Of a stretch of DNA of 64,000 bases, positions 1 through 64,000 are shown in pieces. The notes under the pieces were generated by a model, which was not told the origin of the DNA, searched no databases, and saw nothing but the letters and a program-made list of their open reading frames with translations. The stretch comes from Methyloterricola oryzae (GTDB lineage Bacteria; Pseudomonadota; Gammaproteobacteria; Methylococcales; Methylococcaceae). The stretch is from positions 310,001-374,000 of the forward strand of contig NZ_JYNS01000001.1 in the NCBI RefSeq assembly GCF_000934725.1, in the 5' to 3' direction. The position numbers and the translations under genes were made by a program. Every line of letters starts with the position of its first letter. The first letter of the stretch is position 1.

Positions 1-807
1 CCGCACACGGTTGCAACTGCCGCAGAAATTATGGCTGTGGGGCGATATGAACCCGATCCGAGTCTGTGTACCGGCCACGCGCAGGTAACGGGACGGGCCG
101 CCCGTTCCCTCCGTGGTCGGCAGCAGGGTGTATTCGCGCTCCAGATCGTGCCGGATTTCGTCGCTGGAATAATATTCCTCAGCCCGGTCGTGGCCGTCCA
201 CGACACCCAGCGGCATTTCCTCGATGAAGCTGATGTCGAGTCCCTGACTAAGCGCGAAAGCCACCAGGGGCCGCACGTCCTGATGATTGCGGTTTCTCAA
301 GATCACGCTGTTGAGCTTGACCCGATCGAAACCGGCCTGCCGCGCCGCCTCGATGCCACCGAGTACGCGCTCTAGGCTCCCAAAACGGGTCATCTGGCGA
401 AAACGGTCGGGATCCAGCGTATCCAGGCTGATATTGACGCGCTTGACCCCCGCCTCACGCAGTTCGGCGGCCATCTCGGCCAGATGCGAGCCGTTGGTGG
501 TCAAAACCAGTTCCCGCAGGCCTTCAAGACGTCCCAACTTGCGCAGCAGATCCAGCACGCCCTTGCGTACCAGCGGCTCGCCGCCGGTGATCCGGATCTT
601 GTCCACCCCCAGCGCCACGAAAGCGGAAGCGACGGTTTCGATCTCCTCCAGGGTGAGGATTTGGGCACGCGGCAGGAACTGCATATCCTCCGCCATGCAA
701 TAGATGCACCGGAAATCGCAGCGGTCGGTTACGGAAATGCGCAAATAACTAACTTGTCGCCCGAAACGGTCGACGAGACTGGGCGCAGAGGAATCGGCAA
801 GCTTCAT
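1..807 (-). CDS. moaA: GTP 3',8-cyclase MoaA (partial, C-terminus outside window)
   Basis: Radical-SAM enzyme that starts molybdenum cofactor synthesis by converting GTP to 3',8-cyclo-dihydro-GTP in the cytoplasm. The frame opens at an ATG at 807 ([18 protein letters not shown]) and runs off the left edge after about 269 codons. Near the N-terminus is the SAM-cluster motif CDFRCIYC, followed by a glycine-rich ITGGEPL segment typical of radical-SAM proteins. At the very edge is CGSCNRVR, the first two cysteines of the C-terminal cluster that distinguishes MoaA. About 60 residues, including the GGG tail, should lie beyond the window. Whether it is cotranscribed with other moa genes cannot be seen. 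Confidence 0.93.
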
Positions 808-879
808 GCTAGTTACGCGGGATTATATCTTTTGTATTTTCGCACCGTTAGACCGCGGCGCAAAGCAGAAAGTCCCGCT

Positions 880-2214
880 TCAGCGAAGTTCGCCCTGCAT
901 GCTCACCCGCTGCGCGGGTTCCACGATCTCGCCCTTGATCTCCAGATCGATCTTCATCCGCTTGGCCGCCGCCTTGGTTGCCTTGGCGTCCGGATAAGGC
1001 CCGGCCAAAACCTGGTAGCGCCCGTCCCTCAGCACCGCCTGGGCCGGTATGCGCGGTCCCTGATGATTGAGCATGGCGGCCAGCCGCCGGGCGCTGCCCT
1101 CATCCGGGGTCTCGGCGGCGCGGATGTACCAGCCCTCGGACGCCAGCGCCGGGGGTGAAGGCTGGCCGTACAACTGCCGCGGGCGATCCAATGGCAACGC
1201 GTCTGCCAGCACCTGTTCCAGGCTCTGGGATCCGGTCAGGATGGGCACGGGAATGCCACGTGCCTGGGCCAGGGCTTCTTCCACCTTGGGCCAGTCCAGC
1301 TGCAGCCCCTGCTTCTTTTCCATCTGTTTGAGCCTGGCCACCAAGCCCTGTCGCAGGCGCTTGCCATCCATCTCTTCATGGGGATCATGAACCTCCAGGT
1401 ACAGCATGCCGTCCTGGGTCCCCACCAGGAAAGGTTGGTTGACGATCTTGACAGTGGTCTTCTTGGGCACCGCCTGGAACAGCTTTTCAATGTCCTCCGG
1501 ATACAGCCGCAGGCAGCCGTTACTGGCCCTGAAACCGATGCTGTAGGGCTTGTTGGTGCCATGAATGAGGTAACTGGGCTTGCTGAGGTACATGGCGTAA
1601 TCCCCGAGCGGATTGTCGGGGCCGGGCGACACCACCGCCGGCAGAGGATCACCCTTCTGTGCGTGATCGCGCCGGATCGACTCGGGCACATACCAGGTCG
1701 GGTGCGCGGTCTTGCGATCCACCGTCATCAACCCGGTCGGCGTGGAACGCCCCTCCTTGCCTATGCCCACCGGATAGGTCAGCACCTGCGCGTCCTGACC
1801 CTTCTTCCCCGGTGCGTAGTAAAAAAGGCGCATGGATGCCAGGTTGACCACGATGCCCTTGCGCGGGGCCTCCGGCAACATGAAGCGCAAGGGCAATACC
1901 ACGGTCTCGGCCGGCGGCGCCCAGGGTTCCAACTCCGGATTGGCAGCACTGATCTGCTCGAAGCCCAGGCCATAGTGGCGGGCCAGATCCGAGAGACTGT
2001 CACCTTCGCGCAGCCGGACCGTAGCCAAACGGCCCACGATGCTGTCGTCCTTGCCGATGGCGAATTGGTGGGATTCGACCTGCTCGATGTGCGGGCGGGT
2101 CACGTGATAGACCTGCGGCCTCACACCCTCATGAAATGAACAGGCGGGCAGAATGCCCAGCACCAGAAGTAGAAGCAGGGCGCGCCGCAAGGCCGGCGCC
2201 AAAACGAAAGTCAT
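880..2214 (-). CDS. L,D-transpeptidase lipoprotein with LysM and SPOR-like domains
   Basis: Predicted periplasmic peptidoglycan L,D-transpeptidase (YkuD fold). The start at 2214 is chosen because it gives a lipoprotein signal with lipobox LPAC (Cys25); a longer frame to 2373 has no signal. A LysM-like segment lies at about residues 67-110. The catalytic domain follows, with HGTNKPYSIGFRASNGCLRL around residues 217-236. His217 and Cys233 match the family His/Cys pair, although the usual SHGC is SNGC here. Residues about 365-440 (GWYIRAAETPDEG onward) look like a SPOR peptidoglycan-binding domain. The combination suggests a septum- or wall-tethered crosslinking enzyme, for 3-3 crosslinks or for attaching proteins to the wall. 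It stands alone between moaA and a Sel1-repeat gene. Confidence 0.88.
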   Translation of the reverse strand: MTFVLAPALRRALLLLLVLGILPACSFHEGVRPQVYHVTRPHIEQVESHQFAIGKDDSIVGRLATVRLREGDSLSDLARHYGLGFEQISAANPELEPWAPPAETVVLPLRFMLPEAPRKGIVVNLASMRLFYYAPGKKGQDAQVLTYPVGIGKEGRSTPTGLMTVDRKTAHPTWYVPESIRRDHAQKGDPLPAVVSPGPDNPLGDYAMYLSKPSYLIHGTNKPYSIGFRASNGCLRLYPEDIEKLFQAVPKKTTVKIVNQPFLVGTQDGMLYLEVHDPHEEMDGKRLRQGLVARLKQMEKKQGLQLDWPKVEEALAQARGIPVPILTGSQSLEQVLADALPLDRPRQLYGQPSPPALASEGWYIRAAETPDEGSARRLAAMLNHQGPRIPAQAVLRDGRYQVLAGPYPDAKATKAAAKRMKIDLEIKGEIVEPAQRVSMQGELR

Positions 2215-2490
2215 GGACACAATAGACTTGAATTCAGGTTCAGGAAATACTGCCGCCGGTCCCGCAGCTCTCGGAACGCCAGGCTCGATACAGTGTGTGA
2301 ACATGACAAGCAAATTAAGAGCCATCTGTGCCTCCCTCCATCCTGTTGCACATACTCCATTGATTCCTATCAATCTTCCAATTCGACTTCACATGACAGG
2401 GCAGCCTGGCACAGAACCAAGGCCGCCAACCGTGTCGCCCCAGGACGACAACGCCCGCGGTCGACCTGGCCATTCCGCCGCCGGCCTGCC

Positions 2491-3222
2491 TCAAGAGCGT
2501 TTAGCTTTTCTCCCTTTCGGCCGCCTGGATTTGCCCGCCTTGACCGGATCGGCGAGCGCTTTTCCTTCGTTGCCCGATGCTTTACCGGCAGCAGCACCGC
2601 TGGCCGCAGCGACAGCCGCTTCCAGTTCCCGCTCGGCATCCTCCGACGCCTTGCGCCGGCTCTCGCCCACCAGGCGCAAGGCCTCGTCGGTTTCCCCCGG
2701 CGTCATCTCTTCCGCCAGACCCTTGCGCGCCAGGGCCGCGTCCTCGCTGCCCTGCTCCGCGGCGAGGGTGTACCAGTAGTAGGCCTTCGCAGGATCGCGC
2801 GAAAGCCCTTCACCTTGGGCATAAAGAGATGCCAGCACGGTCTGCGCGGAGCGGTCTCCCTGTTGCGCCGCCTTGGTGAACCAGCGTGCCGCCTCTGCCG
2901 GATTCTTCTCCGTGCCCAGTCCGTAATAATGCATGACACCCAGCTTGGACTGTGCCATGCGTTCATTCTGCTCGGCCGCCAGCAGATACCAGCGCCCCGC
3001 CTCCAGATAGTCCTGCTTGACCCCGGCACCCTTCATGTAGAGGTTGCCCAGATTGACCTGGGCCACCACATTGCCGGCCTCCGCCAGAGGCTTGAACAAC
3101 TTCAATGCCGCACCATAATCCCGCCGCGACACCGCCGCAATGCCCTCCTCCAGGGCATCGGCCGACGCCGCCCCGGAAAGTGCCAGGAAAAGCAGAAGAA
3201 TTGGCGCCCATTTCGCCCGCAC
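2491..3222 (-). CDS. secreted Sel1-repeat protein
   Basis: 243 residues with a cleavable signal peptide (hydrophobic residues about 5-20, ending ASA). Four to five Sel1-type repeats of about 36 residues follow, recognisable by AxxxLGxxYxxGxGVxxD-like spacing and A-x-x-WY/WF helices. The C-terminal 80 residues are low complexity, rich in Ala, Lys, Arg and Gly, and very basic at the end (RRPKGRKAKRS). Sel1 repeats form alpha-solenoids that act as protein-interaction scaffolds, often in the periplasm. No enzymatic function can be assigned. It sits immediately upstream of no obvious partner; the quinone oxidoreductase gene ends its upstream neighbour with the stop codon one base from this start. 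Confidence 0.8.
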   Translation of the reverse strand: MRAKWAPILLLFLALSGAASADALEEGIAAVSRRDYGAALKLFKPLAEAGNVVAQVNLGNLYMKGAGVKQDYLEAGRWYLLAAEQNERMAQSKLGVMHYYGLGTEKNPAEAARWFTKAAQQGDRSAQTVLASLYAQGEGLSRDPAKAYYWYTLAAEQGSEDAALARKGLAEEMTPGETDEALRLVGESRRKASEDAERELEAAVAAASGAAAGKASGNEGKALADPVKAGKSRRPKGRKAKRS

Positions 3223-4251
3223 TCAATTCACCGTCAACACGATCTTGCCGATATGGGCGCCGCTCTCCAGGTAGCGGTGCGCCTCCGCCGCCGCGTCCAG
3301 TTCAAAGCTGCGGTCGATGACCGGCCGCAGCTTTCCCTGTGCCAGCAAGGGCCAGACCTTCTCGCGCAAGGCGGCGGCTATGCGGCCTTTCTCCGCGACG
3401 CTGCGCCGCCGCAGGGTCGAACCGGTGAGGGTCAAGCGCTTGAGGAGGACGGGCAACAGATTGATCTGGGCTTTCGCCCCCGCCTGCAATCCGATCTGCA
3501 GCAAACGTCCCTCTTCTGCCAGGCACGCCAGGTTGCGCTGCAAATAGTCGCCTCCCACCATGTCCAGAATCACATCCACGCCCTGCCCTTGGGTGATTTC
3601 GCCGACCACCTCGACAAAATCCGCTTCGCGGTAATTGATCGCAGTCGCGCCCAGCGCCTCGCAGGCGCGGCATTTGGCGAGGCTCCCGGCCGTGGCGATC
3701 ACCCGGGCACCGAAGCGCCGCGCCAGTTGTATCGCCGTGACGCCGATGCCGCTGCTGCCCCCGTGCACCAGAAAAGTCTCGCCGGCAAGCAGCCGGCCTT
3801 GCTCGAATACATTGGTCCAGACGGTGAAAAAGGTTTCCGGCAGGCTCGCGGCCTCCACCAGGTCCAGACCCTCCGGCACCGGCAGGCACTGGATGGCAGG
3901 CGCCACGCAGTACTCCGCGTATCCGCCGCCCGCGACCAGGGCACACACCTTATCGCCCACCCGCAGGGACCCCGCCAGGGTGCCCACCGCCACGACCTCC
4001 CCCGCCACCTCCAGGCCCGGAATGTCCGAAGCGCCGGGCGGCGGCGGATACATCCCCATGCGCTGCATGAGGTCGGGCCGATTGACCCCGGCTGCGGCCA
4101 CCTTGATGAGCACCTCGTCCGGTTCCGGAACCGGCACCGGGCGTTGCCGCATCGCCAAGACTTCTGGCCCGCCAAACGCGGTGATCTCCACCACCCGCAT
4201 GGAACCTGGGCCGGATCGTGGCGTTGCCGGGGGCGTGTTGCTGCCGGCCAT
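3223..4251 (-). CDS. NAD(P)H:quinone oxidoreductase, zinc-free MDR family
   Basis: Zinc-independent medium-chain reductase of the PIG3/QOR type, 342 residues, likely reducing quinones with NADPH in the cytoplasm. Visible features are the GroES-like N-terminal half (PEPDEVLIKVAAAGVNRPDLMQ) and the Rossmann motif in GGSSGIGVTAIQLARRFGA at mid-protein. The catalytic-zinc cysteines of alcohol dehydrogenases are absent. The start at 4251 (MAGSNTPP) overlaps the stop of the upstream TlpA-like gene in TGATG, favouring it over an ATG at 4269. It is the last gene of a tightly packed minus-strand set with tlpA-like, ygjP-like and gre-like genes, so translational coupling is likely. Substrate is not predictable. 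Confidence 0.88.
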   Translation of the reverse strand: MAGSNTPPATPRSGPGSMRVVEITAFGGPEVLAMRQRPVPVPEPDEVLIKVAAAGVNRPDLMQRMGMYPPPPGASDIPGLEVAGEVVAVGTLAGSLRVGDKVCALVAGGGYAEYCVAPAIQCLPVPEGLDLVEAASLPETFFTVWTNVFEQGRLLAGETFLVHGGSSGIGVTAIQLARRFGARVIATAGSLAKCRACEALGATAINYREADFVEVVGEITQGQGVDVILDMVGGDYLQRNLACLAEEGRLLQIGLQAGAKAQINLLPVLLKRLTLTGSTLRRRSVAEKGRIAAALREKVWPLLAQGKLRPVIDRSFELDAAAEAHRYLESGAHIGKIVLTVN

Positions 4252-4739
4252 CACAGCCCCGCCAGCCACAGGCGCAGTCGCAGACCGGGCCCACTGGTAT
4301 AGCCCGAGGTGGCAAATCGAATCTGCCCCTGGGAATCCAGAACGAAAACCGTGGGCACCCCGCGCAAGCCGAACGCCTGACTGATGCCGCCGTCTTCATC
4401 GGGCAGACTGTCCACGGCCAAACCGGACGATTTCAGGTAACGCCGCACTTCTTCCGCGTCCCCCGACTGCATCGCCACCCCGACCACGCGATGATCACTT
4501 GCCACCGAATTGACCGCGCCCTGCATGGCCTTGCACACCGGGCACCAGCTCGCCCAGAAATAAAGCGCAGCCGGCTGGCCGCGCAGGCTGTTCAGGTCGA
4601 AAGGCGCTCCGCCTGCGGTCATACCCATCAAGGGGGGCGACTGCCCGGACACCAGGTTACGACTGGTATAGAACTGAACGCCCACCACGAAGGCGGCGAT
4701 GGCTACCCAGGAAAACAGGCTGCGGGCGAACTTGCTCAT
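4251..4739 (-). CDS. TlpA-like membrane-anchored thioredoxin-family protein
   Basis: 162 residues with one N-terminal membrane anchor (about residues 9-24) and a periplasmic thioredoxin-like domain. The redox motif is WCPVCK (Cys66 and Cys69), preceded by LYFWASW, and a cis-proline segment GVPTVFVLD follows near residue 135. This matches reductive periplasmic TlpA/ResA-type proteins that keep cysteines reduced, for example during cytochrome c maturation or copper delivery. The start at 4739 overlaps the ygjP-like stop by four bases (ATGA), so the two are coupled. A specific partner cannot be named. Confidence 0.85.
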   Translation of the reverse strand: MSKFARSLFSWVAIAAFVVGVQFYTSRNLVSGQSPPLMGMTAGGAPFDLNSLRGQPAALYFWASWCPVCKAMQGAVNSVASDHRVVGVAMQSGDAEEVRRYLKSSGLAVDSLPDEDGGISQAFGLRGVPTVFVLDSQGQIRFATSGYTSGPGLRLRLWLAGL

Positions 4740-5461
4740 GCGCCAAACTCCGCGAATCGCTGCATCAGCGCAGGCCCATTGCGCTTGAGCCAGGCTCGTT
4801 CCAGCGCATAGCCCGGCAGGTGCTCGGCCACCAGGGACCAGAATGCGGCGGAGTGATTGCGCTCGCGGATATGGCACAACTCGTGGACCACCACGTACTC
4901 CAGCACGGTCTCCGGAGCGAGCGCCAGCAGCCAGTTGATGTTGATGTCGCCGCGGGGTCCGCAACTGCCCCAGCGCGAGACCATGCGCTTGATACGAATG
5001 GCGCGAGGGTTCAAGCCATGGCGCGGCGCATGGGCGAGCGACAGGCGGGCCACCTCGCCCCGCAGCCAGTGCCGGATCCAGCTGTAAAGCACCTGCTTGA
5101 GCACGCTCTCGCGGCCTGGACCCACCCTGGAAGGCAGCGTCACACTGAAGCACTCGTCGATGCGGACATTGGCCCTGCGGCCGGACGTTTCCTCCACCGC
5201 GAGCGGAATCTCGCGCCCGCGCCAGGGTAGGGTCGCGCCGGGTTCGAGCAGGCCTGGACCCTGGAAGACCTTGAGCTTGGCATCCATCTCGCGGACCTTG
5301 CCTTCGGCCCAGGACCTGTGTTTCTGCAGGAAGGATTGAACCTGGCGCTCGGTCGCCGCCAGGGGGGCCACCAGTTCGATGATCCCCGGCCTCACCACCA
5401 GCCGCAGGTACTTGGCCCGGGCACTGCGGCGCACCTGGATGCCGGGCGTTTCGATGCTCAC
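4736..5461 (-). CDS. YgjP-like (M48/WLM family) metallopeptidase
   Basis: 241-residue predicted zinc peptidase of the YgjP/DUF45 family. The active-site motif HELCH is at residues 193-197, with the family signatures RWGSCGPRGDININW about 25 residues upstream and HSAAFW downstream, which contributes a third ligand. The start codon is GTG at 5461, overlapping the upstream gre-like stop as GTGA. The protein has no signal peptide and is likely cytoplasmic. Physiological substrates of this family are poorly defined. It lies inside a coupled four-gene set. Confidence 0.87.
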   Translation of the reverse strand: MSIETPGIQVRRSARAKYLRLVVRPGIIELVAPLAATERQVQSFLQKHRSWAEGKVREMDAKLKVFQGPGLLEPGATLPWRGREIPLAVEETSGRRANVRIDECFSVTLPSRVGPGRESVLKQVLYSWIRHWLRGEVARLSLAHAPRHGLNPRAIRIKRMVSRWGSCGPRGDININWLLALAPETVLEYVVVHELCHIRERNHSAAFWSLVAEHLPGYALERAWLKRNGPALMQRFAEFGA

Positions 5462-5988
5462 CCACCGACCTCATCGGCGCTTGCCGCACCACCTTTGTGG
5501 ATGGCGACGATTTCCAGCTCCAGGTCCCCGGCGGGGCGGCGCCACGTCACCCAATCACCCACGCGGGCGTTGAGCAGCACCTTGGCCAGGGGAGAAATCC
5601 AGCTAATCTTGCCGGCGGCGGCATCCGCCTCGTCCTCTCCGACGATGACAAAGCGGCGCAGATCTGCTTCGCCCGCCACCTCCACGTCCACCGCGGCGCC
5701 GAAATGCACGCGGTCGCCAGGCTGGCCATCCGGCTCCACCGGGATTGCGCTGCTGATGCGGTCGCTGCAGTAACGCAGGTCCCGATCCACGATGACCAGC
5801 TCCTGGCGCGCGGCCAGGTCATCCAGGCCTTCCAGGCCGCGTCGCCGCTGCTGCAGCTCGCGCAGGCGGGCATGCAGACTGGCCAGTCCATCAGGCGTGA
5901 CGTAATTGGGAAACGGACTGCGCGGCCGAAGGGGAGCCTCTTCCAGTGCGGACTCGGCATCGGACTCCTTGACGAACGCTCGACTCAT
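5458..5988 (-). CDS. GreA/GreB-family transcription factor
   Basis: 176 residues resembling transcript-cleavage factors. The start at 5988 (MSRAFVKESDAESALEEAP) is chosen because GreB and its relatives begin MSRAFVKE. A coiled-coil N-terminal region (residues about 35-80, LHARLRELQQRRRGLEGLDD) should insert into the RNA polymerase secondary channel. The C-terminal FKBP-like domain contains VHFGAAVDVEVAGE and SPLAKVLLNARVGDWV, which corresponds to the SPLGRALLGKxVGD signature. Gre factors rescue backtracked polymerase. The tip of the coiled coil retains acidic residues only loosely, so it could also be a Gre-like regulator of the Rnk/GreB-like type. First gene of the coupled set running to 3223. 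Confidence 0.85.
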   Translation of the reverse strand: MSRAFVKESDAESALEEAPLRPRSPFPNYVTPDGLASLHARLRELQQRRRGLEGLDDLAARQELVIVDRDLRYCSDRISSAIPVEPDGQPGDRVHFGAAVDVEVAGEADLRRFVIVGEDEADAAAGKISWISPLAKVLLNARVGDWVTWRRPAGDLELEIVAIHKGGAASADEVGG

Positions 5989-6126
5989 GCTTGTAACCGG
6001 ATATTCATGCGAACAGATGACACTCGGACAAAAAAGCTGGCCACGATTATCCCGCTTTGGACACCGCTTGCGCCATAGGTCAAGGCGGCTGGCGAGGCGC
6101 CGTTGCCCCGCGACCTCCCTGTGCGC

Positions 6127-6143
6127 TGCGGCAATATGCCGCA
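6127..6143. promoter_or_regulatory. perfect 7-3-7 palindrome in the gre / mmoR-like intergenic region
   Basis: The divergent intergenic stretch 5989-6310 (322 bases) holds no gene that I can support. It contains TGCGGCA-ATA-TGCCGCA, a perfect inverted repeat of the size bound by dimeric repressors or activators. Which of the two flanking genes it would serve is unknown, and in GC-rich DNA a chance palindrome is possible. Confidence 0.3.
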
Positions 6144-6310
6144 TTTCAAGGACTTGGCTATCCGCTCGCGCACCAATACACTGATCATCCCGTCGCGCCG
6201 CCATGCTGTGGGCGCCGCGGCCAGCAATACGGCGCATAGACGCCGGACTCTTGAGGTTATGGACTTGTGGCGGAAACGCCTGAATCGTTAGGAACGAGGT
6301 CCAGACACCT

Positions 6311-7363
6311 ATGCACATGACGCTCACCAAGAACTCCGGGGCGGGCCCGGCCCAGGAGTCAGGCTCAAGGCCCGGCAGTCACGAGCAAAGGCTCGTCGAG
6401 ACAGCCGTGCGCCTGCAGATCCGCAAGATTCCCATCCTGCTCGTCGGTGAATCCGGGGCCGGCAAGGAGCACCTGGTGCGGACGGCTCACGCCGCGGGCC
6501 CCCGCAGCAGCGCGCCGCTGATCGCCGTCAACTGCGCTTCGATCCCCCGCGAACTCATCGAAAGCGAACTGTTCGGCTACGCCGCCGGCAGTTTCACCGG
6601 CGCCCACCGGGAAGGCAAGTCTGGAAAGTTCCTCCTGGCGGACAAGGGCATCCTGTTTTTGGACGAAATCGGCGACATGTGCCTCGACCTACAGGCGGTG
6701 CTGCTGCGGGTGCTGGAAACCTCCGAGTTCTTTCCCGTGGGCGCCAGCCGGCCGGTGCGGGTGGACGTGCAGATCATCGCGGCAACCAATGTGCCCATCC
6801 AGCAGGCGGTGCGCGAGGGGCGCTTCCGGCGCGACCTGTACTACCGGCTGAATGGTGCGCAATTGATCGTGCCGCCCTTGCGCGAGCGCGATGACAAGTT
6901 GCAGATCGTCCACCGCATCCTGTCCCGGGAATTGCGGATCGCCGGCTTCGACCCCTTCCGCAAGCCATCATCGGAGGTCATGAACCTGTTCCTGACCCAC
7001 CCCTGGCCCGGGAACATCCGCCAGCTTTCCAATGTCTTGCGGACCGCCATCAATCTGTCGGAAGACGGCGTCATCCGTCTCGAGCACCTGCCCGACGATT
7101 TCCTGGAAGAACTCAAGCACGACCTCGGTGCCGAGCCCTCCAAACAGGCGGAGCCCTGCCGAGTCATCGGCGCGCGCGTCATCGAAACGCCCGCCCAGGC
7201 AACCACCCTCGCCGACTGGGAACGCCGCGGCATCGCCGCCGCCCTGGAAGTCTGCCGTGGCAACGTCACCCGCGCCTCGCGCATTCTGGGCATCACCCGA
7301 GGTACCCTGTACAAGAAGATGGCGCTTTACGGCCTGCAGGATCGCCCGAGCCCGGCCGACTAG
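6311..7363 (+). CDS. sigma-54-dependent activator, MmoR/AcoR-like, without sensory domain
   Basis: 350-residue enhancer-binding protein. The AAA+ domain has Walker A GESGAGKE (46-53), Walker B GILFLDEIGD (about 113-122) and arginine-finger region FRRDLYYRLN. The sigma-54 contact loop is GSFTGA (93-98) instead of GAFTGA. A Fis-type helix-turn-helix lies near the C-terminus (GNVTRASRILGITRGTLYKK). Only about 30 residues precede the ATPase domain, whereas MmoR/AcoR proteins carry a long N-terminal sensor domain. This gene is therefore either N-terminally truncated or PspF-like. The start at 6311 has an upstream AGGAACGAGG. It directly precedes relics of mmoC and mmoG, so it most likely is the surviving regulator of the lost sMMO operon. 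The open frame is intact, suggesting a retained role or recent loss. Confidence 0.8.
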   Translation: MHMTLTKNSGAGPAQESGSRPGSHEQRLVETAVRLQIRKIPILLVGESGAGKEHLVRTAHAAGPRSSAPLIAVNCASIPRELIESELFGYAAGSFTGAHREGKSGKFLLADKGILFLDEIGDMCLDLQAVLLRVLETSEFFPVGASRPVRVDVQIIAATNVPIQQAVREGRFRRDLYYRLNGAQLIVPPLRERDDKLQIVHRILSRELRIAGFDPFRKPSSEVMNLFLTHPWPGNIRQLSNVLRTAINLSEDGVIRLEHLPDDFLEELKHDLGAEPSKQAEPCRVIGARVIETPAQATTLADWERRGIAAALEVCRGNVTRASRILGITRGTLYKKMALYGLQDRPSPAD

Positions 7364-7488
7364 CCGTTTCCCGATTGGCCGCTAGGTCTCGCGCGCCCCT
7401 GCTTCTCGATACAAGCACTGCCTACCGCCCGCAGCCCAACGGACGGCAAGGCCCACAGCCCACCCCGCAAGCTGGCGTGCTGGCGGCG

Positions 7489-7614
7489 GGTGACGCCGAA
7501 CTGGCCTACCGCTTCGCCCATGACTTGCCCGGAGCCGATATCGAGGCCTTCGAAGCCGTCATTGCGCAACACCCGGACCGCAAGTACGTAAAACTCTTCG
7601 AGGCCGAGCCCTGA
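7489..7614 (+). other. fragment encoding one helical-repeat unit, before the mmoC relic
   Basis: A short frame reads AELAYRFAHDLPGADIEAF and continues to [10 protein letters not shown] before a stop at 7614. It resembles one unit of the AYxFARDVPGADI-type repeats found in some uncharacterised proteins. No convincing start codon or ribosome site precedes it. It butts directly against the mmoC relic, so it may mark the junction of the deletion that removed the sMMO structural genes. Low confidence in any function. Confidence 0.3.
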
Positions 7615-8238
7615 ACCAGCTATCGTCCAATGTGGTCCTGTTGAAGCTGCACCTGCAGTCCGACGCCGAGGGAATTCGGGCCATTCAATTTATCCCTGGT
7701 CAATGTATGGACCTCACCATCCTGGGCACGGATTTTTCCCGATCCTTTTCGCCCTCCAACGTGCCGAACCCCGACGGCATCCTGGAGTTCCTGATTCGCA
7801 CCCCGCCGGCGGCACCGGCCTGGCCCCTGTCCTGTCCATGGTCAGGCGCATGCACGAATGGAAGGAACCCCAGGAGACCCGCATCTATTTCGGCGTCACC
7901 CATCAGCACGAAGCCTTTTACATAAATTAACTGAAGGCTCTGGAAGCCGCGATGGCGAGCCTCAGCGTGCGGCTCTGCGTCTGGCATACCGATGATTCGT
8001 GGGAATTCGAGAAAGGCAACGTCATCGAGATCCTGCGCAATGATCTGGCGGAAAGGCCGGTCAAGCCCGACCTGTATCTGCGCGGCCCGCCATGGTCGAT
8101 GCGGCTCACTTCGCCTGCTCGGACTTCGGCATTCCCCAGGATCAGGTCTTCCTGGAGAAATTCCTGCCGTCCGGCCCTTGCGGCGACGCCTGCGACCCGA
8201 ACACGGTGCACTCGCTCCATCAGCCGGCCACGGCGTGA
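7608..8238 (+). pseudogene. mmoC: mmoC pseudogene (sMMO reductase remnant)
   Basis: Degraded gene for the FAD/NADH-binding part of the soluble methane monooxygenase reductase. Segments in order: [20 protein letters not shown] and LEFLIR in one frame; then, in a second frame from 7805, [19 protein letters not shown] and ETRIYFGV, interrupted by TAA at 7928; the frame resumes with LKALEAAM and LYLRGPP; a third frame from 8092 gives MVDAAHFACSDFGIPQDQ and FLEKFLPSGP. Compared with known MmoC, the N-terminal [2Fe-2S] domain is missing. About 40 residues are deleted between the FAD and NAD segments, with one nonsense codon and at least two frame changes. It cannot encode a working reductase. Related di-iron monooxygenase reductases are an alternative, but the match to MmoC is close. 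Confidence 0.85.
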
Positions 8239-8281
8239 GCCCGCGTGCCGCCAGCCCTGCCCCGCCACCGTGTCACACATA

Positions 8282-8470
8282 CTCAATGACACCGAGTTCA
8301 TGGCCGAAATGGCCAGACAGCTGGACGCCAGCATCGTCCAACTCGCCTAGCGGGAACAGGCACTGATGGATTACCTCGGGTCCGAGCGGGTGGAGGAAAT
8401 TCGCGAACTCTGGGATCGCTCTCTCGGTCCCTACGACGAAGAAGCCTTGCGCCGTTCCCTGGACTGGCGC
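8282..8470 (+). pseudogene. remnant of a small gene between mmoC and mmoG
   Basis: One frame reads NDTEFMAEMARQLDASIVQLA, a TAG at 8348, then REQALMDYLGSERVEEIREL and on to LRRSLDWRGA. The text is contiguous on both sides of the stop, so it looks like a single helical protein cut by a nonsense mutation. In Methylococcus capsulatus an uncharacterised gene lies between mmoC and mmoG; the position here matches, but I cannot confirm homology from memory of its sequence. Confidence 0.4.
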
Positions 8471-9180
8471 GGCGCGCGTCAAAATGCTGCGTGTTATCGA
8501 AACCCTGGCTCGCGCAGTCGGCTTTACTCTCGGTGCGACGGGGCCCGGCGTGATGATTCAACATCGCACCGATGGCATCACTCCCGTGTTCACCCGCGAC
8601 GGCGTCACCGTGGCAAATTCCATTCACCTCAGTGACCGCCTGGAGGACGTTGGGGCACGCCTGCTGCGCGATGTCGCCGGCGCCACTTCCCGCGAAGCGG
8701 GCGATGGCACCACCACCGCGGTAGTGCTGGCGCGCTTCATCGCCCGGGAATGCGCCCGCAGCCTGGCCGCAGGCGTCAACCCGACGGAGCTGAAAAAGGG
8801 CATCGACCTGGCCACCCGCCGGCAAGGAAGGCGAGCAGGTCGCTGACCTGCTGCTGGAAGCCATCCGCCATGTGGGGCCGAGGGATATGGTCAATATGGA
8901 GTTGGGCAAGTCACCCCAGGACGAACTGGAATTGCTGGAGGGCGTCCATTTCGAGCAGGGCTATTTGTCGCCCTACTTCAGCACCGACAAGGAGCGTCGC
9001 CTCGCCGAACTCGATGAGCCCTACATCCTGCTCTACGACCGCGAAATCACCGATTTCATGGACCTGGTGCCGCTGCTGAAGAAAACCCAGTCCCAGCGCC
9101 GGTCACTGCTCATCATCGCGGAAACCGTCGCCAATCAGGCGCTGGCCTGGCCCGCCAACCGCTTTCTTCAGGTGCATTTC
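8466..9180 (+). pseudogene. mmoG: mmoG pseudogene (GroEL-like chaperonin remnant)
   Basis: GroEL-type sequence in two frames. The first (GAARVKMLRVIETLARAVG, FTRDGVTVANSIHL, EAGDGTTTAVVLARFIA, NPTELKKGIDLATR) aligns with roughly residues 30-120 of GroEL. It loses frame near 8820. The second frame (GKEGEQVADLLLEAI, DELELLEGVHFEQGYLSPYF, EPYILLYDREITDF, LLIIAETVANQALA) aligns with about residues 165-280. Some 30-40 residues are missing between the two, and the whole C-terminal half (second equatorial domain) is gone. The ATP-binding GDGTTTA motif survives. Divergence from housekeeping GroEL plus position after mmoC identifies it as MmoG, the dedicated sMMO assembly/regulation chaperonin. It is clearly non-functional. 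Confidence 0.82.
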
Positions 9181-9535
9181 AAGAAATCCACATGGGAATT
9201 GCCGGTTTGTGGGAAGAGTTCGCCCTGCAGCGACGGCTGCTGGATGAACTGCTGGGGCTTTTGCTGTCGCGCTCACAGCGCCCCGCGGCCGCTTCGGAAG
9301 ATAGTCTGCCGAACGGATTGCCCTTCCGGCAGTTTCCGGGACGAAAGAACTGAACCTCATGGAAAGGAAGACGCCGTGGCGCCGACTCAAGGCAGTTTGC
9401 GTTCACTTATTAAACAGCCCACTGTGCAAATGTCGAGCGGCGTCCGATTTCCCGACACTGCTCTTCCTCACCCCGCGTAGCGGCAGGAGGACACAAGGCA
9501 CTGATCTGATTTGAAATAGCTGCTCCGAGCGGATA
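9181..9535. other. gene-poor remnant DNA downstream of mmoG
   Basis: No supported gene. Two short frames exist: 9192-9353 (53 residues, starting MGIAGLWEEFALQRRLLDEL, amphipathic helix-like) and one starting at 9359 (MERKTPWRRLKAVCV). Neither has a good ribosome site or recognisable homology. They may be decayed parts of the sMMO region. Confidence 0.3.
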
Positions 9536-9552
9536 TGGCACGCAACTTGGCA
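9536..9552 (+). promoter_or_regulatory. possible sigma-54 promoter (-24/-12-like)
   Basis: TGGCACGCAACTTGGCA matches TGGCACR-N4-TTGCW except that GC of the -12 element is displaced by one base (TTGGC). It lies about 83 bases ahead of a 32-codon gene with a good ribosome site. The first 14 bases recur exactly upstream of a cytochrome gene at 52133. Confidence 0.35.
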
Positions 9553-9634
9553 GTCATACGGAGTCACGCGTTGGCCGAAGTGGACACGCGGACATCGCCA
9601 GATCGGAAACCCCACCAAAGAAGGAGCCCGCTCC

Positions 9635-9733
9635 ATGCTTGATCAGATCAAGAACGTACAACAGATCATCATCCTGATGATCACCACCCTCATCGTGTCA
9701 TCTGCGGCGGTAATTGTGACCAAGCTGCTCTGA
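9635..9733 (+). CDS. 32-residue single-pass membrane peptide
   Basis: Short frame MLDQIKNVQQ followed by a hydrophobic stretch (IIILMITTLIVSSAAVIV) and TKLL. An AAGGAG Shine-Dalgarno at 9621-9626 sits eight bases before the ATG, which is the main support. A sigma-54-like promoter is upstream, and a strong terminator is downstream at 10101. It would form one transmembrane helix with a short polar N-terminus. No homology is recognised. It may be a small membrane regulator, a type I toxin-like peptide, or an accidental frame at the head of a structured transcript. Confidence 0.45.
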   Translation: MLDQIKNVQQIIILMITTLIVSSAAVIVTKLL

Positions 9734-9739
9734 TGATTA

Positions 9740-10129
9740 ATTCGGCTCAGGAAGGAGCAGAGAGAATCGGCGCAGGGATGCGCCCACAGAATCTGGCGCC
9801 TTGTCCCGGGGCTAAGGCGCTCAGCAAAAGCCGGCGGGGAAAAGCGCACCCCCTGCATTCCCCTGGACGACCCTCTACGTGGACCGCCCGGACTCAGGGT
9901 GCCCGGCCAGGAACTTGGCGTGCTCAAAGCGGTCAAGATTGGCAGGAACTCAGAGGAGCGGCAATCGAATGATCAACTTATAGATGCCGCCTGATATGTC
10001 AGGCCAGAGTCCAGGTCGAACCGACTGCGAACCTGGCTACTGACGCTCGATGATGGCGGCAACAGAGCTCTTCCCTGGTGCGGCAATCGCACTGTGCCTT
10101 GGCCGCGGCAAGCGCCGCGGCCTTTTTTT
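9740..10129 (+). ncRNA. candidate structured RNA with GGA-loop hairpins
   Basis: No gene is supported in this stretch, but the plus strand can fold into many short perfect helices. They are GCTC/GAGC with loop AGGAAG (9745-9758); GGCGCA/TGCGCC with loop GGGA (9769-9784); GCGCCTT/AAGGCGC (9796-9820); CGCCC/GGGTG with loop GGACTCA (9885-9901); GCCA/TGGC with loop GGAACT (9906-9919); GCGGCA/TGCCGC (9958-9990); and CCTGA/TCAGG (9990-10003). It ends in an intrinsic terminator. GGA exposed in hairpin loops is the hallmark of CsrA-sequestering RNAs (CsrB/RsmZ type), and csrA is present at 17880. GC-rich DNA folds easily by chance, so this is a hypothesis. Confidence 0.35.
10101..10129 (+). terminator. 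strong intrinsic terminator
   Basis: GGCCGCGGC, loop AAGC, GCCGCGGCC, then seven T. A perfect 9-bp stem with a U-tract, oriented to stop plus-strand transcription four bases before the convergent lpxB gene ends. It implies a real plus-strand transcript from the 9.5-10.1 kb stretch. Confidence 0.85.
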
Positions 10130-10132
10130 GCC

Positions 10133-11299
10133 TCAAGAGCTGGCGAGCATCCCGGCCGCCAGTTTCGCCAGATTGGCCGAGCCACCGCCCTCCCCCAGCA
10201 GGGTCTTGACCTCGAGCAGATCCGCTTGCATCTGTCGGGCATAACCTGCGTCGTCGAGTATGTGGGCAATCTCGCCGGCGATGTTCTCGCCCGTGGCCTC
10301 GTGCTGGATGAATTCCTGCACGATGCGCCGGCCGCTGAGGATATTGGGCAGGCCGATGAAAGGAATGGAGATCAGCCAGCGCCCCAGCAGATAAGTGATG
10401 GGCGTTACTTTGTAGATGATGGCCATGGGCACGCCCATCAGCGCCACTTCCAGGGTGGCGGTGCCGGAGACGGTGATGACCGCATCGCAGCATTGCAGCA
10501 CGTCCACGTTGCGGCCCTTGACGCAGACGATGCGCAGATGAAACGGAGCAAGGTGTTGCTCCAGCCAGGCATCGGCCACCGACTCCGCCTGGCTCAGCAC
10601 GAAACGGGCCTTGGGGAAACGCTCGGCGAGCCGCTTCGCCGCCTCCAGGATCACCGGCAGCAGGCGCTTGATTTCGTTGCCGCGGCTTCCGGGCAAGAGG
10701 CCTATGACCGGTCCCTCGCCCACGAGGCCGAACGCCTGCAGCGCGGACTCACGGGATAGGCTGGGCACCACCTTTCCCGCTAGGGGGTGCCCCACATAGG
10801 TCACCGGAATGCCGTGGGATTCATAGAACGGCACCTCGAAGGGAAAGATCACCGCCATGTGGTCCACCGCCTCGCCGTATTTCTTCACCCGTCCCGGGCG
10901 CCAGGCCCAGACCTGCGGACTGACGTAGAACAGCACCTTTATGCCGGCCGCCTTCGCGGCCCGCGCCAGATGGAAATTGAACTCCTTGTAGTCCACGCAG
11001 ATCAGCAGGTCGGGACGCTCGTCCCGGGCCAGTTGCTGCATCTGCCGCAGGGCGCGGCGAATGGTGCCGTAATGCCGTATGACCTCGGTGGCGCCGATGA
11101 TGGCGATGGCGGTGGAGTCGTAACGAATGTCCACGCCCGCATCGCGCATCCGTGCGCCGCCCATGCCTATGCCTCGCACCTCTGGGATCAGCCGCTTCAG
11201 TTCCAGGAACAGGCTGGCCGCATGCTGATCGCCCGAGGCTTCGCCGGCCGAGAGCATGACCAGCGGCGCGCGCGCGGCCTCCCGAACTTCCCCAGCCAT
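10133..11299 (-). CDS. lpxB: lipid A disaccharide synthase
   Basis: 388 residues, family GT19. The enzyme joins UDP-2,3-diacylglucosamine (or its 3-amino analogue) to lipid X at the inner membrane. Diagnostic segments are LSAGEASGDQHAASL at the N-terminus, the VSPQVWAWRPGRVKKY block, GHPLAGKV, LLPGSRGNEIKRLLP and the C-terminal SGTATLEVALMGVPMAIIYK. The start at 11299 gives a normal family length. It follows gnnB by 11 bases and is last in an lpxA-gnnA-gnnB-lpxB run, a compact lipid A module. Confidence 0.96.
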   Translation of the reverse strand: MAGEVREAARAPLVMLSAGEASGDQHAASLFLELKRLIPEVRGIGMGGARMRDAGVDIRYDSTAIAIIGATEVIRHYGTIRRALRQMQQLARDERPDLLICVDYKEFNFHLARAAKAAGIKVLFYVSPQVWAWRPGRVKKYGEAVDHMAVIFPFEVPFYESHGIPVTYVGHPLAGKVVPSLSRESALQAFGLVGEGPVIGLLPGSRGNEIKRLLPVILEAAKRLAERFPKARFVLSQAESVADAWLEQHLAPFHLRIVCVKGRNVDVLQCCDAVITVSGTATLEVALMGVPMAIIYKVTPITYLLGRWLISIPFIGLPNILSGRRIVQEFIQHEATGENIAGEIAHILDDAGYARQMQADLLEVKTLLGEGGGSANLAKLAAGMLASS

Positions 11300-11310
11300 G
11301 GCGGGCTATC

Positions 11311-12408
11311 TCAAGCCGCCAGGGCTTCCCGGATCACGGCCACCACCTCCCGCACCTGCTCGTCGCTCAGTTCCGGGAAGATGGGCAGGGACAGGCAGCG
11401 CGCCGCCACCGCCTCGGTGTTGGGCAAGCTCAGCCCCTGGCAGTCCGCGGCGAATACCTTCTGCTGGTGCAGGGGCACGGGATAATAGATGGCGCAGGCG
11501 ATCTTCGCCTGCTGCAGGGCCGCCATGATCGCATCGCGCCGGTCGCTGAGCAGGGTGTACTGGTGGTAGACGTGCACGCCGACGCCATCCTCGAAGGGCG
11601 TTTCCAGCGGCAGGCCCGCCATCAATTCGGAATACAGGTGGGCGGCGTGACGGCGGCCGGCGTTGAACTGCTCGATGCGCTTGAGCTTGACCCGCAGCAC
11701 CACCGCCTGCAGTTCATCCAGGCGGCTGTTGTAACCGATCACGTCATGGTAATAGCGCACTTCGGAGCCGTGGTTGCGCAGCACCCTCACCTTGGCGGCG
11801 ATGGCGTCGTCGTTGGTCGTGACCAGCCCGCCGTCGCCATAGGCGCCCAAGTTCTTGCTCGGAAAAAAGCTGAAGCCCGCCGCGAGACCCAGGCTGCCGG
11901 TCTGCTTGCCGGCGATGCTGGCGCCGAAGGACTGGGCGCAGTCCTCGATCACCTTCAGTCCGTGCCGCTCCGCCACCGCCTGGATCGCCGCCATGTCGCA
12001 GGGCTGACCGAACAGATGCACCGGCATCACCGCCTTGGTGTTGGCGGTAATGGCCGCCTCGATGGCGGCCGCCGTGATGTTGAGGGTACGCGGATCGATA
12101 TCCACGAACACCGGCTTGGCGCCCACATAGCGGATCGCCTCGGCGGTGGCGATGAAGGTGAAGGCCGAGGTGATCACCTCATCGCCCGGCCCGATGCCCG
12201 CGGCCTCCAGGGCCAGGTGCAGCGCCTCGGTGCCGTTGGCGCAGGAGATGGCGTGCTTCACCCCCAGGTACTCGGCCGCTTCCTTCTCGAAGGCCTGTAC
12301 GTTGGGGCCCATGACGAAGGCGGTGTTGTCCAGCGCCGCCAGGATGCCGGCGTCGATCTCTTCCTTGAGCTGATGGTATTGGGTTTTCAGATCGACCATG
12401 GGGATCAT
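11311..12408 (-). CDS. gnnB: UDP-GlcNAc3N-forming aminotransferase GnnB (DegT/DnrJ/EryC1 family)
   Basis: 365-residue PLP enzyme of the sugar aminotransferase family. The catalytic lysine is Lys185 in FSFFPSKNLGAYGDGG, and the N-terminal block MIPMVDLKTQYHQLKEEI is typical. The start at 12408 is chosen to match family length; the frame is open further upstream. On its own it could be WbpE-like, but its place between gnnA and lpxB supports GnnB. In Acidithiobacillus ferrooxidans, GnnA oxidises UDP-GlcNAc at C3 and GnnB transaminates it to UDP-2-acetamido-3-amino-glucose, which LpxA then acylates through nitrogen. This gives lipid A with amide-linked chains. Confidence 0.82.
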   Translation of the reverse strand: MIPMVDLKTQYHQLKEEIDAGILAALDNTAFVMGPNVQAFEKEAAEYLGVKHAISCANGTEALHLALEAAGIGPGDEVITSAFTFIATAEAIRYVGAKPVFVDIDPRTLNITAAAIEAAITANTKAVMPVHLFGQPCDMAAIQAVAERHGLKVIEDCAQSFGASIAGKQTGSLGLAAGFSFFPSKNLGAYGDGGLVTTNDDAIAAKVRVLRNHGSEVRYYHDVIGYNSRLDELQAVVLRVKLKRIEQFNAGRRHAAHLYSELMAGLPLETPFEDGVGVHVYHQYTLLSDRRDAIMAALQQAKIACAIYYPVPLHQQKVFAADCQGLSLPNTEAVAARCLSLPIFPELSDEQVREVVAVIREALAA

Positions 12409-12464
12409 GGGTTGCGAATCTCCTGAAGGTTTGGAAAGTGGTTCAGCCCGGCGGCCAGGCGCGA

Positions 12465-13400
12465 TCAGGCCTTTAGCAGTCGCGTGATCTCGATCGCGGT
12501 CGCCAGGGCGCGGCGGCCTGCCCAGCCGGACACCAGGGGCTCGGCCCCGTCGCGGATGCAGGCGGTGAAATGGCGGATCTCCTCCATCAGGGCGTCGCCG
12601 CTCTCGAACACCGATTCCTCGCTGACGATTTCGGGCACCCCGGGAAACATCTCCTTCTCGCCCTTGCGGTGCTTGGCCAGCACGCGGTTCTGGAAATCCA
12701 CCGAGACGTAGGCATTGGGCATGAACATGCGCATCTTGCGCTCCACCTTGAGGCTGGCGCGGCTGGCGGTGACATTGGCCACGCATCCGCTCTTGAAGGT
12801 GATGCGCGCATTGGCGATATCGGTGTCGTTGGTGAGCACGGTCACGCCCTTGGCGTCGATGCGCTCCACTTCGGAATCCACGATGTCGAGGATGATGTCG
12901 ATGTCATGAATCATCAGGTCAAGCACCACGCTCACATCGTTGGCGCGCGGATTGAACGGCGCCAGTCGGTGGGATTCTATGAACAGCGGCTTGTCATGGG
13001 TCAGGTCCAGCCCCAGCAGCGCCGCGTTGAAGCGTTCCAGATGCCCGACCATGAGCCTCAGGCCGCGCTCGCGGGCGATGCGGATCAGCTCGTCCGCCTC
13101 ATCCACCGTGACCGTGATGGGCTTTTCCACCAGGACATGGGCTCCGGCTTCGAGGAAATCCTTGGCCACCTGGAAATGCAGGGTGGTGGGCACCACTATG
13201 CTGACTGCATCCACCTGGCCCAACAATTCCTTGTAATCGCTCAGCGCCCGCGTGTGGTTCTGCTCCGCGACCGCCTTGGCGGCTTCGGGATTGCTGTCCA
13301 CCACCGCCACCAGTTCGCAATCGGGCAAGGCCGCGTATTTCTGCGCGTGGAACTTCCCCAGGTAACCGACGCCGACCACGGCGCAACGCAGTTTGCTCAT
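12465..13400 (-). CDS. gnnA: UDP-GlcNAc 3-dehydrogenase GnnA (Gfo/Idh/MocA family)
   Basis: 311-residue NAD-dependent oxidoreductase. The Rossmann start CAVVGVGYLGKFHAQ, the family EKP motif in HVLVEKPITVTVDEA, and the substrate-pocket segment VVLDLMIHDIDIILDIV are all visible. Expected role: oxidation of the 3-hydroxyl of UDP-GlcNAc to the 3-keto sugar, supplying GnnB. Context is decisive, since it lies directly between lpxA and gnnB. The alternative of an O-antigen sugar dehydrogenase (WbpB-like) is less likely in this setting. Confidence 0.82.
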   Translation of the reverse strand: MSKLRCAVVGVGYLGKFHAQKYAALPDCELVAVVDSNPEAAKAVAEQNHTRALSDYKELLGQVDAVSIVVPTTLHFQVAKDFLEAGAHVLVEKPITVTVDEADELIRIARERGLRLMVGHLERFNAALLGLDLTHDKPLFIESHRLAPFNPRANDVSVVLDLMIHDIDIILDIVDSEVERIDAKGVTVLTNDTDIANARITFKSGCVANVTASRASLKVERKMRMFMPNAYVSVDFQNRVLAKHRKGEKEMFPGVPEIVSEESVFESGDALMEEIRHFTACIRDGAEPLVSGWAGRRALATAIEITRLLKA

Positions 13401-13422
13401 AGTGCTTCCTCGAAATCTCGGT

Positions 13423-14205
13423 TCATTCGGCGTCGCGGCTCACATCGATGAAAGGCAAGATGCCACGGCGGGATTTTACGCCGATCCAGTCCCGCAGATA
13501 GGCCAACTCCGGCGTGTCCGGCAAGCCATCCAGGTCCTGCCGGTTGCGCAGGCGGCGGATGGCCGCGGACACTGCCTTCAGGCGTTCGCCGTCGATGCCG
13601 GCGCGGCGCATGCCGACCAGGTTCAGGCGATAGTGCTTGCCCGGCCGCCCGCCCACCATCATGAAAGGCAGCACATCCTTGTTGATGCCGGCCAGGCCTT
13701 GGAGCATGGCAAAGCTGCCGATGCGGCAGAATTGGTGGGTCATCACCCCGCCGCCGAGAAACACCCGGTCGCCCACATGCACATGGCCGCCCAAAGTAGC
13801 GCCGCTGGCAAAGATCGTGTAGTCGCCCACCGTGCAATCATGGCCCACGTGGCTGTTGTTCATCAGGTAGCAGCCGCTGCCGATGCGGGTGGAGGTGCCG
13901 GGCTGGGTCGCGCGGCTGAGGGTGACGCCCTCGCGGAAAACATTGCCGTCACCGATATCCAGCCAGGTTTCGGTGTCCGCGCTGAAGCTCAGGTCCTGGG
14001 GCAAGCCACCCAGCACCGCGTGGGGATGCACCGTGTTGTTGCCCCCCATGCGCACCCGCGGCTCGATCACCGCATGGGCGCCGATGACCGAGCCGGGTCC
14101 GATCTCCACATGCTCGCCGATGATGGCGTAAGGCCCCACCTTCACACCTTCGGCGAGGCGCGCGCCGGGGGCGATGACGGCGCTGGGATGAATTTCGGCT
14201 GACAT
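13423..14205 (-). CDS. lpxA: acyl-ACP--UDP-sugar acyltransferase
   Basis: 260-residue left-handed beta-helix enzyme that adds the first acyl chain in lipid A synthesis. Hexapeptide repeats fill residues 1-185. The conserved NNSHVGHDC segment carries His119 and His122, the latter equivalent to catalytic His125 of E. coli LpxA; GGGVMTHQFCRIG follows. The C-terminal helical part has the family form NLVGMRRAGIDGERL. Because gnnA and gnnB follow, the natural acceptor is probably UDP-GlcNAc3N rather than UDP-GlcNAc; this is inference. First gene of the module, 22 bases before gnnA. Confidence 0.94.
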   Translation of the reverse strand: MSAEIHPSAVIAPGARLAEGVKVGPYAIIGEHVEIGPGSVIGAHAVIEPRVRMGGNNTVHPHAVLGGLPQDLSFSADTETWLDIGDGNVFREGVTLSRATQPGTSTRIGSGCYLMNNSHVGHDCTVGDYTIFASGATLGGHVHVGDRVFLGGGVMTHQFCRIGSFAMLQGLAGINKDVLPFMMVGGRPGKHYRLNLVGMRRAGIDGERLKAVSAAIRRLRNRQDLDGLPDTPELAYLRDWIGVKSRRGILPFIDVSRDAE

Positions 14206-14228
14206 GGTCTCGACTCCTCGATGGGGTT

Positions 14229-15143
14229 TCAGCCGCGCGGGTGGCAGCGGCTGTGCAATTCCTTCAGGCGCTCCTGGGCCACATGGGTGTAGATCTGGGT
14301 GCTGGACAGATCACTATGGCCCAGCAGCAGTTGCACCACGCGCAGGTCCGCGCCGTGATTGAGCAGATGGGTGGCAAAGGCATGGCGCAGGGTATGCGGC
14401 GACAGGTGCTTGTGGATGCCGGCGGTGATGGCGTGGCGCTTGATCAGCAGCCAGAAGGCCTGGCGGGTCATGCCCGCGCCGCGTTCGGTTACGAAGAGAT
14501 CATCGCATTGACGCCCGCCCAGGATCTCCGGGCGCGCCTCGGAGCAATAGCGGCCGAGCCACGTCTCCGCTTCCTCCCCCAGAGGCACCAGGCGGTCCTT
14601 GCTGCCCTTGCCGATGACCCTCACCACGCCCTGGCGCAGATTGAACTGACCGATGCGCAGGGTGATCAATTCGGTGACACGGAGCCCTGTGGCGTACAGC
14701 ACCTCTAGCATGGCTCGGTCGCGCAGACCCAGCGGGGTGCTTACATCGGGCGCTGACAACAGGTCTTCCACGTCGCGCTCGGTCAGGGTATGCGGCAGCG
14801 GCTTGCCAATATGGGGCGACTGCAGGCCGGCACAGGGGTCGTAAGTCAGTTTCCCGAGTCGGAGGCACCAGGCATAGAACTTACGCAGGCTGGAAATAAT
14901 GCGGGCGCTGGTGCGGTGACTGACGTTCTGCTGGAACTTGAGTGCGAGATAGGCCTCGATGTCGCCCCCTTGGGTCTCCGTCAGACCGATGTGCCGCTGG
15001 CTGCGCAGCCAGCCGCAAAACAGGGCCAGGTCGCTGAAGTATGCCTTCTGCGTATTGTCGCTCAAGCCTTCCTCGACCCACAGGGCATCCTGAAAGGCGT
15101 CGATCAGGGCGCGGTCTCCCGGCTCGATCTCAGACGCCGTCAT
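14229..15143 (-). CDS. xerD: site-specific tyrosine recombinase XerD
   Basis: 304 residues. It resolves chromosome dimers at dif together with XerC and FtsK. The N-terminal SAM-like core-binding domain (ALWVEEGLSDNTQKAY) is followed by the catalytic domain. The active residues are seen in YATGLRVTELITL (Arg), GKGSKDRLVPLG (Lys), LSPHTLRHAFATHLL (His-x-x-Arg), LLGHSDLSSTQIYTHV (His and the nucleophilic Tyr). Sequence is XerD-like rather than phage integrase-like, and no att site or prophage genes are nearby. It overlaps the ogt stop by 14 bases. Confidence 0.93.
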   Translation of the reverse strand: MTASEIEPGDRALIDAFQDALWVEEGLSDNTQKAYFSDLALFCGWLRSQRHIGLTETQGGDIEAYLALKFQQNVSHRTSARIISSLRKFYAWCLRLGKLTYDPCAGLQSPHIGKPLPHTLTERDVEDLLSAPDVSTPLGLRDRAMLEVLYATGLRVTELITLRIGQFNLRQGVVRVIGKGSKDRLVPLGEEAETWLGRYCSEARPEILGGRQCDDLFVTERGAGMTRQAFWLLIKRHAITAGIHKHLSPHTLRHAFATHLLNHGADLRVVQLLLGHSDLSSTQIYTHVAQERLKELHSRCHPRG

Positions 15144-15609
15144 AGCCCTCGTGCCGCAAGAGCCAACGCTTGATCTCCAGGTAAGGGCCTTCCAATCTGC
15201 CGCAGAACCCGCCCAAACCGGTGCCGGACACCACCCGGTGGCAAGGCACGATCAAGGGAAACCCGTTGGCCTTGCAGGCCCCGGCCACGGCCCGGGGCGC
15301 GCTGCCCAGATATCGCGACAGATCGCCATAGCGGCGCACCTCGCCTGTGGGGATAGCCCTAAGCGCCTGCCAGACGCGCCGCTGGAACAAGGTGCCTTGA
15401 ACCGGCAGCGGCAGGGCGAACGGCCAGGCGGGGTCGTCGAAATAGCACTGCAGCTGGCGCTGGGCTTCCTGGAGTTCTGGCGTCTGCGGCTTCACCGGCG
15501 GCTTGGCCTCCGGCAACAGGTCGATACCGGCGAGAATGCCACCTTCGGCCCTAAGCAAGACGGCGCCGAAAGGCGCCGCCATCACCGCGTATCCGCCGCC
15601 CGAACTCAT
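15130..15609 (-). CDS. ogt: methylated-DNA--protein-cysteine methyltransferase
   Basis: 159-residue suicide repair protein that removes alkyl groups from O6-alkylguanine. The active-site motif is PCHRVVSGTGLGGF with acceptor Cys123, preceded by the helix-turn-helix segment FQRRVWQALRAIPTGEVRRYGDL. No Ada-type N-terminal regulatory domain is present, so it is the Ogt form. Its 3' end overlaps the start of xerD, suggesting cotranscription. Confidence 0.92.
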   Translation of the reverse strand: MSSGGGYAVMAAPFGAVLLRAEGGILAGIDLLPEAKPPVKPQTPELQEAQRQLQCYFDDPAWPFALPLPVQGTLFQRRVWQALRAIPTGEVRRYGDLSRYLGSAPRAVAGACKANGFPLIVPCHRVVSGTGLGGFCGRLEGPYLEIKRWLLRHEGYDGV

Positions 15610-15666
15610 GGGTTCGAGGCCGGCAACAAGCCAATGCCCGGTGCAGCCCCGGCCATAGGCCCGTGC

Positions 15667-16017
15667 TTAGATCTTTTCCTTGATGCGAGCGGCCTTGCCG
15701 GTACGGTCGCGCAGATAATACAGCTTGGCGCGGCGCACATCGCCACGGCGCTTAACCGTGATGTCCTGGATCTGCGGGCTGTAGGTCTGGAAAACGCGCT
15801 CCACGCCTTCACCGTGAGACATCTTGCGCACGGTGAACGCGGAGTGGTAGCCGCGGTTGCGCTTGGCAATCACCACGCCTTCGTAGGCCTGCAGACGTTC
15901 GCGGTTGCCTTCCTTGACCTTCACCTGCACCACCACGGTGTCGCCAGGCGCGAAGTCCGGAATGGTCTTCTGACTCATCCACTCGCTTTCGAGCTGCTGA
16001 ATGATGTTGTTCGACAT
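15667..16017 (-). CDS. rplS: 50S ribosomal protein L19
   Basis: 116 residues, normal length for bL19, which sits at the subunit interface. Family segments include [32 protein letters not shown] and [14 protein letters not shown] at the C-terminus. Last gene of the conserved rpsP-rimM-trmD-rplS operon, 18 bases after trmD. Confidence 0.98.
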
Positions 16018-16035
16018 GGAATATCCCCTTCTGGA

Positions 16036-16779
16036 TTATCTGGTGTTCAATTCGCTTCTAAATTCTTCCAGCAACTTCTGCTGCTCGGCGTCCAGGGCCT
16101 GCTTATGCAGCAAGTCGGGCCTGCGCAGCCACGTCCGACCCAAGGCCTGCTTCAAGCGCCAGCGCCGGATAGCCTGATGGTCGCCGCTCTGCAGGACCTC
16201 CGGCACCCGCATTCCCTCGATCTCGTCGGGGCGCGTGTAGTGCGGACAATCCAGCAAGCCCTCGCCGTAGGAGTCCTGCGCGGCGGAATCCCCATGGCCC
16301 AGCACCCCGGGCAGCAGACGCGTCACCGCATCGAAGATGACCAGGGCCGCCAATTCACCGCCGCTGAGCACATAGTCGCCGATGGACCATTCCTCGTCGA
16401 CTTCCAACTCGATCAGCCGCTCGTCGATGCCTTCATAACGCCCGGCCACCAAGACCAGCCGCGAGAAACCGGCGAATCGCCGAACCGCGGCCTGATCCAG
16501 CGTACGCCCTTGTGGGCTGAGGCAGACCACCAGCGCCGGATCCGGGTGGGCCGCGCGGGCCGCGCCGATGGCATCCTGCAGCGGCTGGACCTTCATCACC
16601 ATGCCGGGGCCGCCGCCGTAAGGTCGGTCGTCTACGGTCCGGTGCGGATCGTGAGTGAAGTCACGCGGATTCCAGGTCGCCAGTTCGACGATACCCTGCT
16701 TCACTGCCCGCCCGGTCACGCCGCAGGCCGCGGCGTCCCGGATCATCTCGGGAAACAGGGTCACCACGTCAAAACGCAT
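16036..16779 (-). CDS. trmD: tRNA (guanine-N1)-methyltransferase
   Basis: 247-residue SPOUT-class enzyme that methylates G37 in tRNAs with a G36, preventing +1 frameshifts. Diagnostic: [11 protein letters not shown] start, [14 protein letters not shown] substrate loop, [15 protein letters not shown] knot region and [15 protein letters not shown]. Third gene of the rpsP operon, seven bases after rimM. Confidence 0.98.
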
Positions 16780-16786
16780 GGCGACC

Positions 16787-17287
16787 TCAGAAATCCGGGT
16801 CCCAGTCCACCGTGACGGACTTTTGCTCCAAATCCACCGCTTTCACATACGCGCCGAGCACGAACGGTATGAGCCTTTCCCGCTCGCCGCGGACGATCAT
16901 CACGTCGTTGGCGCCGGTGGCCATCATCTCCCTGACCTCGCCGAGATCCTCCCCAGCTTCTGTCCGCACCTTGAGCCCCACCAGATCGGACCAGTAATAA
17001 TGTCCGGGTTCCGGCGGCGGAAAACACTCACGCGGAACCGTGATCCGTGTGTACCTCAGGCGCACGGCCTGGTCGCGGTCTACGACGCCTTCCAGTTGCG
17101 CCACCACCGCCCCGCCATGGACACGCCCCGCCAACACGCGCACGGGCCTGGATTCGACTTCGCCGACCAGGGTCCAGGGCTGGTAATTCAGTATGTTGCC
17201 AGGCGGGTCGGTGTGGGAATGGATCTTGACCCAACCCTTTACGCCAAATGCGCCGGCGACCTCACCGACCACAACCTGCCGCGTCAC
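16787..17287 (-). CDS. rimM: ribosome maturation factor RimM
   Basis: 166 residues; binds S19 and assists maturation of the 30S head. The N-terminal RimM domain begins [20 protein letters not shown], and the PRC-barrel-like C-terminal half contains [11 protein letters not shown] and [16 protein letters not shown]. Second gene of the rpsP operon. Confidence 0.97.
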
Positions 17288-17308
17288 CTGGCAAGCGCCC
17301 CCGCAAAC

Positions 17309-17566
17309 TTAAGCGGTGGCGGAGTTCTTTGCCCATTCCTTGATCAGGCTCGCCACGCGGCCGGAGGCCTGCGCGCCATTGCCCATCCAGTGCTCGATAC
17401 GGGCGTGATCAAGACGGATGCGTTCTTCCTGGCCCTTTGCGATCGGGTTGAAGAATCCGATGCGCTCAATGTAGCGGCCATCGCGCTTGGAGCGGCTGTC
17501 TGCAACGACAACGTGATAGAAGGGCCGCTTTTTCGCACCGCCGCGCGCCAGACGAATGGTTACCAT
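17309..17566 (-). CDS. rpsP: 30S ribosomal protein S16
   Basis: 85 residues; the start at 17566 gives [20 protein letters not shown], the invariant bS16 N-terminus, whereas the frame is open upstream to 17743 without meaning. [14 protein letters not shown] is the central signature. First gene of the operon rpsP-rimM-trmD-rplS, with a promoter candidate about 50 bases upstream. Confidence 0.98.
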
Positions 17567-17612
17567 CGATAATCCCCTAAGACAAATTGCAAAGCTGGTT
17601 CTAAACCGCGCT

Positions 17613-17640
17613 ATTCTACTGAAAAATTCTGGAATGTGAA
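17613..17640 (-). promoter_or_regulatory. sigma-70 promoter for the rpsP operon
   Basis: Read on the minus strand: TTCACA (17635-17640), 16-base spacer, TAGAAT (17613-17618). The -10 and -35 each differ from consensus at one position. It lies 47 bases before the rpsP start, between tRNA-Ser and rpsP. Confidence 0.55.
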
Positions 17641-17767
17641 GTCTAATCGCAAAGACCGCAGTACCTGCCTGCAGAATTGAGCGCCGGCTCCGCAGGATAC
17701 GCACGCAAAAAGGCAGCCAGCCGCTGAATCGCGGGGCCACCAACAGAACTACAAGGGAAGATAGAAG

Positions 17768-17858
17768 TGGCGGAGAGAGAGGGATTCGAACCCTCGATGG
17801 GCTTTTGACCCATACTCCCTTAGCAGGGGAGCGCCTTCAGCCTCTCGGCCATCTCTCC
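17768..17858 (-). tRNA. tRNA-Ser(GCU)
   Basis: The minus strand reads GGAGAGATGGCCGAG at the 5' end, a CCCCTGCTAAGGG anticodon arm (anticodon GCT), a long class II variable arm, GGTTCGAATCC in the T arm, and TCTCTCC-G-CCA at the 3' end. The acceptor stem pairs perfectly (GGAGAGA/TCTCTCC) and CCA is encoded. It reads AGC/AGU. Location just after csrA is conserved in gammaproteobacteria. Confidence 0.97.
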
Positions 17859-17879
17859 GAAATCAGACAGGAACCCAAA

Positions 17880-18074
17880 TTACTCGCCAGAGTTGCCGGC
17901 CATGGCCTGCTGCTCTTTCTTGATCCGTTCGTAGATCTCTTCCCGGTGCACGGAAACATCCTTGGGAGCATTCACGCCGATGCGGACCTGATTACCCTTC
18001 ACTCCCAGCACGGTAACCGTCACGTCATCGCCGATCATCAATGTCTCGCCTACCCTACGAGTCAGTATCAACAT
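17880..18074 (-). CDS. csrA: carbon storage regulator CsrA/RsmA
   Basis: 64-residue RNA-binding dimer that controls translation by binding GGA motifs. [20 protein letters not shown] and [16 protein letters not shown] contain the RNA-contacting residues Leu4, Arg6, Arg7 and the VHREEIY element with Arg44. A strong AAGGAAGGA Shine-Dalgarno precedes the ATG. Own promoter candidate at 18170. A CsrB-like RNA is suspected at 9740-10129. Confidence 0.97.
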
Positions 18075-18169
18075 AAATCCTTCCTTTGTGTTATCGCACC
18101 AATTACATTAAAAAGCCACAGCAGCCCGCCTCAAGCCAACCCAGAAGCGTCTCGCTAGTCGAGCGGGCA

Positions 18170-18178
18170 ATTATATCA
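18170..18178 (-). promoter_or_regulatory. extended -10 promoter upstream of csrA
   Basis: Read on the minus strand as TGATATAAT, a perfect extended -10 (TG-n-TATAAT). No good -35 is visible at 16-18 bases. It would start a transcript roughly 90 bases ahead of csrA. Confidence 0.55.
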
Positions 18179-18211
18179 GAAATTTCTGACAACGAAACCC
18201 TGTGACAGTTC

Positions 18212-19441
18212 CTAGGCCGCCGCGGGTGCCTGATCCAGTTCAAACGCCTCGTGCAGCGTGCGCACGGCAAGCTCCAGGTATTTTTCGTCCACTACCACGG
18301 AAATCTTGATTTCCGAGGTGGAGATCATGCGGATATTGATTGCTTCCTTCGCCAGCGCCTCGAACATCTTACTGGCGATGCCCGCATGGGAACGCATTCC
18401 CACGCCGACAATGGAGACCTTGACGATCTTGTCGTCGCCGGTCACCTCGCGGCCACCCAATTCCCTGCATGTGGACTCCAGAATCTCCAGAGCCTTCTTG
18501 TATTCGTTCCGATGCACGGTGAAGGTGAAATCCGTGGTCTGATCCGCTCCGATATTCTGGATGATCATGTCCACTTCAATGTTCGCCGCCGCCACCGGAC
18601 CCAGGATCTTGTGGGCGATGCCAGGCCGATCCGGGACACCCAGTATAGTCAATTTCGCTTCGTCGCGATTGAACGCGATTCCGGAGATCAAGGCCTTTTC
18701 CATTCCTGCTTCCTCGTAACTGATCAGGGTGCCAGAGCCTTCCTCGAAGCTCGACAACACCCGCAAGGGGACATTGTATTTGCCGGCAAATTCCACCGAA
18801 CGGATCTGCAGCACCTTGGAGCCCAGGCTGGCCATCTCCAGCATCTCCTCGAAGGTGATGCGCTCCAGCCGCCGAGCCCGCGGCTCGACCCGCGGATCGG
18901 TGGTATAGACCCCGTCCACGTCGGTGAAGATGAGGCATTCGTCGGCTTTCAGGGCCGCGGCCAGGGCGACCGCCGTGGTGTCGGAACCACCGCGCCCCAG
19001 GGTGGTGATATCGCCGGATTCGGTGATGCCCTGGAAGCCCGCCACCACGACCACGCGCCCCGCGTCCAGTTCGGCCTGCATGCGCGCGGTATCGATATGC
19101 TCGATGCGCGCTTTGGTGTGGGCCGCGTCGGAGCGGATTCGCACCTGCCAGCCGGTGAAGGAAACCGCCGGGCACCCCCGCGCCTGCAATGCCATCGCCA
19201 ACAGCGCGATAGTCACCTGCTCGCCAGTGGACAGCAGCACGTCCATCTCGCGCGGATCAGGGCGCTCCTGCACCTCATGGGCATAGGCCACCAGCTTGTT
19301 GGTTTCGCCGCTCATGGCGGACACCACCACCACCAGATCCTCGCCGCGCGCGCGGGCCTTGACGATCCTGTCGGCCACCTTGCCGATCCGCTCCGTGGTG
19401 CCCACGGACGTTCCACCGTATTTATGAACGTAAAGCGCCAT
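18212..19441 (-). CDS. lysC: aspartate kinase
   Basis: 409 residues, monofunctional class II aspartokinase, first step of the Lys/Thr/Met pathway. N-terminal YVHKYGGTSVGTTERI carries the kinase signature KYGGTS; TTLGRGGSDTTAVALAAAL and FTDVDGVYTTDPR are nucleotide and substrate regions. Two ACT domains occupy the C-terminal third (about residues 265-405), so feedback by Lys and/or Thr is expected. It follows alaS by 18 bases, the same alaS-lysC-csrA order as in Pseudomonas. Confidence 0.97.
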   Translation of the reverse strand: MALYVHKYGGTSVGTTERIGKVADRIVKARARGEDLVVVVSAMSGETNKLVAYAHEVQERPDPREMDVLLSTGEQVTIALLAMALQARGCPAVSFTGWQVRIRSDAAHTKARIEHIDTARMQAELDAGRVVVVAGFQGITESGDITTLGRGGSDTTAVALAAALKADECLIFTDVDGVYTTDPRVEPRARRLERITFEEMLEMASLGSKVLQIRSVEFAGKYNVPLRVLSSFEEGSGTLISYEEAGMEKALISGIAFNRDEAKLTILGVPDRPGIAHKILGPVAAANIEVDMIIQNIGADQTTDFTFTVHRNEYKKALEILESTCRELGGREVTGDDKIVKVSIVGVGMRSHAGIASKMFEALAKEAINIRMISTSEIKISVVVDEKYLELAVRTLHEAFELDQAPAAA

Positions 19442-19459
19442 GTTCTAAGACTTAAAAAA

Positions 19460-22060
19460 TTAGGAAAGACGTTGTGCCACCCAGCCCGGCACATCACTAA
19501 GCGCGGCATCCAGGCCTGAAGGGTCGGTGCCGCCGGCCTGGGCCAGATCGGGACGCCCACCGCCCTTGCCACCGACCTGGGTGGCTACGGCATTCACCAG
19601 GTCGCCCGCCTTGATGCGTCCGGTCTGATCCTGGGTCACGCCCGCGATGAGGCTGACCTTGCCGTCCTTGACGGCGGCCAGCAGGATCGCGGCGCTGCCT
19701 AGCTTGTTTTTGAGCTGGTCAACGAGATCCCGCAAGCCCTTGGGGTCCGCGTCGTCCAGCCGCGCGACAAGCAGCTTGAGTCCCGCCACTTCGACCGCCT
19801 GGCCGGCCAGATCCGAGCCAGCGGCGCTGGCCATCTTGGATTTCAGGCGTTCCAGCTCCTTTTCCAATTGGCGGCTGCGCTCCAATACCTGCTGGACCTT
19901 CTCGTCCAGGCCGTCGCGGCCCGATTTGACCCGCTCGCCGATGGTCGCCAGCAGCGCCTCACCGCTTTCGACCCAAGCCAAAGCGCCTTCGCCGGTGACC
20001 GCTTCGATGCGGCGCACCCCCGCGGCGACGCCAGTCTCGCTGACAATCTTGAAGAATCCGATATCACCGGCGCGCGACACATGGGTGCCGCCGCACAACT
20101 CGGTGGAGAACTCGCCGATGCGCAACACGCGCACCTGATCGCCATATTTCTCGCCGAACAGGGCCATGGCGCCGAGTTGCATGGCGGCATCCTTGTCCAT
20201 CACCTCCGCGCTGACTTCGGCGTTGTGCCGCACCTGCTCGTTCACCAGGCGTTCCACCTCGCGCAACTGCTGCGGGCTCACCGGCTCGAAGTGGGAGAAG
20301 TCGAAACGCAGGCGCTCCGGGTTCACCAAGGAGCCCTTTTGCGCCACATGATCGCCCAAGACCCTGCGCAGGGCCGCGTGCAGCAAATGGGTGGCGGAAT
20401 GGTTCAGCGCGGTGGCGCGGCGGAGGGATTCCTCCACTTCGGCGCGCACCGGGGCGTCGGCCTCGACTATCCCTTCCAGCACCTTTCCCATGTGCAGCAC
20501 CAGATCGCCGCCCTGCTTGCGCGTGTCGCTGACCTGGAACAGACCCGAGGCGGTGCGGATCACCCCGCGATCTCCCACCTGACCACCGGATTCCGCGTAG
20601 AAGGGCGTGCGGTCCAGGATGACCGCGCCGTCCTCGCCCGCCTGTAGGCACCGGACTGGCTGGCCGCCCGCCAGAACCGCGATCACCCTGGACTCCTCCA
20701 CCAGCTGGGTATAGCCGGTGAATTCGCAATGGGCGTCCAGTTCCACTTCGCCGGAGTAGTCGGCGACGAAATGACTGGCGGCGCGCGCCCGCTGGCGCTG
20801 GACGTCCATGGCCGCCTCGAATCCCGCCATGTCCACCGTCAAGCCATGTTCGCGGGCCACGTCGGCAGTAAGGTCGACCGGAAATCCGAAGGTATCGTAG
20901 AGCTGGAAAGCCGTCTCGCCGGGAATGCCAGTGCCGGCCAAACCCTTGATGCACTCGTCCAGGATGCGCATGCCATGCTCCAGGGTCTCGGCAAAACGCT
21001 CCTCCTCCTTCTTCAGCACCCGCTCCACCGACTCCCGCGCCTTGAGCAGTTCCGGATAGGCCGCGCCCATTTCCGCACACAGGGGCGCAACCAGCTTGTA
21101 GAAGAAGGCGTCACGAATGCCCAGCTTGTAGCCATGACGGATGGCGCGGCGGATGATGCGGCGCAGCACGTAACCGCGCCCCTCGTTGGAGGGCACCACG
21201 CCGTCGGCCACCAGAAAGGCGCAGGAACGGATGTGGTCGGCGATGACCCGGAGGGACGCGTGCTCCAGTTCGGTAACGCGTGCCAGCTCGGCCGCGGCCT
21301 TGACCAGGGTGCGGAACAGATCGATCTCGTAGTTGCTGTGCACGCCCTGCATCACCGCGGCGATGCGCTCCAGGCCCATGCCGGTGTCCACCGAAGGCTT
21401 GGGCAGCGGCGTCAGCGTGCCGTCGGCGGCGCGGTCGTACTGCATGAAGACCAGGTTCCAGATCTCGATGTAGCGGTCACCGTCCTCATCGGGCGAACCC
21501 GGCGGGCCGCCCGGGATGTGCGGTCCGTGATCGTAGAAAATCTCGGTGCAAGGGCCGCAAGGGCCGGTGTCACCCATGGACCAGAAATTGTCCTTGGTGC
21601 CGATGCGGCTGAAACGCGCGGGGTCGACGCCGATTTCCTTCAGCCAGATCTCCTCGGCTTCCTTGTCCTGGTCATAGACCGTGACCCACAGACGCTCCGG
21701 CGGCAGCCCCAGGGCCTTGGTGAGGAAGTCCCAGGCGTAGAGAATGGCGTCGCGCTTGAAGTAGTCGCCGAAGCTGAAATTGCCCAGCATCTCGAAGAAC
21801 GTGTGATGACGGGCGGTGTAGCCCACGTTCTCCAGGTCGTTGTGCTTCCCGCCCGCGCGCACGCAGCGCTGGGAGGAAGCGGCACGGACGTAAGGCCGGG
21901 ACTCGCGACCCAGGAACACGTCCTTGAACTGCACCATCCCCGCGTTGGTGAACAGCAGGGTGGGGTCATTGGCCGGAATCAACGGGCTGGAATCGACCAC
22001 GGCATGACCCCGGTCCTTGAAAAACTGTAGGAATAAAGAACGCAGTTCGGCGCTGGTCAT
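19460..22060 (-). CDS. alaS: alanyl-tRNA synthetase
   Basis: 866 residues, full length. The start at 22060 ([19 protein letters not shown]) matches the family; an in-frame TTG at 22072 is the other option. Class II aminoacylation core ([20 protein letters not shown]-like motif 1 region), editing domain with [12 protein letters not shown] and [13 protein letters not shown] zinc-binding residues, and a C-Ala domain with [12 protein letters not shown]. Downstream of recX with a 94-base gap. Confidence 0.98.
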
Positions 22061-22165
22061 GGGAAGAAACAATGCTCTTAAAATCTGGTTTGCGAACCGG
22101 CCCGATTCGCCCGGACCCGGTCATTTTATTGGGGACACCGCCCCGGCCTGCCTCGCGCCAAGCCC

Positions 22166-22630
22166 TCAATCGTCCTCGTCGCGACCCATCCTTCGCAGCA
22201 AACGGCTCACGGCAGAGGCGGAAAACCCCCGCTGCTGCATGAAGCGCATCTGCGCGGCCCGCTCTTTCGGGGAAGCGGCCGTGCTGCGCCCGAAGCGCTT
22301 GCGGTAAACCTCATGCAGGAGTTCGTCCCAGTCGTACTCGCGCAGCGCCGCCGCGGCCTCTTCGGGGTCCAAGCCCTTGCAGCGCAGTTCCTGCCGGATT
22401 CGCGCCTCGCCGTAGCCTTTAGCCACCCGTCCGCGCACGAAGCCCTCCAGGTAGCGCCGGTCACTTTGCGCGCCTTCCTCGGCCAACTGGTCAATGACCG
22501 CCCGCGCCAGGGCTTCGTCGCAGCCGCGGCCTCGCAGTTTCTCGAGGAGTTCGCTTTGGCAGTAATCCCTGCGCGCCAGAAAGCGCAGACACGTGGCACG
22601 CGCCTGCGCCAGTGGATCGGAATCGGTCAG
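22166..22630 (-). CDS. recX: RecA inhibitor RecX, apparent CTG start
   Basis: Three-helix-repeat protein that caps RecA filaments. Homology runs from [19 protein letters not shown] through [34 protein letters not shown] and [15 protein letters not shown] to the C-terminus. The frame has no ATG, GTG or TTG between the recA stop and a TTG at about residue 48, which would remove the first repeat. The most upstream sensible start is CTG at 22630, overlapping the recA TGA as CTGA and giving 154 residues, normal for RecX. Translational coupling to recA is therefore likely. A base error near the start is the alternative. Confidence 0.85.
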
Positions 22631-23673
22631 GTATCCGCCTCGACCGCTTGCGACTTGACGGCGAGATTGGCCACCACCGGCGCCGATCCGCCAAACGCCT
22701 TCTCCCTCACCTTGGCCTCGATGGCATCGGCCACCTCCGGGTGTTCCTTGAGGAAGTTGCGCACATTGTCCTTGCCCTGCCCGATGCGGTCACCGCCGTA
22801 GCTGTACCAGGAACCGGACTTCTGGATCAGGTCCGACTGCACGCCCAGATCCACCAACTCACCCTCGTGGGACACGCCCTCGCCGTAGAGGATTTCGAAC
22901 TCGGCGTTGCGAAAAGGCGGCGCCACCTTGTTCTTGACCACCTTCACCCGGGTCTCGTTGCCCACCACTTCCTCGCCGTTCTTGATCGCGCCCAGGCGGC
23001 GGATATCGAGACGAACCGAGGCGTAGAACTTGAGGGCGTTGCCGCCGGTGGTGGTTTCCGGGTTGCCGAACATCACGCCGATCTTCATGCGGATCTGGTT
23101 GATGAAGATCACCAGGGTGTTGGAGCGCTTGATGTTGCCGGTCAGCTTGCGCAAGGCCTGGGACATGAGGCGCGCCTGCAGGCCCACATGGGAATCGCCC
23201 ATCTCGCCCTCGATTTCCGCCTTGGGCGTCAGGGCCGCCACCGAGTCCACCACCACCACGTCGACGCTGCCCGAGCGCACCAGCATGTCGGTGATCTCCA
23301 GGGCCTGCTCGCCGGTATCCGGCTGGGACACCAGCAGATCGTCCAGGTTCACGCCGATCTTCTCGGCGTACACAGGATCCAGGGCGTGCTCCGCGTCGAT
23401 GAAGGCGGCGACCCCGCCCAGCTTCTGGGCCTGGGCGATGACCTCCAGGGTCAGGGTGGTCTTGCCCGAGGACTCCGGCCCGTAGATCTCCACCACGCGT
23501 CCGCGCGGCAGGCCGCCACAGCCCAGGGCGATGTCCAGAGCCAGGGAGCCGGTGGGAATGACCTCGATGTCGCGCGCCCCGACATCGCCCATGCGCATGA
23601 CCGAACCCTTGCCGAACTGCTTTTCGATCTGCGACAGAGCCGCGCTCAGCGCCTTTTTCCTGTTTTCGTCCAT
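22627..23673 (-). CDS. recA: recombinase RecA
   Basis: 348 residues. Walker [15 protein letters not shown], central [19 protein letters not shown]2-region [19 protein letters not shown], all canonical. It performs strand exchange and SOS co-protease function. No CTG-N10-CAG LexA box of the E. coli type is visible in the 94 bases upstream, so SOS control, if any, uses a different operator. recX is coupled downstream. Confidence 0.99.
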
Positions 23674-23767
23674 TAGCTGCCGTCCCGAAAAACCGCCTGA
23701 ATAAAACGTTCCATATTATCCCACAGCCAGACGCAGGGGAATAGACCCGAAACGGCGCATAAACCCT

Positions 23768-26623
23768 TCAACCGCAAGCACCCAGCGCCCCGCAGGCGGT
23801 GCAGAAATCACAGCCGTCCTTGCGGATCATGGAGTAGTTGCCGCACTCGGGACAGCGCTTGCCGGGCGTCACCTCCATGGCCCCGACGGAACGCGCCCGC
23901 AAGGGCACGACATTGTCCGCCTCGTATTCCATGACACCCATTTCCGCCAGGGGGAAGCCGTCCTCGTCGAGGATGCCCAGCATGGCGTAGCGATGGACGA
24001 TCAGCCGGCACAAATAGGCGATGGTGGACGGGTAGGAAATCTTGCGCCTCTCCCTGGGCACCCAGGCCAGGAAGTCGCCCCGCGGCTCGGGAAAGTCCAG
24101 CAACTGCCGCAGCTTGGCGCCCACCCAGGCGGGGTCGACAACGCGCATATCGAAGGAAAGGCTCTTGCACAGACCGTCCAGCACCCGCGGATACTCGCCG
24201 GACAGCCAGACCGAATAGGGCCGGCGTTGCCCGTTGGGCAAGGACAGTTCCTTCAGGCCCATCACGAAATCATCCCCGGTGGCCGGGTTGTAAATGTCCA
24301 CGGTCCAGCTCAAGGTGCCGTCGGTGCCGGTCTTGGGCTCCTTGGGCGACATCAGGGCGTCGAGCACTGGCGTCTCCTCCCGCTGGTCGAACACGCCCAG
24401 TTCGGCGCAGCGCAGGTGTACCAGGCGCGCGAAGCCCGACACCAGGCTGGGGACGAACAGGGGCTCGCCTTCCGGCGGCATGGCCAGCACGAAGCCGTCA
24501 TCGGCATGGGCCTTCATCAGACTCTTGAGCTTGGTCTCCAGCCAGCCGTGGTCATTGGAACGCATATCCATGGACAGGGTCTTGGCCAGCGCACCCAGCC
24601 CCCGCGGCTGCTCGGCCCCGTTCACCCAGACTTCAAAGGGATGATTGCCGCCATTGACCACATGCCCGATGAACACGCCGAAGGCGCCCAGGGGGTGGTC
24701 GACGAAATAGGTCCAGGCCGGATTGCCGCCCACGGGCCGCGGCCGCCGCCGCCAGCGCAGACTGGCCAGGGCCGGCTCAGGCACCTTGTCGATGTGCAGA
24801 CGCCGGTCCGGGTCCGACTCGTCAAAGTCCTGCCGCGCCCCCGCCTCGGCAGGCTCGGCCTGCTCCGGCGTCGCCACCAGCACCTGGCCGACAATCTCGT
24901 TGGGGCGGTAGGTGGCGAGCCCCTTGAGGCCGGCGCGCCAGGCTTCCAGATAGAGATCCTTGAACTCCTCGAAGGGATACTCGGCGGGCACGTTGACGGT
25001 CTTGGAAATGGAGGAATCCACGCAGGGCTGGATGGCCGCCAGCATGCGCATGTGGTCCAACGCCGAGATATCCAGGGCGGTGACGAAACTGGGCGGCAGA
25101 TGAGCGATATCGCCCCCGCTCTCCCGGTACAAGCGCCAGGCATGATCCTCCACTTCGTAAGCCCGGACCGACCCATCCACCTCGCGCTTGCGGCGGGTGT
25201 AGGTCCAGGAGAACGGAGGCTCGATGCCGTTGCTGGCATTGTCGGCGAAAGCCAGGGAAATGGTGCCGGTGGGCGCGATGCTCAGGAGATGACTATTACG
25301 CAGGCCGTGCACGCGAATCTGCTGCCGCAGCACATCGGGCAGCCGCCCGGCAAAGCCGGAGTCCAGGAATTTCTCGGCGTCGAAGCGCGGGAACGCGCCT
25401 TTTTCCTTGGCCAGTTCGATGGACGCCCCATAGGCGGCATCCCGCAGGCTCTCGCCGATCCGGCCGGCGAAAGCGCGGGCTTCCTCGTGGTCGTAGCGCA
25501 AGCCGAGCATGGCCAGGGCATCGCCCAAGCCGGTGAAGCCCAGGCCAATGCGGCGCTTGGCCATGGCTTCCTGGCGCTGCTTGGGCAGGGGCCAATAGGT
25601 CACGTCCAGCACATTGTCCAGCATGCGCACGGCGGTGGCCGCCACGCGGACAAACCCCGCAAAATCAAAAGCCGCGTCGGCGTTAAAGGGCCTGGACACG
25701 AAGCGGGTCAGGTCAATGCTGCCCAGGCAACAGCATCCATAGGCCGGCAACCACTGTTCCGCGCAGGGGTTGGTGGCTTCGAAGACTTCGCAGTAATACA
25801 GATTGTTGTCGCCGTTGGCGCGGTCGATGAACAGCACGCCGGGCTCGGCATGATCGTAGGTGGAACACATGATGGCATCCCAAAGCTCGCGCGCCCGCAC
25901 GCGGCGATAGACCCACAGCCCATCCTCGCGGCGGTAGGCGCCCAGCGCCATGGCTTCGCTGCCGGGCTCCGCCTTGTGCAGCAGTTCCCAGACGCCATCG
26001 TCCTCCACCGCCCGCATCAGGGCGTCGGTCACACCCACGGACAGATTGAAGTTGGACAGTTCGCCGCTGCGGTCCTTGGCATGGATGAAATCGAAGATGT
26101 CCGGATGATCGCAGCGCAAAACGCCCATCTGCGCGCCGCGCCGGGCGCCCGCCGATTCCACGGTTTCGCAGGAGCGGTCGAACACCCGCATGTAGGACAC
26201 CGGGCCCGAGGCGCGGGAGGCGGTCCCACGCACATGGGCGCCACGGGGCCGGATGGCTGAAAAGTCGTAACCGACCCCGCCGCCGCGGCGCATGGTTTCC
26301 GCCGACTCCGCCAGCGCCTCGTAAATGCTGGGCTTGCCGTCCACAACCTCGGACACTGAATCGCCCACGGGCTGCACGAAGCAATTTATCAGGGTGGCCT
26401 GGATCCCGGCCCCGGCCGCTGACATCACCCGCCCGGCCGGCACGAATCCGGCCCGCAGCGCCTCGAGGAATCTGGTTTCCCATGCGCCCTGCTGTTCTTC
26501 CTGGGAAGCCAGGGCACGGGCGACCCGGCGGAAGATATCGTCGGCCTCTTGCTCGCCGTTCTTGGCGTACTTTTCCAGCAACACTTCCACAGAAAAGGCT
26601 TGGGGCTTCAGGCTTGAGGTCAT
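23768..26623 (-). CDS. nrdJ: adenosylcobalamin-dependent (class II) ribonucleotide reductase
   Basis: 951 residues. It reduces ribonucleotides using a B12-derived radical, so it works with or without oxygen. Catalytic features: LINCFVQPVGDS (redox Cys), NPCAEQ (radical Cys with Asn/Glu partners), and GLRNSHLLSIAPTGTISLAF. The C-terminal third holds two copies of a TSCPD-like domain (around residues 640-710 and 790-860, both with SLSFDMR/TLSMDMR). It ends in a CPECGNYSMIRKDGCDFC-type four-cysteine zinc-like/redox tail. No cobalamin riboswitch is apparent upstream. It stands alone, divergent from rmuC. Confidence 0.95.
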   Translation of the reverse strand: MTSSLKPQAFSVEVLLEKYAKNGEQEADDIFRRVARALASQEEQQGAWETRFLEALRAGFVPAGRVMSAAGAGIQATLINCFVQPVGDSVSEVVDGKPSIYEALAESAETMRRGGGVGYDFSAIRPRGAHVRGTASRASGPVSYMRVFDRSCETVESAGARRGAQMGVLRCDHPDIFDFIHAKDRSGELSNFNLSVGVTDALMRAVEDDGVWELLHKAEPGSEAMALGAYRREDGLWVYRRVRARELWDAIMCSTYDHAEPGVLFIDRANGDNNLYYCEVFEATNPCAEQWLPAYGCCCLGSIDLTRFVSRPFNADAAFDFAGFVRVAATAVRMLDNVLDVTYWPLPKQRQEAMAKRRIGLGFTGLGDALAMLGLRYDHEEARAFAGRIGESLRDAAYGASIELAKEKGAFPRFDAEKFLDSGFAGRLPDVLRQQIRVHGLRNSHLLSIAPTGTISLAFADNASNGIEPPFSWTYTRRKREVDGSVRAYEVEDHAWRLYRESGGDIAHLPPSFVTALDISALDHMRMLAAIQPCVDSSISKTVNVPAEYPFEEFKDLYLEAWRAGLKGLATYRPNEIVGQVLVATPEQAEPAEAGARQDFDESDPDRRLHIDKVPEPALASLRWRRRPRPVGGNPAWTYFVDHPLGAFGVFIGHVVNGGNHPFEVWVNGAEQPRGLGALAKTLSMDMRSNDHGWLETKLKSLMKAHADDGFVLAMPPEGEPLFVPSLVSGFARLVHLRCAELGVFDQREETPVLDALMSPKEPKTGTDGTLSWTVDIYNPATGDDFVMGLKELSLPNGQRRPYSVWLSGEYPRVLDGLCKSLSFDMRVVDPAWVGAKLRQLLDFPEPRGDFLAWVPRERRKISYPSTIAYLCRLIVHRYAMLGILDEDGFPLAEMGVMEYEADNVVPLRARSVGAMEVTPGKRCPECGNYSMIRKDGCDFCTACGALGACG

Positions 26624-26736
26624 GGTCGTTCCATCCTTTCAGAACAAGGTCCGGGGGCGTTGCAGCCACCTTAAGATTCGCGGGGCAAGCACAAGATATA
26701 GGCTCGATTCTACGCGCCAGTCGCAGATGTTGTGCT

Positions 26737-26742
26737 TATAAT
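26737..26742 (+). promoter_or_regulatory. -10 element upstream of rmuC
   Basis: A consensus TATAAT 66 bases before the rmuC start, inside the nrdJ/rmuC divergent gap. The -35 position is not recognisable, so the assignment is tentative. Confidence 0.4.
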
Positions 26743-26808
26743 AGCCAAAATTTCAGAACGCCTGAATTATCCTCCCGCACCATCCAATCGGCAACCGAGG
26801 TACCGCTT

Positions 26809-28308
26809 ATGCCCATCGACATGCCTTGGCCGCTGGCGGCCGCCGCGCTTTGCCTGCTCCTGCTGCTGGTGCTCGCCTGGCAGCTGGCGCGCCTGTCAGG
26901 CCGCATGACAGCCGTGCAGGCCGCGCTGGCCTTGAAACAATCCAGCGACGAACGCCTGGAGCGCCTGCTGCGTGAGGAGATGGCCGGCAACCGCCGGGAA
27001 ACCGGCGAGACCCTGCGGCAGAACCGGGAGGAACTGAACGACGCGCTGCACCGCCTGAGTCACACCCTGCTCGGGCAGCAGGAACAATTTCGGGCGACCG
27101 TAGAAGACAAGCTTGCGGGTTTTCAGAAGACCCAGCGGGAACAGGCGGAGCAGATCCGCCGCCTGCTGGATGAGCGCCTGGGGCAAGTCCAACTGGATGC
27201 GCGCCAGGGCCGCGCCGAGCAGGCGGAAGGCCTAAAAAGCTTTGGTGAGTCCTTGGGCCTGCAGTTGCAGCAACTGACCCAGCGCAATGTGGAGGTGATG
27301 GACACCCTGCGCCAATCGGTCGAAGAGCGGCTGACCGCCATGCAGGGCGACAACAACCAGAAACTGGAGCAGATGCGCCTGACCGTGGACGAGAAACTGC
27401 ACAACACCCTGGAGCAGCGCCTCGGGGAATCGTTCAAGCTGGTCAGCGACCGCCTGGAGCAGGTGCACAAGGGACTGGGGGAGATGCAGACCCTGGCCTC
27501 CGGCGTGGGCGATCTGAAGAAGGTGCTCAGCAATGTCAAGGTGCGGGGCACCTGGGGTGAAGTGCAGTTGGACAATCTGCTGGAGCAGATCCTCAGCCCG
27601 GAGCAGTACGCGCGCAACGTGACCACGCGCCCCAAGAGCAGCGAACGCGTGGAATTCGCCCTCCGCCTGCCGGGCCGCGACGACCAGGGTACCACGGTCT
27701 GGCTGCCCATCGACGCCAAGTTCCCCCTGGAGGACTATCAGAAACTGCTGGAAGCCCAGGAGGCTGGGGATGTGGCGGGCATGGACGAGGCGGGCCGCGC
27801 CCTGGAGACGCGCATCCGTAGCGAGGCAAAAACCATCCGCGACAAATACCTGGAGCCGCCGCACACCACCGACTTCGGCCTGCTGTTCCTGCCCATCGAA
27901 GGCCTCTACGCGGAGGTGATCCGCCGCCCCGGCCTGTTCGACTACCTGCAGCGGGAATACCGGGTCACCGTCACCGGCCCCACTACCCTCACCGCCATAC
28001 TCAACAGCCTGCAGATGGGCTTTCGCACCCTGGCCATCGAGAAGCGCTCCGGCGAGGTGTGGCAGGTCCTGGGCGCGGTCAAGACCGAGTTCGGCAAATT
28101 CGGCGATGTGCTGGCCAAGACCAAGAAGAAGCTGGACGAGGCGCGCAACAGCATCGATGCCGCCGAGACGCGCACCCGCGCCATCGACCGCAAGCTGCGC
28201 CAGGTGGAATCCCTACCCGTGGAGCAGGCCCAGGGCCTGCTGGAGGATCTGACCGCCGCCGACGAACCCGTCGCGCTATTCGGCCAGGAGGCGGAAGCGG
28301 GCGCCTGA
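26809..28308 (+). CDS. rmuC: DNA recombination protein RmuC
   Basis: 499 residues. N-terminal membrane anchor (about residues 6-24), long coiled coil to about residue 210, then the conserved RmuC nuclease-like domain with GDLKKVLSNVKVRGTWGEVQ, DAKFPLEDYQKL and GPTTLTAILNSLQMGFRTL. RmuC limits inversions at short inverted repeats; its mechanism is not settled. The start at 26809 is chosen because it opens the membrane anchor; the frame is open upstream without homology. Confidence 0.95.
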   Translation: MPIDMPWPLAAAALCLLLLLVLAWQLARLSGRMTAVQAALALKQSSDERLERLLREEMAGNRRETGETLRQNREELNDALHRLSHTLLGQQEQFRATVEDKLAGFQKTQREQAEQIRRLLDERLGQVQLDARQGRAEQAEGLKSFGESLGLQLQQLTQRNVEVMDTLRQSVEERLTAMQGDNNQKLEQMRLTVDEKLHNTLEQRLGESFKLVSDRLEQVHKGLGEMQTLASGVGDLKKVLSNVKVRGTWGEVQLDNLLEQILSPEQYARNVTTRPKSSERVEFALRLPGRDDQGTTVWLPIDAKFPLEDYQKLLEAQEAGDVAGMDEAGRALETRIRSEAKTIRDKYLEPPHTTDFGLLFLPIEGLYAEVIRRPGLFDYLQREYRVTVTGPTTLTAILNSLQMGFRTLAIEKRSGEVWQVLGAVKTEFGKFGDVLAKTKKKLDEARNSIDAAETRTRAIDRKLRQVESLPVEQAQGLLEDLTAADEPVALFGQEAEAGA

Positions 28309-28330
28309 GGCCTGGCCTCAGTTCAACTTA

Positions 28331-28385
28331 GAGGTTGTAAGAAGTCGCAGCGAACGGGGCGCGCAGTCGATTTTTTCACAACCTC
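28331..28385. repeat. imperfect inverted repeat between convergent genes
   Basis: GAGGTTGT (28331-28338) and ACAACCTC (28378-28385) are perfect inverse copies. Pairing extends imperfectly inward (AAGAAGTCG...CGATTTTTTC). It may act as a two-way terminator for rmuC and the convergent gene at 28387, or be a miniature mobile/REP-like element. Only one copy was noticed in the window. Confidence 0.4.
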
Positions 28386-28386
28386 A

Positions 28387-28770
28387 TCAGCGGATATGGA
28401 CGGTCCAGACATACAACTCGTCGCAGCCGTCCTTGCTGTCGCCGGTCACCCTCACCCAAGCCTTGCCGCTGGTGATGGGCGCTGCCAGGCTGCCCTCCAC
28501 CAGGTAGCGGCCACTGCGCTGCTCGCTCACCTTGACCTCCACCGGCTGATTGTTCACCCACACCTGGATGGTGGCAGGATCGGTGTTATCGGACGCCGTC
28601 ACGGTGAATTGCTGGAACGAAGGCGCGGAGGACTCCTTGACCGGCGACTCATCGAAGAATTGCGGCGGGTCGCAGTGCAGGATGGGACCGCCGTGGTGGC
28701 TGACGCCGCGGGCGGCGGAAGCAGCAGACGAAACCAGGGCGAGCAGGAAAAAGAGCAAGGCGTTGCGCAT
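28387..28770 (-). CDS. secreted protein of unknown function
   Basis: 127 residues with a clear signal peptide (MRNALLFFLLALVSSAASA). The mature part has two cysteines (ILHCDPP and DGCDELYVW), possibly a disulphide, and beta-type sequence (FQQFTVTASDN, IQVWVNNQPVEVKV, KAWVRVTGDS). This resembles a small Ig-like or SoxZ-like sandwich, but I do not recognise the family. It is monocistronic, convergent with rmuC. Confidence 0.7.
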   Translation of the reverse strand: MRNALLFFLLALVSSAASAARGVSHHGGPILHCDPPQFFDESPVKESSAPSFQQFTVTASDNTDPATIQVWVNNQPVEVKVSEQRSGRYLVEGSLAAPITSGKAWVRVTGDSKDGCDELYVWTVHIR

Positions 28771-28850
28771 GGGTTTTCCCTCTACTTATCGGGGTTGATT
28801 GTCCAGCGCCAACCTTAGCAGATGGTGAGGCGCGCCCGCCAGTTCCAAAC

Positions 28851-30383
28851 CTATTTCACGCCACGCTCGATCTCCCCGTGGCGGCGCAATTCCCGCTTGA
28901 GGATCTTGCCTGTGGCGGTCTTCGGCAATTCCTTCAGGATCACGATGCGGCGGGGCACCTCATGGCGGCCCAGTTGCTCCCGGCAATAGGCCCGGATTTC
29001 GGCCTCGCCGGCGCTGCAGGCCGGATCCAGCACCACATAGGCAATGGGGATTTCCCCATGCAGGTCATGGGGTTCACCCACCACGGCGGCTTCGCGCAGG
29101 CCGGCAAAACTGTATAGGGCTTCCTCCACCACCCGCGGGTAGACGTTCATGCCGTTGACGATGATCAGGTCCTTCTTGCGGTCGACGATGGCGAAATAGC
29201 CGTCCTCGTCCTCGATGCCGAGATCGCCGGTCAGGAACCAGCCGTCGCGAAATACCTCGGCGGTCGCCTCCGGCAGCTTCCAATAGCCCTTCATCACATT
29301 GGCGCCGCGCACCGCGATTTCGCCCACCTCGCCCCGGGGCAGTTCCGCCCCGTCATCGTTCACGATGCGCATCTCCACCCCCGGCACCGGAATCCCCACC
29401 GTACCCGGCTTGGCCAGCCGGCCCACCGGATTGACGCAGGTCACCGGCGAGCATTCGGTGGGACCGTCACCTTCATAGATGCGCACGCCGAACTGGCTCT
29501 CGAAACGCCGCAGCACCTCCACCGGCAGGGCCGCGCCGCCGGCGACACAAAAGCGCAGGCTCGCAAACTGCGCCACGCGCTCCGGCTTCAGGCGCAACAA
29601 GACCGAAAACATGCTGGGCACGCCGAGAAAAATGGTGGCTTTGGCATCATGCACCGTCTGCGCCACCAGGTCCGGATCGAAGCGCGCCAGGGGCGCCAGG
29701 GCGCAGCCGGCCAACAGGGGCGACAACATCCCCACGGTGGCCGCGAAGGCGTGGAACATGGGCAGCACCAACAGCACCACGTCGCGCCCCGCCTGCCACT
29801 CCCAGGCATCCCGCACGCTCCCCGTGTTGGCCAGCAGATTGCCGTGAGTCAGCATGGCGCCCTTGGGATGCCCGGTGGTGCCCGAGGTGTACAGAATCGC
29901 CGCCAGGTCTTCACGCGCATCGAACGCCGGATCGGGCGGCGCGTCCCCCGTGCCGATCAAGTCGGCCCAACTTAGGACCCCGGATGGCGGCTCGCCAATA
30001 CAGACCGAAAATTCCACGCAACCGACCGCCTGCCGGACGGCAGCCGCGGCCTCGCCGAAGGCCTGGTGATAGATCAGCCCACGCGCCTGCGCATCCTGCA
30101 GGATGAAGCTCAGGGCCACCGTGCTCTGCAGGAGATTGAGCGGTACCACCACGGCCCCCGCCTTGAGAATGCCGAGATAGGCGATGGCGAACTCGGCGCC
30201 GTTCGGGCAGTACAAGCCGATGCGATCACCCTTGACGATGCCCTGCAGGGCCAGGGAAGCCGCCAGCCTGTCCGACAACCGGTCCAGTTCGGCGTAGCTC
30301 AGCGCGCCGCCATCAACGAGAATGGCTGGGCGGCTGCCATGACGCGCCGCAGACTCGCGAAAGGCGTGGGCGAGAGAAGACAT
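28851..30383 (-). CDS. acyl-CoA synthetase (AMP-binding family)
   Basis: 510 residues, ANL superfamily, likely a medium- or long-chain fatty-acyl-CoA ligase. Motifs: ILYTSGTTGHPKGAMLTHGN (P-loop), GDGPTECSPVT, GWFLTGDLGIEDEDGYF, and the catalytic lysine in LPKTATGKILKREL. The start at 30383 has GAAGGAG seven bases upstream and is preferred to the longer frame at 30431. Chain-length specificity cannot be judged. It is preceded by the terminator of the glycine-zipper gene, so it is a separate unit. Confidence 0.9.
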   Translation of the reverse strand: MSSLAHAFRESAARHGSRPAILVDGGALSYAELDRLSDRLAASLALQGIVKGDRIGLYCPNGAEFAIAYLGILKAGAVVVPLNLLQSTVALSFILQDAQARGLIYHQAFGEAAAAVRQAVGCVEFSVCIGEPPSGVLSWADLIGTGDAPPDPAFDAREDLAAILYTSGTTGHPKGAMLTHGNLLANTGSVRDAWEWQAGRDVVLLVLPMFHAFAATVGMLSPLLAGCALAPLARFDPDLVAQTVHDAKATIFLGVPSMFSVLLRLKPERVAQFASLRFCVAGGAALPVEVLRRFESQFGVRIYEGDGPTECSPVTCVNPVGRLAKPGTVGIPVPGVEMRIVNDDGAELPRGEVGEIAVRGANVMKGYWKLPEATAEVFRDGWFLTGDLGIEDEDGYFAIVDRKKDLIIVNGMNVYPRVVEEALYSFAGLREAAVVGEPHDLHGEIPIAYVVLDPACSAGEAEIRAYCREQLGRHEVPRRIVILKELPKTATGKILKRELRRHGEIERGVK

Positions 30384-30420
30384 GCGGGATTCTCCTTCAG
30401 TGGTCATAACCGGAACGCAG

Positions 30421-30457
30421 AAAAAAAGCAAACCCGCCGACTGCCGAAGCCGGCGGG
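30421..30457 (-). terminator. intrinsic terminator after the glycine-zipper lipoprotein
   Basis: On the minus strand: CCCGCCG stem (30451-30457), GC-rich loop, CGGCGGG (30433-30439), then TTTGC and seven T (30421-30427). Stops transcription from 30914 before the acyl-CoA synthetase gene. Confidence 0.75.
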
Positions 30458-30515
30458 CTTGTGTTCCGAGGTTCTCCCCGTTTAGGGGCGTCGCCCCGGA
30501 TTCCGGTACGGCCTG

Positions 30516-30914
30516 TTAGTTCACGACATTATGCCCGCGGTTGCGCAGGCAATTGATATAGGCGCGCTTGTACTGGTTGTCGGCGTCGTAGCCCTGGTAG
30601 GTACCACCGCCAAGACCGCCCGCAGCCGCGCCTATCGCAGCACCACCGCCGGGATTGCCAGCCACCGCGCCGATGGCCGCGCCCGCGGCAGCGCCCAGCA
30701 AGGCACCGCCAGCCACGCCCTTGGCGGCCTCGGTCCCGGTGCTGGCGGCCTCTTTGGCCAACATGCTGCATTCCTGCTGATCCTGCTGCAGGCGATAGGC
30801 ATTGGGGTCGTTGTAAGTGTCAACCACCGGCTGGTAGCCGCCGTAGGTGGCGCAACCGGTAGCAATGATGGCCGTTGCGAGAACGGCGATGGCAGTCGCA
30901 GTCAGTTTGAACAT
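30516..30914 (-). CDS. glycine-zipper lipoprotein
   Basis: 132 residues. Lipoprotein signal with ATGC lipobox (Cys21), then a glycine-zipper segment (residues about 66-104, GGALLGAAAGAAIGAVAG and GAAAGGLGGG) typical of small outer-membrane-associated proteins such as the OmpA-associated Gly-zipper and SlyB-like families. The C-terminus has CLRNRGHNV, a common ending of these lipoproteins. Function is structural or unknown. Own terminator downstream. Confidence 0.82.
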   Translation of the reverse strand: MFKLTATAIAVLATAIIATGCATYGGYQPVVDTYNDPNAYRLQQDQQECSMLAKEAASTGTEAAKGVAGGALLGAAAGAAIGAVAGNPGGGAAIGAAAGGLGGGTYQGYDADNQYKRAYINCLRNRGHNVVN

Positions 30915-31097
30915 GGATGTCGCTCGTGTTGAGAAAAAGAAGAGTAAGGATGGGCCGCAGAGGGCAACGAACCGTGATGCATCAACTATAGCAAAGCAGC
31001 CGCGCCCCTGATAAGCCGGATGGGCTCGAAGCGCTGCGTATTGTTACCTTCGACAGTACCGCACGCAGACGGTTCAAACCCGTATCACAAACGGGAC

Positions 31098-32315
31098 TCA
31101 GCCCAGGATGCCCTCGCCCCGCGCCAGGCGTGGCAATTCGCCACCCAGGCCCATGGCGTAGCGCATGGCCAGGTGCTTGGCGGGGGTGATGCGCTCGGCG
31201 AGGCCGAGTCCCAGGTTGCGCAGCAGTTTGACTGGCAGGTGGATGTTGCCGAACACCCGGTAGAACAGATCCATGGTGGTCATCATGACCAGGTTGTTGT
31301 TGCGACGCATCCTTTCGTACTCGCGCAAGGCCCGCATGGCGCCGAAATCCTCGCCGCGCCGATGCGAACCCACCAGCACCTGGGCCAGGGCGGCGGCGTC
31401 CAGGAGGCCGATATTGACCCCCTGCCCCGCCAGGGGATGGATCATGTGCGCCGCATCGCCGATCAGGGCGACGCCTTCCTTGATGTAGCGCAGGGCATGC
31501 TGGCGCTTGAGGGGAAAACTGCCGCGCGCGGTGATGCGCTTCACCTCGCCCAGATCGGCGGGGAAAGCTGCCAGCAGTTCCGCGAGCAATGCGTCGTCGT
31601 CCAGCGCCTTCAATCGTTTCACCTCGTCCGGCGTGTGATACCACACCAGGGAGGCATGAGGCCCCGTGAGCGGCAGGAAGGCCAGGGGCCCGGTGGGCAC
31701 GAAGCGCTGCCAGGTAATGTCCTGCTGGCCGTAGCCCGTCTCCACGGTGAGCACCAGGGCGTGCTGCTCGTAATCCCAGGCGCTCACGCCCATGCCCGCG
31801 GCCTGGCGCACCCTGGAATAGCCGCCGTCGGCCGCTACCAGCAGACGCGCCGAGAATGTGCGTCCATCCTGCAACTGGATGGCGGACTGCTGGCCGGAAT
31901 ATTCGATGCTCCGGGTCTGGGCCGGGCAAAGAAAATCCACGTTGGAGAACTCCGCCAGGCGCTCGAGCAGGGCCAACTGCAAGATCCGGTTCTCGACGAT
32001 ATAGCCCAGCAAGGGTTCGTTGATGTCCTCGCTGCGGAATTCCACATCGCCCCGGTCTTCCCACACCCGCATGCGGCGGAACGGGCAGTAGCGGCGACTG
32101 GCTACCCCCTTCCAGGCATCGACGGTCTTTACGATGCTCGCGGAGGCGATGCTGATGGCGGAGACACGCAAGTCGTGGGGCTGCTCCGGCGCGAAGGGCT
32201 CGGGCGGAGCATCCTCCACCACAGCCACCCGCAGTCCGCTGTCGCCCAGGCAGCAGCCGAGGGCGGCGCCCACCATGCCCCCACCGATGATGGCGATGTC
32301 GTACTGTTCGTTCAT
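31098..32315 (-). CDS. UbiH/UbiF/VisC-family FAD-dependent hydroxylase (ubiquinone biosynthesis)
   Basis: 405 residues. N-terminal FAD motif DIAIIGGGMVGAALGCCLGD, central ADGGYSRVRQ, and C-terminal GVALIGDAAHMIHPLAGQGVNIG, which is the UbiH/COQ6 signature. It hydroxylates the aromatic ring of a ubiquinone precursor at the membrane. Which ring position (UbiI, UbiH or UbiF) cannot be decided from sequence alone. The start at 32315 has GAGGGAAA upstream. Confidence 0.9.
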   Translation of the reverse strand: MNEQYDIAIIGGGMVGAALGCCLGDSGLRVAVVEDAPPEPFAPEQPHDLRVSAISIASASIVKTVDAWKGVASRRYCPFRRMRVWEDRGDVEFRSEDINEPLLGYIVENRILQLALLERLAEFSNVDFLCPAQTRSIEYSGQQSAIQLQDGRTFSARLLVAADGGYSRVRQAAGMGVSAWDYEQHALVLTVETGYGQQDITWQRFVPTGPLAFLPLTGPHASLVWYHTPDEVKRLKALDDDALLAELLAAFPADLGEVKRITARGSFPLKRQHALRYIKEGVALIGDAAHMIHPLAGQGVNIGLLDAAALAQVLVGSHRRGEDFGAMRALREYERMRRNNNLVMMTTMDLFYRVFGNIHLPVKLLRNLGLGLAERITPAKHLAMRYAMGLGGELPRLARGEGILG

Positions 32316-32458
32316 GGCATTTCCCTCACATCGTCCTCGTTCAAGAATCACGAATAATAAATTAAAAGGAATGAGCAGGCTCTGACAACTTTTGCCGGTG
32401 CAATCGATAGCCCGAGGGCTTAAGATGGTTTTCGGGCAATGCTGCGTTTCCCGGCCAC

Positions 32459-32487
32459 TTGAAAATCTTGGCCGGATTCCATATAGT
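32459..32487 (+). promoter_or_regulatory. sigma-70 promoter for gltBD
   Basis: TTGAAA (32459-32464), 17-base spacer, TATAGT (32482-32487). It lies 170 bases before the gltB start, in a 341-base divergent region with no gene. The leader between it and gltB is long and could hold regulatory sites, though none is recognised. Confidence 0.55.
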
Positions 32488-32656
32488 CTCCGCCCATTTG
32501 TTCGCGGGGTACGTTTGAAACCCCAGGAACATCATCAAAATAAGAACTTACGGCCACCGTGGAGAAGTCGGTCGGTTTGATGACCGACCCGCTCACTCTC
32601 CCCCGACGCGAAACTGTGCGGGCCCTGGCCCACACGCCGCCGAACGAGGTAAAAAC

Positions 32657-35600
32657 ATGAGTTACAGTGCTTTCCCTGCCAAACAGGGCCTTTATGATCC
32701 GCGCAACGAGCATGACGCCTGCGGCGTCGGCTTCATCGCCCACATCAAAGGCAAGAAGACTAATAGCATTATCCGGCAGGGACTGGAACTCCTCAGGAAC
32801 CTCACCCACCGTGGCGCCGTGGGCGCCGATCCGCTGGCCGGCGACGGCGCGGGCATCCTGATCCAGATTCCCGACGCCTTCCTGCGCGCCCGTTGCGGCG
32901 AGTTGGGCATCGATCTGCCTGCGCCCGGCGATTACGCAGTGGGCATGGTATTCCTGCCGACAGATACCGCAGAACGGCACCGCTGCGAAAAGATCATCGA
33001 GGACTTCGTAAACGGCGAAGGCCAGCGCGTTCTGGGCTGGCGCGACGTGCCGGTGGACAACACCGGCCTGGGCGAATCGGTCAGGCAGGTCGAACCGGTG
33101 GTGCGGCAGGTGTTCATCGGCCGCGGGGACGCCTGCAAGAACCAGGACGCCTTCGAGCGCAAGCTGTTCGTCATCCGCAAACAGGCCGAGAACGCCATCC
33201 GCGACCTGGCCCTGAACAATGGCAACGCCTTCTATATTCCGTCCTTCTCGTCCCGGACCCTGGTCTACAAGGGCATGCTGCTGGCCGACCAGGTGGGCCT
33301 GTATTACCTGGACCTGCAGGACGACAGCCTGATCTCTGCCCTGGCCCTGGTGCATCAGCGTTTTTCCACCAACACCTTCCCCACCTGGGACCTGGCGCAC
33401 CCGTTTCGGATGATCGCCCATAACGGCGAGATCAACACCGTCCGTGGCAATATCAACTGGATGGCCGCGCGCCGTTATTCCATGTCCTCGGGGCTGCTGG
33501 GCGATGACCTGAACAAAGTCTGGCCGCTGATCGCCGAAGGCCAGTCCGACTCCGCCTGCTTCGACAACGCCCTGGAACTGCTGGTCACCGGCGGTTACTC
33601 CCTGGTGCACGCCATGATGTTGCTGATCCCGGAAGCTTGGGCCGGCAATCCGCTGATGGACGAGAAGCGCCGCGCCTTCTACGAGTATCACTCGGCCCTG
33701 ATGGAACCCTGGGATGGCCCCGCCGCCGTGGCCTTCACCGATGGCCGCCAGATTGGCGCCACCCTGGACCGCAACGGCCTTCGGCCCGCGCGCTATTTGA
33801 TCACCGACGACGACCACGTGGTGATGGCCTCGGAGATGGGCGTGCTGGACATTCCCCAGCACAAGATCGTCAAGAAGTGGCGCTTACAGCCCGGCAAGAT
33901 GTTCCTTATCGATCTGGAGAAGGGATGCATCATCGATGACGCCGAGATCAAGGCCGAGCTGGCCAACCGCGCGCCCTACCAGAAGTGGCTGGATGAAACC
34001 CAAATCCCGCTGGACAACCTGCCGCCGGAAGTGGCAGCCATGGCGCCCGACACCAAGACCTTGCTGGATCGGCAGCAGGCCTTCGGCTATACCCAGGAGG
34101 ACATCAAGTTCTTCCTGCAACCCATGGCTCTGACCGGCCAGGAGCCGGTAGGCTCCATGGGCACCGACGCGGCCCTGGCGGTACTCTCCAACCGCCCGCG
34201 CCTGCTCTACGATTATTTCAAGCAGGGCTTCGCCCAGGTGACCAACCCGGCCATCGACCCGATCCGCGAGGAACTGGTCATGTCCCTGGTTTCGCACATC
34301 GGCCCCCGCCCCAACCTGCTGGGCCTGGCCGACGGCGGCAGCCACAAGCGCCTGGAAGTGCACCAGCCCATCCTGACCAACCAGGACCTTGAGAAGATCC
34401 GCCGCATCGAGACGCGCACCGCCGGCGCCTTCAAGACCAAGACCCTGAGCATGGTCTACACAGCGGAAACCGGCGCCGCCGGCATGGAACCCGCGCTTAA
34501 GGCCCTGTGCGCCTTGGCCGAACAGGCAGTGCACGACGGCAACAACATCCTGGTGCTGTCCGACCGCCGCGTGGATGCGGACCATATCGCCATCCCGGCC
34601 CTGCTCGCCACCTCGGCGGTGCACTATCATCTGATCCGCAAGGGCCTGCGCACCAAGGTTGGCCTGGTGATCGAAACCGGCGAGGCGCGCGAGGTGCACC
34701 ATTTCGCCCTGCTGGCGGGCTATGGCGCCGAGGCGGTTAACCCGTATCTGGCGTTCCACAGCCTGTCGGATCTGCGCGAGCGCCTGCCGGAGAAACTCTC
34801 CGAGGAGGAGGTGCACAAGCGCTATATCAAGGCCATAGGCAAGGCCCTGCTCAAGGTGATGTCCAAGATGGGCATTTCCACCTACCAATCCTACTGCGGC
34901 GCCCAGATCTTCAATGCCATCGGCCTGAGCGAGGCCTTCCTGGACGAGTACTTCACCGGCACCAGCAGCACCACCGACGGAGCCGGCATCCTGGAGATCG
35001 CCGAGGAGACCGTGCGCCGCCACCGCGCCGCCTTCGGGGACGCCCCCATCTACCAGAATGCCCTGGACGTGGGCGGCGAATATGCCTACCGGGTACGCGG
35101 CGAGGACCACATCTGGACGCCGGAGACCATCTCCAAGCTGCAGCACGCCACCCGTGCCAACGATGCCCGGACCTACGCCGAATACGCGCAGATCATCAAC
35201 GAGCAGAACGAACATCTGCTGACCCTGCGCGGCCTGATGGACTTCAAGTTCGCCGCCGAACCCGTCCCCCTGGACGAAGTCGAGCCGGCCAAGGAGATCG
35301 TCAAGCGCTTCGCCACTGGCGCCATGTCCTTCGGCTCCATTTCTTACGAAGCGCACACCACCCTGGCCATCGCCATGAACCGCATCGGCGGCAAGTCCAA
35401 CACCGGTGAGGGCGGCGAACTGCCGGAGCGCTTCAAGCCACTGGCCAACGGCGATTCCATGCGCTCGGCCATCAAGCAGGTGGCGTCCGGCCGCTTCGGC
35501 GTCACCGCCGAGTACCTGGTCAACGCCGACGACATCCAGATCAAGATCTCCCAGGGCGCCAAGCCCGGCGAGGGCGGTCAGCTGCCGGGCCACAAGGTGG

Positions 35601-37285
35601 ACAGCGTCATCGCCAAGGTGCGTCATTCCACCCCGGGCGTAGGGCTGATCTCGCCGCCGCCGCACCACGACATCTATTCCATCGAGGATCTGGCGCAGCT
35701 CATCCACGATCTGAAGAACGTCAACCCGGCGGCCCGCATCAGCGTCAAGCTGGTGTCGGAAGTGGGCGTGGGCACGGTCGCCGCCGGCGTCGCCAAGGCG
35801 CACGCGGACCACGTGACCATCGCCGGCTATGACGGCGGCACTGGCGCCAGCCCCATCACTTCCATCAAACACGCAGGCCTGCCCTGGGAGATCGGCCTGG
35901 CCGAAACCCACCAGACCCTGGTGCTGAACAAGCTGCGCGGCCGCATCAGCGTGCAGGCCGACGGCGGCATGCGCACCGGCCGCGACGTGGCCATCGCCAT
36001 CCTGCTGGGCGCGGACGAAGTGGGCTTCGCCACCGCTCCGCTGATCGTGGAGGGCTGCATCATGATGCGCAAGTGCCATCTGAACACCTGCCCGGTGGGC
36101 GTGGCCACCCAGGATCCGGAACTGCGCAAGCGCTTCACCGGCCAGCCAGAACACGTGGTCAATTTCTTCTTCTTCGTCGCCGAGGAACTGCGCCAGCTCA
36201 TGGCCAAACTGGGCTTCCGCACCGTCAACGAGATGGTCGGCCGCTCCGAAGCCCTGGACATGCGCCGCGCCATCTCCCACTGGAAGGCCTCCAAGATCGA
36301 CCTATCCAAGATCCTGCACAAGCCGGAGGCGGGACCGGGCGTTGCCATCTCCAACTGCGAGCGTCAGGATCACGGCCTCGACAAGGCCCTGGACCGCGTC
36401 ATCATCGAGCAGGCCAAACCAGCCCTGGAAGAACGCAAGCCGGTCAAGATAGAGACCGAGGTCCACAACTACAACCGCACCTTCGGCGCCATGTTGTCCG
36501 GCGAGGTCGCCAAGCGTTACGGGCATGAGGGCCTGCCGGAAGACACCATTTCCATCCTCGCCAAGGGTACCGCGGGCCAGAGCTTCGGCGCCTTCCTGGC
36601 CGCGGGCGTCAGCGTGGAACTGCAGGGCGAGGCCAACGACTACGTGGGCAAGGGCCTGTCGGGCGGGCGTATCGTCATCTACCCCTCCAAGGATTGCCCC
36701 ATCGTGCCGGAGGAAAACATCATCGTCGGCAACACCGTGCTCTACGGCGCGATCAACGGCGAGTGCTATTTCCGCGGTGTCGCCGGGGAGCGCTTCGCGG
36801 TGCGCAATTCCGGCGCCATCGCGGTAGTGGAAGGGGTCGGCGATCACGGCTGCGAATACATGACCGGCGGCTGCGTTGTGGTGCTGGGTCAGACCGGCCG
36901 CAACTTCGCGGCGGGCATGTCCGGTGGCGTCGCCTACGTTCTGGATGAAGGCGGCGATTTCGAGCGCCGCTGTAACCTGGCCATGGTGGAACTGGAGCCC
37001 ATTCCTTCCGAGGACGAAGCACTGGAAAGCCTGGACCACCAGGGCGGCGACCTGGAAACCCACGGCCTGGTGGACATCATGCGCGACATGACCTGCAACG
37101 ATGTCCGGCGCCTGCGCAACCTCATCGAGCGGCATCGCCGCTACACCGGCAGCGAGCGCGCCCGCCACATCCTGGAAAACTGGAGCAGCTACGCGCCCCG
37201 CTTCGTCAAGGTCATGCCGGTGGATTACCGTCAGGCCCTGGAGAAGATGCGGCAGAGCCAGGTGCAGTCCGGACTCCACCATTGA
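32657..37285 (+). CDS. gltB: glutamate synthase large subunit
   Basis: 1542 residues, the NADPH-GOGAT alpha subunit that, with GltD, makes two glutamates from 2-oxoglutarate and glutamine. The class II amidotransferase nucleophile is Cys22 in [11 protein letters not shown], after a short propeptide. The FMN/synthase domain has [30 protein letters not shown] and the 3Fe-4S ligands in [13 protein letters not shown]. The GXGXG beta-helix domain closes the protein. gltD follows 126 bases later. Confidence 0.98.
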
Positions 37286-37411
37286 GACAAGACCGCCAAG
37301 TCGCCGCGCGCGTGGGAACAGGCGCGCGCGACCCCTCCCGCGCGTGAGCCAGGCCTGGGCGGCCAGCGCCGCCCGCCGGCACGACATCAATTGAATTGAG
37401 GTAAAAGAAGA

Positions 37412-38851
37412 ATGGGCAAGCCTACGGGGTTCATGGAGATCTCACGCCAGGATCGGCGTTATACGCTGGTTGGCGACCGCATCCAGCATTTCCGCGAGTT
37501 CGTCATCCCCCTGAGCGAAGAGGAAGTGCGCAAGCAGGGCGCGCGCTGCATGGACTGCGGCATTCCTTACTGCCACAAGGGCTGCCCCATCAACAACATC
37601 ATTCCCGACTGGAACGACCTGGTCTATCAGGGCAACTGGCAGGAAGCCATCGAGGTACTGCATAGCACCAACAACTTCCCGGAATTCACCGGGCGCATCT
37701 GCCCGGCCCCCTGCGAGGCGGCCTGCACGCTCAATCTCACCGACGAACCGGTGACCATCAAGAGCATCGAGTGCAGCATCGTCGACCGCGCCTGGGAGGC
37801 AGGCTGGATCAAGCCGCAGATTCCCGCCCGCCGCACCGGCAAGCGCGTGGGCATCATCGGCTCCGGACCCGCGGGAATGGCCTGCGCCCAGCAACTGGCC
37901 CGGGCCGGCCACACCGTGGTGGTCTACGAGAAGGCCGACCGCATCGGCGGCTTGCTGCGCTACGGCATTCCCGACTTCAAGATGGAAAAGCATCTGATCG
38001 ACCGCCGCATCGCCCAAATGCAGGCGGAAGGCGTGGTGTTCCGACCCAACAGCCATATCGGCAAGGACATCCCGCTGGATTCGCTGATGGAGCAGTACGA
38101 TGCCATCGTCCTCACCGGTGGCTCGGAAAAGCCGCGCGACCTCGAGGTGCCTGGGCGCGAGCTGGACGGCGTGCATTTCGCCATGGAGTTCCTGCCGCAA
38201 CAGAACAAGCGCGTGGCCGGCGATTCGATCGCGGACGATGCCGCCATACTCGCCACCGGCAAGCACGTCATCGTCATCGGCGGCGGCGATACCGGCTCCG
38301 ACTGCATTGGCACCTCCATCCGCCACGGTGCGGCCTCGGTGACCCAGCTGGAAATCCTGCCCAAGCCCCCGGAAAAGGAAGACAAGTCCCTAACCTGGCC
38401 GGAGTGGCCCAACAAGCTGCGCACATCCACCTCCCAGGAGGAGGGCTGTGCGCGCGAATGGAGTGTCGCCACCCGGAAACTGGAGGGCGCGGGCGGCAAA
38501 GTCACCGCGATCCACTGCGTGCGCGTGGAATGGAAGCAGGCGGGCGGACGCTGGGTGATGAACGAGATTCCCGGCAGCGAGTTCACCCTCAAGGCCGACC
38601 TGGTGCTCCTGGCCATGGGCTTCGTACATCCGATACACGAAGGTCTGCTCAAGGAATCGGGCGTCGCTCTGGATGAACGCGGAAACGTCAAGGCCGACAC
38701 CGACGACTACCGCACCTCGGTGGACAAGGTGTTTGCCGCCGGCGACATGCGCCGCGGACAGTCCCTGGTGGTGTGGGCCATCCGCGAGGGCCGCCAGGCG
38801 GCACGCGCCGTGGACGAATACCTGATGGGCGCCACGGAACTGCCGCGCTGA
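37412..38851 (+). CDS. gltD: glutamate synthase small subunit
   Basis: 479 residues. Supplies electrons from NADPH to GltB. N-terminal cluster cysteines in [17 protein letters not shown] and [15 protein letters not shown]-binding [21 protein letters not shown]-binding [19 protein letters not shown] precedes the start at 37412. Operon with gltB. Confidence 0.98.
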
Positions 38852-38879
38852 ACTGGGCCAGCGCCGGATTCCCGCCAAG

Positions 38880-40397
38880 ATGCCGCGAAGCCAGAGCGCA
38901 GCCTTTTCCCAGCACAGCGCCAGCAGTCTGCCGCCGACCCTGATCCGGCTGTTTTCGCTGGCGCGGGTCTTCGGCCTGATGCTGATGGTCTTCAGTGTCA
39001 CCTACCTGATGCCCATCGTGACCTCGCTGGTTTTCGACGATGGCACCCTGGTGCTGTTCGTGGAGGACATGCTGCTGACCTTCGGCTGCGGAGGCGTGCT
39101 GTGGATCATCGCCCGCGACTATGTCCGGGAATTGAAATCCAAGGATGGTTTCCTGCTGGTGGTCATGGCCTGGCTGGGAATGGCGGCCTTCTCCACCTTC
39201 CCGCTGAAGTCCTACATCCGCGATCTTTCCTTCACCGACGCCTATTTCGAAACCATGTCGGGGCTCACCACCACGGGGGCCACGGTTCTGGCGGGACTGG
39301 ACAACCTGCCGCCCGCCATCAATCTGTGGCGGCACGAACTGAACTGGTTCGGAGGCATGGGGATCATCGTACTCGCCGTCGCCATTCTGCCGGTACTGGG
39401 AGTCGGCGGACGTCAGATGTTCATGGCCGAAACCCCGGGGCCCATGAAGGACAGCAAACTGGCGCCGCGCATCACCGAGACCGCCAAAAATCTGTGGCTC
39501 GTGTATGCCGGCATCACCCTGGCCTGCATCTTGGCGCTCCGGCTGGCGGGGATGGAATGGCTGGACGCGGTTTGCCACGCTTTCGCCACCATGGGACTGG
39601 GAGGCTTCTCCACCCATGACGCCAACATCGGCTATTTCGACTCGGTGGCCATTGAGGTCGTCCTAAGCCTATTCATGCTAATCGCAGGCATGAACTTCGC
39701 GACTCATTTTCTGGCCCTGCGCAGCCAGAGCCTGCACCCCTACCAGCACGATATCGAAGCCAAACCCTTCCTCCTTCTGAGCCTCGGCAGTTGCGTCGGT
39801 ATCGCCCTCTATCTGTTCCTGACCGGCACCTATGGCAACTTTTGGACCGCCCTGCGGCATGCCAGTTTCAATCTGATATCCATTGCTACCGACTGCGGGT
39901 TCGCCAGCGTGGATTTCAACCAATGGCCCATCTTCGCGCCCTTGTGGATGCTGTTCCTCAGTTGCATCACCTCCTGCACCGGTTCCACCGGCGGCGGCAT
40001 CAAGATGATGCGCACCCTGATCCTGGTGAAGCAGAGCCAGATGCAGATGTTCCTGCTCACCCACCCGACCTCGGTAAATCCCCTCAAATTGGGCAAGATG
40101 GTGATTCCCTCCAGCATCCTGCTGTCCATCCTGGGGTTCATCTTCGTCTATTTCATGAGCATCGTGATCCTGACCCTGGCGCTGGTCATCAGCGGTCTCG
40201 ATATCGTTTCCTCGTTCAGCGCCATCCTGGCCTGCGTCAACAACGCCGGCCCCGGCCTCAACCAGGTGGGACCCGCCACCAACTTTGCCAGCCTGACCGA
40301 CTTCCAGACCTGGATGTGTTCCCTGGCCATGTTCCTGGGACGCATCGAGGTTTTCACCGCCCTGATCCTGTTCACCCCCGCGTTCTGGCGCAAATAG
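38880..40397 (+). CDS. trkH: Trk-type potassium transporter, membrane subunit
   Basis: 505 residues, multispanning. Four pore-loop segments are visible, including GLTTTGATVL, the MGLGGFSTHD block, SIATDCGFASVDF and CVNNAGPGLNQVGP; the glycines form the K+ selectivity filter. SCTGSTGGGIKMMRTL is the characteristic gating-loop region. No trkA is adjacent. It begins 28 bases after gltD, so it may be read through from gltBD. Confidence 0.93.
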   Translation: MPRSQSAAFSQHSASSLPPTLIRLFSLARVFGLMLMVFSVTYLMPIVTSLVFDDGTLVLFVEDMLLTFGCGGVLWIIARDYVRELKSKDGFLLVVMAWLGMAAFSTFPLKSYIRDLSFTDAYFETMSGLTTTGATVLAGLDNLPPAINLWRHELNWFGGMGIIVLAVAILPVLGVGGRQMFMAETPGPMKDSKLAPRITETAKNLWLVYAGITLACILALRLAGMEWLDAVCHAFATMGLGGFSTHDANIGYFDSVAIEVVLSLFMLIAGMNFATHFLALRSQSLHPYQHDIEAKPFLLLSLGSCVGIALYLFLTGTYGNFWTALRHASFNLISIATDCGFASVDFNQWPIFAPLWMLFLSCITSCTGSTGGGIKMMRTLILVKQSQMQMFLLTHPTSVNPLKLGKMVIPSSILLSILGFIFVYFMSIVILTLALVISGLDIVSSFSAILACVNNAGPGLNQVGPATNFASLTDFQTWMCSLAMFLGRIEVFTALILFTPAFWRK

Positions 40398-40413
40398 TTC
40401 CTCACGGCGCGGC

Positions 40414-42051
40414 CTATCGCGGCCGGTTGATCCGCGCCGACAATTCATGCGCCGAGGCGGCCGTGTGCGCCTCGATGCCGTGAATCTCGCAACGGCCGCC
40501 CTTCGCGACACAGTCCTCACGAAACTGCTCGATGAACTCCATCACGGTATGATCGACGAGGTACGCATCCGTCAGATCGAAAATGATGGACTTGCCCGCC
40601 GGAAATCCCGCCAGCTCGCTTTTCAGGGCCAGGAAATTGGAGAAGATCGCCGATCCCCTAACACGCACGACGCAGGTTCCCGGCTCCGTATGCTCGACCT
40701 GATAGGAAATCGCGAGGAGATTGCGCAGGGGCACGCCCCGCCCCACATGCAGCACCAGCTTGGCGGCGACCCCGATCAGTACGCCCACCAGCAGATTGGT
40801 CGCCAGCACCCCGATGATGGTGATCAGAAACAGGGCCATCTGCTCCCGGCCCAAGTCCATGGTCCGGACGAATGCCTGGGGCGAGGCCAGGCGGAAGCCG
40901 CTGTAGACCAGCAGGGCGGCCAGCGAGGCCAGCGGAATGACGCCGATCACATGAGGAAAAGCCAACACGAACACCAGCAACAAGAGCCCATGAAAGAAGT
41001 TCGACCAGCCGCTCTCGGCGCCGGCGTCCACGTTGGCGGAACTGCGCAGCACCTCGGCGATCATGGGAAGGCCGCCGATCAGGCCGGCAAGCACATTTCC
41101 GACTCCCACGGCCCAAAGGTCCCGATTCAGGTCGCTCTGCCGTTGACGGGGATCGAGCTTGTCCACCGCCGCAGCGCTGAGCAGGGTCTCAAGGCTCCCA
41201 ACCAGGCAGATGGCGATGACGCTCTGCCAGAATGCTAGGGTCAGGACGCGGGAAAAATCGGGAAAGCTGATGCTCGCCAGGAAACTGTCGGGTATCGCCA
41301 CCAGGAAATCGGGGCCGAGGTGCAGGTCCTTGGGCACGATGAAGGCGTCTCCGGGGTGCAGATCTGCCAGGCCGAATAGCTTCCCCAGCACCATCCCGGA
41401 CAGGATCACCAGCAGGGGCGCCGGGATTTTTCGCAGGAAACGGGCGTTGACCAGCGGCCAGCCGACCAGGATCGCAAGCCCGACCAGGGCAATGAAGGCC
41501 GTTTCCGGCACGAAGAAGGCCAGCCCGTGGGGAAGCGCCGCCAGGTCCGCAAGCAGGCTCGGTCCAGCCTCGGTTCCGACGCCGGCCATGACCGGAATCT
41601 GCTTGATCATGATGATGATGCCGATGGCCGCCAGCATGCCGTGGACCACCGAGTTGGGAAAGAAGGCGGCGAGACGGCCAGCCTTGCGCAGGCCCAGCAC
41701 CACCTGGATGACTCCCGCCACGACGATGGCGGCCAAGGTGCGGCGGTAACCGGCCATGGGGTCACCTTCGCCCAACGCATCCACGGCACCCAGAATGACC
41801 ACCACCAGTCCGGCCGCAGGACCGGTGATGGTAAGGTGAGAGCCGTTGATGCGGGAAACCAATAGCCCGCCGATGACGGCGGTAATCAGCCCCGACATCG
41901 GCGGAAAGCCGGAGGCCACAGCCACCCCGAGGCACAATGGCAGGGCGATGAGGAAGACCAGAAATCCGGCTACGACATCGCAGCGCCAGGTTTTCTTCAA
42001 TCCATCGAAAGCGGGCTTTGCCGCAAGACTGGACAACACGGGACGATCCAT
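40414..42051 (-). CDS. SulP-family anion transporter with STAS domain
   Basis: 545 residues. Membrane domain of SLC26/SulP type (FLVFLIALPLCLGVAVASG, SHLTITGPAAGLVVVILGA, GGLPMIAEVLRSSANVDAGA) and a cytoplasmic STAS domain from about residue 440 (VVRVRGSAIFSNFLALK, SIIFDLTDAYLVDHTVME). The substrate may be sulphate, bicarbonate or a dicarboxylate. The GGLPMIAEVLRSSAN block resembles members associated with bicarbonate uptake, but no carbonic anhydrase is adjacent. The start at 42051 has AGGAG five bases upstream. Confidence 0.88.
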   Translation of the reverse strand: MDRPVLSSLAAKPAFDGLKKTWRCDVVAGFLVFLIALPLCLGVAVASGFPPMSGLITAVIGGLLVSRINGSHLTITGPAAGLVVVILGAVDALGEGDPMAGYRRTLAAIVVAGVIQVVLGLRKAGRLAAFFPNSVVHGMLAAIGIIIMIKQIPVMAGVGTEAGPSLLADLAALPHGLAFFVPETAFIALVGLAILVGWPLVNARFLRKIPAPLLVILSGMVLGKLFGLADLHPGDAFIVPKDLHLGPDFLVAIPDSFLASISFPDFSRVLTLAFWQSVIAICLVGSLETLLSAAAVDKLDPRQRQSDLNRDLWAVGVGNVLAGLIGGLPMIAEVLRSSANVDAGAESGWSNFFHGLLLLVFVLAFPHVIGVIPLASLAALLVYSGFRLASPQAFVRTMDLGREQMALFLITIIGVLATNLLVGVLIGVAAKLVLHVGRGVPLRNLLAISYQVEHTEPGTCVVRVRGSAIFSNFLALKSELAGFPAGKSIIFDLTDAYLVDHTVMEFIEQFREDCVAKGGRCEIHGIEAHTAASAHELSARINRPR

Positions 42052-42296
42052 GGGGACTCCTGGAGTCAAGATTGGGTGGGGTGCGGGGCCGGGTCTGTCT
42101 GATGGGCATCAGCCCACTTCAAGAGAAGCGCGAACCTGAACGGAGGCGATGCCTGCCACGGGGATGAGCGCGCGGAAGCGTCTCGCTTTCAGGCCCAAGT
42201 CCTGGAGCGAGAGCGTAACACACGGGGACGGCGAGTTGGGGCCCTGCGCGCCGCGCGTGTGCCTGACACGGGGCCGAAATGACCGATGGCGCTGGA

Positions 42297-42740
42297 TCAG
42301 GGCTCGCGCAGGCGGACGGCAAGCACGTCGCACCGGGCATGATGCACCACGCTGGCGGCAGTGGATCCCAGCAACAAGGCGATGCCGTGACGGCCATGGG
42401 AGCCCACCACGATCAGGTCCGCGCCTAGGTCCTCGGCGAGCCGGATGATTTCACCCTTCGGGCTGCCAATTTCCACGAATTGCCGGCTTTCCGGAACTCC
42501 CAGGCGCTCGCCCAGTTCCTTCAGGCGGACGCGGGCCGCGTCCATCATCTGGTCGGTCAGGTCGATGTCGAAGGGGACGATGGGGCCGTAGGCCGCATCA
42601 CCGATGGGCAGGTTTTCCACCACATGCAGCACGCTCAACTCGGCCTGGTGGCGCTGGGCCAGGTCCATGGCGCGCGCTCCGGCCTGGTCGCTGTGCTCGT
42701 TGAAATCCGTCGCCAGCAGGATCTTGCGGTAGCTTTCCAT
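42297..42740 (-). CDS. universal stress protein UspA family
   Basis: 147 residues. ATP-binding UspA type: N-terminal KILLATDFNEHSDQA with Asp, and the phosphate loop GSHGRHGIALLLGSTAASV. Likely cytoplasmic and stress- or growth-arrest-responsive. Between a SulP transporter and a small membrane protein on the same strand, with more than 200 bases on the SulP side. Confidence 0.9.
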   Translation of the reverse strand: MESYRKILLATDFNEHSDQAGARAMDLAQRHQAELSVLHVVENLPIGDAAYGPIVPFDIDLTDQMMDAARVRLKELGERLGVPESRQFVEIGSPKGEIIRLAEDLGADLIVVGSHGRHGIALLLGSTAASVVHHARCDVLAVRLREP

Positions 42741-42795
42741 GATTCCTCCAGTGTAATGATGGAGCGGGGAGCGCAGGTAGCGCGCCCTCCGCCGT

Positions 42796-43296
42796 TCAGG
42801 CGGCGGGCGGAAAAAGGGTTAACATGACCTGATAGCTCGCCACCACATAGACGACGGCCAGGCCGATTCCCACGCCCAATGGCCGCGACAGGGCGTGACG
42901 CAGTATATGAGCGACCACGGCCAGGTGCCAGAGCATCAGTAGCAACAGCAGCAGGTAAGCGCCGCGGGCACCCGCCGAATAGGCCATCCAGGCCACGGGA
43001 GGAATAGCGAGGCTGCTGATCAGGGCATCCGCACCCAGCATGGCAATAGCCGTCTGCACAAAGCGCTTTTGCAGCCGCAAAAATTTTAAATTACCCCAGA
43101 CAAACCCCAGCAGGATCAGGAGTTCCACCAATGCCTGCAGCACAGCCTCCATGCTCATGCCCTCGAGGCCGAGCAGCACCACGCCGACAGTCAGGTAGAC
43201 CAGCACCGCCAGTCCGAGGAGCAGTTGCGAGGCGGGCACATCCTGTGGTCCCCGCCTGAACAGGCAAATATCAATGAACAGCTGGATCAAGGGCAT
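42796..43296 (-). CDS. four-helix inner-membrane protein of unknown function
   Basis: 166 residues with about four to five membrane segments: LLLGLAVLVYLTVGVVLLGL, ALVELLILLGFVWG, AIAMLGADALISSLAIPPVA, AYLLLLLLMLWHLAVVA and LGVGIGLAVVYVVASY. It resembles the Yip1-like/DUF type small membrane proteins found near housekeeping genes. The start at 43296 is the first Met before the hydrophobic core. No function assigned. Confidence 0.7.
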   Translation of the reverse strand: MPLIQLFIDICLFRRGPQDVPASQLLLGLAVLVYLTVGVVLLGLEGMSMEAVLQALVELLILLGFVWGNLKFLRLQKRFVQTAIAMLGADALISSLAIPPVAWMAYSAGARGAYLLLLLLMLWHLAVVAHILRHALSRPLGVGIGLAVVYVVASYQVMLTLFPPAA

Positions 43297-43401
43297 GATT
43301 CGTCTCACCTTGCCGTGCCAAATACATCTCCATCCAAAATCTCCCGTCGGCCAGCGCCGGCACCGGCCATCCCCCTTCAAGGCGCGCCGCGCCCGGCCGG
43401 A

Positions 43402-45306
43402 TCACGCAGGAATGTCCCGTTCCGCCATTTCCAGGGCCTCCCCCGCCTCCAGCCAGGCCAATTCGGCCATTTCCACCTCGCGGTCGGCCGTGGCCTTCGC
43501 TGTAAGCAGCTCTTTCAGGCGCTCCTTCTGATTGGGCTCGTAAAGGCCCGGAACCGCCAACTGCGACTCCAGTTCCTGCCGCGCGCGGGACAGGCTTTCC
43601 AGCCGCGCCTCTGCCGTCGTCAAGGCCTTGCGCAAGGGGCCGAGTTGGGAGCGCCTTTCCGCCTGCTGGCGCCTTTGATCCTTGCGCGACGGGCCGCCCG
43701 CACTTGCGCCGTCGAGGCCAAGCGAGGCGGTAGTACGGCGCAACTCGTTCAATTGTCGACGATAATCGTCCAGATCTCCATCGAAGGCCTGCACCTGGCC
43801 TGCCCCGACCAGCCAGAAATCGTCGGTCACGGTCCTCAGCAAATGGCGGTCGTGGGATACCAGCACCAGCGCGCCCTCGTAGTCCTGCAAGGCCACGCCC
43901 AGCGCATGGCGCATTTCCAGGTCAAGATGGTTGGTCGGCTCATCCAAAAGTAACAGGTTGGGACGCTGAAAAATCAGCAGCGCCAGGGCCAGCCGCGCTT
44001 TTTCGCCACCGGAGAAGGGGGCCACCGGTGCCAGCGCCATGTCACCCTGAAAGTCGAAGCCCCCGAGGAATCCGCGCAATTCCTTTTCACTGGCGCGGGG
44101 ATCCAGACGCTGCAGATGCAGCAGCGGGCTGGCCTGCATGTCCAGTTGCTCAATCTGATGCTGGGCAAAATAGCCGAGTTGCAGATCCTGGGCCCGCGTC
44201 AAGCGTCCGCTCAGCAGGGGCAATGCGCCGGCCAGCGTCTTGATCAGCGTGGACTTGCCGGCTCCATTGGCGCCCAGCAGCCCGATACGATCACCTGGCG
44301 CAAGGCTCAGTTGCACGCCTTCGAGAATCGCACGGCCGGCATAGCCCACGTTCACCTCATCCAGACTAAGGAGAGGCCTGGGCAGCTTGCGTGGAGCCGG
44401 GAAGGTGAACTCGAAGGGCGAGTCGACATGGGCCATGGCGATCACTTCCATGCGCGCCAAAGCCTTTATGCGGCTCTGGGCCTGGCGGGCCTTGGTGGCC
44501 TTGGCGCGGAACCGGTCGACGAAGGACTGGATGTGCTTGATCTCGCGCTGCTGCCTCTCATAGGCCGACTGGCGCTGGGCGAGCTGCTCGGCGCGGCGCG
44601 TCTCGAAGCTTGAGTAATTCCCGGTATAAAGGGTTATTCGCTGGTTCTCCAGATGGGCGATACAGTCCGTGATGCCATCCAGGAAATCCCGGTCATGGGA
44701 AATCAGCAGCAGTGTGCCCGGGTACTCGACCAACCATTCCTGCAACCAGATGACGGCGTCCAGATCCAGGTGATTGGTGGGCTCGTCCAGCAACAGGATG
44801 TCGGAGCGGCACATCAGCGCCTTGGCCAGATTCAGGCGCATGCGCCAGCCGCCGGAGAACTCCGCCACGGCCCGGGCTTCGTCCTCAGCCTGGAAACCCA
44901 GACCGTTCATCAGCCGGGCCGCGCGCGCCCGGGCCTGATAACCGCCGATACTTTCATAGCGGGCATGCAGATGGGCATAGGCCACGCCGTCCTTACCGGC
45001 ATCGCACTGCTGCAGCGCCTCCTGCACCGCACGCAGTTCCGTGTCGCCGTCCATGATGTATTCGATGGCTTCCCGGCCGTCCGCCTGGACCTCCTGGGCC
45101 ACATGGGCGATCACCGCCCCGGGCGGAACGCTCAGCTCACCGGCGTCGGCGTGCAGTTGTCCCAGCAGCAGGGCGAACAGGCTGGATTTGCCGGCCCCAT
45201 TGGCGCCGGTAACGCCCACCTTCTGTCCCTGGTGGATGGTGAAACTGACATCCTCGAACAACAGCCGGACACCCCGGCGCAGCGCGAGCGACTTGAACGC
45301 GATCAT
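43402..45306 (-). CDS. ABC-F ATPase, YheS/Uup-like
   Basis: 634 residues with two ABC domains and no membrane part. Walker A motifs GANGAGKSSLFALL and GANGAGKSTLIKTL, signature motifs EFSGGWRMRLNLAKAL and FSGGEKARLALALL, and the inter-domain linker RRAEQLAQRQSAYERQQREI typical of ABC-F proteins that probe the ribosomal E site. A C-terminal coiled coil covers about residues 545-630. YheS is the closest name by layout. Likely assists stalled translation. Confidence 0.92.
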   Translation of the reverse strand: MIAFKSLALRRGVRLLFEDVSFTIHQGQKVGVTGANGAGKSSLFALLLGQLHADAGELSVPPGAVIAHVAQEVQADGREAIEYIMDGDTELRAVQEALQQCDAGKDGVAYAHLHARYESIGGYQARARAARLMNGLGFQAEDEARAVAEFSGGWRMRLNLAKALMCRSDILLLDEPTNHLDLDAVIWLQEWLVEYPGTLLLISHDRDFLDGITDCIAHLENQRITLYTGNYSSFETRRAEQLAQRQSAYERQQREIKHIQSFVDRFRAKATKARQAQSRIKALARMEVIAMAHVDSPFEFTFPAPRKLPRPLLSLDEVNVGYAGRAILEGVQLSLAPGDRIGLLGANGAGKSTLIKTLAGALPLLSGRLTRAQDLQLGYFAQHQIEQLDMQASPLLHLQRLDPRASEKELRGFLGGFDFQGDMALAPVAPFSGGEKARLALALLIFQRPNLLLLDEPTNHLDLEMRHALGVALQDYEGALVLVSHDRHLLRTVTDDFWLVGAGQVQAFDGDLDDYRRQLNELRRTTASLGLDGASAGGPSRKDQRRQQAERRSQLGPLRKALTTAEARLESLSRARQELESQLAVPGLYEPNQKERLKELLTAKATADREVEMAELAWLEAGEALEMAERDIPA

Positions 45307-45343
45307 TCCGCCGGCCGCCGTGGATGCAAAGGCACGCCTGGCA

Positions 45344-45865
45344 TCAGGCCGCCTTGTCGATGCGCTCGTCCGCCTTGATCACGAATTCCTTGAAATTGCC
45401 CCGGGTGATGGTAGCGCGCGGAATGATCAGGGCCGAATCCAGGGAAATGAAGACGAAGGCGTACTTCTTGGTGACTTCGACGCGCAGCACATCACCCCAG
45501 GCGATCCTGGACTCGCCCTTCGGGGTGACTTCCACCAGATGGTCGCGATCAACCCGCAGGGTATAGCGCCCCACCGCCGCGGCTTTTTCCTCCTCGCTGT
45601 AGGTCGTGCGGATCTGCTTGCGCCAGCTCCAGCGCAAGATATGCGGTACGCCGATACCCCAGGCCACCGCGATGATGCCGACATAGGCGGCGGAGAGCAT
45701 GTCCTTGAAGTAGAAGAAAAGGAACAGGGAAACGGTGACGATGATACCGGGCATGATGGCCTGGTGGCGGCGCATGACTTTCTGGAGCCTCTCCGTGCCC
45801 TCCAGTTGGTGCTCGTTGAAGGCTATCAGGTCCTGTTCTCGGACTTCGTATTCTATTTCTGTCAT
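45344..45865 (-). CDS. YcxB-like membrane protein
   Basis: 173 residues. N-terminal cytoplasmic segment, two membrane helices (IMPGIIVTVSLFLFFYF, SAAYVGIIAVAWGIGVPHIL), then a C-terminal domain with RYTLRVDRDHLVEVTPKGES, IAWGDVLRVEVTKKYAFVFI and LIIPRATI. This last part matches the YcxB-like PH-fold pattern (W-x-D/x-hydrophobic-x-V then A-hydrophobic-IP). Function unknown. Confidence 0.78.
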   Translation of the reverse strand: MTEIEYEVREQDLIAFNEHQLEGTERLQKVMRRHQAIMPGIIVTVSLFLFFYFKDMLSAAYVGIIAVAWGIGVPHILRWSWRKQIRTTYSEEEKAAAVGRYTLRVDRDHLVEVTPKGESRIAWGDVLRVEVTKKYAFVFISLDSALIIPRATITRGNFKEFVIKADERIDKAA

Positions 45866-46018
45866 GGCATTTCCGTGGTGTCAGCGCCAGCGGCCCGGGG
45901 CTAGGGCATGGATTCATGGCACCCGCCGCTGCGCGGGCCGGCGCAGGGTAAAAAGGTGACTATTATACGCAATTCTGCTTCAATTTCGGCATAGCCAACC
46001 CATTCCCAGGACCCTGTC

Positions 46019-46486
46019 ATGAAAGGCCAGACACACATCATCGATCACCTCAACGCCCTGCTCGCCGGCGAGCTGACCGCCATCGACCAGTACCTGGCGC
46101 ATGCCCGCATGTATCACGACTGGGGTTTTCACAAATTGCACGAACACACCCAGCACGAAATGGAGGAAGAACGCCAGCATGCCGACAGCCTCATCAAGCG
46201 CATCCTGTTCCTGGAAGGCACGCCCGACCTGAGCAAGCGCGAGCCACTGGCTATCGGCCGCGACGTCCCGGAAATGCTCAGGAATGACCTGGGGGTCGAA
46301 TACAAGGTGATCGCGCACCTCAAGGAGGTCATCAAAGCCTGCGAGGCTGCGCAGGACTATGAGACCCGGCGTATCCTGATGCAATTGCTGGATGACACCG
46401 AAGAGGATCACACCGACTGGCTGGAAACCCAACTCGGCCTGATCGACCGCATCGGCCTGCAGAATTACCTGCAAAGCCAGATGTGA
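46019..46486 (+). CDS. bfr: bacterioferritin, subunit lacking the haem-ligand methionine
   Basis: 155 residues. Forms a 24-mer iron store. Ferroxidase residues Glu18, Glu51, His54, Glu94, Glu128 and His131 are all present. Position 52, normally the Met that coordinates inter-subunit haem, is Arg (EEERQHADSL). This subunit type therefore cannot bind haem in the usual way; some Pseudomonas and Neisseria species pair such subunits with a haem-type partner. bfd follows 125 bases downstream behind its own Fur-type promoter. Confidence 0.95.
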   Translation: MKGQTHIIDHLNALLAGELTAIDQYLAHARMYHDWGFHKLHEHTQHEMEEERQHADSLIKRILFLEGTPDLSKREPLAIGRDVPEMLRNDLGVEYKVIAHLKEVIKACEAAQDYETRRILMQLLDDTEEDHTDWLETQLGLIDRIGLQNYLQSQM

Positions 46487-46552
46487 ACGAACAAAGATAA
46501 GTCAAATCCATAACAGACTGGCGGGAGGCGTTAAATTTTTCGCTCCAGACGG

Positions 46553-46581
46553 TTGATAAGCATTCTCAAAAAAGCTATGCT
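46553..46581 (+). promoter_or_regulatory. Fur-box promoter upstream of bfd
   Basis: TGATAAGCATTCTCA (46554-46568) matches the 7-1-7 Fur site TGATAATnATTATCA at 12 of 14 positions. It overlaps a sigma-70 promoter TTGATA (46553-46558), 17 bases, TATGCT (46576-46581). Repression by Fe-Fur would release Bfd production under iron limitation, as known for bfd elsewhere. Confidence 0.7.
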
Positions 46582-46611
46582 TTATCCAGGTCACATCCTG
46601 GTTGAGAATGT

Positions 46612-46818
46612 ATGTATATCTGCATCTGCAAGAACATCACCGACCACCAGATCCGCAAGGCGGTCCTGGAACATCGCGTCAGCAGCATGAGGGAATTGAG
46701 GGCATGTCTCGGGGCTTGCGATCAGTGCGGAAAATGCGCATTGGCTGCCCGGGAGATCATACGCGAAGCCACCAAGGAGCGCCGTCTGCCGGACGTATCG
46801 CCGGCCAAGGCGGCATGA
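46612..46818 (+). CDS. bfd: bacterioferritin-associated ferredoxin
   Basis: 68 residues. Small [2Fe-2S] protein that passes electrons to Bfr to release stored iron. Cluster ligands Cys4, Cys6, Cys39 and Cys42 in MYICICKNITD and CDQCGKC; two extra cysteines at 32 and 36. The downstream basic segment (AAREIIREATKERR) is family-typical. Start at 46612 is fixed by the CxC near the N-terminus. Confidence 0.95.
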   Translation: MYICICKNITDHQIRKAVLEHRVSSMRELRACLGACDQCGKCALAAREIIREATKERRLPDVSPAKAA

Positions 46819-47299
46819 CGCGCATGCGCCACTAGCGCTGCTGTTCACCCGGTATCGTCTGGATCTGGCGACCAAGCCCCTCGCCGGGTGCACAGCCACA
46901 TCGGCGCAAGAACCATCCGCCTGATTGCGCAACCTCGGCGGGATCAAACGACCAAGACAGCCCGTTACTGATCGGCCGCACCACGTCTGGCTGGGAACAG
47001 GGGATTTGTTCGCAGATCATGCCGTGCGGGTCTGCGACTCCAAACCCGGTGGCTACACTGCACTGATTTTGAAAGCCATTGGAAACCTGCGTTTCCGGAT
47101 CACGGCCGCGGCGAAATCCAGGGTGGGCTGATTCCGCTTTTCTCTCGAGAACCGCACACGGGCGCTTCCGCCCGCCTATTCCCCCGCCAGCGTCCCGCAT
47201 TCCCGACAGTTGAACCGATGGAAATGGATCGGTTAACCTGCGACAACTGCTTACAACGCGCTACCCGCTACCGGCAGGCCGGCGCAGGAACTTCTAATC
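46819..47299. other. 481-base stretch without a supported gene
   Basis: Short frames exist on both strands but none has a ribosome site, family resemblance or plausible composition. An AGGAA sequence just before 47300 serves the next gene. No tRNA or terminator recognised. Confidence 0.5.
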
Positions 47300-48613
47300 A
47301 TGTGGTCGCCTTTTCCGTTGTGGATGGCGCTGGTCTACGCCGCGCCCCTCATTCTCATCTTCTGGCTCTACGGCTCCACGCGAGCACGCAAGCAGGCACG
47401 CAGCCTGGATATTCTGCGCGCCAATGAAGAAGCCGGCCTCACCGAGCCGGTTTCACTGCACCCGGTGATCGACGCCTTTCGTTGCATAGGCTGCGGCACC
47501 TGTGTGCGCGCTTGCCCGGAAGGCGACATCCTCGGCATCATCGATAACCGGGCGCAGCTCATCAATCCCACCCATTGCATCGGCCATGGCGCCTGCAAAG
47601 CGGCGTGTCCCGTGGACGCCATCAGCCTCGTGTTCGGCACGGAAACCCGCGGCGTTGATATACCCATGGTCAAACCGGACTTCGAGACCAACATCCCTGG
47701 GATTTATATCGCTGGAGAACTGGGCGGCATGGGTCTGATCCGCAACGCCATCGAGCAGGGTCGCCAGGCCCTGGAGTCGATCAGCCAGCACGGCAGGCAA
47801 AACGACGAAAACGGCCTGGACGTCCTGATCGTAGGCGCTGGTCCTGCCGGCTTTGCCGCGTCGCTCGCAGCCAAGGAGCGCGGACTGCGCTTCGTGACCC
47901 TCGAGCAGGAATCCTTGGGCGGAGCGGTGTTTCAGTATCCGCGCGGCAAAATCGTCATGACTGCTCCGGTGGAACTGCCCTTGGTCGGCAAGGTCCGGTT
48001 GACCGAGACCACCAAGGAGGCGCTGCTGGAATTTTGGCAGGCTATCGAAAGCAAAGTCGGGCTGCAGATTCATTACCGCGAGCGCATGGAAAGCGCTACC
48101 CCTCAAGATCAAGGCTATCTGGTAACCACCAATCGGGCCCAATATCGAACCCACTCCATCCTCCTGGCCATCGGAAGGCGCGGGACACCGCGCAAGCTGG
48201 GAGTGTCCGGAGAGGAACTGCCAAAGGTGGTATACCGGCTGATCGACGCGGAGCAATACCGGGGCCGGCGCGTGCTGGTGGTCGGCGGAGGCGACAGCGC
48301 CCTGGAGGCCGCCGCGGTCATCGCCGAACAGCCGGATACCGAGGTGACCCTTTCCTACCGCGGCGACGCTTTTTCACGGGCGCGAGAGGCAAATCGCTCG
48401 CAGATCCAGGAGTTGGAAAGGCTTGGGCGTCTCAGCGTGCTCATGCCATCGGAACTCGAAAAGATCACGGCCGACACGGTGCACGTGCAATGCGCGGGCC
48501 GCTCGCGCGAAATACCCAACGACGCCGTCATCGTCTGCGCCGGCGGCGTCCTACCTACGGAATTTCTCACAGGACTCGGTATCGCCGTAGAAACCAAGTT
48601 CGGCACGCCCTGA
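47300..48613 (+). CDS. membrane-anchored ferredoxin / FAD-NAD(P) oxidoreductase
   Basis: 437 residues. One N-terminal membrane helix (8-24), a two-cluster ferredoxin domain (about 60-110) and a thioredoxin-reductase-like flavoprotein domain (VLIVGAGPAGFAASLA, VLVVGGGDSALEAAAVI). The first cluster motif is CIGCGTCVRACP. In the second the usual CxxCxxCxxxCP reads CIGHGACKAACP, with His in place of the second Cys. There is no CxxC redox pair of thioredoxin reductase. Likely moves electrons between NAD(P)H and a ferredoxin-type partner. It follows bfr-bfd, so feeding Bfd is conceivable but not shown. Relatives occur beside multihaem cytochrome genes. Confidence 0.8.
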   Translation: MWSPFPLWMALVYAAPLILIFWLYGSTRARKQARSLDILRANEEAGLTEPVSLHPVIDAFRCIGCGTCVRACPEGDILGIIDNRAQLINPTHCIGHGACKAACPVDAISLVFGTETRGVDIPMVKPDFETNIPGIYIAGELGGMGLIRNAIEQGRQALESISQHGRQNDENGLDVLIVGAGPAGFAASLAAKERGLRFVTLEQESLGGAVFQYPRGKIVMTAPVELPLVGKVRLTETTKEALLEFWQAIESKVGLQIHYRERMESATPQDQGYLVTTNRAQYRTHSILLAIGRRGTPRKLGVSGEELPKVVYRLIDAEQYRGRRVLVVGGGDSALEAAAVIAEQPDTEVTLSYRGDAFSRAREANRSQIQELERLGRLSVLMPSELEKITADTVHVQCAGRSREIPNDAVIVCAGGVLPTEFLTGLGIAVETKFGTP

Positions 48614-48659
48614 CAGCCGGCACCCGACCGCGGACGCGGCCGACATACGAGGATCGCAC

Positions 48660-50369
48660 ATGACCTGGAACCCGTCTTCACATAAGACCCTGATACTCTT
48701 AAGCGCCCTTGCCCTGCCTTTCCGAGGCCTTCTGGGCGCCGAAATCGACCAGGGCCTTTCGGCCGTCCAACGGCACGACTATGCCAAGGCTGTCGAACTT
48801 TGGCGCCCGATGGCCGAAAAGGGCAACGCGGAAGCGCAGTATCACCTGGCCAGCCTTTACCTCACAGGACGCGGTGTACACAAGGATCCCGCCACGGCAT
48901 GCCGCTGGTTTTCCGCCTCGGCGCGGCAGGGCTTCGCCCCGGCGCAGTACGAACTGGGCCTGGTATACGAAAAAGGCTTGGGCGTCGCCGTGGACCGCGG
49001 AGAGGCCGAGCGCTGGTATCGGCGCGCCGCGGCACAGGGGCATGCCATGGCTGAGCGCCGCGCGAACGAGCCGCGCCCCGCGCATGAGGAGCAAGGCGCG
49101 GTCGGCAAAGCTCGGAGCGTTTTGCATGATGCCGTACGCCGCGGCGATATCGCTGCGGTCAAGAACGCCCTCGCAGGTGGAGCCGCCATCGATGCCCGCG
49201 ACAGCAAAGGACGCACCGCCTACCGTCTCGCGCTGGACAGTCAGCATCAAGCCATCGCCCAATTGCTCGTAGAGGCCGGTGCCCGGACCGATCTCGGACC
49301 ATCAGCCGCGAAGGTCAGCGCCAACCCGGCCAAGTGCAGCAACGCACCGCCGCTCGACAACAACAAGGCCTATCAGGGCTGGCCCGCGCTCACGATTGCC
49401 GCCTGGCGTGGCGATACCGCGGCGGTCAAGGGCTTGTTGGCACAGCGTGTCGACCCCAATGCAGCTGACGCCCGGGGAGACACGGCCATGACCCGGGCGG
49501 CTTGGAACGGTCACGCGGAAATTGTTCGCCTATTGCTGGAACACGGCGCACGCCCCGATGTCAGCGACAGCGACGGCAGAACGCCCCTCATGCGCGCCGC
49601 CAGCTTCGGCCATGTGCAAGCCGCGGAAGCCCTGTTGCAGGGTGGCGCCACCACGCAGCCGCAAGATCCTAACGGCGATTCGGCGCTCACCCTGGCTGCC
49701 TCTGCCGGGCACCTGGACGTGATCAAAGCGCTGTTAAACGCGGGCGCCGATCGCAACGCAGCCCGCAAGGACGGTCAGACAGCCCTCGCCCTCGCCGTGC
49801 GGCATGGTTTCAAAGAGGCGGCACGGGCCCTTCTGAGTGCCGGTTCCGACCCGAATCGGGCCGACGCCAGACGCGATACTCCTTTGCTGCTGGCTGTGGG
49901 GAACGGCGACGCGGCACTCGTCGATGAACTCCTGAGCCACGGCGCCGGCATCGACGCCGACGATGCCGGCGGCAATACGCCGCTGGTACTGGCCGCAAGA
50001 ACCGGGCGCACCGATATCCTGAAGGTTCTGGTGGAAAGGGGCGCCGAGGTGAATGCCGTCAATCACGGCGGCAATTCCGCCCTGATGCTAGCCGCTGCCC
50101 ATGGCCACTCGGAGGCCGTGAAGCTTTTACTTGGCCGTGGCGCTCACGTGGACGCCGCGAATCATCTGGGAAATACCGCGCTCATGCTGGCCGCCGCGCA
50201 GGGCCATGTCGACAGCGTGCGTGCCTTGCTCGATGGCAGAGCGGATACCGCGCTACGCAACAGAAATCATGATACGGCTCTGTCCCTGGCGCAAAGCAAC
50301 GCTCATCAGGCGGCAGTAGACGCACTGGAACACTGGCCTGGCGTCAACAACCGGCCAGGACTTTTCTAG
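48660..50369 (+). CDS. exported Sel1 / ankyrin-repeat protein
   Basis: 569 residues. N-terminal signal-like hydrophobic segment (LILLSALALPFRGLLGA), two to three Sel1 repeats (about 35-135, AEAQYHLASLYLTGRGVHKD), then about ten ankyrin repeats of 33 residues (from about residue 155, for example GNTALMLAAAQGHVDSVRAL) in two blocks separated by about 40 residues with a lone Cys (AKCSNAPP). Such all-repeat proteins are periplasmic scaffolds with unknown partners. It starts 46 bases after the oxidoreductase and precedes the cytochrome array by 228 bases. Confidence 0.85.
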   Translation: MTWNPSSHKTLILLSALALPFRGLLGAEIDQGLSAVQRHDYAKAVELWRPMAEKGNAEAQYHLASLYLTGRGVHKDPATACRWFSASARQGFAPAQYELGLVYEKGLGVAVDRGEAERWYRRAAAQGHAMAERRANEPRPAHEEQGAVGKARSVLHDAVRRGDIAAVKNALAGGAAIDARDSKGRTAYRLALDSQHQAIAQLLVEAGARTDLGPSAAKVSANPAKCSNAPPLDNNKAYQGWPALTIAAWRGDTAAVKGLLAQRVDPNAADARGDTAMTRAAWNGHAEIVRLLLEHGARPDVSDSDGRTPLMRAASFGHVQAAEALLQGGATTQPQDPNGDSALTLAASAGHLDVIKALLNAGADRNAARKDGQTALALAVRHGFKEAARALLSAGSDPNRADARRDTPLLLAVGNGDAALVDELLSHGAGIDADDAGGNTPLVLAARTGRTDILKVLVERGAEVNAVNHGGNSALMLAAAHGHSEAVKLLLGRGAHVDAANHLGNTALMLAAAQGHVDSVRALLDGRADTALRNRNHDTALSLAQSNAHQAAVDALEHWPGVNNRPGLF

Positions 50370-50597
50370 GGAACCCTCTCAGTTCAGTCGTTGCGGAATC
50401 CGCCAGCCCTTGGCCTGTCGACCTTTTTCCATTCACGGAAGAACCAGCGAATCTCTTAGGGCAGGCAAAAATTGCGATGCTTTTTACCCCGATGGTAGGA
50501 TGGCGCAAGCCGTGACTGGCGCGTGTCCGCGAGAGTGCAGCGACGCGGGCAGTGCGGCGGCCCTTCAAGCGATGCCGCAGCAGAATGGAGATGCCCC

Positions 50598-51644
50598 ATG
50601 CACTGGATTCCGCCCTCCCTGATCATTGACGTCCGCACCCGCAAATTCCAAAACGCCCTGAGGACCGGACTCTGCGCAATTCTCGCCGCCCCGTTGCTCC
50701 TGCCACCGGCAGAGGCGGCGAACACCTATACCTCCGCGTGTTCAAGCTGCCACGGCCCCTTGGCGAGTTCGGAACGCCGGGGACGTTCGGCCTCGCAGAT
50801 CAGGTCAGCCATCAATGCTGATCGTGGCGGGATGGGCGCCTTGCGAGGCCTGACCAACGCCGAATTGAACGACATCGCCAGGGAGTTGGGTGGCGAAGAT
50901 AATCTGCCCGAGCCTAGCGCGTCACCTACGCCAGCACCCGCGCCATCCCCTTCCTCTTCACCGCTGCCCTCACCGCCCCCCGGCGCCTGCAACGGCGCCG
51001 AGGACAAGCCGCTCGTCAATGCGCTGCCCGACCAGGATGCCAGCGTCGGTCAGACGCTCAGCATTACCGTGAGCGCCGTCGACTGCAATGATGTGCCCAT
51101 CATCATCAAGGCCTCCAAGCTCAAAGGCAGTTCCATGCCCGCGACCAGCCAGGACTTCGACGACTCAGGCCTTTGGACCGGCATATTCACGTTTACCCCG
51201 ACCCAATCTCAGGCAAACAAGTCGTTCACCGTGAAATTCACCGCGGTGGAAACAGAAGATGAACGCAAGGCATCCACCCCAAGGCCAGTGCGAATCCGCG
51301 TGTTTCCCGCCGGATCATCCTACGACGACGGCGCCGTCACCGCTGTCAAAATCCAGAGCGCGCGTTGGTCCAACGGCAACTTGCGGGTCAAGGGCAAGGT
51401 GCTATTCAGCAAGGCACTGAATGCTGCGGAGCGCGGAGCCCTGGCATCCGGCACCAACCTGAGCCTCACCGATACCAGCGGCGCCGTGACATATGCAACC
51501 GCGGCGGTCAAACCCAACGGCGAATGGTCGGTGCAAGCCGCGGCCACGGCTGAGTCCGGCGTTCCCTGTGAAATTTCGGCTCAGTTTAACGGTAAGTCCG
51601 CAACGCCGCGTACAGTGAAAAAGGCCCCGGATTGTTCGCGCTAG
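50598..51644 (+). CDS. secreted monohaem cytochrome c / PT-linker / beta-domain protein (paralogue 1)
   Basis: 348 residues. The start at 50598 has GGAG nearby and opens a signal peptide (LCAILAAPLLLPPAEAA). The cytochrome c domain has CSSCH at 48-52 and a likely Met ligand at 79 in GGMGALRGLTNAELNDIARE. A short Pro/Ser/Ala linker covers about 104-130. A beta-sandwich domain (VGQTLSITVSAVDCNDVPI through VRIRVFPAG) follows, then the array's shared C-terminal domain (ARWSNGNLRVKGKVLFSK, GVPCEISAQFNG, VKKAPDC). The two late cysteines probably form a disulphide. Close paralogue of the next gene. Function unknown; electron transfer at or outside the outer membrane is plausible. Confidence 0.82.
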   Translation: MHWIPPSLIIDVRTRKFQNALRTGLCAILAAPLLLPPAEAANTYTSACSSCHGPLASSERRGRSASQIRSAINADRGGMGALRGLTNAELNDIARELGGEDNLPEPSASPTPAPAPSPSSSPLPSPPPGACNGAEDKPLVNALPDQDASVGQTLSITVSAVDCNDVPIIIKASKLKGSSMPATSQDFDDSGLWTGIFTFTPTQSQANKSFTVKFTAVETEDERKASTPRPVRIRVFPAGSSYDDGAVTAVKIQSARWSNGNLRVKGKVLFSKALNAAERGALASGTNLSLTDTSGAVTYATAAVKPNGEWSVQAAATAESGVPCEISAQFNGKSATPRTVKKAPDCSR

Positions 51645-52132
51645 CCCCAAGCCCTTGACGACGCAATATCCGCAGCCCCTGGAATTCGCCGAGACACCTA
51701 TCCATTCAGGAAATCGCTGAACCAAGTCGGCGATTTCCTGGTGCGTCCCTTTGAAAACTCAAGGAATTAACGGCCAACCGCGCGGCTCTGCCCCCACGCG
51801 ATCCGGTGCACCAGCCAGCCCTCGTAAGACATGCCCGACATAAGAAGTCGGGGCAATACGCCACCCCAATCTTCATAACTCAGATATCGGCTTATTCTAA
51901 GTACGTGACGCCCGAGGACGTCGCAGTCCGACCGGCCAGCCAAGCCTTTATAAACCCTATAAAACCAGTGACTAAGCGATTTTGATGCCGTAACCAATGC
52001 AGGCGCCGTCAAACCACCCGACACGCCGAAGGCTACGATTTGTCCCTACGCCACGACACTTTTCCGCCCCAACAAGCCCAAAAACACACGCCGGGCCTTC
52101 CAGACATCTGAATCTAGGGAACTTTATTATTT
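51645..52132. other. gene-free upstream region of paralogue 2
   Basis: About 490 bases with no supported gene, locally richer in A+T near 51880-52130 than its surroundings. It could carry enhancer sites for the sigma-54-like promoter at 52133. No repeats or RNA family recognised. Confidence 0.5.
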
Positions 52133-52148
52133 TGGCACGCAACTTGTG
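52133..52148 (+). promoter_or_regulatory. sigma-54-like promoter of paralogue 2
   Basis: TGGCACGCAACTTGTG fits TGGCACR-N4-TTGCW except for T instead of C at the -12 GC. It lies 55 bases before the chosen ATG at 52203, with a leader of about 43 bases from the expected start site. Confidence 0.45.
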
Positions 52149-52202
52149 TTGTCTCGGGTCATGCCACCCACCGTGGCTTCCGCTGACAACACGAGATACG
52201 CC

Positions 52203-53375
52203 ATGCAACACAAGAAAACTTCTTTAGCCGCAACGACTTATCGCGCTTCGCTGCCCATGGCAGCACTTGCTCTCGCCGCGGCGGCCGTTTCCACCGACAG
52301 TCTGGCTGCCAACGATTACGCCACCAAGTGCGGTGGGTGTCACGGCGCCGATCCCAAAGGCGCGGGCGCCCCCTTCAGTTTCAAAGGTAAGAAAGACGCC
52401 TCCGCGACCAAAGCCGCCATAAGCACGCAGCCTATGATGGCCAGCCTCGCCACCCTTACTGATGCGGAATTGAATGCCATCGCCCTGGAGATGGGGGGGC
52501 AGGCGGACATTGGTGCGCCAACCGCAACCCCGACACCCGCCCCAACGGCTACACCCGCGCCGTCCGCAACACCGACTCCTTCGGCACCGCCAGCGCCATC
52601 GGCCACGCCAGCCCCCACCGCAACCCCAGTACCGAAAGCCACACCGGCTCCCACAGCTTCCCCAACTCCCACCGCATCGCCGAGCCCCACGCCTTCGACC
52701 GCGGCCTCCGCCAGTTGCGATGGTGCCTCCGCAAAAGCGAAACCCATCATGTTCCCCATCGGCGAGCAGAACGCGACGGTCGGCCAAACCCTGTCCTTCA
52801 CCGTATCCGCGCTGGACTGTAACGACGTTCCCATCCTGATCAAGGCGTCCCGGCTCAAGGGCGGATCCCTGCTGTCGGAAGGCCAGGATTTTGACACGTC
52901 AGGAGCCTGGAGCGGCCAATATCAGTTCACTCCGTCGAGTTCGCAGGCCAACCAAAGTTTCCTGGTCCGCTTCAGCGCAAAACAGACAGCGGATAGCCAC
53001 AAGGCATCCAAACCCTGGAAGGTGCGCATCCGTGTCTTCCCGGCAGGAAGCGGCTACGAAGAAGGCGCCATCACCGGGGTCAAGGTGCAAAGTGCGCGCT
53101 GGTCCGATGGAGCGCTTCTGGTGTCCGGGCGGGTCGACTTCAGTCATGCCCTGAACGCCAGCGACCGCAAGGCATACAGCGAAGGCGCCCAAATCACCCT
53201 CATCGGCGCGGGAGACAGTCAATTGGGCACGTTCCCGCTCCAGCCCAGCGGGAAGTGGAACGCTAAGGTCGATAGCCTAAGCGACTCAACGGTTCCGTGC
53301 GAAGTCAGCGCCCAACTCAACGGCCGGGAAGGCAGCCGCAGCGTCAAGAAAGCGCCGGAGACCTGCCTCAAGTAA
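52203..53375 (+). CDS. secreted monohaem cytochrome c / PT-linker / beta-domain protein (paralogue 2)
   Basis: 390 residues. The start at 52203 lies downstream of the promoter-like element and opens a signal peptide (ALALAAAAVSTDSLAA); a start further upstream would lie within the promoter. CGGCH is at residues 43-47, with MMASLATLTDAELNAIALEM giving candidate Met ligands. The linker (105-170) is almost pure Pro/Thr/Ala/Ser (for example [18 protein letters not shown]). The beta domain (VGQTLSFTVSALDCNDVP, VRIRVFPAGSGYEEGAI) and C-terminal domain (ARWSDGALLVSGRVDF, TVPCEVSAQLNG, KKAPETC) align with paralogue 1 throughout, so the pair arose by tandem duplication. The Thr-rich linker is a plausible O-glycosylation target. 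Confidence 0.84.
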   Translation: MQHKKTSLAATTYRASLPMAALALAAAAVSTDSLAANDYATKCGGCHGADPKGAGAPFSFKGKKDASATKAAISTQPMMASLATLTDAELNAIALEMGGQADIGAPTATPTPAPTATPAPSATPTPSAPPAPSATPAPTATPVPKATPAPTASPTPTASPSPTPSTAASASCDGASAKAKPIMFPIGEQNATVGQTLSFTVSALDCNDVPILIKASRLKGGSLLSEGQDFDTSGAWSGQYQFTPSSSQANQSFLVRFSAKQTADSHKASKPWKVRIRVFPAGSGYEEGAITGVKVQSARWSDGALLVSGRVDFSHALNASDRKAYSEGAQITLIGAGDSQLGTFPLQPSGKWNAKVDSLSDSTVPCEVSAQLNGREGSRSVKKAPETCLK

Positions 53376-53493
53376 ACGGCCGGCAATGAACTGAAGGGCG
53401 TGGCCCGCGCCGCGCCCGTCAGTACCACGAACCTTTCCCTCTGGTTAGCGCAGCGGGAAGGGTTTGTTATCCAACCACTACACGGAGTAACCC

Positions 53494-54774
53494 ATGAAAG
53501 AACAACGCAACACCGTATCGACCGGCGTCCCGCATGCGCCGGCCAGAAAAGTACTGGGGAGAGCGCTACCAGCCGCTGCGATGCTTGCTGCCGCAGGCTT
53601 TGCAACGGACGCCGCAGCCACCTCGAGCATATTTGCCCAGGTTGCAGGCCAGTGCGCCGCGAAATTAACGAACGGCTGCCAGACTTGCCACAATTCCACT
53701 GCAGGGGGTGAATCCAAGGGCAATGCCACCACCAGCGTCGCCAGCGCCTTCAAATCCGGCGGCGTAAATGCGGTGTGCAATCCCGTGACTGCGACACCGA
53801 CACCGACTCCAACCCCAAGACCGACGGCGACTCCGTCTCCCACAGCGTCTCCAACCCCAGGACCGACCGCGACACCCGGCCCTACAGCGACGCCACTTCC
53901 CAGTGCCACGCCGACTCCTGCACCTAGCGCGACGCCTAAGCCCACCGCAACACCTAAGCCCAGCGCAACGCCCCGACCAACCCCCGAATGTCGTGACGAC
54001 GACGATCACGAGAAGCACGAGGACCATGACCGCAAGCACGATTATGACGATCATGACTCGCGAAAGAAGGGCCGCCATGACTTCAAGGGCGATGACGATG
54101 ACCGTGATGACTGCGAGCATGACGACGATCATGCATCCAAGCCGGAACTGGACGATGCGCCCAAGAAGGTGGTCACCCGCGCCGGTACGTCTACCAAGGT
54201 TGCAGTCACGGCCCATGACGACAAGGACCGCGACGTCAAGATCGAGGCATCCAACCTGCCCAAAGGCGCTAAGGTCACCCAGGACTATGACGACGACCTA
54301 AAGAAGCCGAAGACCGTGGTCACCTGGACCCCGAAACCCGAGGACGCCGGCCAGAAAAAGACCATCGGCTTCAGGGCGGTGGCCGATGGCAGCGTGTCTC
54401 CGGAGAAGAAGGTCGACATCGAGGTGCTGCCTGCCGAGCAAGGCGTGTCTCAAGACGCAACGGTCGTGAAGTCGGCTACCGTCTCGAACGCGAGCTATAG
54501 CGCAAAGACGGGCGAGTTGAAATTGAGCGGGAAGCTGCGTTTCCGTAAGGGAATCTCCAAGTCCGACCGCTCGGCGGCTATCACCTCACCCGTCACCATC
54601 ACGGATCCGCAAAGCAACGCCGAACTGGCTCGGGTCAACGCTGATCACCGCGGAAAGTGGAGAGCCAGTATCCCCGTAGCGGATGAGAGCGCCGTTCCCT
54701 GTCTCGTCGAAGGCGAATTCCAAGGCAAAAAAGGCGTTAAGCACACCAGCGGCGCCAAGCACTGCGACAACTAA
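53494..54774 (+). CDS. secreted CxxCH protein with PT linker and Asp/His-rich segment (paralogue 3)
   Basis: 426 residues; GGAG seven bases before the ATG. After a signal peptide ([18 protein letters not shown]), the haem motif is CQTCH (62-66), in a short domain with two more cysteines (54 and 95) that differs from paralogues 1 and 2. Linker 99-164 is (T/P/A/S)-rich. Residues 166-215 contain about 20 Asp and 8 His (for example [18 protein letters not shown]) and are a likely metal-binding insert. A beta domain ([35 protein letters not shown]) and the shared C-terminal domain ([37 protein letters not shown]) follow. A strong terminator lies 62 bases downstream. Confidence 0.82.
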
Positions 54775-54836
54775 GTCTCCTGACCGCGCGGCCGGCGCTT
54801 CAGCCGTCGGCCCGTCCTTACCCCCCACTCAGCCTT

Positions 54837-54871
54837 GGGCAGGTGCTGCGGCGCAGCACCTGCCCCCTTTT
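54837..54871 (+). terminator. intrinsic terminator after paralogue 3
   Basis: GGGCAGGTGCTGC, 3-base loop, GCAGCACCTGCCC, then CCTTTT. A perfect 13-bp stem. It ends the unit containing paralogue 3 (and possibly 2), so paralogue 4 needs its own promoter. Confidence 0.85.
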
Positions 54872-55129
54872 AGGCGCAATAAATAGAAATTCACAATCAT
54901 TTCGCTACTTTTCTGCCTATTTTTTTGAGTTTTCGATGCTAATTAGCGACACATCAGATTCGTGTGGTCCGCCTCGCGCAAACGCCCGCAAAAACAGCAC
55001 GCAAGGTCCGACTGCACGTCCATGACCGGGGGCTCGCAATACGGAAAGTGTCCCGCGATAACGACATTTCTTATCAGAATTACCATGCAATTTATAAATT
55101 ATTTGATTTTTTTCAATGCTTTAAATTTA

Positions 55130-55145
55130 TGGCACACGATCTGCG
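55130..55145 (+). promoter_or_regulatory. sigma-54 promoter of paralogue 4
   Basis: TGGCACACGATCTGCG: -24 GG at 55131-55132, ten bases, -12 GC at 55143-55144, as required for sigma-54. It sits in an A+T-rich tract (55060-55130) within a 376-base stretch (54871-55246) that has no gene. The distance to the paralogue 4 ATG is 102 bases. Confidence 0.6.
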
Positions 55146-55246
55146 TAAGACATCTCCGTGACTTGTAAGTGTACAAATTCGTGGATTGGCCACGACGGCC
55201 CACACAGTTACCGGGTCACGCAAAAAACCACACTAAGGAGCGAACC

Positions 55247-56740
55247 ATGAAACCGAGACATCAGAGACCAAACCACGCGTTTCCGGAACTACACGGCAAG
55301 GCGCTACCGCTGGCGATTCTGGTCGCCACCGGCAGCGCCTTATCGGGAAGTGCCATGGCTAGCCCGGCCATTTCCGCGGCCACGGGCGTTTCAAATTGCT
55401 TCGCCTGCCATGATGCCGGTGCCACCGTTGATAAATCGACAGTGAAGGCGGGAGCACTCAGTGCCTTTCAGTCCTGTGGCAACACTGGCGTCAAGAACTT
55501 CGCCAATGGCGTTAGCCCCGCCTGTCCCCCGGCAGCCACTCCGAAACCCACCGCCGCACCAACCGCCAAACCGACGGCAGCGCCAACGGCCAAACCAACC
55601 GCCGCGCCGACCACGGCACCGATCCCGAACCCCACGACGGCACCCGTGCCGACCCCCCAGGGAACCGCAATTCCGAAGCCGACGCCTAACGGTTCCGCCG
55701 TGCCGACTCCGACACCTGCAGCAACCCCCAATCCGAGCGCTACGCCTGGCCCGAGCACCGAGCCCTCACCCGCGGCGCCAAGCGCGCCGCCAGCGGTCAA
55801 CCACATTCCGCGCATCCATGCCACGCCGGGCAGTAGCGCCAGCCTGATCGCAGGTTCTACGGTCACGATCAAGGTGGAAGCCAGCGACACCGACGGCGAC
55901 CCCATCAATTTGTCAGCTTGGCTGGACAACAAGAAGGTCTCCGCAAAGTCGGAGGACGGTTCCGCCTCATTTAGCATCAAGAACGGCGTGGGCACTTTCA
56001 GTTGGACTCCGAGCAAGCGCAGTAGCGGGCTGCATCCCTTGCTGCTGAAAGCCAGCGACGGCAAGACCAGTAGCGAGCACGAGTTGACGCTCAACGTCAA
56101 ACGGGCGGCTTGGCTGAACGAACACCCGGAAATTGCGGCGATTCCTGGCACTTTCGTGGCCCTACCGGGAAGCGAGCTGAAGATCCCCTTGAGCGCGACC
56201 GACGCCGACGGTGACCGGGTCAGCTTCAGCATCGATGAGCTGCCCAGCGGCGCAAAACTGAGCGCCACAGGGTTCGACCCAACCACGCGCCAATGGCAGG
56301 CCGAACTGGTGTATACCCCGGAAGCCCAGGACGCTGGCAAACGCTTCCCGCTGCAAATCAACGCGTCGGATGACTTCGACGCCAACAATAAGCAGATCTC
56401 AAAGCAGACGGAAATCGTGGTCATGGATAACAATGGCGCGCCGGTGGACGCCAAGATCGGTGCAATCGCCATCATCAAGGCTTTCGCACGCAACCACGAT
56501 CACACCACGCTGATCTCCGGAAAAGTCAGCTTGGCCGACAGCAGCGGCAGCTATGCCGGTTATTCGGTCAACCTGACTGATGCAGTAAGCCAGGCCAAAC
56601 TAGGCAGCGCTACCCTCAACAGCAAGGGTGAATGGCGCCTGTTCGCCACTGGCGATACGTTCTGTGTTGTCCGCGCCGAGGTTGGTGGCCACGTGGATGA
56701 AAGAACCGTTAAGAATGCGCCAGCAAGCTGCAAAGAGTAA
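55247..56740 (+). CDS. secreted CxxCH protein with long PT linker and two cadherin-like domains (paralogue 4)
   Basis: 497 residues; AAGGAG seven bases before the ATG. Signal peptide (LPLAILVATGSALSGSAMA). Haem motif CFACH (51-55), with further cysteines at 77 and 93, like paralogue 3. The linker (95-183) includes a tandem KPTAAPTA repeat. Two cadherin-like/Ig repeats follow with calcium-type DTDGDPINL and DADGDRVSF motifs (about 210-285 and 300-420), then the shared C-terminal domain (TTLISGKVSLADSSG, VNLTDAVSQAKLGSATL, GEWRLF, VVRAEVGG, VKNAPASC). It is separated from the others by a terminator and has its own sigma-54-type promoter. Confidence 0.84.
   Translation: MKPRHQRPNHAFPELHGKALPLAILVATGSALSGSAMASPAISAATGVSNCFACHDAGATVDKSTVKAGALSAFQSCGNTGVKNFANGVSPACPPAATPKPTAAPTAKPTAAPTAKPTAAPTTAPIPNPTTAPVPTPQGTAIPKPTPNGSAVPTPTPAATPNPSATPGPSTEPSPAAPSAPPAVNHIPRIHATPGSSASLIAGSTVTIKVEASDTDGDPINLSAWLDNKKVSAKSEDGSASFSIKNGVGTFSWTPSKRSSGLHPLLLKASDGKTSSEHELTLNVKRAAWLNEHPEIAAIPGTFVALPGSELKIPLSATDADGDRVSFSIDELPSGAKLSATGFDPTTRQWQAELVYTPEAQDAGKRFPLQINASDDFDANNKQISKQTEIVVMDNNGAPVDAKIGAIAIIKAFARNHDHTTLISGKVSLADSSGSYAGYSVNLTDAVSQAKLGSATLNSKGEWRLFATGDTFCVVRAEVGGHVDERTVKNAPASCKE
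55544..55615 (+). repeat. tandem 24-base coding repeats in the paralogue 4 linker
   Basis: Three consecutive copies of about 24 bases encoding KPTAAPTA/KPTAAPTA/KPTAAPTT. Codons differ between copies at third positions, so the peptide pattern is being conserved or has aged since duplication. Confidence 0.75.
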
Positions 56741-56998
56741 TTCCATCGTTCCCCGTTAAAGCTTGGGCGCCTCTACGCCTGAGTGACTCACTCTGCAAGT
56801 CCCGCCCTGAACCCTCTTCCGGTTTCGCTGGAAGGGGGTGCCTTTTCATCACCCAGCGGCTTAGGCAGGGGCTGCGCTCTCCGATCAATTGCCGTTGAAA
56901 AAGCCAAAGTGGCACGGCCGCCGGGGGCAGTTAAACTATGCGCTTTGTGGAAGAGCACTTCCCCGCGGACATTGGGCCTGGACAAAAAACGACGACCC

Positions 56999-57475
56999 AT
57001 GAAGGTCATACTGCGCAAATTCATATTGTTCGTGGCCGTGGGCGGCACCGCCACGGCCATCCAGTACCTCATCCTGATCCTGCTGGTCCAATTCCGGCAC
57101 TGGCACCCGACCTGGGCATCGACCCTGGGTTTCATCGTCAGCTCGCTATTCAACTATGCGCTGAACTACGCCATTACCTTCAAATCCACGCGGGGCCACC
57201 TGTCCGCACTGCCTCGTTTCGTGTTCATGGCAGGAACGGGACTTGGATTGAACGGCCTGATTCTCGAAGCAGGCCTGCGGTACAGCGCATGGCCCTACAT
57301 CGGGATCCAATTGGCGGCCACCGTCGTGGTGCTATTCTGGAACTTTGTGGCCAGCCTGACCTGGACATTCGCCGCGCCGAAGCCCAAGCCGGCTCCGCCC
57401 TCACGGCGCGGAAAGAGAAGCCAGCCGGCGAAGCGCAAACCGCAGCCATCAAAACGCAAGGACAGACGAAAATGA
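56999..57475 (+). CDS. GtrA-family membrane protein (putative polyprenyl-phosphate-sugar flippase)
   Basis: 158 residues with four membrane segments: FILFVAVGGTATAIQYLILI, WASTLGFIVSSLFNYALNY, FVFMAGTGLGLNGLILEAG and IGIQLAATVVVLFWNFVAS. The C-terminal 35 residues are a very basic Lys/Arg/Pro tail. GtrA proteins are thought to move undecaprenyl-phosphate-sugar across the inner membrane. The start at 56999 matches the family N-terminus. The stop overlaps the next start (ATGA), so the flippase and synthase are coupled. Confidence 0.9.
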   Translation: MKVILRKFILFVAVGGTATAIQYLILILLVQFRHWHPTWASTLGFIVSSLFNYALNYAITFKSTRGHLSALPRFVFMAGTGLGLNGLILEAGLRYSAWPYIGIQLAATVVVLFWNFVASLTWTFAAPKPKPAPPSRRGKRSQPAKRKPQPSKRKDRRK

Positions 57476-58431
57476 CTACCCTCGCAATGGTCATCCCCTG
57501 CTACAACGAAGAAGAGGTCCTGCCGGAAACCACATCGCGCCTGGCCAGCCTTCTAGCGGATCTGCACCAGCGCGGCAAGGTCGCCGACGGCTACCGGGTC
57601 TACTATGTGGACGACGGCAGCAAGGACGCCACCTGGCGCATCATCGGCGAACAGGCCAGGACCCATGACTTCGTTTGTGGCATAAAGTTGTCGCGCAACC
57701 GTGGCCACCAGAATGCGCTGCTGGCTGGCCTGATGACCGCCCAGGCCGATGTGGTGATCAGCGTGGATGCCGACCTTCAGGACGACCTCGCGGCCATTGA
57801 GCAAATGCTGGACGCCTACCAGGGAGGCTGCGACATCGTCTTCGGCGTGCGCAAGGCGCGCAAGACCGACTCCGTGTTCAAACGCTTCACCGCGGAAGCC
57901 TACTACCGCCTGCTGGCCCTGATGGGCGTGGAGATCGTGTTCAACCATGCCGATTACCGTCTCATGAGCCGACGGGCCATCGAGGCGTTGCGCCAGTACG
58001 GGGAGGCCAATTTGTTCCTGCGCGGCATCATCCCACAGCTTGGATTCACGACCGGCACGGTCTACTACGACCGCGCCGAGCGCTTCGCCGGAGAATCGAA
58101 GTATCCTCTGAGCAAGATGCTGGCCTTGGCCCTGCAGGGGATCACGTCGTTTTCCGTGGTGCCCCTGCGAATCATCACCACCATGGGTCTTCTGATCTCC
58201 GCGATCAGCTTCGGCATCGGACTATGGGCCGTGTGGGTCCGCATTTACACCGATGAGGCCATTCCAGGCTGGGCATCCACGGTGCTTCCCATGTATTTCC
58301 TGGGCGGCATCCAGCTTCTTAGCCTCGGCGTGATTGGCGAGTACCTGGGCAAGATCTACATGGAGGCCAAGGCGCGGCCTCGTTACTTCATCGCCGAAGT
58401 CTTCGATCGCTCAGGCAAACCAAAGGACTGA
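57472..58431 (+). CDS. polyprenyl-phosphate glycosyltransferase, GT2 (GtrB/DPM1-like)
   Basis: 319 residues. N-terminal GT-A domain with VIPCYNEEEVLPETT, YYVDDGSKDAT, LSRNRGHQNALLAG and VDADLQDD, the signature of dolichyl/undecaprenyl-phosphate hexose synthases, and two C-terminal membrane helices (IITTMGLLISAISFGIGLW, VLPMYFLGGIQLLSLGVIGE). It should load mannose, glucose or a modified sugar onto the polyprenyl carrier on the cytoplasmic face. The transferred sugar is not readable from sequence. Adjacent PMT and GT-C proteins would use its product. Confidence 0.92.
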   Translation: MTTLAMVIPCYNEEEVLPETTSRLASLLADLHQRGKVADGYRVYYVDDGSKDATWRIIGEQARTHDFVCGIKLSRNRGHQNALLAGLMTAQADVVISVDADLQDDLAAIEQMLDAYQGGCDIVFGVRKARKTDSVFKRFTAEAYYRLLALMGVEIVFNHADYRLMSRRAIEALRQYGEANLFLRGIIPQLGFTTGTVYYDRAERFAGESKYPLSKMLALALQGITSFSVVPLRIITTMGLLISAISFGIGLWAVWVRIYTDEAIPGWASTVLPMYFLGGIQLLSLGVIGEYLGKIYMEAKARPRYFIAEVFDRSGKPKD

Positions 58432-58439
58432 AAATCACC

Positions 58440-60221
58440 ATGCAAGACTCCACGGCGGCAGGCGGGCGGTGGCGCATCGGCCTGTGGCTGAGCGCCGCCG
58501 CCATGCTCATCGCATTGTACTGGACCAGCATGGACCAGGACATCGAGTTCTGGAAGTCCTGGATCTGGCAGTTGCAGGTAGGGGGCTATCCCGCTCTGGC
58601 CACCATGTGGCCGCCCGCCAACTACCCGCCCCTGATCCAGCACTGGTTCCGGGTACTCGTCTGGTTGCTGGACGCTGTCGGCGCGACACCCGACAGCGAT
58701 ATGCTGGTGAAGACCTGGACCCTGCTTCCGGTGCTGCTGTGCCAGCTCTTGCTGATCGAACTGGTCGCCCGTACCCTGATCGAGCGCGGGTCGGACCCCA
58801 TGGAGTCGGCGACTTTCTGGCTTACGGTGTTCAACCCGGCGATATTCCTGACCGGACCGCTATGGGGACAGGTCGACCTTCTGCCGTTCCTTCCGCTCTA
58901 TGCCGCGATGCTGGCGGCCATGGACCGGCGCCGCGCCATCTGGACCTTGCCGCTGCTGGCCCTGGCCCTGCTGATCAAATTCCAGTCGATCGTGTTCGTG
59001 CCGGTGATTGCCGGTCTCGCGATGAATACGTGGAGGCGCCAGCTACCGGGCGCCATCATAGCCGCCCTTCTGGTCCTGCTCTGCTTTGCGCCCTTCATAC
59101 CCGCCGGCGGCATCTATGCCGCCATGGAACGCGCTTATTGGGGCAATGTGGGCGCCTTCCCCTATTTCAGCTTGAACGCGGCCAACTTCTGGTATTTATA
59201 CGCGGGAGGCAGTCATAGGCTGACGCCGCCGACCCTCCTCACCGGCGAATGGGCAGCCGCCCCCTGGGCGGCCTGGGTCAGCCCCTCGCGCATCGGCATG
59301 CTGGTGTTCGCCGCCCTCTCCGGCTTCGCCTTCCTGAGGTGCTGGCGCCGGCCTCGGCTGGATTCGGCTCTCGGCCTGGCGGTACTGACCTCCCTCGGTT
59401 TCTTTGCCTTCTCCAGCGCCATGCATGAACGCTACCTGTTCCTGGCGCTGCCCTTCTGCGCCCTGTGGGTCAGCCACCAACCCCGGTATCGCCTCTGGTA
59501 CCCGTTACTCACCACCATCGTCTACCTCAACACCAATTTCGTACTCAACCTGGCCAGCCCCCCGGGTTGGAAAATCCTTTCGGTGACGGTAATCCTGGCA
59601 TTCTTCGGACTCGCCTTGCATGTCACCAGCCGACGTTTCGAGGTGGCGGCCCATGCCCTGATCAACTACTTGAGCAGCGCACCCGGCTTGCCCTACGCGG
59701 CGTTGATCGTGGCCTGGACGGGACTGTTCGGGATGGAGCTGGCCGATGCCATTCCACGGCCAGCCCAAGCGATGCTTAACGGAGAACAGGCATTGTTTCT
59801 GAACCAGTTGGCACCGGAAAACCAGTACCAGGAATGGGGGGAACTGCAGACGGACCGCAACCTGCAGGGCCAGCCGCTATGTATCGCCGCGGACTGCTAT
59901 GCCACGGGCCTTGCAACCCACGCACGCTCGTCCATAGCTTACCGTATCCCGGAGGATGCCTGCCGCTTCAAGGCCACGGCCGGACTGGATCGGAGCAGCA
60001 GCGGCGGCCGCGTCATGTTTTCCGTCGAATTGGACCAGGTTAGGATCTGGAATAGTCCGGAACTGACCTCGGGCAGCGCGGCCATGCCCGTCGACGTCAG
60101 CATAAAGGGCGGACGCCGCCTGTTACTCTCGGTGGACTCCCTCGGCGATAACAACAACGATCATGCCGACTGGGCCGAGGCCCGCTTCGAGGCTTGCCAA
60201 GAAACTGGCGAAAGGAATTGA
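58440..60221 (+). CDS. GT-C-like multispanning membrane protein with C-terminal NPCBM-like domain
   Basis: 593 residues, about ten to eleven membrane helices in residues 10-440 with loop motif FLTGPLWGQVDLLPFLPL, resembling ALG6/ALG8-type or bacterial mannosyltransferases that use lipid-phosphate sugars. Residues about 475-590 are a soluble periplasmic domain (NRNLQGQPLCIAA-like start, GLATHARSSIAYRIPEDACR, FKATAGLDRSSSGGRVMFSV, LLLSVDSLGDNNNDHADWAEA). This matches the NPCBM carbohydrate-binding module pattern (GxGxHaxS...Y, aGiD, L.v...G....DHadWa.a). A membrane transferase fused to a glycan-binding module is unusual. Eight bases after the GT2 stop. Confidence 0.82.
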   Translation: MQDSTAAGGRWRIGLWLSAAAMLIALYWTSMDQDIEFWKSWIWQLQVGGYPALATMWPPANYPPLIQHWFRVLVWLLDAVGATPDSDMLVKTWTLLPVLLCQLLLIELVARTLIERGSDPMESATFWLTVFNPAIFLTGPLWGQVDLLPFLPLYAAMLAAMDRRRAIWTLPLLALALLIKFQSIVFVPVIAGLAMNTWRRQLPGAIIAALLVLLCFAPFIPAGGIYAAMERAYWGNVGAFPYFSLNAANFWYLYAGGSHRLTPPTLLTGEWAAAPWAAWVSPSRIGMLVFAALSGFAFLRCWRRPRLDSALGLAVLTSLGFFAFSSAMHERYLFLALPFCALWVSHQPRYRLWYPLLTTIVYLNTNFVLNLASPPGWKILSVTVILAFFGLALHVTSRRFEVAAHALINYLSSAPGLPYAALIVAWTGLFGMELADAIPRPAQAMLNGEQALFLNQLAPENQYQEWGELQTDRNLQGQPLCIAADCYATGLATHARSSIAYRIPEDACRFKATAGLDRSSSGGRVMFSVELDQVRIWNSPELTSGSAAMPVDVSIKGGRRLLLSVDSLGDNNNDHADWAEARFEACQETGERN

Positions 60222-60245
60222 ATTAAAAAACTCGGATCGGTAAAC

Positions 60246-62159
60246 GTGGGCGTCCTCTACTTGCTGGTGTTCCTGGCCCTGGGCGTACTCACTGCCTGGC
60301 GTGTCTTCCGCGATCAGCCGGAGTGGTTCCGCATCTGGTCCGGCAGCCTGCTGGGACTGGCGGGCATGATGTGGCTGGTGGCCTTGTTCTCGTTCCCGTT
60401 CGGCTTCGGCACGCTAAGCCACGGCCTGGCGCTGGGCGCCATGGCTGTGATACCTCTGCTGAGCTGGCGATTCGCCTCGCCCGCGCCATCTCCGCCAGTG
60501 GAATCCAAGAGCATCTTCGCGCCGGCACTTACCTTCACCCTGCCCTTCCTTCTACTTTACGCCTACCTGTTGCACACCCACGTGCTGTTGCCAGGCGAGG
60601 ACGGCGGTCTCTACGTGGGTCAGTCCACCTTCGGCGACCTCAGCCTGCACCTGGGCATCGTATCCAGCATTGCCGTTCAGGGGCATTTTCCGCCCGAATA
60701 CTCCATCTTTCCGGGCCACCGGCTCAGCTACCCCTTCCTGGTCGATTCCCTCTCTTCGTCCTTCTTCCTGTTGGGCACACCACTGCGCTGGGCTGTCCTA
60801 CTGCCCAGCCTGGTGCTGATGGCCTGCGTGCTTTGGGGTTTTCCCGTCCTGGCTTATGCCGTCACAGGCAGCCGAGCAGCCGCTATCCTCGCCGCCGTCC
60901 TGTTCTTTCTGAACGGAGGCTTTGGCTTCGCCTATTTCCTGGAGAATCTGGCCACGGACCCCGGAAATTTCACCCGTATCTTCTCGGCGTTCTACGAAAC
61001 CCCAACCAATCTGGTGGATAAAAACATACGCTGGGTCAATGTCATCTGCGACATGCTGATTCCCCAGCGCACGACCTTGGCCGGCTGGGCATTTCTGCTT
61101 CTTGCCCTTTGGCTCCTCCAGCATGCCCTGAGCAGCCGGAAGGCGCGCTACTTCCTCGCAACCGGCGTGGTCGCAGGGCTCATGCCGATGATCCACACCC
61201 ATTCCTTCCTGGGCCTGGGACTGGTTTCGCTGGGCTGGCTGCTTGCCCATAGTCCGGACCAGACGCCAGGCGACCGCCGCGCTTATTGGAAACATTGGCT
61301 GCTCTACGCTGCGATCGCCGCCTTGCTTTCCATACCGCAATTGACCTACTGGACCTTCCGCCAGGCCAATGAAGGGGGCTTCGTCAAGCTGCACCTCGAC
61401 TGGGCCAACGATCACGACATCTGGCCCTGGTTCTGGGTCAAGAATGTGGGGCCGGTGTTTCTCCTGGTTTTCCCGTCGCTATGCGCCGCGGACCGGCGCC
61501 GCTGGCAGATCCATTCCGGAGCCTTGCTGATTTTCGTGGTTGCGGAGCTATGGATCTTTCAGCCCAACCCCTATGACAACAACAAGCTGTTTTACATCTG
61601 GTATGTGTTCGCCTGCATCCTGGTGGGCGAATACCTGGTCCGGCTGTGGAATGGGCTGGCTGGAAGGCGTGAGCGCGTGGTGCTGGCTGCCGGCGTGCTT
61701 CTGGTCTGCAGCTTCGCGGCCCTTCTGAGTCTGGGCAGGGAGGCGGTCTCGTCCTACCGCCTGTTCGATGCGGACGAAGTCGCTGCGGCAGAGTTCATCA
61801 AGGCCCAAACCCCCAAGGACAGCCTGTTTCTGACGGCCGACAACCACAACAACGCGGTGGCCGTGCTAACCGGGCGCAATATCGTGCTCGGGTCCCCGTC
61901 CTTCCTGTTTTTCCACGGGATCAACTACGAACGCCAGGCGGCGGACGTGGCCCGCTTGTTCACGCAACCGGAAAGCGCGCGCGAACTGATGGATCGTTAC
62001 CATATCGACTACGTCTATCTCAGCGACTACGAGCGGCGGCGCTTCAAAATCGATGGCCGAGATTACCAGCGGCATTATCCCATCGTGTTCCATAGGGGGG
62101 GCATCGACATAGTCGCGGTATCCGACCGGGCCCGCGCAATCCCGGCAGCAATGCCCTAG
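60246..62159 (+). CDS. large multispanning membrane protein, GT-C-like
   Basis: 637 residues from a GTG start at 60246. About twelve membrane helices. A first large loop contains LPGEDGGLYVGQSTFGDLSL HLG-type sequence (Asp/Glu after the first helices, typical of GT-C enzymes), and the C-terminal 130 residues form a soluble domain (AAEFIKAQTPKDSLFLTADN, YHIDYVYLSDYERRRFKID) as in bacterial membrane glycosyltransferases of unknown specificity. It follows the NPCBM fusion by 24 bases, presumably in the same operon as gtrA. Confidence 0.75.
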   Translation: MGVLYLLVFLALGVLTAWRVFRDQPEWFRIWSGSLLGLAGMMWLVALFSFPFGFGTLSHGLALGAMAVIPLLSWRFASPAPSPPVESKSIFAPALTFTLPFLLLYAYLLHTHVLLPGEDGGLYVGQSTFGDLSLHLGIVSSIAVQGHFPPEYSIFPGHRLSYPFLVDSLSSSFFLLGTPLRWAVLLPSLVLMACVLWGFPVLAYAVTGSRAAAILAAVLFFLNGGFGFAYFLENLATDPGNFTRIFSAFYETPTNLVDKNIRWVNVICDMLIPQRTTLAGWAFLLLALWLLQHALSSRKARYFLATGVVAGLMPMIHTHSFLGLGLVSLGWLLAHSPDQTPGDRRAYWKHWLLYAAIAALLSIPQLTYWTFRQANEGGFVKLHLDWANDHDIWPWFWVKNVGPVFLLVFPSLCAADRRRWQIHSGALLIFVVAELWIFQPNPYDNNKLFYIWYVFACILVGEYLVRLWNGLAGRRERVVLAAGVLLVCSFAALLSLGREAVSSYRLFDADEVAAAEFIKAQTPKDSLFLTADNHNNAVAVLTGRNIVLGSPSFLFFHGINYERQAADVARLFTQPESARELMDRYHIDYVYLSDYERRRFKIDGRDYQRHYPIVFHRGGIDIVAVSDRARAIPAAMP

Positions 62160-62187
62160 ACTAGCTGCCCACAAAATCGGACCGCCA

Positions 62188-63522
62188 TTAGAACTTCCAG
62201 CCCGGCACGGCGAAGTACACCAAGTCGGCGAAAGCCTGCGGCACGGCAATGGCGGTGTTGTCCGGATAAAACACCACGAACCAGACGAAGGCCATGCCGA
62301 GAACCATGGGCGCCAGTACCTGCTCGCCAGCCAGTGGGCTGGTGCGCTTGTCCTCGAGCCAGCGCGCGAGCAGGATGCACAGCAAGGGCACGGCAGGCAG
62401 GTAGTGGTAGAACAGCATCATGCGCGGCGAGAAGGTCCAGGGCAGCCATAGCATGAAATAGGACAGCAGGGCGAACCAGACCGGCCAGGTGGCGAGGCGG
62501 TCGCGCATCTGAACCATGGTCGAGAACACGGCCCAGAGTCCGGTGTACAGGATCACCGAATTGCCCAGGTTATAGATGTTGGCCGCATACCCCTCCTTGG
62601 AGTAGTCCACATACAGCCACACCGGCCTGAGGTTCAAAATCCATTGCCAGGGCACGGACTGGAATGAATGCCCGGCCTTGAGTCCCGTGTGGTACCACCA
62701 CATCTGCTTCTGCAGTTCGACGAAATTCTTCCATTCCCAGCCCATGGCAAAGAAATGGATATAGGAAGCCATGTACAAAGCAACCGGCAGCAGCGCCAGG
62801 GCCAGGGGCAGGTGAAGCAGGACACGGGACTCAGGCAGCCTTCGGGTCCAGATGGCGCGGGCGGCCAGATCCAGGGCCAGAATCACGAACAGATAGAAGG
62901 CGGTCCACTTGGTGGCGACCGCGAGACCCAGGCCCAGGCCACAGAGGTAAAGCGGCGGCACGCGAGACTCATCCTTGCGCCAGCGCACATAGAAGATGAA
63001 GGCCAGCAAAGTGAAACAAATGAAATAGGCGTCATTCATGGCCACCCGCGACTGGGTCAGCACCAAGCCTTCCAGACTCATGAGCGCCATGGCGGTCAAC
63101 GCAACGGTCATGGAGCCGAAAAGTTCGAAGGCCAGCAGTGCCGTCGCCACCGTCGCGGCGGTACCGAAAAGGACCGAGCCGATGCGCCAGCCGAATGAGT
63201 TCTCACCGAACACCACCATCATCCCGGTCATGATCAGCTTGGCCAGGGGCGGATGGGTCCATTCGAAAGCCTTCCCCTGCGGCGGCTTGGCCCAGGGATC
63301 ATAGGCCTGCTTATCGCCGTGGAGATAGACCGTGGCGGTAAAGCCGTGATAGACCTCGTCGAAATAGAAGTCCGTCGGGAAGCCCAGGCGGGCAACCTTG
63401 GTCAGGAAACAGAAAGTCAGGATGCCGGCAAACAGCAGCATGTAGAGGCGTTCACGGCGCAGGTTCTGCCAGAAGGAAACCTGGGCATCCGGAGTCAGCA
63501 TGGAAGAATCGGTGTTGGACAT
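62188..63522 (-). CDS. PMT-family protein O-mannosyltransferase (glycosyltransferase 39)
   Basis: 444 residues, about ten membrane helices. The first periplasmic loop has the catalytic Asp-Glu pair in FPTDFYFDEVYHG (55-56) followed by FEWTHPPLAKLIM; FGWRIGSVLFG and TQSRVAMNDAYFICF are further PMT signatures. The family moves mannose from a polyprenyl-phosphate carrier to Ser/Thr of exported proteins; actinobacterial homologues modify Pro/Thr-rich tracts. It is convergent with the GT-C operon, 28 bases apart. Specificity for mannose is inferred from family. Confidence 0.88.
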   Translation of the reverse strand: MSNTDSSMLTPDAQVSFWQNLRRERLYMLLFAGILTFCFLTKVARLGFPTDFYFDEVYHGFTATVYLHGDKQAYDPWAKPPQGKAFEWTHPPLAKLIMTGMMVVFGENSFGWRIGSVLFGTAATVATALLAFELFGSMTVALTAMALMSLEGLVLTQSRVAMNDAYFICFTLLAFIFYVRWRKDESRVPPLYLCGLGLGLAVATKWTAFYLFVILALDLAARAIWTRRLPESRVLLHLPLALALLPVALYMASYIHFFAMGWEWKNFVELQKQMWWYHTGLKAGHSFQSVPWQWILNLRPVWLYVDYSKEGYAANIYNLGNSVILYTGLWAVFSTMVQMRDRLATWPVWFALLSYFMLWLPWTFSPRMMLFYHYLPAVPLLCILLARWLEDKRTSPLAGEQVLAPMVLGMAFVWFVVFYPDNTAIAVPQAFADLVYFAVPGWKF

Positions 63523-63720
63523 GTCGCGTCATAAAACAACGACCGCTCGCGCGGCCCGGATTTGTATGTGCGGCAGAAGTGCCGCTTCCTTCGGCGGGTG
63601 TCAGGAGCTCCAGTCCTTGCGGACTCGGTGCTTCGCTGGAGAATCGCGACCCGGGCGGCAAACTCTGGAGGGCATGATTGCACTGCCCCTCCCACTGTCA
63701 TCGTCCCAGGGCGGCGCGTC

Positions 63721-64000
63721 CTAGAAATCCCAACGATAGCCGGCGCTGATATAGTAACCGGTCGTATCCCTTTCGTCCTTGAAAACCGGCTGATTGGCGT
63801 ATTCGAAGCCCCCTTCCAGTTCCAGATTGAGCTTGCCGGCGACCCGGTAGTTGAAACGCAGGCCCGGCCGTACGCGCCAGACGCTCGGTCCGTCAAAGCT
63901 GGTGAAATAGTCCACCCGGAGTCTCGGGTCCAGCCGGATATCCGGCGTCACCGGGTGGCGTCCATCGACGAACAGGGAAATGTAGTCGTTGATCTGCTGA
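63721..64000 (-). CDS. outer-membrane beta-barrel protein (partial, N-terminus outside window)
   Basis: The last 93 or so residues of a protein running in from the right edge. Alternating hydrophobic strands (VWRVRPGLRFNYRVAGKLNL, LELEGGFEYANQPVF, TTGYYISAGYRWDF) and a C-terminal Phe preceded by aromatic residues are the BAM recognition pattern of outer-membrane proteins. Role unknown; such barrels, often fused to TPR domains, accompany surface or exopolysaccharide systems. The gap of 198 bases to the PMT gene downstream has no gene. Confidence 0.75.
   Translation of the reverse strand, partial: QQINDYISLFVDGRHPVTPDIRLDPRLRVDYFTSFDGPSVWRVRPGLRFNYRVAGKLNLELEGGFEYANQPVFKDERDTTGYYISAGYRWDF

Follow-up and report, generated by a model that had tools for sequence, protein, structure and literature searches.

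A tandem array of putative tethered monohaem cytochromes adjoins a PCC3-type porin-cytochrome cluster in Methyloterricola oryzae

Results

Organization of the array

The stretch of DNA analysed (hereafter the window) comprises 64,000 nucleotides of contig NZ_JYNS01000001.1 (positions 310,001 to 374,000) from the methanotroph M. oryzae, and its relevant features are collected in Table 1. Four tandem open reading frames, P1 to P4, each encode a protein with a signal peptide (called by eye), exactly one CxxCH motif, a linker rich in Pro, Thr, Ser and Ala, one or two Ig-like domains and a common C-terminal domain; the linker of P1 is Ser- rather than Thr-rich. This architecture had been proposed in a first-pass annotation of the sequence and is borne out by the open reading frames and the alignment. 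The linkers had been put at about 25 to 90 residues, which agrees with the measured lengths in P1, P2 and P3, but the linker of P4 is longer than claimed. The start of P4 was taken as the ATG preceded by AAGGAG rather than the GTG at 55169, and an alternative, longer GTG start of P2 at 52146 lies within the promoter-like site at 52133. In P3, the Asp/His-rich stretch contains 21 Asp and 8 His within 55 residues. A plasmid search with P2 gave no match.

Table 1. Features of the array and its surroundings (window positions)
Feature	Position	Strand	Details
Ferritin	46019-46486		upstream of array
4Fe-4S/FAD oxidoreductase	47300-48613		upstream of array
Sel1 + ankyrin repeat protein, secreted-looking	48660..50369	+	Pfam Sel1, Ank; upstream marker of syntenic locus
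P1	50598-51644	+	348 aa; PgcA-like monohaem cytochrome c domain, 32-aa linker, Ig-like domain, C-terminal module
P1 haem c motif CSSCH	50739..50753	+	
Sigma54 (-24/-12)-like site TGGCACGCAACTTGTG	52133..52148	+	70 bases 5' of P2
P2	52203-53375	+	390 aa; monohaem cytochrome c domain, 71-aa linker, Ig-like domain, C-terminal module
P2 haem c motif CGGCH	52329..52343	+	
P3	53494-54774	+	426 aa; short CxxCH domain + extra Cys, 74-aa linker, Asp/His-rich stretch, Ig-like domain, C-terminal module
P3 motif CQTCH	53677..53691	+	
Sigma54-like site TGGCACACGATCTGCG	55130..55145	+	117 bases 5' of P4
P4	55247-56740	+	497 aa; short CxxCH domain, 101-aa linker, two Ig/cadherin-like domains (Big_9), C-terminal module
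P4 motif CFACH	55397..55411	+	
GtrA/DPMS transmembrane protein, putative polyprenyl-phosphate sugar flippase partner	56999..57475	+	PF04138 E 3.6e-23
GT2 glycosyltransferase	57493..58431	+	DPM1-like locus position; PF00535 E 5e-25
Membrane protein, probably GT-C type glycosyltransferase (by inspection)	58440..60221	+	C-terminal NPCBM, PF08305
Second large membrane protein, probably GT-C type glycosyltransferase	60246..62159	+	weak chlor_Arch_YYY, E 2.5e-7, sub-cut-off
PMT-type protein O-mannosyltransferase	62188..63522	-	PF02366 E 3e-25 (89.5 bits), PF16192 E 5e-13 (49.6 bits)
PCC3-type porin candidate, C-terminal part	63721..64000	-	gene extends to contig 375898, past window

The shared C-terminal module

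The final ~105 residues align in all four proteins. Of the C-terminal pattern described in the first pass, the G, the W and two Cys are invariant, whereas the K-x-A-P-x-x-C ending holds approximately, P3 ending in G-A-K-H-C and P1 in A-P-D-C. In a single-sequence search, the P1 C-terminal domain retrieved P2 (E 5e-31), P3 (6e-9) and P4 at just 0.02, and P4 scored 3e-29 in a search with a profile that includes P4 itself; judged from these comparisons, the resemblance among the four proteins exceeds chance. The domain is an Ig-like module. No match above a cut-off was obtained in Pfam or NCBIfam, and sequence comparison with the PDB gave nothing credible (best E 0.2); NF033510, a Ca2+-stabilised adhesin repeat, touches the module in a hydrogenase-linked paralogue (E 0.0018; 18.6 bits, cut-off 50). 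Fold searches with models of P2 and P4 returned generic Ig/cadherin-like folds that resemble adhesin domains (SraP, SrpA); these indicated no function, and the haem domains were barely covered.

The C-terminal domain had been regarded as peculiar to an undescribed array, and this view does not stand. Profile searches located the module near the N-terminus of large multihaem cytochromes of ~1000 residues and in a protein of a NiFe hydrogenase operon, and the array type is itself conserved in Methylococcus. Relatives that bear the module and have no CxxCH also exist, namely L050, L055, a 360-residue protein of the M. oryzae genome and three g10 proteins of 183-198 residues. Cytochrome c553o proteins have about 8 haems. 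Two nine-haem Methylococcus proteins of ~1000 residues with the module near the N-terminus (L058 and L059) fit as candidate members of the c553o family. In Methylococcus capsulatus this family includes MCA0338, 0421, 0423, 0424, 2160 and 2259, and its proteins have been reported from the cell surface or the medium, with MCA0421 required for the full anodic current (PMC4831470, PMC4257694, PMC6281684). The array proteins share the module with L058 and L059 but are monohaem, 348-497 residues long and carry it at the C-terminus, whereas the c553o proteins are multihaem and ~1000 residues long.

Haem domains and their relation to PgcA

Two N-terminal versions had been distinguished in the first-pass annotation, and the searches agree with this division. 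Pfam Cytochrome_CBB3 matched P1 (E 2e-5) and P2 (E 2e-4), both under the curated cut-off, consistent with small cytochrome c domains, whereas the N-terminal domains of P3 and P4, with their extra cysteines, matched nothing in Pfam at E 0.001 or better. When compared with the PDB, the P1 haem domain matched PgcA domains I and II (E 2.3e-11, 8qj6; E 4.9e-10, 8qjg), and these were its only matches at E 0.1. A PDB search with the P2 haem domain by itself returned nothing at 0.01; the domain aligns with the rest of the family, a Met occupying the ligand column, and P1 has a Met ligand candidate as well (His plus Met). The CxxCH is invariant in 14/14 rows of alignment A5, at least 90% of which also conserve the Met ligand column. 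In alignment A7, 13/13 rows retain the second Cys and the His; haem would be attached at these motifs. A sequence scan of P3 and P4 found no Met or His from the CxxCH to the linker, that is, no classical sixth haem ligand. By sequence, the CxxCH domains of P3 and P4 are not of the PgcA I/II type, and these two proteins may be accessory (ligand- or metal-binding) and not electron carriers.

PgcA of Geobacter sulfurreducens is a triheme, PT-tethered extracellular cytochrome associated with 'tethered diffusion' (PDB 8QJ6, 8QJG). The P1 haem domain is homologous to PgcA domains I and II, and P1 to P4 likewise carry CxxCH heads on long Pro/Thr linkers (32-101 residues). The array proteins differ, however, in having one haem motif per protein, compared with three haem domains per chain in PgcA, and in being paralogues in a tandem array; furthermore, PgcA has a lipoprotein anchor, while by-eye inspection found no lipobox Cys at the end of the signal peptide in P1 to P4. 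The Ig-like stem and C-terminal module are absent from the available portions of the PgcA descriptions. Relatives in one Methylococcus MAG bear one to three CxxCH heads: L046 has two, and L047, which matches PgcA at E 2e-16, has three spaced by PT linkers. PgcA-type haem domains were found in 9/369 Gammaproteobacteria, with no PCC3 link seen among them, and a literature search linking PgcA with Methylococc- found no paper.

One alternative is that P1 to P4 are periplasmic or surface adhesion or matrix proteins, the haem being a sensor or structural cap and any electron transfer incidental. The adhesin-like folds of the P2 and P4 models, the missing sixth ligand of P3 and P4, and the module proteins devoid of CxxCH (including L050, L055 and the 360-residue M. 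oryzae protein) are in keeping with this; yet Ig folds are widespread and say nothing on function, and the alternative has to contend with the conserved CxxCH residues of A5 and A7, the homology of P1 to PgcA and the joint presence, truncation or absence of array and porin described below. It is considered unlikely, although marginally less so than the two other alternatives considered here.

Neighbouring genes

Downstream of P4, the window encodes GtrA, GT2 and PMT proteins together with two large membrane proteins, both of which are absent from the Methylococcus loci; a 44% identical relative of the first (58440..60221) adjoins PMT in genome G099. For the PMT protein, both PF02366 and PF16192 exceed the Pfam cut-off, and its score against the NCBIfam Pmt equivalog NF058602 was 51 bits, far below the cut-off of 800. 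A PMT gene with no adjoining array is found in G023, in g10 genomes and in G099, so that PMT does not serve the array exclusively. Protein O-mannosylation by Pmt is known from Actinobacteria. The M. oryzae locus resembles the actinobacterial case in that a PMT with PF02366 and PF16192, a GT2 and a GtrA lie beside Thr/Ser/Pro-rich secreted proteins, but here the host is Gram-negative and the linker glycan is a prediction from the genes. A literature search for O-mannosylated cytochromes gave nothing relevant among the matches listed.

Upstream, the Sel1/Ank gene marks the locus in G031, G017 and G027 as well, and in G034 it lies upstream of an array-type gene; tblastn gave matches to it in L041, L042, L043 and L046 and none in L044 or L077. 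The ferritin and the 4Fe-4S/FAD oxidoreductase bear on a further alternative, in which the array captures copper or iron at the cell surface and the haem reduces the metal. Their position upstream of the array would suit such a role, as would the Asp/His-rich stretch of P3; however, that stretch is present in one of the four proteins, and neither the ferritin nor the oxidoreductase had a match in the compared Methylococcus loci (tblastn, 1e-5). Metal capture is judged unlikely, marginally the least probable of the alternatives. No positive evidence was found for metal capture, raised in the first pass, or for adhesion as the main role, although P3 itself may bind metal through its Asp/His-rich stretch.

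A PCC3-type cluster adjoins the array

Past the porin gene, up to contig position 379450, lie genes for an 11-haem cytochrome, a 21-haem cytochrome and a PCC3 inner-membrane protein (IMP). It should be noted that the genes giving the array its meaning run partly beyond the window, the porin gene for example, which is one reason why they were missed in the first-pass annotation. The porin candidate (725 residues, ending GYRWDF) lies at the expected cluster position and had no match in Pfam; a crude beta-strand count failed to tell it apart from controls and also discriminated two of three MtrB positives poorly. The 11-haem cytochrome has 11 CxxCH motifs and is 64% identical over 280 residues to its Methylococcus counterpart. 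The 21-haem cytochrome (contig 376901-378376) has 491 residues, 21 CxxCH motifs and a predicted periplasmic location; PCC3 clusters have a periplasmic cytochrome of about 21 haems. The IMP has 315 residues, two WX3HX13H motifs (108 and 290) and one SGXXG (149). Five transmembrane helices are expected of a PCC3 IMP, and a crude hydropathy scan of this protein showed five peaks, two of them overlapping. The reported hallmarks of a PCC3 IMP are ~300 residues, two WX3HX13H and SGXXG, and the count of the 11-haem protein fits the 10-35 haems of the second, extracellular multihaem cytochrome of PCC3; 'Methylococaceae sp. 73a' is listed as a PCC3 holder (He et al. 2017, PMC5566968). A literature search for PCC3 with Methylococc- found no paper, the spelling in He et al. 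being 'Methylococaceae'. The locus resembles PCC3 clusters (He et al. 2017; Gallionellaceae survey 2023) in its porin candidate, 11-haem and 21-haem cytochromes and motif-bearing IMP, but differs in the array, Sel1/Ank and PMT genes, which are absent from the available portions of those PCC3 descriptions. A conduit of the MtrB/PioB type was ruled out as the route, the PF11854 porin being absent from the M. oryzae genome; PF11854 matched in 11/101 genomes, with no g9 (Methylococcus) genome among them.

Gene order across loci was verified by tblastn, and the order Sel1/Ank, array, GtrA, GT2, PMT, porin, 11-haem and 21-haem cytochrome is common to M. oryzae, G031, G017 and G027. The porin is full length in 5/5 genomes with array genes (G000, G017, G027, G031 and G034), in G008 a 52-residue porin remnant accompanies a remnant of the array, and in G023 there is no array and no porin was found; array and porin are jointly present, truncated or absent in the seven genomes compared. 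The PCC3 IMP had no match in the compared Methylococcus loci nor anywhere in G008. A genome scan with one peptide pattern returned five loci (two Methylococcus assemblies). One-to-one orthology between M. oryzae and Methylococcus array genes is not clear, and the tree is weakly supported. Co-occurrence of the module with the PCC3 IMP among 369 Gammaproteobacteria (7/18 versus 40/351, p 0.004) fell to 4/18 versus 36/351 (p 0.12) when weak IMP matches were dropped, and was discarded as evidence.

Sigma54-like sites

An exact TGGCACGNNNNTTGCW occurs once in the 4.9 Mb genome, 38-53 bases upstream of the PCC3 IMP, and the reversed-pattern control occurs 0 times. With weights of our own making based on the sigma54 consensus, and with array gene starts set by hand, a sigma54-like score of at least 13.5 was reached upstream of 7/16 array genes and of 8/191 control ORFs, these eight including two array and two PCC3 genes; the Fisher p of 1.8e-5 for array versus control assumes independence among related promoters and should not be read as a true probability. 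Lower scores were obtained for P1, P3 and 7/12 Methylococcus array genes, orthologous sites being non-independent. Within the window, a one-mismatch pattern search found 20 sites compared with 15.4 expected, and single one-mismatch sites therefore carry little meaning.

These observations bear on a third alternative, in which the array forms a separate cytochrome family that adjoins PCC3 by chance and serves another partner, such as c553o cytochromes or a hydrogenase. The occurrence of the module in c553o-like proteins and in the NiFe hydrogenase operon protein would fit, and the short contigs bearing more distant porin relatives (G005, G043 and G039) showed no array. Against this stand the parallel presence, truncation or absence of array and porin in the seven genomes compared, the conserved gene order and the sigma54-like sites that precede both array and PCC3 genes. 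We regard chance adjacency as improbable, ranking it between adhesion and metal capture.

Discussion

Surface electron transfer, one of the roles raised in the first pass, is the best reading of the locus, given the PgcA-like haem domain, the adjoining PCC3-type cluster, the joint presence of array and porin and the sigma54-like sites. P1 to P4 are probably, though by no means certainly, exported monohaem cytochromes on Pro/Thr tethers, serving the adjoining PCC3-type conduit as its mobile outer electron carriers. Electrons would pass from the cytochrome-b-like IMP to the 21-haem periplasmic cytochrome, then to the porin with its 11-haem cytochrome, and on to the haem heads of P1 and P2, which would swing on their long disordered linkers as in the 'tethered diffusion' of Geobacter PgcA, while the Ig-like stems and C-terminal modules would anchor the heads at the surface layer. 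The GtrA, GT2 and PMT products may O-mannosylate the Thr/Ser-rich linkers and so stiffen and protect them, and sigma54 may switch the expression of both conduit and array. The fuller proposal, in which a sigma54-controlled PCC3 conduit passes electrons to a brush of PgcA-type, O-mannosylated haem heads on Ig-like stems, a glycoprotein form of tethered-diffusion electron transfer switched on at scarce oxygen in Methylococcaceae, is put forward tentatively and is more doubtful than the carrier role.

The locus suggests that M. oryzae moves electrons to or from extracellular things. M. capsulatus Bath produces anodic current and reduces Fe(III), and deletion of its main surface cytochrome, MCA0421, merely lowers the anodic current; the available portion of this source names no outer-membrane electron route (PMC6281684). 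The locus offers a candidate route in Methyloterricola from an inner-membrane protein through a porin to mobile surface carriers, and the same candidate route in Methylococcus, where the inner-membrane protein is not at the locus and where genetics exists. The 'tethered haem' principle would be widened beyond a single Geobacter protein to include a multi-gene family, and O-mannosylation of the linkers would be a testable way of protecting haem stalks.

Architecture of the array proteins

Four tandem genes on the + strand (50598-56740), positioned as in the first-pass annotation, encode the secreted array proteins P1 to P4. In agreement with the architecture first described for them, each protein has a signal peptide (by inspection), a single CxxCH, a Pro/Thr/Ser/Ala linker (32, 71, 74 and 101 residues in P1 to P4, respectively), an Ig-like region, with two in P4 (Pfam Big_9), and a common C-terminal domain of about 105 residues, here called the module. 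P1 shares 49% identity with P2, 30% with P3 and 26% with P4. Two N-terminal versions were likewise recovered: P1 and P2 have a Met at the sixth-ligand position of class I cytochromes, a column conserved in at least 90% of a 14-row alignment of the haem domains, whereas inspection of P3 and P4 revealed no Met or His in the segment separating the CxxCH from the linker; therefore, haem in P3 and P4, if any, would be other than the usual His/Met or His/His. Between the linker and the Ig domain of P3 lie 55 residues with 21 Asp and 8 His, a stretch that, judging from its sequence, is likely metal-binding.

Positions of the array genes, module copies and other features (L, loci; G, genomes; C, contigs; A2, module profile)
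Feature	Position	Strand	Remark
P1	start 50598	+	start re-examined
P2	start 52203	+	start re-examined
P3	start 53494	+	start re-examined
P4	start 55247	+	start re-examined
Module copies 1-4 of 8			P1-P4; A2
Module copy			end of 360-aa protein, PEP-CTERM-like region; A2
Module copy			near start of 942-aa nine-haem protein; A2
Module copy			near start of 892-aa nine-haem protein; A2
Module copy			near end of 541-aa CxxCH/Ig protein, hydrogenase operon; A2
Asp/His-rich stretch of P3	window 53989-54153
Ferritin-like protein and oxidoreductase	window 46019-48613
Module protein by hydrogenase	L009:5350-10607		contig C8, window's genome
Hydrogenase large subunit	C131:4241-5920		G019
Module protein	C131:7363-7641		G019
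CxxCH and module trio	L057:198-5595		G075
Frame with PgcA-like haem domain matches	G145:C5:90587-93589
Cytochrome b561 gene	L042:4382-5101
Cytochrome b561 gene	L046:703-1422
Porin relative and cytochrome	L164:1-5730		G005

Relation of the haem domains to PgcA

Searched alone against the PDB at E 0.1, the haem domain of P1 had two matches only, identified from the available text of PMC11520253 as PgcA domains I (2.3e-11) and II (4.9e-10); that of P2 matched nothing in the PDB at E 0.01. There, PgcA is shown to have its three haem domains strung along flexible PT linkers that reach 180 A, with electrons moving by tethered diffusion and iron oxide bound by domain III only (PMC11520253). P1 to P4 carry one CxxCH each, in contrast to the three haem domains of a PgcA chain; however, in the Methylococcus MAG STC_26, locus L047 has three CxxCH heads and L046 has two, with PT linkers between them and the same Ig and C-terminal domains after them, and the final head of L047 matched PgcA at E 2e-16. 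These PT-separated multi-head proteins and the L047 match tie the array to a PgcA-like architecture, beyond the cytochrome fold alone. The profile of PgcA-like haem domains matched 13 times within a single 1432-aa frame of genome G145, compared with the three domains of PgcA.

Distribution of the C-terminal module

The module had no match above cut-off in Pfam or NCBIfam. A profile search with it recovered the array proteins, but the domain was not confined to them, with eight copies in the genome. It was present in 31 of 101 relatives (at least one copy each, own genome counted) and in 18 of 369 Gammaproteobacteria (a spread sample including the own genome and G008); of 16 loci read outside the Methylococcales, 9 showed at least two CxxCH in the sequence covered and had the module in their early part. 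Two Methylococcus genomes encode nine-haem proteins of about 1000 aa with the module (L058 and L059), and carriers without CxxCH include L050, L055, the 360-aa protein and three proteins of group g10. Given this distribution across carriers and genomes, the domain first taken as the mark of one family is therefore, on sequence evidence, rather a shuffled module, often belonging to exported redox proteins. In the predicted model of P2, the two beta domains are mostly confident (10-residue blocks at pLDDT 82-97, with dips to 67-70) and look like tandem Ig-like domains by fold search.

G075, from another family of the order, has a tandem trio of CxxCH and module proteins, one of which has a linker that is long, repeated and Cys-containing. 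Elsewhere in the window's genome, the large subunit gene of a second NiFe hydrogenase and HupE/UreJ flank a gene for a protein of the order CxxCH - PKD - Pro/Ser linker - Big_9 - module, which starts with an ATG only a few bases past the hupL stop. A hydrogenase large subunit and a module protein are similarly placed in G019, and similar proteins of 577-595 aa, in all of which a CxxCH follows the signal peptide, were read in L026, L028, L029 and L030. The module protein of the hydrogenase operon may supply the hydrogenase with a haem-bearing partner.

Gene order and the predicted PCC3 conduit

The relatives included 37 of the same family, six of them Methylococcus. Three of these (G031, G027 and G017, the last of which matches M. 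capsulatus Texas) have three array genes in a row each and share with the window the order Sel1/ankyrin protein, array, GtrA, GT2 and divergent PMT, each matched by tblastn with the window's proteins; two extra membrane proteins between GT2 and PMT in the window are absent from those three loci. STC_26 (G034) has four further, scattered array-type genes (L045-L048; L048 incomplete). The PMT domain PF16192 is rare (11 of 101 genomes). The window's genome, G017, G027 and G031 have it no more than 6 kb from the array; in G034 its neighbour at such a distance is an array-type gene of the same contig, and in G008 an array remnant. It occurs without an adjacent array in G023, G099 and three g10 genomes (two contigs read, whose module proteins have 183-198 aa and no CxxCH). 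Upstream of the window's Sel1/Ank gene are a ferritin-like protein and a 4Fe-4S/FAD oxidoreductase.

Behind PMT are a 725-aa protein (the candidate porin, called porin below), an 11-haem cytochrome and a 21-haem cytochrome. In the window's genome only among these loci, a 315-aa inner-membrane protein joins the porin/cytochrome genes; it has both WX3HX13H motifs and SGXXG, the PCC3 (porin-cytochrome cluster) hallmarks of He et al. (PMC5566968). The PCC3 holders of He et al. include 'Methylococaceae sp. 73a', so the conduit of this strain is already known as a prediction, although the available text makes no mention of the array beside it (PMC5566968). We infer that the window's genome is that of 73a: the assembly has 4,902,375 bases in 73 contigs and three AMO/pMMO subunit A family matches, and Methyloterricola oryzae 73a is described with 4.9 Mb, 74 contigs, 73 scaffolds, pmoCAB and pxmABC (PMC5604758).

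In G031, G017, G027 and G034, tblastn shows that the porin and 21-haem genes are kept; the 11-haem gene is present as well, with 8 CxxCH in the stretch covered for G027, but the PCC3 inner-membrane protein had no match in the loci read from these four. Upstream of Sel1/Ank, Methylococcus has a cytochrome b561 gene (PF01292, from the G031 reading), and b561 might be a stand-in for the absent inner-membrane protein. The b561 genes of L042 and L046 have a sigma54-like site. G005 has a PCC3-like pair, in which a porin relative adjoins a cytochrome whose sequence, as far as read, contains 32 CxxCH.

Full-length porin was found in the window's genome, G017, G027, G031 and G034, and all five have array genes. 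In G008 the porin is down to 52 residues, beside a 210-aa array remnant. G023 retains PMT, GT2 and GtrA; no porin was found there, and its five module matches lie in frames of 1010-1433 aa, sizes unlike those of array proteins. Sel1/Ank had no match at the expected array position in G023 or in the G008 locus read. On the short contigs read from G005, G043 and G039, the weaker porin relatives were not accompanied by an array. Although the genomes are few and related, the shared fate of array and porin ties the array to the conduit more strongly than any other observation.

Sigma54-like sites

P2 and P4 are preceded by near-consensus sigma54 sites, as are two of three scattered STC_26 genes and, at -154 to -158, the first array gene in each of G031, G017 and G027. 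Scored with our own weights, built on the sigma54 consensus, 7 of 16 array genes passed a cut of 13.5 of 16, compared with 8 of 191 control ORFs, among them two array genes missed by the filter, two PCC3 genes and two b561 genes. A genome-wide search for TGGCACGNNNNTTGCW gave a single site, 38-53 bases upstream of the PCC3 inner-membrane protein, and none for the reversed pattern. The genes that fell below the cut, namely P1, P3 and the later two of each three-gene Methylococcus array, could depend on read-through or other promoters.

A proposed route to the cell surface

Electrons from the quinone pool would pass through the inner-membrane protein to the 21-haem cytochrome and the porin/11-haem cytochrome, and the P1/P2 heads would take them onward across some nanometres. 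The opposite flow, inward from Fe(II) or partners, is equally possible because PCC3 has been proposed in iron oxidisers. O-mannosylation of the linkers is proposed from gene order alone. Relatives are known for all the parts (PgcA, PCC3, PMT and the c553o cytochromes of M. capsulatus); the combination of a paralogous tethered monohaem array on Ig stems with a PCC3 conduit in methanotrophs was not found described in the literature, mainly open-access, that was searched.

According to the available text of the sources, M. capsulatus Bath produces current and reduces Fe(III), more so under copper limitation, and partly loses current without MCA0421 (PMC6281684), while the medium contains MCA0338 and the surface fraction contains other c553o proteins (PMC4257694, PMC4831470). 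If c553o proteins bear the module, as L058 and L059 do, then the module would travel with proteins that reach the surface.
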